64,000 nt of DNA from contig OZ020303.1 in NCBI GenBank assembly GCA_963971305.1, forward strand, positions 39,110,106-39,174,105, in the 5' to 3' direction. Shown piece by piece: positions 1 to 64,000 of this stretch. Both the position numbers and the translations under genes were made by a program. The DNA comes from Arcuatula senhousia (taxonomy: Eukaryota; Mollusca; Bivalvia; Mytilida; Mytilidae). Position 1 is the stretch's first letter, and the number at the start of each line of letters is the position of its first letter. Under the pieces are notes generated by a model, which did no database searches, was not told where the DNA came from, and saw nothing but the letters and a program-made list of their open reading frames with translations.

Positions 1-1452
1 TACTGTAGTTATTATCCTTGGGACTTTGATATGACTTACATATTTAGCATACATTATTTTTACAGAATTTTTAAAGGATACATCAGGTATGGTATTTGTC
101 CCCCCATAAAGCACACCATCCAGCTACTCATCAAGGCAATTGTTATCATCATCATTTGATACTGCTAGTCAAAATACCAATTTCTGAAATCCTCATTGCC
201 TTAATTATTTCAAATTTGATTACTCATGTTATCTTCCAGTTTTATTGTCTAAATGATTGTACAAACTAGTACTAATTCACCAGTTTATCCATTTATTACC
301 AAGGTTTTTCAATTTTTAGATTATCTGTTTTAGACATGATAGGATTTTATATTGAGTTTAGACAGCAATGCTATTTTCAATAAGAGTAAATTTGCTTTTG
401 ATTGCTGTAGTAAAGGATTTCATAGACAAATTATCTTTCTGATCAAATGTGACTATTTGAGAAAAAATTGAATTAGTTTTTATGCATTGTAACATCTATT
501 GATTATAATTTCTGTGACGAGACTTGGTACAATACAAAAGAAAATTTGACGTTACCGGAAATCATGTTGTATATCAGTTAGAGGTTTTTATATGCAAGAC
601 ATTCATTAATATAGAGCTAGCTTAATTCACTTTTGGTTCTCGACTTGCACTATTGACTAATAATAAATTTGATGCAACTTATATGAGAAAATTTTTAAAA
701 GGAAAGTTTTAAGATAAACAAAAGTTTTAAAAGCTAGATTTTCCTATTTTGTGAACAAAATGTTATCATAGTTGTATGCTTTTTACTTGATAAATTATTT
801 TTCTTATTACCTTTTTAAACAAGTGTACAACTACAAAAGTATGTATGCTACACATATCCCTATTCATGAGCCATTTTGTTTTTGTTTATATGTATAAGTC
901 CTCAAGATCTCTTGTATTCATATCATGCTATATATACAAATGTAAATGTCTTCGTTAAAAATTATTTTGCCTGCAATATTTTACTAAGTGACATAAATAA
1001 GTCAATTTGACATTTTGGAAAAGGGGTTTCTTGTTATTGTTTTCAGTTGGAGTTTCATGTCTTGTCTTGTTTCTCTTTTATTTCGAACTAATCACTTCAT
1101 CATTATTGTTTGTCTCCTATATATTCTGCTTTGGTATTCTGGTTTCTACTATTTTCTATGTTTTTTCCTACTTTATCTCTTTATAATTTCTGATCTTCTA
1201 TCATTACGGATATCTTACTTAGCTTGTTCATGTGTTTCTCTTTCTTACTTCAACTATTATTGACAGTCAGATGGTTAGTTTCTTTTCATATCTTTTAACT
1301 GAAAACTTCTTTGGCACTGTATTTCTCTTGCTTTGATCTAGCAAAAAGACTGTACATTCTTATTTTAATGTAACAAAAAACTGTACAGCCCAATTTTAAT
1401 CTAGCAAAAAGACTGTTCATTCCAATTTTCACTTTTGTTTTATATTTTTCAG
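1..1452. other. Intronic sequence left of first visible SLC4A11 exon
   Basis: AT-rich sequence with no recognisable exon. At 1330-1425 a motif like CTAGCAAAAAGACTGT recurs about three times in a short degenerate tandem. The stretch 1015-1263 is open in one frame but reads as low-complexity hydrophobic sequence without splice context, so I do not call it a gene. Confidence 0.5.
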
Positions 1453-1537
1453 TACATACTCTCAGCAGGATTATTCAAGGTACCACTACAAGTGAAGACA
1501 GTGGATTTGATTTTGACCAGTCTTGGATTTGTACCAT
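1453..1537 (+). CDS. SLC4A11: SLC4A11 exon 1 of window (cytosolic domain)
   Basis: Acceptor TTTTTCAG and donor AT|GTAAGT. The exon starts with TA, completing a Val codon, and reads HTLSRIIQG then FDQSWICT, matching the SLC4A11 N-domain segment before its KALQKRHV-type strand. It ends on AT, completed to Met by the next exon. Confidence 0.85.
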
Positions 1538-4500
1538 GTAAGTTTTCAAATAAACACTAGAATTATTGTCTGAACAACTTCCCAACATGCTTCAACAACT
1601 CTTTGAACTTGGGTCTTTTTTCAGGGCATAAACTTTTGTTTAAAATGAATTATATGTCCTTTAGAACTATCTTAGGCATCTGATATTTTATATACAGACA
1701 CTTTTGATTGTGGTCTATGCAACTGCTTCCATGCCATATAATCTTGACTCCATTTTCTTGCTCCACTGAATCTGCAAACTTAGGTCTTTTTATAGTGGTT
1801 AACTTTTTTGTAACATAGATATGATTTACTTGAAAAGTCTAATACCTAGGCATCTAGTATAAAAGAAAAAGGAGTTAACTCCATTGTGAAAGGCAATGTT
1901 TTCAGGGGACATTTTTTTTTTATATTTACCTACCCAATATATTCAGGAAAATAAAAGGTTGATTTCCATTGAAAATTCTGATATTTCACAAAAACTGAAC
2001 CTTGCAAAGACATTTCAAAACAGATAACACAATACATAAACCACATGAAATATCTCCTTATGGCAGTTATAACAGAAGACTATATAGGGTTTAACATTTC
2101 TATTTGAGGTGTGAGCTAGCCAACCTTACAAGGAGACATGTAGTCATAGCCAGACTGTCTCATCCTGCCAACTTGGGGAGTACCAGTCAGGAGGTTCAGC
2201 TGGTTGTCTTAGTCCTGGCACCAACAAAAGAGGTAAATGAATGAATAGTTTATTGCAAAAGCAAAACAAATGCTATAGCAAACACAAAATATACAATAAT
2301 GATAATACATGTAAAACAGAAAACAGAGAACATTTGATATTAAGAATTTATTTTCCAAGCTGCATTTAGAAAGTTACATGATTTACCGTATAGCGGGTTA
2401 TTTTAGCAGGTGTAAAATTTGGCGGTTTGTCTCTCAAAATGTATGGCAAAAATTTTGGTGGTTTTTATTTTGGCGGATGGCCAAAACCATAGAAAAAAAA
2501 TCCCAAATAACCTCTGTTCGTGTATTATTTTTTAGTAAAATTAAGTATTATTTTCAGTTATAATTCATTAGTTCATATTTGAATACATGTAAAATAAAAG
2601 TGCACATCAATTCAGTAATTATGGCAGATTTATTTACTGTGTGCCTTGTTCATTGTGCTAATCCCCGTGTTTAATTAACGATTTCAATGACAGTTGAACG
2701 AGTTTTCAGTTTGACAATTAGATTACAATCAGGCCTTTGATCTTTAATAAAAAGGAAGAAAAACAGATAAAGGGATTAGTCGAAATAATTTAGATAATTT
2801 GCAGTTTTAATCAAATAATTTCAAACAGATTTACATATGAGTAAAATTTTCACAAGAAACATTCTGCGCAAAGTTTTATACAGATTTGCTGTAGGAAATT
2901 AATTATCTTATTAACTATTTCTATTAATTTACAAAACGATATTGATAAACTATACAATACCAATCGTCTACATAACTTCTAAAATTATGAAATTTTAGCG
3001 GTTTTATTTTGGCGATTTCAGTCCGACCGCTAAAATACGCCAAAATTTGCACCCCGCTAAAATAACCCGCTATAGGGTATTTATAAAATAGTATAAAGTA
3101 ATTTATTTCTTGCTTATAAAACTTCTGTCTGTTGGGCCACAAACAATAGTAACTAGGTAAAAAAACTAATAAGCAGGACATACAATAACAAATTGATATT
3201 CGTCTTTAACAATATTCATATTACAACAGGTACATACTCTTGATTCCCTTTGAGTATTTTGGTATCTTCCAAGTTCTAGAATAAATTTAAGTTTACCTCT
3301 GCTAAGTTTGGAAAAATATTAAAATTATGACAAAATAAAAAAAAGATTTCATAACATATGATAGTTGCCCATCAATGAAAGTTGTGTAGCATGTAGTTGT
3401 TTCAGGTTTTAATCATAAGATGATCTACATGAGCTTTTGTACACATTTTAATCATAACTTTCTTTATCTCATACCTGATGAGTCATTGCCACTACCATTG
3501 TTGATTTCAGCACAAGCATTTTTATGCCCCTCGACGACATGTCAGGGGGCATTAAGTTTTACTCATGTCCGACGTTCGTACGAATTTCCGTCAAGCTTTT
3601 CTCAGAAACTGTAAATGGGAATGACTTGAAACTTGGTAGGATGGTTCAGTATTACAAACAATATGTCCTAAGCGAATTTTAGACCTGTCTGACATCTACT
3701 TCCTGTTTGGGACTGGATCTATACCAAAATCGACATGAAAATTTCCGTCAAGCTTTTCTCAGAAACTGTACATGAGAATGACTTGAAACTTGGTTGGATG
3801 GTTCATTATGACAAACTATATGTTCTAAGCAAATTTTAGACCCGTGGGACATCTACTTCCTGTTTGGAGCTGGACCGATACCAAAATCGAAATTTCTGTC
3901 AAGCTTTTCTCATAAACCGTACATGGGAATGATTTGAATCTTGGTAGGATGGTTAAGTATGATTAACTATGCGTCCTAAGCGACTTTCAGACCTGTCTGA
4001 ACTCAACTTTTTATTTGAGGCCAGCGGGGGCATCCGTGTCCCATGGACACATTCTTTCTTTATTTAAGCATCTTTTTAACGTCGTTGTTTATTTTTACGT
4101 CAGGCAAACCAATATATGGTCATATCTCTGTGTTAGCAATTTATTAGGATTTAAAAATTCCTTTCTATTTCATTTTTTTTGTACAATTCATTACATTTGA
4201 GTCTAATGTATTATTCTAACTATGTTCAATCAAGTGTTCTGGTTTGCTTAGTTAAAAGTCTTGAAGATTCCTTTAGTTTGATTATTTTATTGGCCGGATT
4301 TCACCGAGTAAAAAATAAGGGTTATAAAATGGTAAATGTCAGGCGGAGGGGAAGAAATTTTCATAACAGTTTTCTCAGCAACTTCTAATCACAGCCACTT
4401 GATATTCGGTAAACAGCATCAGGGTGGGGTCCCATAACGTGGGATACGATTTCAGGTATGTCGCTCACCTACTTCCTGTTTAACAAAATCCGGCCATTTT

Positions 4501-7500
4501 TGACTTTAACAGTTTTTCTTAATGTAAATTATTACATGCTAGCATCTACCAAATCCTTATTAAACAGCAAAACTCAAATCTGATGAAAACAAATGAGATT
4601 AGTTGCTCGCATGTTTATTGCAATGTTTTTCCCGAAGCGGCTTACTTTGTAATGAAACGGACCATAAATCAGGATTATTCTTATTAGTTTTCAGTCACTA
4701 TCTATACAGATGTATCAGTCTTACCATTGCCTTTCATCATATCTCTCTATTATAGTTCTTTTATGGTAATTAATGGTATCTACTGTGGTGAAAATTGAAG
4801 AGTTTGATTTTTATCTGAATTATTTGTGTAATATCATGATAAATGATTGGTGGCTATGGGTTAAGTTTTCTCAGCAACTACTAAGCTCAGCATCTTAATA
4901 TTTGGTATTCCACATCAGGATAGGGTTCCATATCATGGGATTTGGTTTCAATACTGCTGTTCATGTTTTTCGTGTCATACAAAAATCCAGACTTTTTGAT
5001 CTTTGACAAAGAGCCCAGAATGATATTGTTAGAATGATAATGATTTTTTAAATAAAAACTGTTGTTTTTCTTTCAGAAAAGTACAAAAACTGCTCTGGAA
5101 ACAGCCAGGACGTTCTCCACATTGTTTATTGACATGGACTACAGACACAAGCTATTAGAGGCAGCTACAGAGCAGGAATTTAAGTCATTATTACAACAGA
5201 GAACTAAGATGCTGATCTCACAGCAGGGGCTTCCAGAAAACAGAAAATCTCACCTTGTCTTATCAGATTTTGAAAAGGAAGAGGCAATGGTAAAGCTATT
5301 GTGGCTTATTATTGAGAGCTTGTTCCAATTATAATCATGCAAAATAAAAAAAAATCCAATTTGGAAATTGATATCAAGTTCAATTTTAGGCAAAACAATA
5401 TAAAAGATTCCGACATGATATTTTTTAAAACGAAAATTGTGGGTTATTATAGAATGTACCTTTTTTATCAGCAATCTGTGTCTGTTTGCCTATTTTTCAC
5501 AGATTTACTTTGTTTGAATGATTTAAAAAGTCAGTCAGATCTTAACCAAATTTCAAAACTGATGCTAACTTGCAAAAAAGAAGAATTGTCAACATGGTCA
5601 AAGTATGTGCCATTTGGAGGTAATTTTCAGTTAAAAGTATTAGATTACCCTTCTCTGAAGTATTGTTAATTTTCAATGCTGTTACAAACATGGGCAGGAA
5701 AGGTCAGTCCTAAATTTTGTACTATCTGTTTACAGGATTCCAAATGTCCCATAGGTAGAGGGATGATAAATGATCTCAGGAGAAGACTTCCACACTACTG
5801 GTCGGATTATAAAGATGGTATGTCACTTTCTTATCATTATATGTATCTCATAGTTGCCATTGCCATTTTCAATAATATTTCTGGATAAAAATTAAGTTGT
5901 GATTATGTTTGAAAAACGGAAATTCTCAGAGTTGTCGAAAATTGTCGGACCTGTCGGACTGTCGGACAAATTACTAGATCGGTCCGGTAGAAAGCACTTT
6001 CATGTCAGACCTACTGTCCAGTACAATCTTGTGACAGACATGAGAGCTTAAAGTGACTGGTAAAATGTTTTTCATCTCTGATTTACTTGTTCTGGTATTT
6101 GTTTACTTGGTTTGCAAGTCTTAACCAGTCCGTGCTTATGCACATGTCATACTTATTACTTTTCGTCCCAATCACGTATCGTCCCATGGGTCATATTCAG
6201 CCAGTCTTGATCCGATCTTTCGTTGTTTTTCAAGTAAAAAAAACACTAACTGGGTAGCAACAATTGCTAAAGATTACAAAAACTTAGCTAAAGTAGAACC
6301 GAACGTCTTATTATTTTATCATTAAAAAGTTAGAAATAAATAAAATTATTGAGTGAAGTCCCATGAGGTTGGGGCGAATTCCAAGGTTAATCTGTAGAAA
6401 AAAAACATGGCTGTGCCCTGGCCAAAACATATTCATCGGGTACGATACGATACGAAAACTTTATTTGAATTTGGTACATTTATAACAGTAAACAAAAGCT
6501 CTATTGGGCTTTTAACCGAATAGAGAGTGAAGTTAAAAAGAAAAGATGATAACGAAAGGAAAAACGTAAGAAATGTGAGCATGAGAAGCGACCAGACCGC
6601 ACATTTCAATTTAGTTGGAGAGAGGATCGGGACTGGAAAATGAACTATTTGACGATATGAATGAGGATTTTGACTTTGGTTATGAACAATCTGAATAGAA
6701 AAATTTCTTTCTCTTGCAAAAATATGCATCAGAGGAATAAAAATTAAAGAAAATAATTATATTCATTAAAATAAATTTAAATCGTATTCAGATCATATTC
6801 CTTGTATTACACAGGTCACTGTCAAGGGTTCTGGCTTTGGTTAACTTTTTTTTAATGATTTAATGTTAACCGTTGAGTGCTGCTTCTCTACATTACTTCC
6901 TTACTTGTCTTTTGAATGGAAACTCCTTGAAATAGGCTAGTCCAGCATAGTGAAATTTCTGTTCTCATTAACATGCTGCATTGTGATACTTAATATTTAT
7001 TGTTTACTGATGTAAATAACAAAATATTTCAGATATATCTGCAAATTGGGCTGTAGCAATAGCTATGATTTCTATTAATCAACCATATAGCAATTCGCAG
7101 TGTAAAGTCTAAAAAACACCCCAAAAATATAGGTCCGGCAAGTGTTTGATAGGTCCGGCATATTAGTCTTTTCTGCAGGACCTGAAGTCCGGCAAGAGAC
7201 AAAAAGATTTCAACAACTCTGAATTCTAAATTATTTTTGCAACAAAAATTAAGGCAAATACTTTAAAGGTTGAAATTTTTGCATGGGGTAATTTTTGCTT
7301 AATTCATGATCACAAAATAGCCGCCAAAATATCTCTCATGGGAATAGTTTATTCTTTAAGTAAAGAGTATAAATAATCAAATGAAACGTGAATTTATCCC
7401 CCCCATGAAAGATTCACTTTACGAAAATAACACCCGTCATAAATTTCCACGTTTACAGAAATTATACCACTTGACACATTCAAGAAAGGGGAATGTACTG

Positions 7501-10500
7501 AAATCATCCTGTCTTTGTATTAATACTTTTGTCGAAGATTTCTTGGCTTCTTCTGAAGGAATTGAATTTGAATTTGAGGAACAACACAATGATTTGAAAA
7601 TAGCTCTTAGCTCCTCTTTCACATCTCAATAATTTACGTGTATATACTGTTGATTTCTATTCCTTTTTCAGGCATATTTGGGAAGAGAACAATACACAAA
7701 GTGATATCAACAACCTTCTTTTTGTACTTTGCCTGTGTTTTGCCCAATATTGCCTTTGGAATGTTAAATGACAACAATACAGATGGTGCTATAGGTAAAG
7801 GATTAATCTTTTAAAAAGTTACCGATATTGATAAGTTAATTGATCCTGTCTTGTCATTCATCTTTACATCAGGATCAGGCCTTAGCATGAATATTTAATC
7901 TCTATTTATAAACACAAATACCAAAACGGGTATAAAAAACCCAAAACAGGATATTTGGTTATGCTGTATATAGACGATAAAGTGATGTGGAATAAGTGTA
8001 CCTGACACAAGTAACATAAAGAAAAGGCAATTGAAAAAATCACAATGGAAAACAGCCTGCAGTCTTCAACATGACCAAAGGTTGCTGCTTGCTGTCTTGT
8101 GATTGGCCGAAGACTTAAAATACAATACATAAGATTCAAAACCAATCTCAAATTATGCATATTTCAAGGAGTAACAACCTATCATCATAAACTTATATTT
8201 TTATTTCATATCACCTAACCATGTTTTTCCATCTGAATATAATTTGATTTTACCGACATGAAGACTGTCTAAACCAATTCCATTTATTTTATATGCAAAT
8301 TATCTTTTTTTTGGTCAGGTGTACAGAAGATATTATTTTCTCAATGTGTTGGTGGACTATTATTTGCCATATTAGGTGGACAACCCCTGATTGTACTACT
8401 GACAACAGCACCTCTAGCTTTGTATACTAAAAGTGGGTATTTCTTCAACCACAACCAATTTAATGTATAAAGGATGATAAAATTATCAGAATTACAAAAT
8501 ATTTTAGATTTGAGTGAAATTAAAATTAAGAACAACAAAAAAGAATGCCAATAGTATGGATTATTTGTAGAAAAAGAATGTTATCTAATATCTATCCCTT
8601 GTTTGCTTATAGCTTTCTTATTTACAGATGAAGTGTACAAGACAAATATTTCAAAAACACTTAATTTTCCTTTCTGGGATTAAATGCTTAAATGTCAGTT
8701 ACCAAGTTCAAAGAAAAAATAAAGTTCTGTGAAAACAAGTGGTTTATTGAAGCATTATGAAAGTTACCTTAAGATGTCATAATAGATAGAGTTCATATAA
8801 AAATCACACCTGGTCTTTTAAGAAATAAAAAATATAGTAGGTTCTCATCCCCTCTTGGCCCATTTTTATTCAGGTGCATGCAAATTTTGTTGTTGATTTT
8901 TTTGCAAATAGCATTTGTTTTTTGTCAATTTCCTTTAAAATGACTGAAAATTTTATCTATATGGATTAAAAGATAAAAACAAAATTTCCTGCCTTGTCTG
9001 CTGCTCCATTTTTCAAGAAATTTGAGTAACAATTTACAATCTACAAAATGTAGGAATTATTTTATTTTGGCCTAATAGACCCCTGTCAAGTGTAATGCAA
9101 GTTGCATGAGACTCGCACATCTAGTTGCAGTAGTTGGCAATATGGCTGCAGTTTCTTTGTTTTTTGGATTTTTTCCTCTGATCTTTCAATTTTTGGACAA
9201 ATCTCACACGAACAGCTCATCAAAACTTGACAGCCCTGCTTATCCAAACATTAGGCACCACACTCATGAAAACATGAACAAATTCTTGACTGTACTTGCT
9301 ATAGCCTGTTCTTTACATTTTATATTTTATTTTACAGTTATATATTCCATATCAGAAGATTTTGACCTGGATTTTAATGCCATGTTTGCTTGTGTAGGAT
9401 TATGGAATGCATTTTTCCTCATTCTGTATTCTGTTTGTAATCTGAGTAAATTCATGAAATATTCATCCAGGTAAGTTGTTATTGCAAAGATTGCACTATA
9501 GTTTTACATTTAAAATTCTGTTAAGGTTTAACCTTGTAAATAATTGATAACCTCATCTGCAATAACTATGATGGATTTTTAAATATTTGATGATTGATTA
9601 AGACAATAAAATAAAAAACATGAAAAAGTTTAAAAAAAAATCACAATATAAATAAAGTTTTAGTTGCATGCACAGCAATATTTATAAATGGTAGATAACA
9701 CTCTGTTTTTTTGTGGAATCATTTTCTGTCATCAACTATTGCAAAAAAAATTAAAATATTAAGACAATTGTAAATGACATGGGGGAATTCCCAGCAAAGT
9801 TTAACACAAAAAATGTGAACATAGTATTTAACAAAGAAAAAAAAAAGCAATGGTAAACAACAGTTATCTAGAAATTGGTGTCTACATTACTTATCCTCGA
9901 GTTCCCGTGCACTGTGGTGGATCATTATCTGCCTATGCAGTATAACCTTGTTGCAAATATTAAAGATTGTTTCTTATATTGACAGATCCACAGAAGAGAT
10001 TTTCTCACTATTCATTGTGTTTGCATTTTCATCAGATGCCATAAAAGATACAGTGAAAGGTAAACCAAAAGTACTTAAATCGGTAGGCGTTAATTTTTTG
10101 CTGATTGGGATTAAATTACACATTCATGGATTCATGAATTTGTGGTTATAACTAATTCTTTATTGAAAGCACCTCCTTGGGGCCAAACTTGAAGTCTGCA
10201 TACTTTATTTTAAAGACTTAAAAATTGTTCATTTGAAGTCAGAAAGAACTACACATGGTATACACATTTTGTCGATTTACACAGAAAATAAAATTACTGA
10301 AAAGATGTCACAATGTTTTTTTTTGTATCTAGGTATTGAGTGTTTAAAATAAAGGGGAAATATAGAAAGTTATTTGAACGGTTCAAGTTTTGCCAAATGA
10401 ATCATAACTTTCTGGCAAGACTAGAAAGTAATAAGAAATGTTTAAACATTGAAAACCTCCATTTGTGTGATAATGAATTTATTAAAATTATTAAGGAAAC

Positions 10501-13500
10501 GAGTAAATTTTCGAGCTGTACCAATTTTTTGTCAGGCAAACCACAAAATTAGATACCCATCTACCAAAAAGATTGGCATGTAATGTTTTGGTCTGTTTAT
10601 TCGTCTGTCTGTCTGTCTGTCTCACAGTCCATCCCATACCAGGTTGATATTTTCTTTTCCATGCTTCAAGATGTGGCATCATGTCTTATTGAAAATTCTT
10701 ATTTTTATATGTCTTACTTTTTATTTTTAGACTTCAATAAAAACTATTATAGCAGTGCCTGTGATAAACTTTCTCAAGTCAATCAAACAAATATAAGTGC
10801 TATGACAACTCAAGCTACAGTAGAACCTAATGTGACAGAATCTACAGATTTACAGTATGTCAGCGAGTGTCTGAAGGAAAACAGCATCCTGTTTCTTTTC
10901 TTGATGCTTGGAACAGTATGGCTTGGGATTACATTATACAACTTTACCAAAACGTAAGTATAGAAAAGTGATGTTTATGTTAAATTGTGGTGTCTGTGAA
11001 ATTTTCAGAGAAAGTAATCAAAACTTTTTTATCATGTGTGTTTTCACTGTTGTGTTTATGTATTTTGCACATGTAAATTAAAAGAAATAAAAAATGGTGA
11101 TGCTCTACTTATCTCATGCAAGTCTTTGAAAACCAAATGCTTATTTTGTGTGTTACTATTAATTTTGCAAAGTATAAAGTTTTTCTGGTTTACAAATTCA
11201 ATTTGGCCAATTCAAATTTAGCTTCATTTAAATTCCCAGATATCAAGAACAAGTCACTCAACGATAAATAAGTGTCAAAGTGACCCTATTATACCTAGAT
11301 GTTGGCAGACAACCATTTATACATCTATCTAGTTTATGGTGACCCTATTACACCTAGATGTAGGCAGACAACCATTTATACATATATATAGTTAGACAAT
11401 CCTACAATAAATAGTTGTTGAGATATGAACTCATGGAAAATGCTCAAAATGTACCGTAGATAACAATGACCTTATTTCACCCGAATGCTGACCTATTACC
11501 GGTATTCCTGATGGATCTATGTATAAGATTTGTTTAATCTACCCTGCATAGTTGTTGAGCTATATCTATATATAACTCATCAGACAACTTGCATGTAAGT
11601 CACTCAAATAGAAAATACAGATGGCAGTGACCTTATTTTACCTGACTGCTGACCTATTATTCCTGGTAATCTATGATTATACCGAAATATTAACTTGTCC
11701 TGAAACTTGAGATGTATAGTGAAGTGGATGCTGAGGGTTCATCAATAAACTTTCTTAACTTGTTTTACAGATTTAAAGTAGGTGTCATTATGTCTCCCCA
11801 TCCCCCACTCTGGTGTAGAGATATATTTTTTTGTTGTGTCCGTCTGCCAGAAAGTTTGTCAGCGCAACTCCTCTTCAACTAAAGTTGGTATGTAGGAAGG
11901 CATACCTGTTAACCCTCCCGCTTTTTGCGGGAGACTCCCGTTTTTGGGACCATTCTCCCGCTAGAAAACCATCTCCCGCGCGGGAGACTCCTTTCTCCCG
12001 TTTTCCTAACCCCCACCCGCTAATCTCCCACTTCTTGAATTGTCTTATCCCGATTTTTAGTTTCGTTTTTATTTTGCTTATTTTCCGCCATTTTGTTTGT
12101 TTATAACTTGGTGTGATTCGGGTCTTTCTAGAATTTACATCACTCCCTTTTAGATATTTAGGGATTTAATCAGGAATTAACTAATAGGCCATAAACTTGT
12201 CATAATTAACAAGCCCCCAAGCCATACCAGCTCTCAGAACTTCAAAGGATTTGCCGTCGGCAATCATCAGTCAATCAACTATCCAAATTTCATATTGCAA
12301 ATCTTTGTTTAATTATTAAAAACGTTGCCCCAAAATACCATTTTAGGTTAGAGCTATTTAAATTTGGAGAAAATATTCTTGTAGAGGACTAGATTTGTTG
12401 ATTGAAAACCCTAAAAAAGTTCGATTTTCGTGTCAATGTTTAATATATGATATATTGAATCAGAGTTATTTCCCTTTAAAATTTTGTTTTTTGACTCTTA
12501 AAAGATTCTGGCTCAAATTTTTAGCATTTCTTGATTGCTAACTTAAGAAATGTAAATTTAGTTCATCTTTAGGGTCAATTTAATTTTTCTGTTGAAAGAA
12601 ATTATTTTTTTTGAATATTTACTTTTAAAACCACACTTCATCCATCTGTTAATAAATGAATTTCAAGACATCAGAGAGCAATAAATTGAATTCTTACATC
12701 TCTGACCACTCATTCAATGATATCATGTGAGAAGAAATATGTAATTATGTTCTCTAAATGAAGGAATCTTTCACTATAAATAATAGAACAACTCATTAAG
12801 AGGAAATTCATAGAAAGCTTTTAACTTCAAAGACATATGTAATACTACAACAGACCAGATTTAAATTCATTGAGGCTTTCAATATACATCTATGAATGAA
12901 AATATATATAAGAGATATATAAAGTTAACCATCTGTGAAATGACCCCGCGAAAAGTCGTCGCGCTAAATCTCCCGCTTTTTTAATTTGAATGGTGGGAGA
13001 TCTCCTGCCATTGGACTCTGAAAGGTTAACAGGTATGAGGAAGGACACCATATATAGCTGTTTATGTAACAAGGAAATTGTTATCCTCAAATTTTTGCTG
13101 AAATTATGGATGTTTGAACTTACAATTTAAGTGATTTGGGGGAGACATCATTTTTTTCAGGCAAATACAAACTTTAATTTGTCTTTTTATACCCCCGCTT
13201 CGAAGAAGAGGGGGGTATACTGTTTTACCCTTGTCCGTCCGTTCGTCCGTCCGTCCGTAGCATATTTTCCGTCACAGTTTTCTCAGCAACTACATGACGC
13301 AGAGGTCTGATATTTTGTGTATAGCTTTCTCCTATATTACCATATGGTGTATACCGATTTCATGCTCCTAGGTCAACTGCTTCCTGTTTACCAAATACTT
13401 AGGTTTTTACACATAGTGTACATACATTCAACATTTCTGTCACAGTTTTCTTAGCAACTACATGATGTAGAGGTCTGATATTTTGCATAAAGCTTTTTAC

Positions 13501-16500
13501 TATAGTACCATATGGTGTATACCGATTTTATGCTCCTAGCTCAACTACTTCTTGTTTACCGAATACTTTGCACATAGTGAACATGAATGCAAAATTTTCA
13601 TCAAAGTTTTCTCAGCAACTGCAAGAGATAAAGGTCTGATATTTTGCATATAGCTTTATCCTATATTCCCATATGGTGTATACCGATTTTATGTTCCTAG
13701 GTCAACTATTTCCCGTTTACCGAGTATTTAAACTTGTATGCATGGCATAGTTTGGGGAGCGGGGGTATCACTAGTGAGCATTAGCTCACAGATTTACTTG
13801 TGTTTTTATCATATACATGTAAAAGAAATTGCCAAAGGTCTGAAAATATATTGCCAAACATGTTTTTTTCTAGATCTCCCTTATTAACACATTTGCTTTA
13901 TTGGTGGGTTTTGCTGGACTGACATTTTCAAGTGTATTTGTTGTAGATGGAGAAATCCACCTTAAGGATCCATGCCAATCACTGGTATGAACACTAACAA
14001 GTCATACTAATCAGTTATATATCAGTATCCCTGCAAATAAGAGTTATTTAAACACAGGCATTGAGTGATTATTGTTATTTATTACTTTACATCCCCTGCA
14101 AACAAAGTTTTTTTTTGGGGGGGGAAGGGAAGTAGCATATAGGAATGAAGTAGTCTGTACACAAATAGAAAATACTGCTCGCGGTTCTGCAAATGGCCCA
14201 TGGTCTAAAAAAATGCATATAATTCAAATCCAGCCCTGAAATAGTCACAGATAGACCCCCTTCTTAAACAAGGAACAGAAAACATCAAAAAGACAAGTAC
14301 AAACGAAAGCTTTGTCAAAGTTACCTTGTAGGTGTAGCTCCAACTCAACTGCTTGATGGATTTGGATGAAACTTTACATGAAGGACTTTAAGTACATCAT
14401 ATAGAGTTGTGCATGAAGAAGTTTTATTGCTTTCAGATTTCATTTTGGGGATATTAGTCGACAACTTTTTCTCCAATATAGAGTTGTATACGAAGCCCTG
14501 AGCTTCCTCACAGTCTTACTTCTTTATTACTTTATCACAAACAAAAACAAATGTACTGTGTTTATCAACTTTTTTTTTCTGTGAAAAAAAAACCCAAAAC
14601 ATTGCAAGACAATAAAGTAATTTCTATGTACTGTAAATGGTATATACAGCTTATAAAAATCAATTGTAGTTGGAGTTGACATATGTGTTGTTGTCTCATG
14701 TTCATTTACTCCATATCCTTTTATAAATTATATACAAAACTGGAGGTGGTTCTTGCACTGGAAACACCTCTTTTGAAAGAAAATTATGTTATCTATGATT
14801 AGACCTAAAAAGTGGTTTGGATATTAAGGTTGAACCTCTCCCTGCTCCCATTAAAAATCCCATGTATTCAGTTTGCAATGCATCTTGGAGATCAAGTTCA
14901 TAAACATAGTATTAACTCTATTGCTATTTCTATTTTAACTAAGAATTATTAAGAATTTCAATACCATTTTAGTTTCATCAACCAATTGAAATTAAGGACA
15001 ACCTACAAATGAATAGTTTTCAAATCACAAATTAATTTTGAAAAGCTTTCATCAATGTCTGTGTTTGATATATACTAGAACAGGATTTGATATGTAAATA
15101 TGTTTGACCAATTTAACATAAAACAACCTCTTTTATTGTACTTATGTAACAAAACAGATTTTTGTTAAATTTTTAGTTTCAGAAAAATATTCAGTGTATG
15201 AGTTTTTTTTTAATATTTATTTTCCTAAAATATTAAGTTAATGTTGTACATGTATAAGTTATGCATGTTTGTTTTATATTTTAGACAAAGTTTAACCTTT
15301 AGATTTAAGTTGATGTTGCAACTTAATGTAAAATATATACTTTTGCATTGAACTACTGTAAAATAATTGTATATATGTTTAAAAACAAATAAAAAAGTGG
15401 TCCACTTGTGGTTTATCACTTATTTTACTTTGTAGTATTATTTATTTAGCAGGAACATATAAAATGTCAAAATGCTTATGATATATCATGTTTAGTAAAT
15501 CTCATCTTTTATATATATTCTGTCACAATAAATATACCTGTCAAAACATTTTAACAGATTCACTGCTCTAAGGAGATCACATATATAAACAACCACAATA
15601 GATGAATTTTTAAACAGACACTTGCTTATATACTTGTAATAATAACTGTTGCACGAATATTTATTATTGTTTATACATATTTTTATTATATGTGATAGAA
15701 AGTGACATTTAGTCAAGATGTCATGTATATCAGACTAGACTATTTCATCTTCATTCCTCTTAATTCAACTTGACCTTCATGAGCAAAGTTCAAGGTCATG
15801 TTGGCTCAGATGTTTTTTGAAAGTGTCGTTACTGTACCTGTGAAGGCTCTTGTGACTCTTGAGGGTTTCATTTTTTTTAACAACAAAAATGACTCCCTCA
15901 GACATTGCCACTTTCTTTATACATGAACAGATTATTATGTCGCCTGCAACGTGTTGCAGAAGCGACATATAGGGGTTACTTTGGCACTATCCGTCGTCTT
16001 GCGTCCTGCGTCATTGTCCTGCGTCGTCCTGCGGCGTCACAAAAATTTCCGTCGCAGTTTTCCAGGCTACTACATGCCACAGCCTCTTGATATTTGGTAT
16101 GTAGCTTCATTGCATAGTACTGTAAGGTGTAAAGCGATTTTATGCCCGAAAAATAACTACTTCCTGTTTGACGAATACTTAATGTTTTATATATAATGGA
16201 CATAGATGCCAAATTTTCGTCGCAGTTTTCCAGGCAACTACATGCCACAGCCTCTTGATATTTGGTATGTAGCTTCATTGCATAGTACTATAAGGTGTAA
16301 AGCGATTTTATGCCCGAAAAATAACGACTTCCTGTTTGACGAATACTTAATGTTTTATATATAATGGACATAGATGCCAAATTTTCGTCGCAGTTTTCCA
16401 GGCAACTACATGCCACAGCCTCTTGATATTTGGTATGTAGCTTCATTGCATAGCATTATAAGGTGTAAAGCGATTTTATGCCCAAAAAATAACTACTTCC

Positions 16501-19500
16501 TGTTTGACGAATACTTAACGTTTTATATATAATGGTCATAGATGCCAAATTTTTGTCGCAGTTTTCCAGGCAACTACATGCCACAGCCTCTTGATATTTG
16601 GTATGTAGCTTCATTACATAGTACTATAAGGTGTGAGGAGATTTAATGCCCGAAAATTAACTGCTTCCTGTTTGGCGAACAAATATAGATACGCAGGCGA
16701 CATATGCCTTCCGGGGAAGGCTCCATCTAGTTTTTTAAAAAGAATACTTTATCAATTAACTCACCCACCCCCAAAAAATTACAATAGCATAGAATAGTCC
16801 ATTTAAAGTTTTGCACAATCACCAGACCAGGATGAAGACCATAAGGGTAACATGTATTTGACATAACATGGAAGCACAAAACATTTAAAGCTACTTCAGT
16901 TTTCTTAAAAGTTCTAAACAAATTGCTTTGATATTTTGTTTGAATATTTCAAAATATTTTTTTGTTTCAACTTTTACATGTATTGAAGTTTATCCTTTTG
17001 TAAACCAAGCACCTAAAAACTGCTTTGGATACTGATTTCTTTCTTGTTCAAGTTCCTCCAACAACTTATTTTAAAAGTAGAAACAAAAACAAAAATTATG
17101 ATTGGACATTAGAATGTAATATGATATTTTTTTCTTTGTATTTCAGACCTTTCTTGAATGCTGGGAAGAGAGAAATGTTAGCAGATTATGCACTTCCTGT
17201 CGCAGTCTTGGCTATGTCCTTCTTTGGATCTGTAGTCTTTAAAGATATCAAGTGTAAGTTAGTGTTTTTGAAAAGGTAGACTTGCCCATTTGTCTAGCCG
17301 AATTTGCTGAGGTCCAGAAAAATATCAAGCAAATTACACTTGAAATTGATTTACAGCTTCAGGTGGGTCAAAACCAAAACATACTTCAAAAACTGATTTT
17401 AGATTGTCTTCTTAACATGCTTTAGTTGTTGAAGAATCTATCATGTTCAAGGATTATTGTCTCCTGCCTTTCTAAAAAAGCCTATCTGTTTTACAAGTTA
17501 GCATTGGCTCTCAGATTTCTTCTCATAAGGTAGTTAAACAATCTGATTATAACAGTCAAAATATAAAAAAACCCCACTCAAATCTGACAATTGTAAATGT
17601 ATAAATTTTTGTGTGGTTGTAAGTTTTAACCTTCAATGGCTAATAATCTCAAGTTTTTTTCTCAATAATAGTATTTTGTACTAAAAAAAGAATGAAATAT
17701 TTGCTATAGAGATATTTTTTGTGGATATTTTATGAAGGGAAAATTTCCACGTTTACAGTATTACTACATTAGAAATTGGTTTTGTAAATTTTAATTGCTT
17801 ATAGGTTTCAATATGGTAAAAAATCAGATGGTACCACTTTAATGTTTATCATCTGAGTTATGGGAGTATGTGGAAAAAAAGTCTTTCAATATCATTTTGT
17901 TAATTTATTGCAGTGAAGCCTTTTACCTACAGAGCTGATGTCAAGTTCTTTGAAGTTGCCCCTATACACACCTTACCCTGGGGAGCAGTCTTTGGTGCTG
18001 CAGGAATGGGTTTCTGTTTATCTTTGTTATTCTTTATGGACCAGAACATATCAAGTGCCTTAGTAAATGCTCCAGCTAATAAGTGAGTATTTTTATGGCA
18101 AGACCATGTATGTGGATAGGACATATAGTTTTACCCTTATCCGTCTGTATGTACATCCGTCCGTAACACTTTGGGTAAGTTCTAGGTTAAGGTCCATTAC
18201 TCAGATACTAGATGTTGGGGGGTCAATGATAATTCACCAATAGATGGGTCTTGGGTAGGGCTTAACAACCCACTAGAAATTTGGTCACTGTGACCTATAT
18301 TTTATGCATGAACAACTTTGGTTAAGTTCTTGGTTAAGTTCCGTAACTTGGATACTAAAATTTGGATTCAATGCTATTTCACCACTAGATGTGTCTTGGG
18401 TAACATGACACCACCCACTAGAAATTAGGCCATTTTTACCATCATGTGGCTCATAGAAACATTTTCTAATTATACCTCATTTGCATAATTGTCCATGTGT
18501 TGCCTGGAAAGCAATTGTTCTAAGGTTTTGGTGGATAAATAGGAGTCACTCTGTCTGTCTGCCCACATATCTTGTAAGTCCTAGTAATCCACCTGTTGAA
18601 TTCATTAAATTTTGAGGTAAATGATATGGGGATGTGAAAAAAGAAATTTCTCTGCACTCAATTATCATTCAGGGGAGATAATAAGTTCCAATTTTATGAT
18701 TCAATAGTAAGTCATTTTTTTTTCATAGATTTTATGGTTGTAAGTAACAATCAAAGCTAATGTGAGATTGATATTTTGAGAACATCATGAATACATTTAT
18801 GACAGGAGACCTAGTCAAATATCAATAATTTGCAATTACATTTACAAAAGATAATTTTCATAACCTGCTTTTGATATTATATTGGGCATCCATTATAGTT
18901 TTGCTTTAAAAACTACCAATCATCATATTTCAGATTGAAGAAAGGAGCTGCCTATCATTGGGATTTATTTACAGTCGCCTTAATCAATGGATTCCTGTCT
19001 ATATTTACATTCCCATGGGTACATGCTGCCCTCCCTCATTCCCCACTCCATGTCAAGGCTTTAGCAGACATGGAAGATAGAGTAGACCAAGGCCATGTAC
19101 ACCAAATGTAAGTTCATTTTTGTATTATTATATATAAATGATAAAAGTTTATTATTTTACATGTTCTGGAAATCTTAATAAGCATTAAATCTGATCAAAT
19201 TAATGGTGTAGACAATAAAAGAAAAACAATTTTAGAAAGTATTGTGTTTTTATCAAACAAATTGTGATTAAAAAAAAGATAAATTCTGAATGGACAATTT
19301 CCAGGCAAACTATATAAGACTGCTTCAAACAATAAAAAAAACTTGGAATTTTTATACCCCCTGTTTGAAAAGTGGGGGGTATATAGTGATAGGGGTGTCT
19401 ATCCGTCTTTCTGTCTGTCCGCCCGTCTGTCCTTCCGTTACACTTCAGGGTACCCATCTCTTATCCGCAACTCCTCCTAAACCCCTTGATGGATTTTCAT

Positions 19501-22500
19501 GAAACTTTCACACATTCTTTGTCACATAATATAGATGTGCACCTACTATTTTAAAATTTCATCAGAATGATTTTTGGCTTTCCCATAGCAAAACATGGAC
19601 TTAGTCATTACACTATCCGCAACTCCTCCTAAACCCCTTGATGATTTTTGGGGTTTCACATAGCAAAACATGGACTTAGCCATTCAACAACATGGGGGTA
19701 CCCATCTCTTATCAGCAACTCCTCCTAAACCCCTTGATGGATTTTCATGAAACTTTCACACAATCTTTGTGACATAATGTAGATGTGCACCACATATTTT
19801 AAGATTTTATCTGATTATTTTTTTGGGGGGGCGGGGGTTATTTTCATGAAACTTTCACACATTCTTTGTCACATAATATAGATGTGCACCTACTATTTTA
19901 AAATTTCATCAGAATGATTTTTGGCTTTCCCATAGCAAAACATGGACTTAGTCATTACACTATCCGCAACTCCTCCTAAACCCCTTGATGATTTTTGGGG
20001 TTTCACATAGCAAAACATGGACTTAGCCATTCAACAACATGGGGGTACCCATCTCTTATCAGCAACTCCTCCTAAACCCCTTGATGGATTTTCATGAAAC
20101 TTACACACAATCTTTGTGACATAATGTAGATGTGCACCACCTATTTTAAGATTTTATCTGATTATTTTTTTGGGGGGCGGGGGTTATTTATTTGTGAGCT
20201 GCTTCTCAGAGTTTTTCATAGTTTTAAGTGACTTCCATAATATCAGTTTGTCAAAATACTAGTTAAACTTTTCTATATCTTTTTCTTGACAGTGTTGTTT
20301 ATGTACGAGAGACCAGGCTAACAGGCATATTGTCCCACATTATGATTGGTTTATCCATGTTGTTGTTACCCTACCCAATGAGCTACATACCTAGACCCGT
20401 ATTGGATGGTCTCTTTATCTATATTGCCATCACAGCATTATTTGGCAACCAGTTGTTTGATAGAATTCTATTGCTATTTACTGAACAGGTAATGAGGAAA
20501 ATATATATGATATATTGTGTAATAAATTTGTGTGCTTGAAATTTCATTTGTTTTGGTTGCATCACAAAGTGGATTACGTGACATCTTGAATAAAATTATT
20601 TAAAAACCTTTATTGCAATTTTTTAGCACGAGGAAAATGGCTAAAAATATGTTTTATTTATAAAAAAAAAACAATTGGGGATTTTTAAAAATTAGAATTA
20701 AAAGTTTTTAAAAAGTGAAATGAAATTTGACTGTCAGTACTAACTATAGAAGTAATGCGACTTTGCACACATGACTTCATACAAATACACTCAGGGATTT
20801 CCCCACAGTTAGTTACTTACATTGCAGCATATCCATCAAATATTTTGCAAGTCCATCCATTCATCAATGTTTGTTATTCTTTATGGAAGAGGGAGAACCT
20901 GGTTGAACCTACCATTTTTTTAAATGCCTGCACCAAGTCAGGACCCTTGCAGTCTTCAATTTCTTCTATGTATCCTTGCCTTGTTTTGTCTCTTTTCTTG
21001 AACATTTGAGATATATCCTTCCTCTTGTTATAACTTTAATTTACATATATCTTATTTTCAGTCTGCCTACCCACCCAACCACTACATTCGTAGAGTACCT
21101 CAGAGGAAGATTCATCTGTTTACCCTGACACAGATTCTACAGCTCCTGGTCCTCTGTGTGTTTGGATTCTCACCTATACCTTACATGAAGATGGTTTTCC
21201 CTATACTTATCATGCTTCTGATGCCTATAAGGTATGTATTAAGAACTCTCACCTATACCTTACATGAAAATGGTTTTCCCAATACTGATCATGCTTCTGA
21301 TGCCTATAAGGTATGTATTAAGGATTCACGCCTATACTTACATGAAGATGGTTTTCCCCATACTTATCATGCTTCTGATGCCTATAAGGTATGTATTAAG
21401 AACTCTCACCTATACCTTACATGAAGATGGTTTTCCCTATACTTATCATGCTTCTGATGCCTATAAGGTATGTATTAAGGATTCTCACCTATACCTTACA
21501 TGAAGATGGTTTTCCCTATACTTATCATGCTTCTGATGCCTATAAGGTATGTATTAAGGATTCTCACCTATACCTTACATGAAGATGGTTTTCCCTATAC
21601 TTATCATGCTTCTGATGCCTATAAGGTATGTATTAAGAACTCTCACCTATACCTTACATGAAGATGGTTTTCCCTATACTTATCATGCTTCTGATGCCTA
21701 TAAGGTATGTATTAAGGATTCTCACCTATACCTTACATGAAGATGGTTTTCCCTATACTTATCATGCTTCTGGTGCCTATAAGGTATGTATTAAGGATTC
21801 TCACCTATACCTTACATGAAGATGGTCTTCCCTATACTTATCATGCTTCTGATGCCTATAAGGTATGTATTAAGGATTCTCACCTATACCTTACATGGAG
21901 ATGGTCTTCCCTATACTTATCATGCTTCTGATGTCTATAAGGTATGTATTAAGGATTCTCACCTATACCTTACATGGAGATGGTCTTCCCTATACTTATC
22001 ATGCTTCTGATGTCTATAAGGTATGTATTAAGGATTCTCACCTATACCTTACATGAAGATGGTTTTCCCTATACTTATCATGCTTCTGATGTCTATAAGG
22101 TATGTATTAAGGATTCTCACCTATACCTTACATGGAGATGGTCTTCCCTATACTTATTATGCTTCTGATGCCTATAAGGTATGTATTAAGAACTCTCACC
22201 TATACCTTACATGAAGATGGTCTTCCCTATACTTATCATGCTTCTGATGCCTATAAGGTATGTATTAAGGATTCTCACCTATACCTTACATGGAGATGGT
22301 CTTCCCTATACTTATCATGCTTCTGATGTCTATAAGGTATGTATTAAGGATTCTCACCTATACCTTACATGGAGATGGTCTTCCCTATACTTATCATGCT
22401 TCTGATGTCTATAAGGTATGTATTAAGGATTCTCACCTATACCTTACATGAAGATGGTTTTCCCTATACTTATCATGCTTCTGATGCCTATAAGGTATGT

Positions 22501-23266
22501 ATTAAGGATTCTCACCTATACCTTACATGGAGATGGTTTTCCCTATACTTATCATGCTTCTGATGCCTATAAGGTATGTATTAAGGATTCTCACCTATAC
22601 CTTACATGAAGATGGTTTTCCCTATACTTATCATGCTTCTGATGCCTAAAAGGTATATTATACTGTCAGAATTGTTGAGTTTATGTTCATAGGATCACAG
22701 CAATAAGCAAAGATGAGATTTTTAGTCCTCAAGGGACATGGCTATAAGTTAAGCTCATGTCTGTCCATTTAATCTCTTAAATTGTATAAAAGATTGATAT
22801 GAAATTTTGGTACTGTGTTTTGGTATAACAAATTTTGTGTCTTATGTATTACACCGATAAGTAGACCTGTTGAACTACTAGGTACAAAATGTACTTCCTA
22901 ATACTTGCACTAATGCAGGGGCATCTGTGTCAAATAAAAACGTTCTTCAATTTATCCAGTTTTGTGATTTTATATTTCATTTATACAGATTGAGCTTTTA
23001 AAAAATGACCAGGATTTTGATTTAAGATTCAACTTTAAATACTGGTATGATATCAAAAGTTATAAAATATATCAGTAGTAGTACCCAAAAGTTTAATTAA
23101 GACATTTTCAAATATCAAATCTCCTGATTATAATTTATTAATTGTTTTTTTGTTGTTGTGTGAGTTTTACTTATGTTTGTTAAATTTTGTATTTTTATTT
23201 TTCAGACACAAGCTGACTCCTAGATTTATTGAGCCAAAGTACCTCAAAGCTTTAGATGGACACTAA
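1453..23266 (+). CDS. SLC4A11: SLC4A11-like transporter, 3' 16 exons (5' end outside window)
   Basis: Sixteen exons joined in consistent phase encode about 704 codons matching the SLC4A11 branch of the SLC4 bicarbonate-transporter family. SLC4A11 is a plasma-membrane protein reported to move H+/OH-, NH3 and water, and earlier called a borate transporter; the substrate in this organism cannot be read from sequence. Seen here: the end of the cytosolic N-domain (exons 1-5), then hydrophobic segments in exons 6-15, a large extracellular loop with three N-glycosylation sequons in exon 10, and the family-typical end LMPIR + [19 protein letters not shown]. Diagnostic stretches are [27 protein letters not shown] and [16 protein letters not shown]. 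Relative to the usual length of about 890 residues, roughly the first 200 are missing because they lie left of position 1. Most introns hold repeats; the last is invaded by a donor-containing minisatellite. Identification is firm; assignment to SLC4A11 rather than another SLC4 branch rests on these motifs. Confidence 0.93.
2109..2232 (+). CDS. SLC4A11: SLC4A11 exon 2 of window (cytosolic domain)
   Basis: Begins with the G completing Met and reads [16 protein letters not shown] and [12 protein letters not shown]; the last part matches the beta-strand FVILVLAP of the family. Donor GAG|GTAAAT, phase 0. The acceptor is a plain TTTGAG rather than CAG, but phase and homology support it. Confidence 0.85.
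2384..3079. mobile_element. MITE-like element with about 40-bp inverted termini
   Basis: The left end (CTATAGCGGGTTATTTTAGC-like, from TACCGTATAGCGGG) is repeated in inverse at the right end (CCCGCTAAAATAACCCGCTA then TAGGGTA). About 40 bp match well, and the inner sequence is unrelated AT-rich DNA without a transposase. Target duplication not resolved. Lies in the intron between exons 2 and 3. Confidence 0.6.
3080..3520. other. Intron sequence, nothing recognised
   Basis: AT-rich intron between the MITE-like element and the next repeat element. No exon-like stretch with splice signals was found. Confidence 0.5.
3521..4060 (+). mobile_element. Helitron2-like element, family GCCCCTCG
   Basis: Left arm TTTATGCCCCTCG and right arm CAGCGGGGGCAT are inverted, followed by the hairpin GTGTCC-CAT-GGACAC (4036-4050). 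Between them lie about three cores of about 155 bp with ACTTGAAACTTGGTAGGATG and CTACTTCCTGTTTGG landmarks. No protein coding. An inverse fragment of the same family is at 51603-51800. Confidence 0.6.
4291..4990 (+). mobile_element. Degenerate core-repeat element, arms TGGCCGGATTT
   Basis: TGGCCGGATTT at 4291 is inverted as AAATCCGGCCA near 4487. Two degenerate cores carry CAGTTTTCTCAGCAACT, a TGATATTTGGTA-like stretch and CTACTTCCTGTTT, as in the better preserved elements. A related fragment occurs at 24186-24345. Ends not fixed. Confidence 0.4.
5077..5289 (+). CDS. SLC4A11: SLC4A11 exon 3 of window (end of cytosolic domain)
   Basis: Starts [17 protein letters not shown], the conserved helix after the LAP strand in this family, and continues through a variable linker. 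Acceptor TTTCAG, donor ATG|GTAAAG; both edges phase 0, 71 codons. Confidence 0.92.
5535..5619 (+). CDS. SLC4A11: SLC4A11 exon 4 of window (linker, KYVPFG)
   Basis: Ends in KYVPFG followed by donor G|GTAATT, matching the conserved DFVPFGKG segment before the first membrane span. The 5' edge is chosen because only the acceptor ...AAGTCAG|TCAGAT keeps phase 0 with exon 3. The better-looking acceptor TTTTTCACAG at 5502 would hit a TGA within five codons if entered in phase 0. The right edge is safe, the left edge tentative. Confidence 0.65.
5755..5817 (+). CDS. SLC4A11: SLC4A11 exon 5 of window ([16 protein letters not shown])
   Basis: Enters with GT completing Gly and reads [20 protein letters not shown], matching the GIREDIARRFP segment. 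The acceptor is CCATAG; the CAG 19 bases upstream would bring in a TAG. Donor GAT G|GTATGT. Confidence 0.85.
5921..7226. repeat. Inverted-repeat-bounded element with GTCCGG motifs
   Basis: The ends CAGAGTTGTCGAAA (left) and TTTCAACAACTCTG (right) are inverted. Motifs of the kind GTCGGACCTGTCGG and AGGTCCGGCAAG lie just inside both ends. No coding sequence recognised inside. Similar GGACCTG/GTCTGGCAA motifs at 47350-47550 suggest a second degraded copy. Class unknown. Confidence 0.4.
7672..7794 (+). CDS. SLC4A11: SLC4A11 exon 6 of window (first membrane span)
   Basis: Reads [13 protein letters not shown] then the first hydrophobic span [15 protein letters not shown] and [10 protein letters not shown]. 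This is nearly colinear with the family's LFLYFACLLPTIAFG and NDENTDGAI. Acceptor TTTTTCAG, donor ATA G|GTAAAG. Confidence 0.95.
7795..8318. other. SLC4A11 intron, nothing recognised
   Basis: AT-rich intron of 524 bp. No repeat family or exon recognised. Confidence 0.5.
8319..8432 (+). CDS. SLC4A11: SLC4A11 exon 7 of window (spans 2-3)
   Basis: Reads [38 protein letters not shown]. The [13 protein letters not shown] block is among the most conserved in SLC4 transporters. Donor AAA A|GTGGGT; phase 1 on both edges agrees with its neighbours. Confidence 0.95.
8433..9337. other. SLC4A11 intron, nothing recognised
   Basis: AT-rich intron of 905 bp. An open frame runs into exon 8 from 9106, but it lies left of the acceptor and shows no similarity to the transporter, so it is treated as intronic. 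Confidence 0.5.
9338..9470 (+). CDS. SLC4A11: SLC4A11 exon 8 of window (span 4)
   Basis: Reads [20 protein letters not shown] then [18 protein letters not shown], matching DDYDLDFNSFYAWTGLWN in the family. Acceptor TTTTACAG, donor AG|GTAAGT, Arg split with exon 9. Confidence 0.95.
9471..9985. other. SLC4A11 intron, nothing recognised
   Basis: AT-rich intron with poly-A runs; no recognisable element. Confidence 0.5.
9986..10059 (+). CDS. SLC4A11: SLC4A11 exon 9 of window (RSTEEI, span 5)
   Basis: A short exon reading [20 protein letters not shown] then KDTVK, matching the family's [25 protein letters not shown]. Acceptor TTGACAG, donor AAA G|GTAAAC. Confidence 0.95.
10060..10730. other. SLC4A11 intron with a repeat-core fragment
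   Basis: Mostly unrecognised. At 10570-10690 there is a fragment like the 5' part of the Helitron2-like elements: CGTCTGTCTGTCTGTCTGTC simple sequence followed by a degenerate core. Confidence 0.4.
10731..10953 (+). CDS. SLC4A11: SLC4A11 exon 10 of window (glycosylated loop, span 6)
   Basis: The first two thirds is a hydrophilic, poorly conserved loop with three N-glycosylation sequons (NQT, NIS, NVT). This agrees with the glycosylated extracellular loop 3 of SLC4A11. Then follow the span [20 protein letters not shown] and TKT. Acceptor TTTTTAG, donor AC|GTAAGT. Confidence 0.93.
10954..11787. other. SLC4A11 intron with small local duplication
   Basis: At 11276-11395 a segment of about 70 bp containing GTGACCCTATTA and GGCAGACAACCATTTATACA is present twice in tandem. 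Degenerate versions follow (GACCTTATTTCACC, GACCTTATTTTACC). Otherwise nothing recognised. Confidence 0.45.
11788..13172 (+). mobile_element. Helitron2-like element, family TATGTCTCCCC, interrupted
   Basis: The left arm TTATGTCTCCCCATC and right arm GGGGGAGACATCA are inverted, and the left arm is followed by CGTCTG and a degraded core. The element is split by a younger insertion at 11901-13037. Same family as 33919-34876. Confidence 0.55.
11901..13037. mobile_element. hAT-like non-autonomous element with 7-bp target duplication
   Basis: Perfect terminal inverted repeats CATACCTGTTAACC / GGTTAACAGGTATG bound 1137 bp. They are flanked on both sides by AGGAAGG (11894-11900 and 13038-13044). Inside are several CTCCCGC motifs near both ends and AT-rich filler, with no transposase. 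TIR style and duplication length are close to hAT or similar cut-and-paste elements; the superfamily is not certain. Confidence 0.7.
13186..13800 (+). mobile_element. Helitron2-like element, family ATACCCCCGCTTC
   Basis: 5' arm ATACCCCCGCTTC, then CCGTCCGTTCGTCCGTCCGT simple sequence. Three cores of about 170 bp follow (TTTTCTCAGCAACT, GTCTGATATTTTG, ACTACTTCCTGTTTACC), then the 3' arm GAGCGGGGGTAT and the perfect hairpin GTGAGC-ATTA-GCTCAC (13774-13789), ending AGATTTACTTG. A complete, well preserved copy; an inverse copy is at 54404-54861 and a 3' end remnant at 24030-24076. Confidence 0.75.
13874..13984 (+). pseudogene. Possible unused or alternative exon in SLC4A11 intron
   Basis: A 111-bp segment bordered by TTTTTCTAG and CTG|GTATGA is open in one frame as a hydrophobic 37-residue stretch containing [16 protein letters not shown]. 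It sits just before exon 11, which also encodes a hydrophobic span. Entered in the phase left by exon 10 it starts TSPLL, like the TPFL start of exon 11, but reaches a TGA. It could be a decayed duplicate of exon 11, an alternative exon, or chance. Confidence 0.3.
13985..15933. other. SLC4A11 intron, mostly unrecognised
   Basis: Contains a poly-T/poly-G tract near 14110 and a degenerate core fragment at 14310-14420 (ATGGATTTGGATGAAACTTT). AT-rich sequence follows. No exon or complete element recognised. Confidence 0.45.
15934..16730 (+). mobile_element. Helitron2-like element, family TGTCGCCTGCAAC
   Basis: 5' arm ATGTCGCCTGCAACGTGTTG, then CGTCGTCTTGCGTCCTGCGT-type sequence. Four cores of about 175 bp follow (CAGTTTTCCAGGCAACTAC, TTGATATTTGGTATGTAGC, CTACTTCCTGTTTGACGAA). 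The 3' arm is GCAGGCGACATAT, then the hairpin GCCTTCC-GG-GGAAGGC (16706-16721), ending TCCATCTAG. Hairpin plus CTAG is the classical Helitron-type 3' end. Short inverse copies are at 35547-35823 and 42525-42823. Confidence 0.78.
16731..17146. other. SLC4A11 intron, nothing recognised
   Basis: AT-rich intron between the repeat element and exon 11. Confidence 0.5.
17147..17253 (+). CDS. SLC4A11: SLC4A11 exon 11 of window (span 7)
   Basis: Reads [20 protein letters not shown] then [16 protein letters not shown], matching [20 protein letters not shown] in the family. Acceptor ATTTCAG, donor AAG T|GTAAGT. Confidence 0.95.
17254..17913. other. SLC4A11 intron, nothing recognised
   Basis: AT-rich intron of 660 bp, no repeat family recognised. 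Confidence 0.5.
17914..18082 (+). CDS. SLC4A11: SLC4A11 exon 12 of window (span 8 region)
   Basis: Reads [36 protein letters not shown] and [16 protein letters not shown]. The last part aligns with FFIEQNLVAALVNAPENR. Acceptor TTGCAG, donor AA|GTGAGT. Confidence 0.95.
18120..18490 (+). repeat. Degenerate Helitron2-like core fragment
   Basis: Starts GGACATATAGTTTTACCC with CCGTCTGTATGTACATCCGT, then two degenerate cores of about 170 bp (GGTTAAGTTC, CCCACTAGAAATT). No clear ends. Confidence 0.4.
18491..18933. other. SLC4A11 intron, nothing recognised
   Basis: AT-rich intron remainder before exon 13. Confidence 0.45.
18934..19107 (+). CDS. SLC4A11: SLC4A11 exon 13 of window
   Basis: Reads [39 protein letters not shown] and ends on the cytosolic segment [16 protein letters not shown] and HAA.PHSPLHV are hallmark blocks of the SLC4 family. 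Acceptor TTTCAG, donor AT|GTAAGT. Confidence 0.96.
19350..20210 (+). mobile_element. Helitron2-like element, family TATACCCCCTG, with internal duplication
   Basis: 5' arm TTTATACCCCCTGTTTG, then TCTGTCTGTCCGCCCGTCTG. Cores follow with CTCCTCCTAAACCCCTTGAT and TTTTCATGAAACTTTCACAC. The 3' arm is GGCGGGGGTTAT, with an imperfect hairpin TGTGAGCTGCTTCTCAGAG. A 347-bp block is tandemly duplicated almost exactly (one copy starting at about 19493, the next at about 19840). Confidence 0.65.
20293..20488 (+). CDS. SLC4A11: SLC4A11 exon 14 of window
   Basis: Reads [38 protein letters not shown] and [27 protein letters not shown] and GNQL are strongly conserved. Acceptor CTTGACAG, donor CAG|GTAATG, leaving phase 0. 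Confidence 0.97.
20489..21061. other. SLC4A11 intron, nothing recognised
   Basis: AT-rich intron of 573 bp. A chance open frame at 20755-21009 has no splice or homology support. Confidence 0.5.
21062..21231 (+). CDS. SLC4A11: SLC4A11 exon 15 of window (last spans)
   Basis: Reads [20 protein letters not shown], then the final spans ending [16 protein letters not shown] and AG of the split Arg. The donor AAG|GTATGT at 21232 joins exon 16 to restore [10 protein letters not shown]. The last 63 bases of this exon are unit 1 of the 79-bp array that fills the start of the intron. Confidence 0.96.
21169..22652 (+). repeat. 79-bp minisatellite of exon end plus splice donor, 19 units
   Basis: Nineteen head-to-tail units of 79 bp (unit 3 is 78) each carry the coding segment CTCACCTATACCTTACATG..., the exon end CCTATAAG and the donor GTATGT, then TATTAAGGATT. 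Unit 1 is the genuine exon 15 end; the others lie in the intron. All keep GTATGT except the last, which has GTATAT. Units differ at a few sites (for example GAAGATGG/GGAGATGG, GATGCC/GATGTC, AAGGATT/AAGAACT), so shared variants trace its history. Not CRISPR: no spacers. Confidence 0.95.
22653..23205. other. SLC4A11 last intron, part after the array
   Basis: AT-rich sequence leading to the last acceptor. At 22720-22935 a degenerate core fragment is visible (GATATGAAATTTTGGTACTG, then ACTTCCTAATACTTGC and GGGGCATCTGTGTCAAAT), like the end of the GCCCC family. Confidence 0.45.
23206..23266 (+). CDS. SLC4A11: SLC4A11 exon 16 of window (C-terminus, stop)
   Basis: Acceptor TTTTTCAG. Starts with the A completing Arg and reads [19 protein letters not shown] then TAA (23264-23266). 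This matches the family's C-terminal LPRIIEAKYLDVMDA. In the other two phases the exon runs into early stops, one of them the TAG in ACACAAGCTGACTCCTAG. Confidence 0.96.
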
Positions 23267-25305
23267 AAACAACAATTTTAAAAGACAATGCAAGGCCATG
23301 AACCTCTTCTTGGATATCAAAATCTTGATGCATGCTATAAAGGCATTATCGGGCCAAGGAATCCAGTATTTTCTGCCTGGACCATGTGGACAATACTTGG
23401 CCAATCCTGGTTACATCTGTCAAATACCAAATAATGATATTTTTTTTTTGTTTCTAGGGTAAAAACATACTTTAATTTTTATTTTAAAATTTCCCTATAA
23501 TCATTCAGTCACAAGGCTAGCTGTGTGAGCTTTGAGCCATTATCTACCTTGTTAACAATAACATCCTTTTGAATTGAAGATTTACACTGTTTTTCTCCAT
23601 TGGATTTAACATTTTGTTAGATGTTTTGGCTGTACATGTTTTATTAGGGTACGTCTCAATATTTATCCATGACTAAGATATTTTTAAGATTTATAAGCAT
23701 TTAGACTTACCTAATGGTTATATTTTTAGATATACTGTCTACATGACGTTTAAAAAATTTAGAAACACAAGAAACTTTTTTTTCAGATGTTTAAATGATT
23801 TAACTGTTTAATACATAACATTCCTGAATTTATTTTATGCACATGTTTTCGATAAAAAGAACAGTAAAATTGTATGAGGAATTTTTGAATATTAGAATCT
23901 TGTGTTATTTTGTGCACATGTAGTATTTCTGTACCAGTCATTTAGTTTGTTCAATATACATCTGCTTCAGAGAAAAGTAGGGTAAACTGTATTACCTTTG
24001 TCCTAAGTTTAGACACACTTTTTTGTAAAAGCAGGGTAATCTTTAGTGAGCATTTGCTCACAGATTTTACTTGTTTTTGTTCAAATTGTTTTTAACATCA
24101 CATGTACAAGCTACATTGAAGTTGTCTCTAGAGATATGTGGTTCTAGTCATATAATTTCAAAGAACATTTTGGCTGTATTACAACATGGAGTGAATGTCA
24201 GGTGGGAACGATTTCATGACAGTTTTCTCAGCAACTATTTAGCCTCTTGATATTTGGTATACAGCATCAGGGTAGGGTCCTAAAAGTGGAATTCATTATC
24301 AGGTCTGTGTCACAATTACTTTCTGTTTAACTAAATCAGGCCATTTGTAACTTTGAAAGATTGCCTATCTCTCTTATAATAAGAGAAAGAGATTGTTATA
24401 CAGTTAATATGTAATTGCATGTTCTTCATTATTTAACATATAAATTAATGTTATATTTTAATCCATGGTGTTGCATGGAATCATACTTTATAGGTATTTA
24501 CGTATAATTTTTTACATGCATTTGTTTTTATTCCCCATCTATGAAAGAATGAAGCTCATATTATTTTGGGTCTGTTCATCCGTCTGTTGGTCCATCCCAA
24601 TGTTACGAGATGAGACATTATGTCTTTTGGACATATTCTTGTTTTCTGAATAACATAGACATAGGCATTTAAAAAATAATCTTTGAATACACTACAATCT
24701 TTGACTTGGTTTTTAAATTTTGATGCATCTTTTTTTACTTCTCAATCTCACACAGCATTCATAACGAACCAATGAGTATCATTTTATTTTAATGATAATT
24801 TATTTATCTAACTTGTATATATATTATTTTGTTGTTCTTGAAGGCCAGTTTAAGCTTTTGGCAAGTTTATCGCTTACCTTACCAAAACTGTGAGAATTAA
24901 TCTTAATTTCCTTTCTTTTCAATTTTAAATGAATAATTCCTCAAGCACTCAGGCTCAGAGGAGATTGAGATTTACGTTTGTAGAAGATTTCTTGTTGATA
25001 TGTAAAGTAAAATGAGAAAGAGTTCACATTTCATTTGTATTGTATTGTAAAATGTGAAACTTTCACATTGTTTTTGTTAATCATTTTTGATTGAAGTATT
25101 GTTTTTATTTACTAGTCTTTCTGATTAGTTGTTTGGTTTGAAGATTTTACATAAGTTAAAGGAATAGAATATTCCTACAAGTTATGTTTTTATTGTAAAT
25201 ATCAGTATAGTTAGTTTTATCCTGTTAACAAGACACTGCTTGCAGTTGCTTGTTGATAAATATTTTGTTACACAGAATATTTTAATAAAAGTTGTTTTGA
25301 TGAAA
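23267..25305 (+). other. SLC4A11: SLC4A11 3' UTR and poly(A) signal
   Basis: Sequence after the stop, up to a canonical AATAAA at 25284-25289. It contains a 3' remnant of the ATACCCCCGC family (24030-24076, hairpin GTGAGC-ATTT-GCTCAC, ending TTACTTG) and a core fragment at 24186-24345. Either the UTR is about 2 kb and carries repeat DNA, or an earlier, non-canonical poly(A) site is used. Confidence 0.5.
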
Positions 25306-25845
25306 TGAATTTTTCTTTGTGAGTGAGTGGTAGGGTTTAGTGCCCTTTAGTACTTGCTTGGGTCATACTGGGCATTTAGTAATATAAATGGTGGAGGAAG
25401 CTTTTAAGACCATTAAAATTTTTAGAGAATGTTTTGAAGTGGTGTTGCAAAATGTCTGAAAATATTCATGTCCCAGAACATATATGTTAAGAAATGTAGC
25501 CTCTAGTCCAGTATCTCTGTTTTTGTCTCACCTGCAACGAATAGTGACAGAAGGCGAGACAGATATTAATTTCTGGCGGCAGCATAAACTTTTTTGTAAG
25601 ACTTTAGTGGACAATGAATTGCTTGAAAAGTAAAATAGCTAGTCATCTGTTATTTGGTATACAAACAGTTGAGGTTATGGTCTAATCAACTGTAACCATG
25701 CCCTGTGACCCTGACCCAATTTTCACGCTCTGCTGACTCTGTGAACTTTGGGGTTTTTTTTTCAGGCTGAAAACTTTTTGAAAAGAAGACAATGAATTGC
25801 TTGAAAAGTGTAATAGCTAACCATCTGATATTTTGTATACAGACA
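25306..25845. repeat. Intergenic, truncated Helitron2-like 5' piece
   Basis: From about 25530 a piece with GTCTCACCTGCAAC and AGGCGAGACAG (short inverted arms) is followed by two degenerate cores (GTAAAATAGCTAGTCATCTG, GTGTAATAGCTAACCATCTG). It ends where the next element begins. Before 25530 nothing is recognised. Confidence 0.45.
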
Positions 25846-28510
25846 TTTTTATACGACCGCAAAAAATTTGCGGACGTATAATGGTATGATGCTGTCGTCG
25901 TAGTCTGCGTTGTCTGTTAACTTTAGTGTTCCCACAATTACTAAAGTTCTAGTTATCTGATTGCTATGAAATTTGACAATATTGTTCCTTAACATGAAAG
26001 GATGAATGGGATTAATTTTGGGGGTCCCCCCATTTTTGGTTTAGAAATTAGGGGCCAAAAATGCTACTTTAATGTTTGTTACCACCATAACTTTAGTTCT
26101 AGTTATCTGATTGCTTTGTAATCTGGCAATAATGTTCCTTATTACCATAAAAGGATGAATGGGATTTATTTTGGGGGTCCCCCCATTTTTATACGACAGC
26201 AAAAAATTTGCGGACGTATTATGGTATGATGCTGTCGTCGTCGTTGTCGGTGTCTGTTAACTTTTTAGTGTTTCCACAATAACTTTAGTTCCAGTTATCC
26301 GATTGCTATGAAACTTTACAATGATGTTCCTTACCATAAAAGGATGAATGGGATTGATTTTGGGGGTCCCCCCATTTTTCGTTTAGAAATTAGGGGCCAA
26401 AAATACTACTTTTTTGTTTGTTTCCACAATAACTTTAGTTCTAGTTATCCAATTGCTATGAAATTTTACAATGATGTTCCTTACCATACAAGGATGAATG
26501 GGATTGATTTTGGGGGTCCCCCCTTTTTTGTTTCGAAATAAGGGGCCCAAAAGGGGCAAAAAATTCAAATATTTTACTAGTTTCCACCATAACTTTGGTC
26601 CTAGTTGGCCTATTGCTGTGAAATTTGTCAAGTATGTTTCTTACAATAAAAGAATGAACCTGATGAATTTTTGCACCCCCCTTTTCTCCGTTGTGTAATT
26701 AGGGGCCAAAAGGGGCCAAAATAAAAACTTTTTTATTTGTGGTCCGATTTTGAAAATTTTTTTTGCATGTTTGTTCTTGTCAAATAGCGGATACAAAATT
26801 AAGAATTAATTTTTGCTACCCCCCCTTTTTTCCCCTATTACGTAATTAGGGGCCAAATGGGGCCAAAATCGAAACTTTTTTATTTGTGGTCCAATTTGGA
26901 AATTTTTTTTTGCTAGTTTATTTTTGTCAAGTAGCGAATCCAAATTTGAGAATTTATTTTTGCGACCCCCACCCCTTTTTCACCTGTTACGTAATAAGGG
27001 GCTAAAAGGGGCCGAAAGCGAAACTTTTTTAATTCTTGTCCGATTTTGATAATTTTTTTTGCAAGTTTATTCTTGTCAAGTAGCAGATATATTTTTGTGT
27101 CCCCTTTTTTTACTGTTGTGTAATTAGGGTCCAAAATTGTAAGTTTTTTATTTCTGGTCCGATTTTGAAAATTTTTTTTGCATGTTTGTTCTTGTCAAAT
27201 AGCGAATACAAAATTAAGAATTAATTTTTGTGACCCCCCCTTTTTTCCCCTATTACGTAATTAGGGGCCAAATGGGGCTTTTTTATTTGTGGTCCGATTT
27301 TGAAAATTTTTTTTGCAAATTTATTCTTGTCAGGTAGCGATTCTAAATTTAAGAATAAATTTTTGGGGCTGTAATCATAATTTTAAGAAAATTCTGGTTC
27401 GATTTTTAATTTTTTCCCCAAACATTATTCTTTTAAAGAGTAGAATACAACATTCAAAATTTATATTTTTACCCCCTGGGTCGAAAGTCCATCAGAGAAG
27501 CACGTGTCAAAAACCTTTGTCAGTCCACCATGGGCTGCATGTGTCCAGAACAATAGACTATCCATATTAGGCCTAAAACGTACAGAGTTCAACATGTTGC
27601 GGTCGTATCATGCTGCGCTCGGCGAAGCTTTTTATTTGTTTAGAATTTAGGGGCCCAAAAGGGGTAAAAAATTCAAATATTATATTTGTTTACACCATAA
27701 CTTTGGTCATAATTGGCCTATTGCTGTGAAATTTGTCAAGAATGCTTATTACAGTAAAAGAATGAACCTGATGAATTTTTGGGCCCCCTCTTTCCCTGTT
27801 ATGTAATTAGGGGCCAAAGGGGGCCAAAATTGAAACTTTTTTATTTGTTGTCTGATTTTGAAAATTTTGTTTGCATGTTTGTTCTTGTCAAATAGCAGAT
27901 GAAAAAGTAAGAATTTTGCAACCCCCCCTTTTCCCTCTGTTACGTAATAAGGGGCCAAAAGAGGCCAAAATCAAAACTTTTTTTTTGTGGTCCGATTTTG
28001 ATTTTTTTGTGTGCATATTTGTTCTTGTCATATAGAGGATACAAAATTGAGAATTAATTTTTGCGACACCCTTTTTCCCCTATTAACTAATTAGGGGCCA
28101 AACGGAACTTAAATTGAAACTTTTTTCTCGTTCAACAGATTGGCAATATCTCTTATTGTTTTTAAGAAATTGGGGGTCAAAGGGGTCAAAACATCAATAG
28201 AAAACGAATTAACCAAGAACATGGGTCTTTTTTTTTTAATATAATATTGAGAGGGGATATTGAAATCATATAAATATGATTTTGTAAGTATAATTTTTTC
28301 CATTTGCTTTTAAAATAGTTAAAATTTAATGAATTCCTTGTAAAATGTGGATGGAAAGTGCACCAAAGAAGGCACGTGTCAAAAACCTTTGTCAGTCCAC
28401 CATGGGCTGCACGTGTCCAGAACAATTGACTATCCATATTGGGCCTAAAAGGTACAGGGTTCAACGTGTTGCGGTCGAATCATGCTGCGCTCGGCAAAGC
28501 TTTTTATTTG
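25846..28510 (+). mobile_element. Helitron2-like element, family TATACGACCGC, split by a copy of itself
   Basis: The 5' end TTTTTATACGACCGC with GCTGTCGTCGTAGTCTGCG and one core lies at 25846-26186. The sequence is interrupted at CCCCCCATTTTT and resumes at about 27639 with TTTAGAATTTAGGGGCCC. It then continues through cores to its own 3' end at 28340-28510 (arm TTGCGGTCGAAT, hairpin-like GCTGCGCTCGGCAAAGC, TTTTTATTTG). Cores are about 165 bp with TAACTTTAGTTCTAGTTATC and AGGGGCCAAAA. Confidence 0.7.
26187..27638 (+). mobile_element. Complete TATACGACCGC-family element nested in a sibling
   Basis: Starts TATACGACAGCAAAAAA with GCTGTCGTCGTCGTTGTCGG, and carries about eight cores. It ends TTGCGGTCGTATCATGCTGC, the hairpin GCTGCGC-TCG-GCGAAGC (one mismatch) and TTTTTATTTG. 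Sibling cores reading CCCCCATTTTTGGTTTAGAA show the empty site, so the insertion fell within a T run without an evident target duplication. Confidence 0.72.
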
Positions 28511-29675
28511 TGTTTATATCAAGTAATGAAAGCTTAGCTAGTTGATTTTAGTGATGGTACGGGCAGGGTAGACATACATGTACTTAAATGGCCACACTTG
28601 TGTTGAAGAAGTCATGAATTATGATTTTATATATCTTAAACAAATGTACTTTTCAAGAATCCTATAGTGGTATAATGTTCTTGTCCTCCATGACAACACC
28701 CAATAGGTACCTAGTAGTTGTCTTTTTCCAGCTGTCATACTTTTGTATACACAACACCTCTAAATGGATTTACTGCAATTCTGTATGATTGTTTGTCATT
28801 TTATTGTGTTGACCACATCAAAATGCAAAATTGATGAACAGATTTTCTAGGGGTTATGCTCTTTGATAGCTTTTGTGCATTTTGGTCATGGGGCCAAGCG
28901 CAACACCTCAGAACCCATGAATGGATTTTAATGAAATTTTGTAGGATTGGTTGTACCATCATATGAAGTTGATCATATTGCACTGCTATTGTATTGATTG
29001 TACTTACTTTGTGCATTTTGAGTAAAGAAACGTTTTGATGATGCAACTCCCCTGAAGCTGCTTAAAACATATTTTGTTCCCATTTTGTAGGATTGTGTAT
29101 TGTTCCCATCTGCATCATGTCTCCAATACTGGTACCAAGTTTTTGGAGTTTAAATTTTAATGTGATGGAGTATTAAATTACACAAAGCAACACAATGTCG
29201 GATGTGGAAAACTAATATGTACTCATTTGCATCACTTCTTCAATGTTTCTATAATTATTGTAAATTTCAGAAATATCCAGTATGAGGTTTTTACAGTTGC
29301 AAAATACAGATACCTATCACTGACAAAACAGGTGTAACCACTACTCTTACAATATTCTGTTCATTTGAACTTTGTCTAATTTCATCTGTGAGTTTCATGC
29401 ATTGAAAAAGTTTACTTCAATTTGTGTTTAAAATTCTAAAGTACTTGCGACCTTGAACTTTGATATACCCAAAAAATTAATTTGATGAATGATGTTTTTT
29501 TAAATTTAAGACTAAAGAGCCTTTTAAACATCAAAGCAACACCATTTTGTATCTGGCTCAGAAATTTAAGACAGTTATGTACTCTTTTAACCTGTATATA
29601 CCAATTTTAAAATTTGAATATTTTAACAATGAAATTTGATGTATTAAATGCTTCACTTTGTGATGTATACCATGT
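28511..29675. other. Intergenic region with degenerate core repeats
   Basis: At 28750-29160 three degenerate units are visible (CAACACCTCTAAATGGATTT, CAACACCTCAGAACCCATGA, GATGCAACTCCCCTGAAGC), with ATGAAATTTTGTAGGATTG. They look like old Helitron2-like cores. No ends or genes recognised. Confidence 0.4.
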
Positions 29676-30202
29676 TATACCCCCACTCGTAAGAGAAGGG
29701 GCTATATTGCAATCACCTTGTCCGTCTGTCTGTCCATCCGGTTCAATTTCTCTGCTTCTACTGGATGGATTGGTTTCAAATTTGGTACACAACTTCAGTG
29801 TGATGAGTAATACAATTCCTCCCCTTTCCAGGTCAGTCCATCACCTACTTCCAGTTTTCCGAGCCGACTTAGATTTTTTTAGGGTAAAAAATTTGAAATG
29901 TGAAATTTTTTCGTAAAATATTTCTTGGCTTCTACTGGATGGATTGGTTTCAAATTTGGTACACAGCTTCAGGCTGATAAGTTATACCGTGCCTCCCCTT
30001 TCCAGGTCAGCCAATCGTCTACTTCCTTTTTCTGAGCCGACTTAGACTTTTTATGGCTCAAAAGAAGAGATTGATTTCATATACAGCTTTAGCATGATGA
30101 GTTGTATCGTGCCTCCCCTTTCCAGGTCAGTCGGTCATCTACTTCCTGTTTTCTGAATTTTTGAGTGGGGGTATGCTAAGCACGACTTGGTGCAACCCCT
30201 TG
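29676..30202 (+). mobile_element. Helitron2-like element, family TATACCCCCACTCG
   Basis: 5' arm TTATACCCCCACTCG, then CTTGTCCGTCTGTCTGTCCA. Three cores follow with TGGTTTCAAATTTGGTACAC and CATCTACTTCC. The 3' arm is GAGTGGGGGTAT, then a hairpin GCAC-GACTTG-GTGC, ending AACCCCTTG. Confidence 0.68.
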
Positions 30203-30783
30203 TTTAGTTTGGAGACAATACAGAAATGGTAGCAAGCAAGAAAAAGACCATCATATCCTTACAAATATTTATAACAGTTACTGTACATTTTAAACAATAT
30301 TTACAACATTTTTAAAATACACATTAACAAATTGCCTGTAACAAATTAATTGAGACTCTGTCAATAATTGTTACCCCCAAAAAAGTATCATCAAGTCAGG
30401 TTAAAACTTTTTTACTATTATAAATCAAAAACATATTGATGCTTAAATTTTACATTACATCAAAATAACTTGAAATAATTTTCAGCTGGACTCTATTCAC
30501 TTCATTTCAAATTTAATCTAATGGAAGGCTAAGCTACTTATCCACTAAAATCACTAAATATACTGGACGTCTTTAAATATTATATGAAATGGCTCACATT
30601 AAAGAACTAGATTATTTCAACATATTCATCATTTGCAATATCTCTACCCAGTTCTTGTTTTTAGACAAGCATACTGTCATTTCTAAAATGTCCATATGTA
30701 TTTATTTGTTCTTCCACTGCCAAGATAACTCTGTGCTCTGTTGGGTTTGATTGCACTTAGGATTCCTTAGATTAATAACATGA
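30203..30783 (-). other. MTREX: MTREX 3' flank and UTR
   Basis: AT-rich sequence downstream of the MTREX stop. On the minus strand an AATAAA is read at 30701-30706 (TTTATT on the given strand), about 80 bases after the stop. This is a plausible poly(A) signal. The gene converges with SLC4A11, whose 3' end is about 5 kb away. Confidence 0.5.
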
Positions 30784-30836
30784 TCACAAATACAAACTGG
30801 CAGCAAAAACAATGTCTCTTTTGATCCGTCGAATAC
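30784..30836 (-). CDS. MTREX: MTREX last exon
   Basis: Reads [17 protein letters not shown] then TGA (30784-30786 on the minus strand), almost identical to the MTR4 C-terminus. Acceptor TCAG. Confidence 0.96.
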
Positions 30837-33800
30837 CTGAAAACCAAAAATTTATTGAGTTTAATATAAATTTCCTTCACTTCAAAAATCTGTCAGGTTT
30901 AATTTAATATCTAATCAGAATAGAGCTGCAATTCAACACTTTGAACCACAAAATAATGCACACTGGGATAGGAGAAATAACACAATTTTTAGCACATTGT
31001 AAGATCCTTGAACAAGAATTAATTTTTCACTAAATATAAGATGCTTCACTCTATTTAAGAGGGCAAATAGGATGATTGTTTTTTGACAGGTTAGAATGAC
31101 AAAACCCCTTCATTCAGATCCTCTCTTGATATTTTTTTCTCCTAAACAATCCATATAGATTATGCCTATGGGTTATCCCATAGGGGAGAAACATACATAT
31201 ATCTTTTACATATTCAAACATACCTTCAGCAAATTTATTTTCTAACTCTGTATTTCCTATTGCTTTTGATGCCTGGCACATCTGTCTAAGTGTTTCTTCT
31301 AACCTTCTCATACACCTGATTATACTTCCTGCAAAACAAAGAATTTTACAATATCTTAGAACTGTTCCATAACATCCTTAATAATAATTAAGTTGGTCAT
31401 CATGTTCTATTGGAAAAGAGCAATGTAAGCAGTCAATGATACCAGAGTAAATTTTCTATAAATACTGGTACTAAACTTAAAATGGATATAGAAGGATATT
31501 TTTTTTCATATGCGCATATAATTATTACCATAATTATTTTCAGAGATAACAAGAAACCTACTGTTAGCCACTGCTCCTCCAGCATACCCTCATTAACCTC
31601 CATATAAAATATGTTTATACCAGTCCCATTTTCTGAACACTCAATAAAATAAGGTTTCATACCAATATATAGAAAGTCCTTTTGGTTTATAATTGTTGAG
31701 GAAACTTAATGAAAATTAAAGCCATTGACACATAACATGGAAAACTGAACAAGTGTGTAAACAGAAAGAAGATATGCTAGTAACCTAAAATTTCAAGGTT
31801 GGTGTGATAAGTTGCTGCTCAAGAAATTGTTTTAGAATTTATGTTGTGGATGGATGAAGGTAAACCAGTATACCCCCATCTTCTTCAAAGCAAGAGTTTA
31901 ATAATAGTAAAACAGCTACAATTTGGAATTTTCCATATTTGGATTACTTCATATTTAAGTCATTAAATGATTTCAATATGGATCAGTCCACAATTAAAAC
32001 AATTATATTTAAGACCAGTCAATAAGTGAACAGTTACAATTTGGATCAGTCTATAACCATTTGGACCAGTCCATAAGTGAACAGTGATTTTGGGCCATTC
32101 CAAAACAAGAGGCTCCCAGGAGCCTGAATCGCTCACCTGGTCTTGATGCCAACCCTATGAAGACTTTTGTATAGCTAAATGAGCTGAATGTTTGAGCATG
32201 AAAAATCATTTCTCTATCTGCAATAGTTTTCATTCTAAATAATCAAAAAACACTATTATTCAACTTTTAAGGGGCTGTAACCCCTATAAGGGGTTATCAG
32301 ACAACTTCAACCCTATGAAGACTTTTGTAGAGCTAAATGAGTTGAACATTTAAGCAAGCAACAGCTTTTCTCTATCTGCAATAGTTTTCATTCTATAGGC
32401 CAAAAACACTATTTTTCGCCTATACAGGGCTTTAACCCCTATAAAGGGTCATCTGACAACTTTGACCCCATGGAGACTTTTGTAGAGCTAAATGAGCTGA
32501 ACATTTTAGCAAGCAACAGCTTTTCTCTATCTGCAATAGTTTTCATTTTATAGGCCAAAAACAATATTTTTCGCCTTTAAGGGGCTGTAACCCCTATAAG
32601 GGGTCATCTGACAACTTTGACCCTTTGGAGACTTTTGTAGAGCTAAATGAGCTGAACATTTAAGCAAGCAACAGCTTTTCTCTATCTACAATAGTTTTCA
32701 TTCTATAAGCCAAAAACATGCAAAATGCTATTTTTCACCATTAAGGGGCTGCAACCCCTATAAGGGATCATCTGACAACTTTAACCTTATGGAGACTTTT
32801 GTAGAGCTAAATGAGCTGAACCTTTAAGCAAGCAACAGCTTTTCTCTATCTGCAATAGTTTTCATTCTATAGGCCAAAAACACTATTTTTCGCCTTTAAG
32901 GGGCTGTAACCCCTATAAGGGGTCATCTGACAACTTTGACTCTATGGAGACTTTTGTAGAGCTAAATGAGCTGAACATCTAAGCAAGCAACAGCTTTTCT
33001 TTATCTACAATAATTTTCATTCTATAGGCCAAAAAACATGCAAAAAGGCTATTTATCACCTTTAAGGGGCTGTAACCCCTATAAGGGATCATCTGACAAC
33101 TTTGACCAAATGGAGACTTTCGTAGAACTTTTGATGCTGAAGCAGTAAGGTGGCATCAGATTTCATCTATCTCTTATACTTTTTGATTTACGAGCCAAAA
33201 ACAGTAGTCTGACCCCCCTGGTCTATTTTTAGTAACGGTGGCCATGTTTTTTGATGGATCAAAAATCGAAACACAAGTTTGGTGCAGGACACCCTAAGGA
33301 TCATTCATACCAAGTTTCATTAAATTCTGTTCAGTAGTTTCAGAGGAGAAGATTTTTGAAAAATTGTTAACAGACGACGACGACGACAGACGACGACGAC
33401 GACAGACGACGACGACGACGACGGACGCCAAGTGATGGTAATAGCTCACATGGACCTTCGGTCCAGGTGAGCTAAAAAAGTGATTAAAACATTTACAATT
33501 TGGATCATTCCATTAATGAGTTACATTAATAATTAAGTGAACTAATTTGATATATAACAGAAATGTATTGTAACTGTAACTTACTTGATAAATAATCACG
33601 TGAGTTTACTCAAGCTTTACTCTTTACATGTTAGTTGATATCTATACCTAATGATTTGAGTTAACTCTGATCTATAGTCTTAATCCAACTTTAATTGATA
33701 TTTACATTTCTGTTATATATCAAATCAGTTCACTTGATTGTTAATGTAACTCACTAATGGAATGATCAAAATTGTAATTAATTTAATCACTTTTGGACTG

Positions 33801-36800
33801 GCCAAAAATCACATATATGGATGGACTGGTCCAAATTGTTATAGACTGACACGAACTTGTAGACTTGTCATAATTATAACTGTTTAAATAACTTATGAAC
33901 TAATCCAAATCATAATTAAAGTTTGTTTTTGCCTACAAAAACGATGTCTCCCCCTGTTTCCCCAAAAATGTCTAAGTTCAAAAGGCCATTATTCCCAAAA
34001 AAATTTGAAGATCAAAATTTCCTGGTAATATGCACAACAACATATGGTGTCCTTCCTATATACCAAGTTTCATTGAATTTGGTTAAGTAGTTTTAGAGGA
34101 GTTGTGCTGACAAGATGATAAATGAGGATTTTCAGCAAATTCCTAAGTTCAAAGGGCCATAACTCCAACATTTATTTGTGGATCAATATTTCCTGGTAAT
34201 ATGCACAGCTACATATGATGTTCTTCCTATATATTAAGTTTCATTGAATTTGGTTCAGTAGTTTCAGAGGAGTTGTGCTGACAAGATGATAAATGAGGAT
34301 TTTCAGCTAATTCCTATGTTCAAAGGGCCATAACTCCCACAAAAATTTAAGGATCATTATTTCCTGATAATATGTACCACTACATATGGTGTCCTTCCTA
34401 TATACCAAGTTTTGTTGAATTCAGTTCAGTAGTTTCAGAGGAGTTGTGCTGACAAGATGATAAATGAGGATTTTTAGCAAATTTCTAAATTCAAAGGGCC
34501 ATAACTCCTACAAAAATTTGAGGATCAAAATTTCCTGGTAACATGCACAACTACATATGGTGTTCTTCCTATATACCAAGTTTTGTTGAATTTGGTTCTG
34601 TAGTTTCAGAGGAGATGAGCTAACAAGATGATAAATGAGGATTTTCAGCAAATTTCTAAGTTCGAAGGGCCATAACTCCCACAAACATTTGAGGATCATA
34701 ATTTCCTGTTAATATGTACCACTACATATGGTGTCCTTCCTATAGACCAAGTTTCGTTGAATTCAGTTCAGTAGTTTCAGAGGAGTTGCGCTGACAAACT
34801 TTGTGACGGACAGACGGACGGACGGTCACGACATTAACAATATGTCTCCCCACAAAAGTGGGGGGAGACATAATTATTTATGTTAGTTTTGCCTGAAAAA
34901 AAACTTAAGGTCACAGCGAGTCACTGGAGCGTGAAAATGGGGTCAGGGTCACACAGCTGGTGACAGTTGCATAGACCATAACATCAACTGTCTGTATACC
35001 ATATATCAGAAATACCTTTGTCCCTCCTTCAGCTACTACTTATAAGCTGATCCATAATTATGGGGATAGACATAAATATTCTAATGGGCCAGAAAAAAAT
35101 AGCATATGAGGTAAAAACATTTTGAAATACCTTCAAATATGTCTGTCATTTTACAAATCTGTGCAAATGTACAGCCATTACACCAAGCATTGACAATGTC
35201 CATCATGTGTGGTCGGAAGGATTCTACGTACTGTTCTTCATCCACGTCAATCTTAGCTTCTCTACTGACCCGAGCTATTCTTCTGGCTGTGTCCTGTTCG
35301 GTAATGTAAAGGTAAAATATTAGATAGGGAATCTGACCAAAAAAAATGGGCTCCTTCAGTATAACCCTGAGCCCCCCTTCCCAAGCTGTATACCTGCCCA
35401 TTATTCTGAACATTCAATACACTTAGGTTGTATATTAACTTTCATGTAACTGTGATTTATAGTGGCTAAAAATGTTAAGAAAAATTTCAACCATTGAAAA
35501 AAAAGTGGAAAATTGATCAAGATAATAAAAAGGAAATAAATATGCATCTGGAATGGCGGTCTTCCATGGAAGACCTATGTTGCCTGCGTCTAAAATATCA
35601 AGTAAACAGAAAGTAGATGAATTACAGGCATAAAATCTCTTCACATTATATACATGTAGTACTATAGAGAAGCTACATGCCAAATATCAACAGGCTGTGA
35701 CATGTAGTTGCCTGGAAAAATGTGACAAAATTTTTTGTGATAATGCAGGACGATGAAGCAAGACTACGGATAGCATAAAAGTAACCCCTATATGTTGCTT
35801 TGCAACATGTTGCAGGCGACATACAAAACTTAAAATCAGTTCTTTCCATAAATTACCTTATACTGGTAAAATACCCAATTTCAATTCCCTGTGGTGAATA
35901 CCTTTTTAAAAAGTGTGTAGACATGCATATTTTCAAAGTCAATTTGTACCCAGAAATTTACCTTTTATCCATATTTCCTAAACAACTGACTTCTACACAA
36001 CATACCTGCATAATTCTCAATGGACCAGACAGTGTTTCTGTGAGTTTTGGTAATTCATTAGCTTTCTCATCAAAGACAAAACAGCTGACTAAGGCACAAC
36101 ATTGCTGAACAGTCAGATCATTGAATACACCATTAAATAACAGCTCTGTCATAAGCAACTCATCTCCACTGAAAATATTAAATATGACAAATAATTTGCT
36201 ACAACCAAGATTTCATTATTCCGCAAAAATGTAAATCAATTTTTAATTCACGAAAGTGATGCCGAAGATTTAAGCACTTTAAAAGTTTTACACTTCTATT
36301 TAATATATTCATCTGACTCTTGAGCTGTCAGTTTGATTGTCAACAGACAGGTATTTTATTAGAAATTATGTACTTATTATCTCTCTTTGGAAATCATCTT
36401 AATATCTCTCTTTGGTAAACCATCTTAATATCTCTCTTTGGTAAACCATCATTTTAAACTTGAAATATCTACATGTGTGATAGGAAATCTTTAAACTTTT
36501 TAACAATAAATATTCAAGATATTTAATTCAATTGCAAACTAATGGTTAAACTAGAGGCTCCCAGGAGCCTGAATCGCTCACCTGATCTCTTTTGCCAAAG
36601 TTTGAATAAATTTCACAAACTTCAAGTATACAAAGTTGCAAAACAATCCTTTCAGTGGTTTCAGAGAAGATTTTTTGAAATCAGTTTAAATTAATAGAAA
36701 AAACAGTTAAAGGGCAATAACTACTGTAAGGACCTTTTGATGCTGAACAAAAAAATTTGCTTCCGATTTTCTTTATCTCTTATACTTTTTGAGTTATAAG

Positions 36801-39800
36801 CCAAAAACAATGGTTTGACCCCCCCTGTTCTATTTTTAGCAACGGCGGCCATGTTGGTTGGTTGACATGTATATAATTCACAAACTTGGTAGAGGACATC
36901 CTAAAGATCATGTATACCAAGTATCAATGCAATCCCTTCAGTGGTTTAAGAGAAGAAGATTTTTGAAAATCAGTGTAAATTAATGGAAAAAAACAGTTAA
37001 AGGGGAATAACTCTTAAACGGCTGATCTGACAATTTAGACCATGAATTCATTTTTGTAGATCTCAATGAGCTAAACAATTCTGCAATGCTAACTTGTCCT
37101 CTAGCTCTAACGGTTTTCAAGATATTGTCCAAAAACTGCAAAAATGGTCAATTTTGATGATTAAAGGGCAATAACTCCTATAAGGAGTCGTTTCACAACT
37201 TTGACTCAATGGAGAGATTCATAGAGCTTTTGATGCTGAACGAGGTAAGTTGCTTCGGATTTTCTCTATCTCTTATACTTTTTGAGTTATAAGCCAAAAA
37301 CAATGGTCTGACCCCCTTGTTCTATTTTTAGCAATGGCGGCCATGTTGGTTGGTCGACATGTGTATAATTCACAAACTTGGTAGAGGACATCCTAAAGAT
37401 CATGTATACCAAGTATCAATGCAATCCCTTCAGTAGTTTTAGAAAAGAAGATTTTTGAAAATCAGTGTTAATTCATGGAAAAAAACAGTTGAAGGGGAAT
37501 AACTCTTAAACGGCTGATCTGACAATTTAAACCCTGAAATCATTTTTGTAGATCTCAATGAGCTTAACAATTCTGCAATGCTAACTTTTCCTCTAGCTCT
37601 AATGGTTTTTAAGATATAGTCCCAAAACTGCAAAAATGGTCAATTTTGATGATTAAAGGGCATTAACTCCTATAAGGAGTCGTTTCACAACTTCGACTCA
37701 ATGGCGAGATTCGTAGAGCTTTTGATGCTGAACAAGGAAGGTTGCTTCGGATTTTCTCTATCTTTTATACTTTTTGAGTTATAAGCCAAAAACAATGGTC
37801 TGACCCCCCTATTCTATTTTTAGCAACGGCGGCCATGTTGGTTGGTCCACATGTATATAATTCACAAACTTGGTAGAGGACATCCTAAAGATCATGTATA
37901 CCAAGTATCAATGCAATCCCTTCAGTAGTTTTAGAAAAGAAGATTTTTGAAAATCAGTGTTAATTCATGGAAAAAAACAGTTGAAGGGGAATAACTCTTA
38001 AACGGCTGATCTGACAATTTAAACCCTGAAATCATTTTTGTAGATCTCAATGAGCTTAACAATTCTGCAATGCTAACTTTTCCTCTAGCTCTAATGGTTT
38101 TTAAGATATAGTCCCAAAACTGCAAAAATGGTCAATTTTGATGATTAAAGGGCATTAACTCCTATAAGGAGTCGTTTCACAACTTCGACTCAATGGCGAG
38201 ATTCGTAGAGCTTTTGATGCTGAACAAGGAAGGTTGCTTCGGATTTTCTCTATCTTTTATACTTTTTGAGTTATAAGCCAAAAACAATGGTCTGACCCCC
38301 CTATTCTATTTTTAGCAACGGCGGCCATGTTGGTTGGTCCACATGTATATAATTCACAAACTTGGTAGAGGACATCCTGAAGATTATGTATACCAAGTAT
38401 CACTGCAATCCCTTCAGTAGTTTTAGAGAAGAAGATTTTTGAAAATCAATGTAAATTCATGGAAAAAACAGTTAAAGGGGAATAACTCTTAAACGGCTGA
38501 TCTGACAATTTAGACCCTGAAATCATTTTTGTAGATCTCAATGAGCTAAACAATTCTGCAATGCTAACTTTTCCTCTAGCTCTAATGGTTTTCAAGATAT
38601 TGTCCAAAAACTGCAAAAATGGTCAAATTTGATGATTAAAGGGCAATAACTCCTATAAGGCGTTGTTTCACAACTTCGACTCAATGAAGAGATTTGTAGA
38701 GCTTTTGATGCTGAACAAGGAAGGTTGCTTCGGATTTTCTCTATCTCTTATACTTTTTGAGTTATAAGCCAAAAACAATGGTCTGACCCCCCTGTTCTAT
38801 TTTTAGCAACGGCGGCCATCTTGGTTGGTCGACATGTATATAATTCACAAACTTGGTAGAGGACATCCTAAAGATCATGTATACCAAGTATCAATGCAAT
38901 CCCTTCAGTGGTTTCAGAGAAGAAGATCTTTGAAGAACAGTTAACGGACGACGGACGACAGACGACAGACGACGGACGACGGACGACGGACGGACGACGG
39001 ACGCTTAACGATGAAAATAGCTCACATGACCCTTCGGGTCAGGTGAGCTAAAAATTATAAATCATGTCAAAATCAAAGATTAAAGACATAGAACCTATCA
39101 TTTTGGTAATTTTAAAAAAATAATGAAATTCACACTATTTGAAGAATACATTGTAAAACCTTTGAAGAAACTGTTAAATTTTCAAAAAACATACCATAAG
39201 GTATCTTTTCGACAGAAAACTGAAGAAAAAACGCAGTGTCAAAAAAGAGGACAAACTAATTATTGAATGTAAACACTTGCGGGTGCCGGTAAACTGAGAA
39301 ACGAAAAGTAACCAAACGAAACGGAGAAGAACAAAAACGATATTGGTAAAGAAGGAAACTTAAACAGTAAAATAAGCCACCAAAATCTGTAAAGAAAGGA
39401 AACGAAATCGAGCGAAACTGGTAAAAAAAAGAATTTAGTGATTTCGTTATCTCTCCGCCTCGTTTGGTTACATTGTTTCTCAGTTTAATAGTACCCAGTT
39501 TACCAAAAGTAAATATTTATGCTGGACAATACTTAATCAACACGAATAATTAAAATAAGATTATATTATAGAAAACTGCAAAACATTGAGTTTTTATGTT
39601 GGTAAAGGTAAGTTTTAGATAGTATATTTTTTATATATGAACTTTTTATTCAATGTAAAAAATTGCGAAATTGATAGGTTCTATGTCTTTAAAGATTTAA
39701 AAAAAAATTGTGATATGCATATCTATCAGCTAATTAAAATCCTAGCATATTTCACTTGCCAAATCATTTTTGTGAATTTTTAAAATTCAAGAAGAAAATG

Positions 39801-42800
39801 TCCAAAAGAAATAATGCTCCACCTAATAGCATGGAAGAGCAACCTGAAGGTAAACCTGATTTGGGAAAAATGAATGGGTTTGATTACTATATGCCCTCTA
39901 CTTACTTTGTTGAGGCATAAAAAGTCTTCCTACCTGCTTATTTCACAAGCTACCCTTCCTTTCATTTCTATAACATCAGAAGCAGTACAGTAACCTAATC
40001 TTCTAAGCACTCTCTTCCGACATTTCAACTCGTCCATTTGTAACAGAGATTTTTTTTTCTTTAATTCTGATTTAAAACTCTTGATTTCAGCACCAATCTG
40101 ATAAAATATGAATATGTATATTAATCATACATTTAAAAAGTTATAAATAAGCATGGACTTGTAACTGTTTTAATATCTATTTCAAAATCAAAATTTATAA
40201 AATATTTGGCCATTTTGTTCCAAGCAGATGGTGTTCATTTTACCAATTTTGCTTTCAAATAAATTTTACAGATTATGATGATAATGATGATGTAAAACTG
40301 TTAAATCCTATACAATTCTGAATGATATATGCTTAAGTCAGTACCAATAGACTAAAATATTGTTCTGTTAAATCTTTGCATTACTTTTAGTAATTTTTTT
40401 GGCACTGTATAAATAAAAAAAGCTTACTTTTTTTTTTAAAGGTATGGTTTATAATCAGTTTGATTTTGGTATTACAATGTACACACTGAAATAAATATAA
40501 CTTTCGGCAATTATAAAAAGAGCAATAAAACCAGACTAACTTTTGCTTTCTTTTCATAATTTCTATACAGTTCCTCAAGCTTAGGATCTTTGTGTAACTG
40601 ATGAGAATACATTCTGTGTTCAAACGCTTCAATTTTCTGGAAAAAAATTAAAACCATGCACCTTATTGACAAGATCCCTACTAAAAAATCACTTGGACGG
40701 ACATATATCAAAGTATAGAAAAGTAATGCCTCTTTTATTGAACAATGGATTGTGTTGTTGTCTTTTTTTTTAACGAGACCAATAAATATTTTGTTCTGGT
40801 CATTTTATGTCACATATTTTTTTTTATCTTTGTTGATTTGTTATTTCTTGGCTTCTAAATTTGTGTTAAGATCTATAGGGCCTATTCAAAATGACAAGCT
40901 GGTCACACTGTAGGTTGTTAGTTGTTATCAATTGTGGATTTTTTAATTGCAGCTGATTTATGTAGGGTTTGTCACATACACACATCACACATCTCATTAT
41001 CTTCTTATAATAATACTACACAATCAAAAATATTTGTGGGCCAGGGGGATATAAATTTGTTTATTTTGTGGGTAAGGGAAATCAATGAAATAAAATCCCC
41101 ACAAATTTAAAATATTTAGTTCTTAAGAGTGCATCTAAAAATTTTAAATCCATGAATATTTGTCCCCAACAATTCAGTTTTGTGCTCTTAATCACAAAAT
41201 TTTATCCCCAGAAAAATAAATTATTGTACAGTAGTCCTCTTGTACATATCTAACATTTTAATTTATCTTATAATCATAAGAAAATCTACCTTTACACATT
41301 CTTTGAGCCCTTTCTCTCTGATACCCATGTCTTCTATAGGATCAACCAAGGGTACACCATCAGGAAATCTCTTCTGAACTTCCTGTTATAAAAAACGAAA
41401 CCCCAAAACTTAATGAATTACTAGAAAAGCCGTTTCGACTTAACTTTGTGTTGCTGATTACAGTTTAGTTGTTTTGTGTAAGTTTTTTGGTTATGTTGTT
41501 CATTTTTGTGTTTTCTTTTATATCTTCTTTTCTTCTTTTATTGACTTGGCTTTAATTGTCTGTACACATTTCAATGCCTCATTGGTACTCCTTATGAATC
41601 TTTAATTGATACCATACATAATTTGGAACGGGGAAAATTTACAAATCTAAAACTTACATACATCAATTAGGGCTGAGCAGATAAAGCTGCATCCAAAGCC
41701 TCCACCATTATGATAAAGCAGACAAATTGCATGCAAAGCCTACATCAGTTATGACTTAGCAGATGAAGCTGCAAGCAAAGCCTACATCAGTTATGACTTA
41801 GAAGATGAAGCTGCATGCATAGCCTACATCAGTTATGACTTAGAAGATGAAGCTGCATGCAAAGCCTTCATCAGTTATGACTTAGAAGATGAAGCTGCAT
41901 GCAAAGCCTACATCAGTTATGACTTAGAAGATGAAGCTGCATGCAAAGCCTACACCAGTTATGACTTAGAAGATGAAGCTGCATGCATAGCCTACATCAG
42001 TTATGACTTAGAAGATGAAGCTGCATGCAAAGCCTACATCAGATATGACTTAGCAGATGAAGCTGCATGCAAAGCCTACATCAGTTATGACTTAGAAGAT
42101 GAAGCTGCATGCAAAGCCTACACCATTTTTGGCTTCTTATTGCTCTCTAGTTAATAATTAAATTGACATGGCCTAACAAGAAATGCATCTATTGAACAAA
42201 CCTGTAATGATTTGAGTACACTCTGTCTATTATCCACTGGTCTCAGATCCTGGGGTATGTACAGCCTAACAGCACTGACTTGTTGTATCAAATGTGTCAG
42301 GACTGGGATCACCTGAAGGTATAAATACATGTCATGCATGTCAATAGACCTTTAGGGGAGAGTAAATGGTAACAATAGGCAGATCTGGTATTCTGTTAGG
42401 AAATAATTTTTTGTTACATATTACGAAGTGAATAAAGTGTGGTCCCCACTTGATAAAATTATGGTATCTATTGATGATTTTCCTTACAAGCCTTGTGAAA
42501 AAGGCAAGGGGGCAAGAAAGCAAACTAGAAAGTTGGTCTTCCATGGAAGATGTATGTCACCTACATCTTCAAATATTCAGTTAACAGGAAGTAAATAAGG
42601 AATGGGCATAAAATCACTTTACATCATATAGTACTATGGGAAGAAGCTACATACCAAATATCAAGAGGTTGTGACATTAGAGTTGCCAGGAATAGTGCTT
42701 CAGAAATTTATGTGACGCAGCAGGACGCCAATGCAGGATGATGATGCAGGACGATGCAAGACGAAAGATGGTGCCAAAGTAACCTCTATATGTCGCTTCT

Positions 42801-45800
42801 GCAACACGTTGCAGGGGACATAAAAATGACAGTTAGCATGTAACAATTTCAAACAAAATGATTAAGGCTTTAAAGTCAAAAGATAACCTAGGTTAAAGAT
42901 CTTTTAAGGTCAGTTTAATTTACTAATCCTTTAGGATGAAGAAAAAGTAGAGAGGCTTGATTTTCATACCTTTCAATTAATATTCATTTTCACTTTTGGT
43001 TTACAAAATTCAAGGCTACATATGACAACATGGTCCAAGCCCTAGGGGATTCGAAAATATTTGATAGGAGAGAAGGCCCATAGAATACTGAAGACCAAAA
43101 GGGGATGGTTTGTAAGGAAATTTTGTGAAAATCTGCACTAAAGGAGTAGAGCCAAAAGACTCCAAACTGGCCCCAAAATCCAGTTTTGGTTTACCTGCTT
43201 GAAATTGTTGCTTTGATGTTCATTAATCTTCATTTCTCATAAATTGCAAGATTTTTTGGTTCAATTTTTTGTCAACAACAAAAGCAATGAGCTAAAAATC
43301 AGTCTATTTTGTAAAAAAATCTCCATATTTGACACATTCTCTTGATTGTTTTATGTATAAATCTGTATGATTATTATGGTGGCTGACGAATGTGGCATAT
43401 ACAAACTTTGACAAAATGTGACTATACCTGTGATATTTTGTTAAATCTTACAGATATGAAAAGTTCAGTCATACTTGAGCTCAATTTAGTTAAATTTACA
43501 AAAAGTTGAATTAGTTTGAATATGAGTAAATATATTTGGCCAATGTGAGGCCTTCATGGCTATTCTACAATACATTTATAAATTTCCTAAGAAAAAGGGG
43601 GGTTTAACCCCTGGAACCCTCCCTCTGGATCTGCCACTGTGGTCAAAACATTGTAATAGGTAAAACATCTACCTGCATTTCACCCTTGTCACCTGGACAA
43701 CATGGTTTGATATCAGCTGAGTTTCTACTTCTAGCGCTCTCCTTTGTCAGGTTAGCCAACACCTCAGCAACATACACTGGCCCCGAATCTTGTGTGCTCT
43801 GCAAAAAATGAATTCACATACATGTATGAGACTCAAAATATCTGTTTTTAGGGTTGTGAGAATTTTCTTATGCAACATTCTAGATATAAAGATAATACTT
43901 TAGAAAAAACAAGAGTTAACACTAAAGTATGTCTCGCCTGCCGGCACCATCAGAAACAATTATTCTTTCTTACTTCCACTATATTTTGAATTGACATGGA
44001 TTTTCAGTTTCTGAGATCAAAAGATGTTTATAGAACCTAAACATTGCTAAAATATGCAATAAAAATAATCAAAGTCACTCAACCAGAAAGTCAAGGTCAA
44101 GGTCAAAAGATGATGATGTAACTGTGCTAAGCTACTACTGGGACATATGCATACCAAGTTTCATCAACCTAGGACTTATAGTTCTTGAGATATGGAGGTG
44201 CTCGCAAAACTTTTCCATTGCTATTATATGTATTGAAAATTGTCAAAGTCACTCAACCGGAAAATCAAGGTCAAGGTCAAAAGATGGGGATGCAACAGTG
44301 CTAAGCTACTACTGGGGCATATGCATACCAAGTTTCATCAACCTAGGACCTATAGTTCTTGAGATATGGAGGTGCTTGCAAAACTTTTCCATTGCTATTA
44401 TATGTATTGAAAATTGTCAAAGTCACTCAACCGGAAAATCAAGGTCAAGGCCAAAAGATGGGGATGCAACTGTGCTAAGCTACTACTGGGGCATATGCAT
44501 ACCAAGTTTCATCAACCTAGGACCTATAGTTCTTGAGATATGGAGGTGCTCGCAAAACTTTTCCATTGCTATTATATGTATTGAAAATTGTCAAAGTCAC
44601 TCAACCGGATATTCATCAATAGTTAAATATATTTGTATACTATACTGTATATACTATACATCTAAATAGAGACAGAAAAGAAATGAGTTATCTTTCTTAC
44701 ATCAGAAAATTTCATCTTTTTCAAATTTGGAAAATTTACAAAGTGGCAAATCTTCAATAATGTTTTTCCTATCATCCTGAAAATTCAACTTGACCTGTAT
44801 CTTATTGTACTCAACAGCTGTGCAAAATATCATTCAAATCCCTTGAAACCTTTTCAAGTTATCATCCGTAAACATTCAGGGGGACGGATGGACGGACTGA
44901 CAGACATCGAAAGAAACTAAGGGTACAACAAAATACCTCGCCACTTCGTGTGGCAGTGTATAAAAACAAACATAGTTTAAGCTCCTTAATCTTAATCCTA
45001 GTAATTACACGGCAAAAACAGGGTCTCCATCAGCATACCAGAATCAATAGCAGGGTCTCTTATAAAGAACATTTTAAATTTGATGGCAAGTGGTTTGCAA
45101 TAAATTTTCAGGGTAAATGGTTTTTAACCAAATGGCGGTCAGAAGTTGCCTGTAAAAATAACCCTTAAAGTCACAGATTGTTTTTTACCCTTCATGAGCC
45201 TCAAAACAAGTTTAACTTTTGCTACAACCTTGCTCTGATTTGCCTTCTTCTGTATATTAACAACAACAGTCCAGCCAAAATCATCTTCACCATTTTTGAC
45301 CTGAAAACAACACAAATTGAAACATTAAAATATCATAATACATGTATATTTTACAGATGTTGCAGGCAGGCGAAGAACAATGGAAAGCAAAACACAACTG
45401 CTATGTTCAAATATGTCCACCAGACTTTGTATCATATTAAAGTTATAATGACAAAGAAAAACATGAAATTACATTACTTAGTTTTCCCTGTATTTCTTGA
45501 AAAATAAACATGCATTAAAAAAATATCATCTCATGATTTTCAGGTCTACTTATAAAAGCTGTCAAAAATATAAATATTTGGCATAAGATTTTTTTAACAG
45601 TTGATATTATAACAACTGCAAATATCTACCCAAAATTATTGTTTAAGATCTTTTCTTAGCAAAATAAAATTTCCAAGTTTAAAAAATTTTGAAATAATCA
45701 GCTACTAGATTTCTTCTTAAAAAATCCTTTCCTTACCTTTACTAGTCTGCCTGGCTGTAAGAAGGGTAAAAGATACTGAGGTTTCTGAATGAATGTCAAA

Positions 45801-48800
45801 AGTTCTTTTCCAAGATTATCTAACTGTTGTCGTATTTTATAATATGTAGCTACTGATTCTTCATTAGGAACTTCCATCTTGTTATATATTTCTTCCGTTT
45901 TTCTTAATTCTACAAAAATATAAGATAGATTCTTACCTTAAGTTTTTAATAAATCCTACATTAATACATCCAAACTATTAAACTACAAATGTATAAACAA
46001 ACTATCTTCAATTTCTTATATTCAAACATGTTCCATATTGTTTAAGTGACAATATTGTAATGATTACAACATTTGCATTAAAGGTATAAAGAAACAGATG
46101 ATTTAATGGAAAATTTGCATAAAAGGTATAATGATTGAAATTTGCATAATAAGTATAACCAGGGAAATTTGCATAAAAAGTATAATGATTGAAATTTGCA
46201 TAATATGTATAACTATGGAAATTTGCATAAAAGGTATAACTATGGAAATTTGCATAATATGTATAACTATGGAAATTTGCATAAAAGGTATAACTATGGA
46301 AATTTGCATAAAAGGTATAACTATGGAAATTTGCATAAAAGGTATATCTATGGAAATTTGCATAAAAGGTATCATGGAACATTTGCAAAAGAAGTGTAAC
46401 GGAAAATTTGCATTAATAGCATTATGGAACATTTGCATTAATAGCATTATGGAACATTTGCATAAAAGGTATGATGGAAAATTTGCATAAAAGGTATGAT
46501 GGAACATTAGCATAAAATGTATAAAGGAAAGCTAGCTTAAAAGGTGTTACAGAACATCTGCATAAAAGATATACCAGTTTTTTTTTCACGAAAAATATTA
46601 GTTTATATATCTAGAGCAACAGCTTGGATATGAAATTGCAAAAATTATATTACGCAAAAATAAAAGCACTCCTTTTTTTCAACAAAAACGCGAAATTTGC
46701 CATCCGCGAAAACAAAATACTTATACGGTAATGCAACATTTGCATAAAAAGTATCATTGAACATTAGTATAAATGTGTATTTAAACATTTTCTATACATT
46801 AATAGTAGTTTTTATGCATTTAACAATGTGCATCTATTTCTGAGAATTATCTGTGATATTTATCAAATTATATAAATAGGTGCAAAGATTCTGAAAAAGC
46901 CAATTACTACTGGTTGACATATGTTCTCCAAATTTGAGGGACGGTAGATCTGCTGTTCTCTTATAGCCACACCAGATTTTCAAACTAGGGGGAATTTTAA
47001 ATTACTAGCAATTATAATCTTATAGTATACCCATTTTGAGGGCACTCCCTCAAGCAGTTTTTATTAAATTAAAGGACAGACAAAGAGAAAAACAGACACA
47101 CATACTGACATCTTTTATAACAACAGTACAGTATCCAAGTGGTTTATATTGCACATGAAAAGGAGTCTGTTTGGTTAAAACCAAAATTGGCCGAAAATTT
47201 CAACTTGTGGGAAACTTTATTAGTGGCCTAAAACTGAGAATTTCAAAAAGACATTCAAGAATAACCACAACAAGGATCATAACATACTAAATGACATATC
47301 AATCTACTCAGTCTGAATAAGAACTTGAAACTTAATGAAAGTGATGCAGATAAGTGCCGGACCTGTCAGACGAAGGGAGCAAAATTTCAGCAGGTCCAGC
47401 AAGTGTAGACATTGTGCAGGACCTATGTCTAGCAAAGTGTTGGAATAATTTATTACAGCTTAAGTGGATAGGTCTTGTAAAATTTTTGCAGGTCTGGCAA
47501 ACTTATCTAGTTTGTAGGACCCAATGTCTGACAAGAAAAAAAGATTATCTGCATGTCTGTTATTACATGCATTACAAACATTGCTTGTAGTTTTTAAGGC
47601 TTCTGTACATCAAGCAATTTAAAAAAAAATCAAATCTGATTAAAATCAGATCTATCAAATGATCCGTACTTTCTGTTCTGATGACCTATTGAATTGAACA
47701 ATCAGATTGCAGCTTCCAAGATTTTTGGTGCATTACTTCTTATGATTAACCAAGAGGATTCCGAAAAAAGTCATCAGAGCAGAAAGTAAAATGGAATGTC
47801 TTCAGATCTACCATGCAGAGACAGTAGGGAACAATTGATAGACCTGATCTAAAAAAAATTCTTACTATCAAATAAATCAGGAATAGCTGCATAATTCTGG
47901 AACTGGTAAAATGATCTCTCTAGCATATACTCTGGGTTTATTTCTTCTACTCGTAACAAGTTTAGCACCATATTGTATGTTAAATGGAAGGCTGAGTTCA
48001 AATAATCTGGTTGACCCTAAAATAAAAGAAATATGATTGTTTGTTGGTACTTTAACATCTTTACTGAGAGACATAACGCAGTCAGTTCTACAGGCATAGG
48101 AGACAAGGACAGATTTAGATTTTTTTTTAAGGAGGGTTCCTCTCACAGATTACTGAGGATAAAAAGAGGGATTCAAGACCAATTTGTAAGAAATCTGCAC
48201 TAAATAACAAAATTTACTAAATAAAGGGGAGGCATTTTCAACCCCCTTACGGATGAAAAGAATGCCTGGAGGATATACATGTACCACCAACCTTTGACAA
48301 TAACTGTGCTCTATAAATGAATCTAAATACATAAAGTTAGGCATTTTCAATAGACCAATCGCGAGTTAATCCATTCCGGAACATTCCGGATATTAGAATG
48401 TCCAAATGTCAAAGGTCAACTGAGGTAACATCTGACGTCAGAACATTGAGAGCAATGGAAGCAACATGTTTACCGATTTATTTTAGGAAAATTTGAAAGA
48501 AAATTGAATAAAAAGTTTTGTTCATCAATTTGTTATAGTTAAAGAAATATAAAAACAATCATTTCCAAGGGATTGGAGAGAAAGGACAAGGTTTCCTTGT
48601 TTGATTTATCACAGAGTAGGTACAAGTTTTCCAGTAAAATCGAGGAAAATGGCGGCTATTTTGGAACTCGCCATCCGGGTATTGTATTAGGAGATTGTGT
48701 TGTATTACAAATCTGTAGTTGCCTCGCATTAAAGCAACCTTAATGTTAGGATTTATGTGAGGTAAAAACACATCATTGTGCAAAGTATGTTTAATTTGTA

Positions 48801-51800
48801 AAACCAGGCTTGAGCTAACACTGTGAACTAATTTGCTGTTATTTCTGGATTTTCTACCACTTTTTAAACACTTTTAAAATTGCATCAATACTCAAATTTG
48901 TTACTGTTTCTAACCTAGTAAGTTACCTTAACAATCTGTTTTCCAGCCTGTGGGCTCATTTTTTCATCGACCATCAGGATGACAATACCTCGGTCATCAA
49001 TACCACGACGACCAGCTCTACCACTCATCTGGATGTATTCTCCAGAGGTTACCTGAATGGAAAAAACAAAATTTGAATGCTTTATTTGAATTGTGAAAAA
49101 AACATGGTGACCTAGGCTGAGAATAGGTCATCTGATTAGATTTTTGATTTCTGATTTTTGGGGGCACGGCCAAACAACAATCCCTACAGTCTTATAACTA
49201 TAAGCATGATAAATCTTTACCATTGAATAGTCAGCCAACTAAATCTAGTGAGCACACAAATTGTCACAATATATCTTTTTCATTAAAATTTGATGAAAAA
49301 AAAACCATTTTACAGCAGTTTTGTTGCAACACCAATTTTTGTCACTACATATATTAGCTTTTTGCTGAAACAGCTGAAGCCACAAACATGACAAACCTAA
49401 AGTGCAATTGAATCTTTTTAAGCATTTAAAAACATCATACCTCAAGTATTTAAATCATAACTAATAGTCAACTACCACTGAAGTTATGGCACCAAAACCT
49501 TAAGTCTGCAAAATGCAGCACAGATGACACCAACAACAAGATTCCAAGATTGTGATTGTAAACAAAAATGCAATTTCCCCCAACTTCAGTCTATAATAGT
49601 AAACTGATAAAGGCAGTTACATTTTGGACCAATCAATAAGTGATTATAACAAAATGTTAATTTGGACTAGTTCATAAGTGATTTAAAAAACAGTTATAAT
49701 TAGTCTATAAGTAACAATTAAGCTTAGTCCATTACTGATTTTGGACCTGTCTGTAAGTGATTAAAACAGTTTAGATCAGTCCATTAGTGACTTTGGGCCA
49801 ACCTATATGTGATTAAAAGTTACGGTTTGGATCAGTCCATAAGAGATTTTGGACCAGTCCATAAGTGATTAAAATAGTTACAATTTGGATCAGTCCATTT
49901 ATGATTTCCGGCCAGCCTATTTGTGATTAAAAGTTACATTTTGGATTAATCCATTAATGATTTTGGATCAGTCCACAGGTAAACATGGTAATCCTAAATC
50001 TTGTTCAGTCCATTATATAATTAGTGACTTTAATCACTGATTAAGTGAACTAACTTCAAAATGTAACAGAATAGACTCATGAGCATGTATCACAAGAGTT
50101 AACACTAAAGTATGTCTCGCCTGCCGGCACCATCAGAAACAATTATTCTTTCTTACTTCCACTATATTTTGAATTGACATGGATTTTCAGTTTCTGAGAT
50201 CAAAAGATGTTTATAGAACCTAAACATTGCTAAAATATGCAATAAAAATAATCAAAGTCACTCAACCAGAAAGTCAAGGTCAAGGTCAAAAGATGATGAT
50301 GTAACTGTGCTAAGCTACTACTGGGACATATGCATACCAAGTTTCATCAACCTAGGACTTATAGTTCTTGAGATATGGAGGTGCTCGCAAAACTTTTCCA
50401 TTGCTATTATATGTATTGAAAATTGTCAAAGTCACTCAACCGGAAAATCAAGGTCAAGGTCAAAAGATGGGGATGCAACAGTGCTAAGCTACTACTGGGG
50501 CATATGCATACCAAGTTTCATCAACCTAGGACCTATAGTTCTTGAGATATGGAGGTGCTTGCAAAACTTTTCCATTGCTATTATATGTATTGAAAATTGT
50601 CAAAGTCACTCAACCGAAAAATCAAGGTCAAGGTCAAAAGATGGGGATGCAACTGTGCTAAGCTACTACTGAGGCATATGCATACCAAGTTTCATCAACC
50701 TAGGACCTATAGTTCTTGAGATATGGAGGTGCTCGCAAAACTTTTTCATTGCTATTATATGTATTGAAAATTGTCAAAGTCACTCAACCGGAAAATCAAG
50801 GTCAAGGTCAAAAGATGGGGATGCAACTGTGCTAAGCTACTACTGGGGCATATGCATACCAAGTTTCATCAACCCAGGACCTATAGTTCTTGAGATATGG
50901 AGGTGCTCGCAAAACTTTTTCATTGCTATTATATGTATTGAAAATTGTCAGTCACTCAACCGGAAAATCAAGGTCAAGGTCAAAAGATGGGGATGCAACT
51001 GTGCTAAGCTACTACTGGGGCATATGCATACCAAGTTTCATCAACCCAGGACCAATAGTTCTTGAGATATGGAGGTGCTCATAAAACTTTTTCAAAAAGT
51101 TAACGCCGCCGTCGCCGCCGTCGTCGCCGCCGCCGGTAAAGTAACACCTATGTCCCGCTCTGCTTCGCAGGCGAGACAAAAACTGAAACAAGTTCAACCA
51201 AGCCCCAGTAAAAACATCTGAACTGAACTAAAATCAGAATTCAGTTACTACTATCAATCAGACTTCAATGAAGAGTATTAGTTCTGAGTTAACTCAAATC
51301 AGGTATTGCTATCAATTGATCACATGAATACACGTCTAGCTTAAAGCTGAAGTAAGTAAACTCACACTAAAGTATTCAGTTCACAACAGAGCTAATATAA
51401 ATTCCACTCATATCAAAAGTTACAGTTAAATCATTATTGATTTGTAATCATATCATGTCACTTTGAGTCCAGCAAAATAAACATCAAGTGGAATATTCCA
51501 TTGTTAAGGGTGAAACTTAATTTGAATGAAATAATATTAAAGAATACAAACTAAATGGAGGTGAGCATTGTTATCAAACAATGCAAATTATAGTACACAT
51601 TAAAAGAAAATAAAGAAGGAATGTGTCCATGGGTCACTGATGCCCCTACTGGCCCCAAACAGGAAGTAGAAGTCTGACAGGTCTGAAAGTTGCCTAGGTT
51701 GTCATGGTTGTACAGATTGTCATACTAAAGTAGTTTACTAAGTTTCAAATCATTCCCATGTAGTGTTTCTGAGAAAAGCTTGACAGAAATTCATACAGAC

Positions 51801-54342
51801 ATATCTGTCCATCAGTACCCCAAACATTTTCAGAATCAATCACATAGTTATGGCTTCACTTGTCAAAAATAAATTTTCAGTATTTGAAAGAAGTTTCTAT
51901 GATTATCCAGTTTAAACATTTCTTTGTGCTTATTTTTTCTTTTTTCCTTTTGAATGGAGTCAATTAAATAATTATGCTGTGCTTGCAGCTAGGCAATGCC
52001 TAAATCATAATACCCATAGAACTTTTAATTCATACAGACATATCTGTCCATCAGTACCCTAAACATTTTCAGAATCAATCACATAGTTATGGCTTCACTT
52101 GTCAAAAATAAATTTTGTGTATAAATTTTGAAAAAAGTTGTTAAAACATTTCTTCATGCTCTTTTTCTTTTTTCCTTTTGAATGAAGTCAATTAAATAAT
52201 TATGCTGTGCTTGCAGCTAGGCAATGCCTAAATCATAATACCCATAGAACTTTAATTACCCATCTGAAATCTTTTCCATCAAATTTCCTGGCACTTGTAA
52301 ATAAAACTGTCCTAGCGGGCATGTTTAAACCCATTGCAAATGTCTCTGTTGCAAATAATGCCTACAATATATAAGAATAAAAAAACACATGTCAAAAATA
52401 ATTTCAACACAAAACTCAATTTTACCAAAAAAATTAGTAAAACTCTGCTACATTTTTTTCTTTTTTAAAATTTTCATACCCTCATCTCTCTATTTTTTAG
52501 ATAGGTAACTACATAGTGGTCCATTATTTTCTTCTCTTTTTTAGCGTGTTATTAAGACATAACCAGGAGGACTCTCCAAGTCTATTTTTAGAGAGCAGGC
52601 CACCATTACAAATAATGCCAATAACTTCTTAATATGAATACTCTTGGAACAGTTTTGCTTTCCTCATCCGGATTAATTAATTAGGTATCATATGCAAAGG
52701 GCGGAAACAATTCCTTTTGTATCAATGACAGTTAAAAACTACACAATCAGGTCCAATCCTTCTTATATGTAAAGCTAATGTTGAAACAGCAACCCTGCTA
52801 ACAAATGCACCTCATTATTTTGGTAGTATAAATACTGAAACTTGTAGGTAAACTAGAATACTGACAAAGTCAGAAAGGGCCCCGCGGCAAAATATCTAAG
52901 TGTTTTCAAAATCATACGAACTTTAATTATAACCACTAAGGCATGTTCCATGGAATGCATATGAAACTTCAGAGCTGTATTGTTAATAGCCTTTGAGTTC
53001 TATTGTTAAAAAAATCCTATTCTCAAAATCTGTGATTTTCGATAAAAAATGAAAGTTTTTTCCAAAAACATTTAACAGATTTGCATGAAATTTTAATATG
53101 CAAATCAGGACATGCTACTTAGCAGCTGTACAAAGTTTCAGAACTGTATTGTTAACAGTTTTTGAGTTTTAGTGTTCACAAAGTCCAATTCTCAAAATCT
53201 GTGATTTTCAATAAAAAATGAAGTTTTTTCCAAAAATATTAATCAGATTTGCACGAAATTTTAATATGCACATCATGACATGCTACTTAGCAGCTGTGCA
53301 AAGTTTCAGAACTGTATTGTTAACAGTTTTTGAGTTTTAGTGTTCACAAAGTCCAATTCTCAAAATTTGTGATTTTCGATAAAAAATGAAGTTTTTTCCA
53401 AAAATATTAAACATATTTGCACAAAATTTTGATATGCACATCATGACATGCTACTTAGCAGCTGTGCAAAGTTTCAGAACTGTATTGTTAACAGTTTTTG
53501 AGTTTTAGTGTTCACAAAGTCCAATTCTCAAAATCTGTGATTTTCGATAAAAAATGAAGATTTTTTACAAAAATATTAATCAGATTTGCACAAAATTTTA
53601 ATATGCACATCATGACATGCTACTTAGCAGCTGTGCAAAGTTTCAGAACTGTGGTGTTAATAGTTTTTGAGTTTAAGTGTTCACAAGAATTGTTGACGGA
53701 CGGACAGACGTCCGGACGGACGGACGGACAGACGGACAAAGTGAAAACTATAGGGCGTCCGCATCTTCGATGCGGGGCCCTAATTAGAGTCTATATAACA
53801 TATCATTGTTGTTTTTTTGTTTTGTTTCATCTGTTCATACCTATACAATTTCTAAACAAAGGTCCTAAAAGGTAGGACATGTCAACCTGAAGTTAAACCA
53901 CTTACCTTAATAAGTCCTTCAGAGAAGAGTATTTCAATGGTTTCTTTCAGTAGAGGTAACAGTTACCTATACCTTCCTCAACAGAGGGAGGACTGCCTCA
54001 ACCTGAGGTTAAACCTCTTACCTTAATAAGTCCTTCAGAGAAGAGTATTTCAATGGTTTCTTTCAGTAGCGGTAACAGTCCACCATGATGTATACCTATA
54101 CCCTTCCTCAACAGAGGGAGGACTGCCTCAACCTGAGGTTAAACCTCTTACCTTAATGAGTCCTTCAGAGAAGAGTATTTCAATGGTTTCTTTCAGTAGA
54201 GGTAACAGTCCACCATGATGTATACCTATACCCTTCCTCAATAAAGGAAGGACAGCCTCAACCTGAGGTAGTTTTTTATCCTCATCTGATAAAGCATCTA
54301 TGGCATTGTTAAATACCTCATCTACTAAAGATTTTTCTTCTT
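30784..54342 (-). CDS. MTREX: MTR4-like exosome RNA helicase, 3' 15 exons (5' end outside window)
   Basis: Fifteen exons on the minus strand join in consistent phase to about 629 codons matching the C-terminal 60 percent of MTR4 (SKIV2L2/MTREX). MTR4 is the nuclear DExH helicase of TRAMP/NEXT-type complexes that feeds RNA to the exosome. Visible in order: the end of RecA2 with GIHHGG, motif V ([15 protein letters not shown]) and motif VI ([10 protein letters not shown]); the winged helix ([20 protein letters not shown]); the arch stalk ([16 protein letters not shown]) and KOW fold ([19 protein letters not shown]); the returning stalk ([19 protein letters not shown]); and the helical DSHCT domain ending [12 protein letters not shown]. 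The family is usually about 1040 residues; the DExH box half lies right of the window. The KOW-arch insert is the least conserved part, as expected. One exon has a partial duplication that includes its donor. Confidence 0.94.
30837..31223. other. MTREX intron, nothing recognised
   Basis: AT-rich intron of 387 bp. Confidence 0.5.
31224..31328 (-). CDS. MTREX: MTREX exon, DSHCT domain ([20 protein letters not shown])
   Basis: Reads [35 protein letters not shown]; one of the most conserved stretches of MTR4. Donor GAA G|GTATGT, acceptor TTTTGCAG. Confidence 0.97.
31329..31930. other. MTREX intron, nothing recognised
   Basis: AT-rich intron. A chance open frame at 31433-31660 (minus) has no support. 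Confidence 0.45.
31934..33900. repeat. Foldback element, arms split by a later insertion
   Basis: The left arm (31934-32105, continued at 33475-33571) and right arm (33704-33900) are inverted copies. The inner 92 bp, ending AATTTGATATATAACAGAAA on the left arm, match at nearly 90 percent. Farther out, CAGTCTATAACCATTTGGAC matches the inverse CAGTCTATAACAATTTGGAC. Motifs of the GGACCAGTCCATAAGTGATT type recur, as at 49590-50090. The left arm is interrupted by the element at 32106-33474. Confidence 0.7.
32106..33474 (-). mobile_element. Helitron2-like element, family CTCACCTGG, subfamily ending CTTG
   Basis: On the minus strand: 5' arm TAGCTCACCTGGACC, CGTCGTCGTCGTCTGTCGTC simple sequence, then cores of about 155 bp (ATGAAACTTGGTATGAATG once, then seven units with AACAGCTTTTCTCTATCTGC in the plus sense). 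The 3' arm is CCAGGTGAGCGATTC and the perfect hairpin GGCTCC-TG-GGAGCC, ending TCTTG. Inserted in a foldback arm at CCAAAA/AGTGATT, which fixes the ends. Confidence 0.8.
33919..34876 (-). mobile_element. Helitron2-like element, family TATGTCTCCCC
   Basis: On the minus strand: 5' arm TATGTCTCCCCCCAC, CCGTCCGTCCGTCTGTCCGT, five cores of about 155-160 bp (TTTGTCAGC, CCAAGTTTCATTGAATT in the plus sense), 3' arm GGGGGAGACATCG, and the hairpin GTTTTTG-TAGG-CAAAAAC. Complete copy of the family also seen, broken, at 11788. Confidence 0.75.
35131..35293 (-). CDS. MTREX: MTREX exon, DSHCT domain (MTDIFEG)
   Basis: Reads [36 protein letters not shown] and [13 protein letters not shown]. Starts in phase 0 after acceptor CGAACAG; donor GAA G|GTATTT. 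Confidence 0.96.
35547..35823 (-). mobile_element. Short single-core element, family TGTCGCCTGCAAC
   Basis: On the minus strand: 5' arm TATGTCGCCTGCAACATG, one core with CAGGCAACTAC-like and TTGATATTTGGCATGTAGC, 3' arm GACGCAGGCAACAT, hairpin GGTCTTCC-AT-GGAAGACC (35558-35575). A minimal one-core copy of the family at 15934. Confidence 0.7.
36006..36168 (-). CDS. MTREX: MTREX exon ([11 protein letters not shown])
   Basis: Reads [33 protein letters not shown] and [14 protein letters not shown], matching the DSHCT start. T completes Ser of the preceding exon; donor CAG|GTATGT. Confidence 0.96.
36169..36549. other. MTREX intron, short repeated motif
   Basis: Contains AATATCTCTCTTTGGTAAAC two to three times in tandem near 36380-36450. 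Otherwise unrecognised AT-rich sequence. Confidence 0.45.
36550..39052 (-). mobile_element. Helitron2-like element, family CTCACCTG, subfamily ending CTAG
   Basis: On the minus strand: 5' arm TAGCTCACCTGACCC with hairpin-like GACCC-GAA-GGGTC, then CGTCCGTCGTCCGTCGTCCG. Units of about 490 bp follow, each containing three sub-cores (ATTGATACTTGGTATACATG). The 3' arm is CAGGTGAGCGATTC, the hairpin GGCTCC-TG-GGAGCC and terminal CTAG. Two neighbouring 492-bp units are identical over their length as far as read (37432-38416). Confidence 0.8.
39081..39691. mobile_element. MITE with 20-bp TIR and AAGAT target duplication
   Basis: TAAAGACATAGAACCTATCA at the left and TGATAGGTTCTATGTCTTTA at the right are perfect inverted repeats, flanked by AAGAT on both sides (39076-39080, 39692-39696). 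The inside (610 bp) is AT-rich, with no transposase. Superfamily not assigned. Confidence 0.75.
39934..40097 (-). CDS. MTREX: MTREX exon ([15 protein letters not shown])
   Basis: Reads [37 protein letters not shown] and [15 protein letters not shown], the coiled end of the arch stalk and the start of the helical domain. Donor AG|GTAGGA, acceptor TATCAG. Confidence 0.97.
40098..40540. other. MTREX intron, nothing recognised
   Basis: AT-rich intron of 443 bp. Confidence 0.5.
40541..40636 (-). CDS. MTREX: MTREX exon ([12 protein letters not shown])
   Basis: Reads [32 protein letters not shown], matching the arch stalk. Donor AAA|GTTAGT is a weaker than usual donor; acceptor CCAG. Confidence 0.95.
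40637..41289. other. MTREX intron, weak inverted AT-rich repeat
   Basis: Around 41030-41240, CAGGGGGATATAAATTTGTT and CCCACAAATTTAAAA/ATCCCCAGAAAAATAAATT are weakly inverted, suggesting an old repeat. No exon. Confidence 0.4.
41290..41382 (-). CDS. MTREX: MTREX exon ([15 protein letters not shown])
   Basis: Reads [31 protein letters not shown]. Both edges phase 0; donor AAG|GTAGAT, acceptor ATAACAG. Confidence 0.96.
41700..42125. repeat. 42-bp minisatellite, about ten units
   Basis: Units of 42 bp (AAGCTGCATGCAAAGCCTAC, ATCAGTTATGACTTAGAAGA, TG) repeat about ten times in an MTREX intron, ending about 80 bp from the donor side of the next exon. On the plus strand one frame is open throughout as the 14-residue repeat [14 protein letters not shown], but it has no Met and no splice context, so coding is not claimed. 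Confidence 0.85.
42202..42312 (-). CDS. MTREX: MTREX exon ([20 protein letters not shown])
   Basis: Reads [37 protein letters not shown]; 37 codons, phase 0 on both edges. Matches the stalk leading out of the KOW fold. Confidence 0.97.
42525..42823 (-). mobile_element. Short single-core element, family TGTCGCCTGCAAC
   Basis: On the minus strand: 5' arm TATGTCCCCTGCAACGTG, GCGTCCTGCTGCGTC-like sequence, one core, 3' arm GTAGGTGACATAC, hairpin ATCTTCC-ATGG-AAGAC and terminal CTAG at 42525. Same minimal form as 35547-35823. Confidence 0.7.
42824..43672. other. MTREX intron, nothing recognised
   Basis: AT-rich intron of about 850 bp without recognised elements. Confidence 0.5.
43673..43798 (-). 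CDS. MTREX: MTREX exon, KOW-arch part ([14 protein letters not shown])
   Basis: Reads [20 protein letters not shown] and ends [15 protein letters not shown] and the GEMQ/VIPVL junction match MTR4; the middle is divergent. Donor CAG|GTAGAT, acceptor TTTTTGCAG. Confidence 0.9.
43910..44960 (-). mobile_element. Helitron2-like element, family GTCTCGCCTGC, chimeric 5' part
   Basis: The 3' end (CAAGAGTTAACACTAAAGTA in the plus sense, arm GTCTCGCCTGCCGG) and three cores of about 150 bp (CATACCAAGTTTCATCAACC) are nearly identical to 50093-50790. The 5' part differs: CTGTCAGTCCGTCCATCCGT and CACACGAAGTGGCGAGG on the minus strand, with hairpin GCCAC-TTCGT-GTGGC. It seems to have exchanged its 5' half with another subfamily. 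Confidence 0.65.
45229..45300 (-). CDS. MTREX: MTREX exon, KOW fold ([10 protein letters not shown])
   Basis: Reads [24 protein letters not shown]. The donor is taken as AAG|GTTGTA because it alone keeps phase 0 with the next exon; the frame stays open beyond it to about 45140. The left edge is therefore less certain than the acceptor side (TTTTCAG). Confidence 0.8.
45301..45736. other. MTREX intron, nothing recognised
   Basis: AT-rich intron of 436 bp. Confidence 0.5.
45737..45909 (-). CDS. MTREX: MTREX exon, arch stalk ([16 protein letters not shown])
   Basis: Reads [37 protein letters not shown] and [16 protein letters not shown], matching the incoming stalk and the KOW entry. Starts AA, completing Lys; donor AAG|GTAAGG, acceptor TTTGTAG. 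Confidence 0.97.
46095..46515. repeat. 27-bp minisatellite, about fifteen units
   Basis: Degenerate units of about 27 bp (GGAAATTTGCATAAAAGGTA, TAACTAT). Because 27 is a multiple of three, open frames exist on both strands (for example HSYTFYANF repeats on the minus strand). They are by-products of the repeat. Located in an MTREX intron. Confidence 0.85.
46516..47865. other. MTREX intron with a degraded repeat
   Basis: At 47350-47550 motifs such as GCCGGACCTGTCAGAC, GCAGGTCCAGCAAG and GGTCTGGCAAAC recall the element at 5921-7226. The rest is AT-rich and unrecognised. Confidence 0.4.
47866..48016 (-). CDS. MTREX: MTREX exon, winged helix ([20 protein letters not shown])
   Basis: Reads [39 protein letters not shown] and [10 protein letters not shown], one of the best matches to MTR4 in the window. 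Donor GAT A|GTAAGA, acceptor ATTTTAG. Confidence 0.97.
48017..48926. other. MTREX intron, unrecognised, one CRE-like palindrome
   Basis: Moderately GC-richer stretch at 48350-48730 containing a perfect TGACGTCA at 48433-48440. With no adjacent transcription start visible, I give it no regulatory meaning. Confidence 0.35.
48927..49052 (-). CDS. MTREX: MTREX exon, helicase motif VI ([10 protein letters not shown])
   Basis: Reads [52 protein letters not shown] is motif VI of the Ski2/MTR4 helicases, with the arginine fingers intact. Donor AAG|GTAACT, acceptor ATTCAG; phase 0 on both sides. Confidence 0.98.
49053..49590. other. MTREX intron, nothing recognised
   Basis: AT-rich; chance open frame at 49245-49445 (minus) without support. 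Confidence 0.45.
49590..50092. repeat. Second copy of the CAGTCCATAAGTGATT repeat family
   Basis: Irregular tandem motifs of 30-60 bp of the type TTGGACCAGTCCATAAGTGA, TTAAAATAGTTACAATTTGG. They match the outer arms of the foldback at 31934-33900. The stretch ends where a Helitron2-like element is inserted, as in the other copy. Confidence 0.55.
50093..51181 (-). mobile_element. Helitron2-like element, family GTCTCGCCTGC, five cores
   Basis: On the minus strand: 5' arm TTTGTCTCGCCTGCGAAGC with CTGC-GAA-GCAG, GGCGGCGGCGACGACGGCGG simple sequence, five cores of about 150 bp with GATGAAACTTGGTATGCATA, 3' arm CCGGCAGGCGAGACATAC and end CTCTTG. Its 3' 690 bp are nearly identical to 43910-44610 in another intron of the same gene. 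Confidence 0.75.
51182..51602. other. MTREX intron, nothing certain
   Basis: AT-rich with scattered AAGTAAACTCACACTAAAGT-like words. No element ends recognised. Confidence 0.4.
51603..51800 (-). mobile_element. 3' fragment of the GCCCCTCG-family element
   Basis: In the plus sense GTGTCCATGGGTCAC and GATGCCCCTACTGGCC are followed by AGGAAGTAGAAGTCTGACAG, the inverse of the 3' end and core of the element at 3521-4060. The 5' part is missing. Confidence 0.55.
51789..52256. repeat. Tandem duplication of about 239 bp next to an MTREX donor
   Basis: Two copies, starting ATTCATACAGACATATCTGT at 51789 and again at 52028, and each ending near AATACCCATAGAACTTT. The second copy ends a few bases from the splice donor of the exon at 52260-52361. 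A small deletion separates the copies internally. Confidence 0.85.
52260..52361 (-). CDS. MTREX: MTREX exon, helicase motif V ([15 protein letters not shown])
   Basis: Reads [34 protein letters not shown]. Motif V of the Ski2-like helicases, intact. Donor TGG|GTAATT, acceptor ATTGTAG; phase 0 on both sides. Confidence 0.98.
52362..52852. other. MTREX intron, nothing recognised
   Basis: AT-rich intron before the next repeat element. Confidence 0.45.
52853..53786 (-). mobile_element. Helitron2-like element, family AGGGCCCCGC
   Basis: On the minus strand: 5' arm TTAGGGCCCCGCATC followed by the inverted pair CCGCATC/GATGCGG, then CCGTCTGTCCGTCCGTCCGT. Four cores of about 180 bp follow (TTCTGAAACTTTGCACAGC). 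The 3' arm is GCGGGGCCCTTT, the hairpin CTGAC-TTT-GTCAG (52861-52873) and TATTCTAG. Complete and well preserved. Confidence 0.78.
53901..54151 (-). repeat. Two extra partial copies of an MTREX exon with its donor
   Basis: Downstream of the true donor at 54151 the 3' part of the exon (from the CAGGTTGAGGC region on) and the donor AAG|GTAAG recur twice, with donors at 54021 and 53905. The first extra copy is offset 130 bp. The second is offset 116 bp because 14 bp covering the HHGG codons are lost. Reading through the true donor meets TGA within nine codons, so only the first donor is productive. Confidence 0.9.
54152..54342 (-). CDS. MTREX: MTREX exon, RecA2 ([11 protein letters not shown]), first in window
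   Basis: Reads [63 protein letters not shown], matching MTR4 RecA2 with its HHGG. Acceptor TTTTGTAG, phase 1 at entry; donor AAG|GTAAGA. The preceding exon is not within the remaining 9.6 kb that I could read. Confidence 0.97.
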
Positions 54343-54403
54343 CTACAAAATATAAAGAAGTTAATGCATTTTTATTTTCTGCAAAGATTTATTACAAATA
54401 TAA

Positions 54404-54861
54404 CAAGTAAATCTGTGAGCTAATGCTCACTAGTGATACCCCCCACTCCCCAAACTATGCCAAGCACACAAATTAAAATACTCAGTAAACAGGAAGTAGG
54501 TGACCTAGGAACATTAAATAGCTATACACCATATGGGACTATAGGACAAAGCTTTATGCAAAATATCAGACCTCTATCTCTTGCAGTTGTTGAGAAAACT
54601 TTGACGAAAAATTTGCATTCATGTTCACTATATGCAAAAATCAAAGTATTCGGTAAACAGGAAGTAGTTGACCTAGGAACATAAAATTGCTATACACCAT
54701 ATGGGACTGTAGGATAAAGCTATATACAAAATATCAGACCTCTATCTCTAGTCATGCTAGTAGTTGCGTGATGAAAATTTTTTGTTACAGACGAACAGAC
54801 TGACAAGGGTAAAATGGTATACTCCCCCCCCCCTCTTCTTCGATAGGGGGAGGGGTATAAA
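54404..54861 (-). mobile_element. Helitron2-like element, family ATACCCCCGCTTC, inverse copy
   Basis: In the plus sense it begins CAAGTAAATCTGTGAGCTAA with hairpin GTGAGC-TAAT-GCTCAC, then ATACCCCCCACTCCCC, two cores (GACCTAGGAACATTAAATAG), GACGAACAGACTGAC and ends CTCTTCTTCGATAGGGGGAG, GGGTATA. Same family as 13186-13800, opposite orientation. Confidence 0.72.
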
Positions 54862-55985
54862 TAAGACTAGAAAAAAATTAACTCAAAGCTTAACACTGGT
54901 AGGAGTTCAATATTATTCAAGTTAACATTAATCTAAAACTAGTATACTGACATATTCAGGAAGATCTAAGTTCATCAAAATTACTTTACTTATTTGCAAA
55001 AATTCTCAATTTGAAACTTTACCCATTGGTTAAATATCTTGAAACAAATGAATAGTTTTTTTAAAGTAATAATAAATCAGTTTTTGACAAAAAAATTATT
55101 TCTACTTGCCTTATTTCTAGACAGAAACTCCCAAAAATCTCAGAAAAATACCACACAATACATTTTTGTTTTGACAAATTTTCCACACAACTAATACTAT
55201 TTATAGCTTTGGTCATTGTCTTAAAATTTGTTCAGAGGCATAAAGCTAAACATTTAAGCGTTCAAAGAACCACTTTTTTCCAATTTTGAACCATATGGAT
55301 AAAAGACTGACAGATTTTCTGTGTTTACTTAAGTTTTATTTGAAAAGAAATGTGTTAATTGCCAAAAGAGATGTTTCAATTTTTTGCCAATTTTTTGGTT
55401 TATTATTACTTTAAACAAATTTTAACAAACAGAACTTAAAATTAAATTAATCAATGACAAATCGCTAAATGTAACAGATGTCCTTAATTAACAAATATTT
55501 TTAACTGTATCCAAAATTAAGAACATGACTTCACACCTTTTAATCATATTTTTATTGACGCATCATATTACAATGATGTCAGAGTAGGGACATAACACCT
55601 TCCCACAAACAGTCTAAATACTCTCACTGGCGTCAAATTCTAAATGTCAGGCTTATCAAAACATATGTTTTAACATAACACTTGTAGACTATTTCTAAGC
55701 ATGTCAATTTTGAATAGTTTGACTGTACTTAATTAACACTGGTCTTACAAAGCCTAATTATTCTTTGCATTATCTTTTATACAACTGACAACTGATTATA
55801 TCCCTGTATTGTCTTTAAAAGCTTGAAATTCTTGAATGAATTTTTTTTAATTTGATTTTTTAAATACATTAATTGACAACTAATAAAGGAGCAACTATTT
55901 GATATTTATAGGGGGCTATGTCGAAATTTGAAATTTAAAAGCCAGGTTGCCAAATATCAGGAAATAAAAAGACAGGACAGTGCTC
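54862..55985. other. Presumed MTREX intron, unique-looking; part of a duplication
   Basis: AT-rich. From about 55200 on it is the first copy of the 1.6-kb tandem duplication. No exon of the helicase and no other gene recognised. Confidence 0.5.
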
Positions 55986-55990
55986 TGAAA

Positions 55991-56808
55991 TAAAAACAAG
56001 AGGCTCCCAGGAGCCTAAATCGCTCACCTGGTCTTGATGTAAACTATGAAGAACTTTGTAGAGCTGAATAAGCTGAACATTTATGCAAGCAACAGCTTTT
56101 CTCTTTCAGCAATACTTTTCATTCTGTACGCCAAAAACGGGCAAAATGTTATTTTGACTCTATAAAGACTTTTATTAAGAGCTTCTAATGAACTGAACAT
56201 TAAAGCAAGCAACCACTTTTCTTTATCTGCTATGGTTTTCATTAATAACAGTAATGTTAAACCAGTCCTGATGCATGGGTCAGAGTGCTGGAGTATCATC
56301 CAGAGTGACCTACAGAAGTTGGAGGTGTTCCAGAATAAATTTTTGAGACAGATAATGGGAATATTCTGGCCACAAAAGATAAGAAATGAAGACCTGCTAA
56401 AGAAATGTAACTGCCATTCCATTGCAACAGAGCTGAAAAGGCGACACTTCAGATGGCTGGGACATGTACTTGGGATGACACAAGACCACATCCCTAAAGT
56501 AGCCTTACGCTGGACAACACCTGGCAGACCTCGGACCACCTGGAGGAGAACCATTCAAACTGAATTACAGGACCAGGGATAGAGCCTAGGACAAGCCCAG
56601 CATATAGCACAGGACAGAGGGAAATGGAGGGAACTGGCTATGGCCTTATGTCCCATCAGGGATGAAGAGGGTAAGTGAGGTGAGGTATAGTTTTCATTAT
56701 TTAAGTCAAAAACATGAAAAAAATGTTTATTTAGGGGCTGTTATCCCAATAAGGGGTCATCTGACAGCTACAACCCTATGGAAACTTTTGTAGAGCTAAC
56801 TGAGCATT
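55991..56808 (-). mobile_element. CTCACCTGG-family element, truncated, hosting a LINE fragment
   Basis: 3' end CAAGAGGCTCCCAGGAGCC with cores AGCTGAACATTTATGCAAGC, interrupted at 56244-56685 by the LINE piece. It resumes with TATAGTTTTCATTATTTAAG and is cut off at about 56808, where the second copy of the duplication begins. Confidence 0.65.
56244..56685 (+). pseudogene. 3' fragment of a non-LTR retrotransposon (reverse transcriptase C-terminus)
   Basis: The frame reads NSNVKPVLMHGSECWSI, then FRWLGHVLGM, IPKVALRW and TTWRRTI. This is the typical C-terminal tail of RTE/Jockey-type LINE proteins, after the polymerase domain. A TAG interrupts it at 56580-56582. Beyond it the same frame continues (AQDRGKWRELAMALCP) to a TGA after EEGK. 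The copy is 5'-truncated and lacks catalytic motifs. It is flanked by TATGGTTTTCATT (56231-56243) and TATAGTTTTCATT (56686-56698), a 13-bp target duplication with one mismatch, lying in a repeat core. Confidence 0.82.
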
Positions 56809-57602
56809 TATAGCTTTGGAAAAACTGATTTGGTCATTGTCTAAAAATTTGTTCAGAGGCATAAAACTAAACATTTAAGCGTTCAAAGAACCTATTTTTT
56901 CCAATTTTGAACTGTGACAAATTTTCTGTGTTTACTTAAGTTTTATTTGAAAAGAAATGTGTAAATTGCCAAAAGAGATGTTTCAATTTTTTGCCAATTT
57001 TTTGGTTTATTATTACTTTAAACAAATTTTAACAAACAAACAAATAACAGAACTAAAAATAAAATTAATCAATGACAAATCGTTAAATGTAACAGATGTC
57101 CTTAATTAACAAATATTTTTAACTGTATCCAAAATTAAGAACATGACTTCACACCTTTTAATCATATTTTTATTGACGCATCATATTACAATGATGTCAG
57201 AGTAGGGACATAACACCTTCCCACAAACAGTCTAAATACTCTCACTGGCGTCAAATTCTAAATGTCAGGCTTATCAAAACATATGTTTTAACATAACACT
57301 TGTAGACTATTTCTAAGCATGTCAATTTTGAATAGTTTGACTGTACTTAATTAACACTGGTCTTACAAAGCCTAATTATTCTTTGCATTATCTTTTATAC
57401 AACTGACAACTGATTATATCCCTGAATTGTCTTTAAAAGCTTGAAATTCTTGAATTTTTTTTATTTGATTTTTTAAATACATTAATTGACAACTAATAAA
57501 GGAGCAACTATTTGATATTTATAGGGGGCTATGTAGAAATTTGAAATTTAAAAGCCAGGTTGCCAAATATCAGGAAATAAAAAGACAGGACAGCGCTCTG
57601 AA

Positions 57603-59334
57603 ATAAAAACAAGAGGCTCCCAGGAGCCTGAATCGCTCACCTGGTCTTGATGTCAACCCTATGAAGACTTTTGTAGAGCTTAATGAGCTGAACATTTTAG
57701 CATGCAACAGCTTTTCTCTATCTGCAATAATTTCATTCTATAGGCCAAAAACACTATTTTTCGCCTTTAAGTGACTGTAACCCCTATAAGGGGTCATCTG
57801 ACGACTTTGACCTCATGGAGTCTTTCGTAGAGCTAAATGAGCTGAACATTTAAGCAAGCAACAGCTTTTCTCTATTTGCAATAGTTTTCATTCTTTAGGC
57901 CAAAAACACTATTTTTTGCCTTTAAGGGGCTGTAACCCCTATTAGGGGTCATCTGACAACTTTGACCTTATTGGGACTTTTGTAGAGCTAAATGAGCTGA
58001 ACATTTAAGCAAGCAACAGCTTTTCTCTATCTACAATAGTTTTCATTCTATAGGCCAAAAACATGCAAAAACCCTATTTTTCACCTTTACTGGGCTTTAA
58101 CCCCTATAAAGGGTCATCTGACAACTTCAACCCCATGAAGCCTTTTGTAGAGCTAAATGAGCTGAACATTTTAGCATGCAACAGCTTTTCTCTATTTACA
58201 ATGGTTTTCATTCTTTAGGCAAAAAACACTATTTTTCGCCTTTAAGAAGCTGTAACCCCTATTAGGGGTCATCTGACAACTTTGACCTCACGGAGTCTTT
58301 TGTAGAGCTCAATGAGCTGAACATTTAAGCAAGCAACAGCTTTTCTCTATTTGCAATAGTTTTCATTCTATAGGCAAAAAACATTATTTTTTGCCTTTAA
58401 GGGGCTGTAACCCCTATAAGGAGTCATCTGACAACTTCGACCCTATGGAGACTTTTGTAGAGCTAAATGAGCTGAACATTTAAGCAAGCAAAAGCTTTTC
58501 TCTATTTGCAATAGTTTTCATTCTATAGGCAAAAAAACACTATTTATTGCCTTTAAGGGGCTGTAACTCCTATAAGGGGTCATCTGACAACTTTGACCCT
58601 ATGGAAACTTTTGTAGGGCTAAATGAGTTGAACATTTAAGCAACATCAGCTTTTCTCTATTTGCAATAGTTTTCATTCTATAGGCAAAAAAACACTATTT
58701 ATTGCCTTTAAGGGGCTGTAACTCCTATAAGGGGTCATCTGACAACATTGACCCTATGTAAACTTTTGTAGAGCTAAATGAGCTGAACATTTAAGCAACA
58801 TCAGCTTTTCTCTATCCACAATAGTTTTCATTTTATAGGCAAAAATAGGCAAAAACGCTATTTTTCACCTTTCAGGGGCTGTAACCCCTATTAGGGGTCA
58901 TCAGACAACTTTGACCTTATGGAGACTATTGTAGAGCTAAATGAGCTGAACATTTAAGCAAGCAACAGCTTTTCTCTATCTACAATAGTTTTCATTCTAT
59001 AGGCCAAAAACATGCAAAAACGCTATTTTTCACCTTTAAGGGGCTGTAACTCCTATAAGGGATCATCTGACAACTTCGACTAAATGAAGACTTTTGTAGA
59101 ACTTTTGATGCTGAAGCAGCAGCGTGGCATCAGATTTCATTTATCTCTTATACTTTTTGATTTACAAGCCAAAAACAGTAGTCTGACCCCCCTGGTCTAT
59201 TTTTAGTAATGGTGGCCATGTTTTTTGACGGATCAAAAATTGAAACACAAGTTTGGTGCAGGACACCCTAAGGATCATTCATACCAAGTTTCATTAAATT
59301 CTGTTCAGTAGTTTCAGAGGAGAAGATTTTTGAA
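57603..59334 (-). mobile_element. CTCACCTGG-family element (CTTG subfamily), outer, left part
   Basis: 3' end CAAGAGGCTCCCAGGAGCC then about ten cores of about 155 bp (GTAGAGCTAAATGAGCTGAA, AGGGGCTGTAACCCCTATAA). It breaks off at AGAAGATTTTTGAA and resumes at 61315 (CTTGTTAACAGACGACGACC) to its 5' arm at about 61405. The break is a nested element. Confidence 0.75.
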
Positions 59335-61314
59335 CTAGAGGCTCCCAGGAGCCTGAATTGCTTACCTGATCTCTTATGCCAAAGTTTGAATAAATTTCAC
59401 AAACTTTCAAGTATACAAAGTTGCAAAACAATCCTTTCAGTGGTTTCAGAGAAGATTTTTGGAAATCAGTTTAAATTAATAGAAAAAACAGTTAAAGGGC
59501 AATAACTCCTGTAAGAACCTTTTGATGCTGAACAAGAAAATTTGCTTCAGATTTTCTCTATCTCTTATACTTTTCGAGTTATAAGCCAAAAACAATGGTC
59601 TGACCCCTTGTTCTATTTTTAGCAATGGCGGCCATGTTGGTTGGTCGACATGTATATAATTCACTAACATGGTAGAGGACATCCTTAAGATCAAGTGTAC
59701 CAAGTTTCAATGCAATCCCTTCAGTGGTTTCAGAGAAGAAGATTTTTGATAAATAGTTAAAATTAATGGGAAAAAAAAACAGTTAAAGGGGAACAACTCT
59801 TCAATGGCTGATCTGACAATTTTGACTCTGAATCAATGTTGTAGATCTGAATAAGCTTAACAATTCTGCAATGCTAACTTTTCCTCAAGCTCTAATGGTT
59901 TTCAAGATATTGTCCAAAAACTGCAAAAATGGTCAATTTTGACAATTAAAGAGCAATAACTCCTATAAGGAGTTGTTTCACAATTTTGACTCAATGGAGA
60001 GATTTGTAGAGCTTTAGATGCTGAACATGAAAGGTTGCTTCTGATTTTCTCTATCTCTTATACTTTTTGAGTTATAAGCCAAAAACAATGGTCTGACCCC
60101 TCTGTTTTATTTTAAGCAACGGCGACCATGTTGGTTGGTCGACATGTATATAATTCACAAACTTGGTAGAGGACATCCTAAAGATCATGTATACTAAGTA
60201 TCAATGCAATCCCTTCAGTGGTTTTAGAGAAGAAGATTTTTGAAAATCAGTGTAAATTAATGGAAAAAAACAGTTAAAGGGGAATAACTCTTAAACGACT
60301 GATCTGACAACTTATACCCTGAAATCATTTTTGTAGATCTCAATGAGCTTAACAATTCTGCAATGCTAATTTTTCCTCTAGCTCTAGCAGTTTTCAAGAT
60401 ATAGTCCAAAAACTGCAAAAATGGTCAATTTTGATGATTAAAGGGCAATAACTCCTATAAGGAGTCATTTCACAACTTCGACTCAATAGAGAGATTCGTA
60501 GAGCTTTTGATGCTGAACAAGGAGGGTTGCTACTGATTTTCTCTATCTCTTATACTTTTTGAGTTATAAGCCAAAAACAATGGTCTGACCCCCCCTGTTC
60601 TATTTTAAGCAACGGCGGCCATGTTGGTTGGTCGACATGTATATAATTCGCAAAATTGGTAGAGGACATCCTAAAGATCATGTATACTAAGTATCAATGC
60701 AATCCCTTCTGTGGTTTTAGAGAAGAAGATTTTTGAAAATCAGTGTAAATTAATGGAAAAAACAGTTAAAGGGGAATAACTCTTAAACGGCTGATCTGAC
60801 AATTTAGACCCAAAATCATTTTTGTAGATCTCAATGAGCTTAACAATTCTGCAATGCTAATTTTTCCTCTAGCTCTAACCGTTTTCAAGATATAGTCCAA
60901 AAACTGCAAAAATGGTCTATTTTGATGATTAAAGGGCAATAACTCCTATAAGGAGTCATTTCACAACTTCGACTCAATGGAGAGATTCGTAGAGCTTTTG
61001 ATGCTGAACAAGGTCGGTAGCTTCGGATTTTCTCTATCTCTTATACTTTTTGAGTTATAAGCCAAAAACAATGGTCTGACCCCCCTGTTCTACTTTTAGC
61101 AACAGCCGCCATGTTGGTTGGTCGACATGTATATAATTCACAAACTTGGTAGAGGACATCCTAAAGATCATGTATACCAAGTATCAATGCAATCCCTTCT
61201 GTGGTTTCAGAGAAGAAGATCTTTGAAGAAAAGTTAACGGACGGACTATGGACGGACGACGGACCCTTAACAATGACAATAGCTCACATGACCCTTCGGG
61301 TCAGGTGAGCTAAA
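59335..61314 (-). mobile_element. CTCACCTG-family element (CTAG subfamily), complete, nested
   Basis: Bounded by CTAGAGGCTCCCAGG (left) and CATGACCCTTCGGGTCAGGT, GAGCTAAA (right). Inserted in the outer element between TTTTTGAA and ACTTGTTAAC. The uninterrupted outer family at 33345-33375 reads TTTTTGAAAAATTGTTAAC. Composed of about 490-bp units like those at 36550-39052. Confidence 0.8.
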
Positions 61315-61408
61315 ACTTGTTAACAGACGACGACCATGACAGAGGACGGCGACGGACGCCAAGTGATGGTAATGGCTCACATGGACCTTCAGTCAAGGTA
61401 AGCTAAAA

Positions 61409-61638
61409 ATAGCATTTTTGGCCCCTAATTTTGAAACAAAAAATGGGAGGACCCCCAAAATCAATCCCATTCATCCTTTTATGGTAAGGAACATAAGTGT
61501 CAAATTTCATAGCAATGAAATGACTTGAACTAAAGTTATTGTGGTAACACTAAAGTTAACAGACGCCGCGGACGACAACGAAGACGACGACGACGACAGC
61601 ATCATACCAGTGTCGCAATTTTTTTGCGGTCGTATAAA
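61409..61638 (-). mobile_element. 5' fragment of the TATACGACCGC family
   Basis: In the plus sense one core (AGGACCCCCAAAATCAATCC), then GACGACGACGACAGCATCAT and the 5' arm TGCGGTCGTATAAAAA: the inverse of the start of the 25846 element. The 3' part is absent. Confidence 0.65.
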
Positions 61639-62575
61639 AACACTATTTTTCGCCTTTAAGGAGCTGTAACCCCTATAAGGGGTCATCTGACAACTTCAAC
61701 CCTATGATGACTTATGTAGAACTAAATGAGCTGATCATTTAAGCAAGCAACAGCTTTTCTCTATCTGCAATAGTTTTCATTGTATAGGCCAAAAACACTA
61801 TTTTTGGCCTTTAAGGGGCTGTAACCCCTATAAGGGGTCTGACAACTTTGACCCTATGAAGACAGTTGTAGAGCTTAGTGAGCTGAACATTTAAGCAAGC
61901 AACAGCTTTTCTTTATCTGCAGTAATTTTCATTCTATAGGCCAAAAACACTATTTTTGGCCTTTAAGGGGCTGTAACCCCTATAATCTGACAACTTCAAC
62001 CCTATGACAATTTTTGTATAGCTAAATGAGCTGATCATTTAAGAAAGCAACAGCTTTTCTCTATCTGCAATAGTTTTTATTGTAAAGGCCAAAAACACTA
62101 TTTTTGCCTTTAAGGGGCTGTAACCCCTAAAAGGAGTCATCTGACAACTTGGACACTATGGAGACTTTTGTAGAGCTAAATGAGCTGAACATTTAAGCAG
62201 GCAACAGCTTTTCTTTATCTGCAATAGTTTTCATTTTATTGGCAAAAAATACTATTTTTGGCCTTTAAGGGGCTGTAACCCCTATTAGGGGTCATCTGAC
62301 AATTTTAGCCCTATGATGACCTTTGTAGAGTTAAATGAGCTGATCATTTAAGCAAGCAACAGCTTTTCTCTATCTGCAATAGTTTTCATTGTATAGGCCA
62401 AAAACACTATTTTTTCGCCTTTAAGGGGCTGTAACCACTATAAGGGATCTCACAACTTTGACCCTATGAAGACTGTTGTAGAGCTAAATGAGCTGATCAT
62501 TAAGCAAGCAACAGCTTTTCTTTATCTGCAATAGTTTTCATTCTATAGGCCAAAAACACTATTTTTGGCCTTTAA
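61639..62575 (-). repeat. Array of CTCACCTGG-family cores without ends
   Basis: Six cores of about 155 bp (AACAGCTTTTCTCTATCTGC, TTTAAGGGGCTGTAACCCCT) with neither arm nor hairpin. It is either a truncated element or part of one split by the fragment at 61409-61638. Confidence 0.65.
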
Positions 62576-63580
62576 CACTTTCAGCCCTGAATAATGATAT
62601 TTCACGGGTTTTCACTGCTGAGATTTTTCTGCACGAGCAGACTGCCAGACCGGAACTAATTTCAACATGGTATTGGTGCTCACTGAAAAGGTGGTTTTTC
62701 TTTTTTCGTGTATTACAAGATAACAAAAGAGTTTAGATGCATAAAACTTTGTGTTTTAATTCGAAATTGAACCAGCAACATTTATACCAAATAAATACAG
62801 GCGGTCCGGTATTTTTTAGAATATTTTAAATTATTTATCGGCGATCTCGCGTTTGCCATGATCTTCACGTTTCATCACATAATTTTACATTGAAACGTGA
62901 TAGATTTACATAATGAAATGTATACATACTTGGAAATGTATATATTATGCTTTCCAGCATAAAATAATGCCTGGTAAATGCATAAGAATTTTTTAAATTG
63001 AGTTTATTTTAACACATTTCAACTCGGCGTCTTATGAACCGCCATTTTTGTTTACGTTTTTACAAAACGAAACTAGATTAAAAGAGAGACAACTCCGAAT
63101 GTTCGTAGACATGTGACCTGTAACGGAAAAAAAATGATGACTGAGGATGTTTTGTGCCCTTTTATGTTATTTTTTCCTCCTAGACGGGCAAGATTCAGCT
63201 TTATATTGTTGGAAGCAATAAAACTGATACACTGGTGCCATATTTTGACATAGAATGAGATTGTATGCAATAAAATATTGAAAATAAACTTTGAAAAACA
63301 CATACCAACAGTAAAACTTGATTTCTCATACACTAGATTCTTGTGACCAAAATTTTATGGTGTGAAAAATAAAAATTGTAAATAATTTTTTTTCAAAACT
63401 ATTTGAAACAATGTTTGAAAGTGCAATGGATTTTTATGCATTTCATGCTAGGTCTAGTTAATTGATGACTTGTATTTGTATCTGATTATTTGTATGTCCT
63501 CTGTTGGAAGTTCATTTGAAATTTTAAAAATAACATATTGGAATATAAATGTATGAGGATTCAAGACCATGGACCTTAAA
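62576..63580. other. Unrecognised, unique-looking sequence
   Basis: Not similar to the repeats around it as far as I can see. AT-rich with some CG-containing words (GGCGATCTCGCGTTTGCC). An open frame at 63073-63333 (minus) has no recognisable product. Confidence 0.4.
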
Positions 63581-63690
63581 CAAGAGGCTCCCAGGAGCCT
63601 AAATGGCTCACCTGGTCTTGATGTCAACCCTATATTTTGTAGAGCTAAATGAGCTGAACATTTAAGTAAGCCACAGTTTTTTTAGGCAGA
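63581..63690 (-). mobile_element. Truncated CTCACCTGG-family 3' end
   Basis: CAAGAGGCTCCCAGGAGCC, CTCACCTGGTCTTGATGTC and one partial core, then unrelated sequence to the window edge, in which nothing was recognised. Confidence 0.65.
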
Positions 63691-64000
63691 GCCTTATGGA
63701 GTCATATAGCTATCTGATTTTCACGTTTTTTTTCCGTCTAGACATGGTAAATCGGTCAGTCAATATTGCTACCAGAGGATCTATTACCGAACATTAATCA
63801 GTCAGGGGCCTTACTTAAATCAGTGATTTTTTAATCCCTTGTTTAAGTACTATTAAGATATTTTCCTTTCAAAGCTAGAGTTACCTCTCTTTTAAAATCA
63901 CTTGTTCAAGTATTACAAATGAACTACTTATAACAGTGATTTTATTATAATGTTCTTCATTTTAAATGTTATGGATAAGTCTGAGTCTTATTGTATAATT

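Follow-up and report, generated by a model that had tools for sequence, protein, structure and literature searches.

The penultimate coding exon of SLC4A11 in the bivalve Arcuatula senhousia ends in a tandem array that repeats the exon end together with its 5' splice site, placing 19 donors one behind another. A second, three-copy case was found at an exon end of MTR4 in the same window (the whole stretch of 64,000 nucleotides that was analysed). Both arrays are mirage minisatellites, a kind already known in lancelets and in human genes: they consist of head-to-tail repeats across an exon-intron boundary of a real gene, and their units carry the splice signal with them, 18 of 19 donors being identical in SLC4A11 and all three being intact in MTR4. 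At the level of sequence, the array, its origin from the exon, the reading frames behind its donors and the second case in MTR4 are established. As for its effect, the SLC4A11 array is probably a tolerated mirage, with splicing from the first donor and removal of everything after it as intron. The preliminary description of this DNA had suggested a U1 sponge, slower splicing of the last intron, or toleration because the first donor wins; among the three, the last fits best, and the other two drew no support from this analysis. The MTR4 array was missing from that description.

The SLC4A11 array and its gene

The features of the SLC4A11 locus are as follows.

21062..21231, plus strand: native penultimate coding exon of SLC4A11, 170 nt, acceptor TTTTCAG|TCT, ending ...MPI(R); placed by tblastn with Mytilus californianus and by the 7x1g alignment
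21164..22656, plus strand: SLC4A11 mirage minisatellite, its 79-bp unit present 18.9 times; from TRF and unit alignment
21232..21242, plus strand: donor 1, AAG|GTATGTATTAA, the sole donor yielding the conserved C-terminus, judged by the frames and the C-termini of 120 listed homologues
21311..22653, plus strand: donors 2-19, with first intron bases 21311, 21389, 21468 and then in 79-bp steps; donors 2-18 are the same as donor 1
23206..23266, plus strand: last coding exon, acceptor TTTTTCAG|ACA, 19 residues; tblastn at 95% identity

The name SLC4A11, given to the gene in the preliminary description, was borne out. A six-exon composite had human SLC4A11 as its best PDB match (7x1g, E 6.5e-107), and the alignment runs through the join. 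In tblastn, the SLC4A11 protein of Mytilus californianus matched the exon at 21062-21231 with 90% identity and that at 23206-23266 with 95%. The top protein match was SLC4A11-like of the same species (75% identity), and the next named ones came from other bivalves and from gastropods; these are the best 120 of 797 matches, obtained by scoring the 7995 candidates that had the most words in common with the query, and they place the animal among bivalves close to Mytilus. The MPIR position is followed by a tail of 19-21 residues in 119 listed homologues out of 120; the exception, P0026, is labelled partial and ends at MPIR.

In the window, TRF reported the array with 96% matches and a score of 2734. 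Set in register by unit alignment, the unit comprises the last 68 exonic and the first 11 intronic bases of the penultimate coding exon, and copy 1 is the coding exon end itself. The unit thus includes the authentic donor, as in donor-spanning VNTRs of the CBS and ABCA7 type. The unit length of 79 bp had been given correctly beforehand, and only the tract of 63 exonic bases from 21169 needed revision, to 68 exonic plus 11 intronic bases starting at 21164. Direct search found the donors from 21232 to 22653 at a spacing of 79, with one exception of 78. As had been noticed earlier, all are unchanged except one: donors 1-18 read AAG|GTATGT and donor 19 reads AAG|GTATAT. From donor 1 to donor 19 the array takes up 72% of the last intron, whose length is 1974 bases.

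Variation within the array is limited to 18 of the 79 columns, one of them variable by a gap. Copy 1 has no differences from the array consensus and is the same as copies 5, 6 and 17. Copies 2, 3 and 19 carry five, four and five differences, and the other 16 copies carry none to three. Variants common to several copies occur at unit positions 2, 4, 25, 33 and 61, and the unit opens with GGATT in 15 copies and with GAACT in the other four. The array shows concerted evolution with diverged edges.

When the exon end was compared with its own intron, the score was 78, while shuffled sequence gave 14.6 +/- 1.7, which excludes a chance origin of the repeat. A search of the unit against its own genome, in which only the best candidates were scored and which does not by itself prove a single copy, reported seven matches, all of them inside the array. 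Since only one 14-base match lies outside the array in the window at E <= 0.1, and all seven reported genome matches fall within it, a dispersed mobile unit was rejected. The unit was absent from the viral contigs searched.

It could be supposed that the assembler expanded a short array or chained two haplotypes, and tandem arrays are indeed common in this genome, making up 10.7% of 200 kb sampled elsewhere on contig C1 (20 stretches of 10 kb, six of them next to the window). We regard such an artefact as very unlikely, as the copies carry differing combinations of variants in a non-periodic order, which argues against simple stutter, and all matches reported for the unit fall at a single locus of the 1.036-Gb assembly (1803 contigs), on a contig of 85.8 Mb.

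Donor choice in SLC4A11

The frames of all 19 donors were read, and the earlier statement about the first donor holds: donor 1 alone preserves the frame and leads to the native, conserved C-terminus. Donors 2 and 3 lead to a foreign tail, ...HASDAYKTQADS, which ends ...TQADS and is followed by a stop. No 6-mers of this read-through tail were present in the 120 listed homologues, and as a protein query the tail drew 27 candidates, none at E <= 10. Donors 4-19 lead to a stop inside the array, in copy 4. Transcripts whose stop lies more than 50 nt upstream of a junction are, as a rule of thumb, subject to nonsense-mediated decay; this distance is exceeded for donors 5-19, and it is 43 nt for donor 4.

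The predicted pairing with U1 is -8.7 kcal/mol for donors 1-18 (computed for 1, 2 and 18, the rest having the same letters) and -5.7 kcal/mol for donor 19. For 22 ordinary donors of SLC4A11 and MTR4, some of them roughly placed, the mean was -6.75 kcal/mol and the range -12.1 to -2.6 kcal/mol. This invites the explanation that the array acts as a brake on splicing: the donors would compete, splicing of much of the pre-mRNA from donors 2-19, or its retention, would produce early stops and decay, and SLC4A11 output would fall as the array lengthens. The equality of donors 1-18, their predicted pairing above the local average and the position of the stop with donors 5-19 all speak for such a brake, and the human CBS gene offers a possible precedent, as its 31-bp VNTR is reportedly associated with reduced CBS activity (so the title of the 2001 report by Lievers et al., cited in PMC2630376). 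The brake is nonetheless unlikely in our judgement, on account of evidence from MTR4 and from human ABCA7 that is considered below.

Internal acceptors within the array, which would create small exons, were also considered and remained unsupported. The three AGs of a unit have a pyrimidine fraction of 0.53 in one case and 0.65 in two, no higher than the lowest value among 11 real acceptors (0.65-0.88).

Alternatively, the extra donors might serve as a landing pad that binds U1 without being spliced, either guarding the last intron against early polyadenylation or holding U1 back. In favour of this, 17 of the 18 extra donors have stayed intact, and one AATAAA occurs in the last intron, at 22933. 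However, a single AATAAA is unsurprising in an AT-rich intron, and the intactness of the donors does not exceed chance: the donor 9-mer has no variable columns in copies 1-18, for which P is 0.18, and P is 0.06 for a 14-base block. A role of this kind seems highly improbable to us. The same P of 0.18 for the 9-mer leaves unsupported the idea that selection keeps decoy donors intact.

We return to the reading in which the first donor wins. Under it, a short tandem duplication across the exon end and the 5' splice site would have arisen first, then grown and been homogenised to 19 units by unequal exchange; no seed-like short direct repeat was evident by eye in SLC4A11. The pre-mRNA would be spliced mainly from donor 1, which would be preferred because it closes an exon of ordinary length (170 nt) directly after the real 3' splice site, and the other 18 donors would leave with the intron. 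The array would thus have little effect on the protein, and any use of donors 5-19 would give early-stop transcripts of the kind cleared by nonsense-mediated decay. That donor 1 wins in vivo, and that the array grew by this route, we infer. The first-donor reading is favoured by the identity of copy 1 as at once the exon sequence and the array consensus, and by the native tail of 119 of the 120 listed homologues, given that only donor 1 yields such a tail.

Against it stands classical minigene work in which, of two equivalent duplicated donors, the intron-proximal one was reportedly often preferred. In an old array whose extra donors did harm when used, the absence of decay in 17 of the 18 would also be unexpected, though the array may be young. 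With 19 near-identical 5' splice sites, each behind nearly the same 68 exon bases, the locus offers in natural form what duplicated-donor minigenes test.

The MTR4 array and the repeat background

The second array lies in a helicase gene, whose identity as MTR4 is, judged by sequence, certain. A 629-residue composite from the window aligns end to end with human MTR4 (6ro1, E 0), and the join SEGLIK|ALFATE is gapless. Its features are these.

53893..54268, minus strand: MTR4 mirage, three copies of 130, 130 and 116 bp with donors at 54151, 54021 and 53905; from TRF, donor search and copy comparison
54152..54342, minus strand: native MTR4 exon, ending ...FSEGLIK; donor 1 joins it to the exon starting at 52361 (ALFATETF...), and the 6ro1 alignment is gapless across this join
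52260..52361, minus strand: next MTR4 exon, 34 residues; its 3' end is approximate

The full unit consists of 117 exonic and 13 intronic bases, and the third copy is 14 bases shorter. Here CTTCAGGTTGA stands in the intron behind the last copy and CCTCAGGTTGA at the unit start, a short direct repeat that, going by the letters, could have seeded the first duplication. Only donor 1 leads on to the protein, and donors 2 and 3 lead to a stop after 71 residues. The best predicted U1 pairing is nevertheless that of donor 3 (-11.7 versus -9.5 kcal/mol). As donors 2 and 3 stop early although donor 3 pairs best, proximity and U1 pairing alone cannot be decisive, if MTR4 protein is made. The presence of a downstream donor with better predicted pairing next door argues against the splicing brake in SLC4A11. 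The two neighbouring genes, one with equal donors and one whose last donor has the strongest predicted U1 pairing, pose the question of whether the position behind a 3' splice site beats equal or better donors.

The copies differ in a way that would not be expected if intronic copies merely drifted. Between copies 1 and 2 of MTR4, six of the 117 exonic sites differ, each time synonymously, where random changes would be synonymous in 25-31% of cases (P = 3e-4 to 8e-4); five of the six are common to copies 2 and 3. It looks as though copies 2 and 3 were coding while they diverged. Of 14 distinct exonic variants in SLC4A11, seven are synonymous, compared with an expected 22-23%, or about three (P about 0.02); leaving out two junction-near sites, an omission decided after seeing the data, gives 7 of 12 (P below 0.01). 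These tests were post hoc and involve few sites. We entertain as a possibility, rather less than an even one, that the intronic copies form a pool in sequence exchange with the coding exon, through unequal crossing-over or conversion. If so, the physical copy serving as the exon would turn over, while a rule of using the first donor would preserve the protein. The synonymous bias would equally be explained if MTR4 copies 2 and 3 descended from a different exon allele.

Tandem arrays make up 27% of the window, yet only 4.6% of exon bases (186/4057). Two of the 30 exon 3' ends and none of the 30 exon 5' ends of SLC4A11 and MTR4 lie inside arrays; the positions of several of these ends are approximate, and among the 3' ends two are stop codons and not donors. 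As exon boundaries are depleted in arrays and not enriched, a special affinity of repeats for splice sites was rejected. Comparison of exon-end bases with up to 2 kb of adjoining sequence made only two of the 60 ends stand out, both of them donors (z 38.0 and 35.8), with the other 58 below 3. A further scan, over 71 TRF rows that may overlap, looked for arrays in which every unit brings along a good donor preceded by an exon-like open frame. On both strands and at periods of 40-400, arrays of this architecture were found in none of 41 array rows of the 200-kb sample, and at two loci among the 30 rows of the window; since the thresholds had been loosened to take in SLC4A11, MTR4 alone having passed a stricter setting, the result is informative only in its zero for the sample. 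In this genome, then, arrays are frequent and kept out of exons, and these two survived where splicing can hide them.

Several other repeats were observed in the window. Units of about 491 bp (36546-39056 and 59330-61318) and of about 155 bp (32102-33360, 57606-59334 and 61636-62575) form tandem blocks at distant places, with about 80-94% identity and parts of their flanks in common; from these sequences, they are apparently dispersed repeat families carrying tandem cores. Two 707-bp stretches with 174-bp tandem units (43909-44615 and 50092-50798), 6 kb apart in two MTR4 introns, are 99% identical and represent a recent copy. Another MTR4 intron feature is a 42-bp tandem array of 11 copies (41659-42122), where the plus strand is open for 145 codons with a 14-residue repeat. 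A 27-bp array of about 16 copies (46106-46524) has long open frames on both strands. Finally, an open frame of 138 codons (56166-56579, plus strand) resembles, by eye, the C-terminal part of a retroelement reverse transcriptase.

Comparison with known systems

The SLC4A11 array had been called unusual, a view that does not stand: the same architecture occurs in lancelet mirages and in the human CBS VNTR, and a near form of it in ABCA7. PMC3087553 describes lancelet globins whose exon-intron boundaries are tandemly duplicated and takes the name "mirages" from an earlier case in Adh3. According to this paper, the mirages of Adh3, BflGb6 and BflGb9 are likewise minisatellite-like boundary duplications, with units of 10-160 bp and clusters of unstable length, and BflGb6 has a homogenised centre and diverged edges, as in the SLC4A11 array. 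The lancelet, a chordate, has three and six copies of the BflGb6 unit in two haplotypes, versus 19 units in SLC4A11, and its mirages hit both 5' and 3' exon boundaries, whereas the mussel arrays involve donors only. PMC3902484 adds PGBD5 and troponin C as further mirage genes. Among the matches listed from the open-licence literature, repeated use of "mirage" was confined to two papers, both on lancelets, and no use of the phrase "mirage minisatellites" was found in that literature. Limited searches of it found no mollusc case of an exon-boundary array; the part seen of a paper on gastropod haemocyanin introns (PMC7931591) mentions neither "minisatellite" nor "repeat".

A further likeness is to intron gain by tandem AGGT duplication, also raised in PMC3087553, where a duplicated AG|GT could seed introns. 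No new intron was seen, the old splice being all that the conserved protein requires; in a comparison at the protein level, the proteins of relatives align across the old joins with no call for a new junction.

The human CBS VNTR is named c.1444_1467+7(16_21) in PMC2630376, which we read as a unit of 24 exonic and 7 intronic bases straddling the end of an exon together with its donor. Like the SLC4A11 array, this VNTR has a high copy number (16-21) and single-base variants between units; it differs in its unit of 31 bp versus 79 and in gene and phylum, and it is known to be polymorphic in people.

Splicing itself has been followed in the lancelet and in ABCA7. According to PMC3087553, the Adh3 data and the authors' RT-PCR on globins suggest that regular splicing is undisturbed. 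In the intron-18 VNTR of ABCA7, as described in PMC5954066, the unit starts at the authentic donor GT and is present in about 12 to about 427 copies, giving many donors in tandem, and retention of one unit accounts for 2 +/- 1% of steady-state transcripts, independent of array length. Both observations favour the reading in which donor 1 wins, and the unchanged ABCA7 value tells against a brake that strengthens with length. As blocking translation with cycloheximide substantially raises early-stop transcripts in ABCA7, the 2% is a lower bound, part of the retention being hidden by decay. The same paper gives 14 +/- 6% for an exon-18 cryptic acceptor and 12-45%, depending on tissue, for skipping of exon 19, which rises with array length. 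Such arrays are thus not always inert; this lends the brake some support, and the cycloheximide effect takes slightly from the weight of the first-donor reading and adds slightly to that of the brake. The likeness has limits in both directions. The ABCA7 unit of 25 bp runs from the GT and lacks an exon end, whereas the SLC4A11 unit includes 68 exonic bases, so that copies 2-18, with near-equal exonic bases and the same donor, should be better competitors than ABCA7 units. Conversely, the ABCA7 exon that is skipped as the array grows is internal, while the next exon of SLC4A11 is the last, and skipping of the ABCA7 type would be impossible there in the same way.
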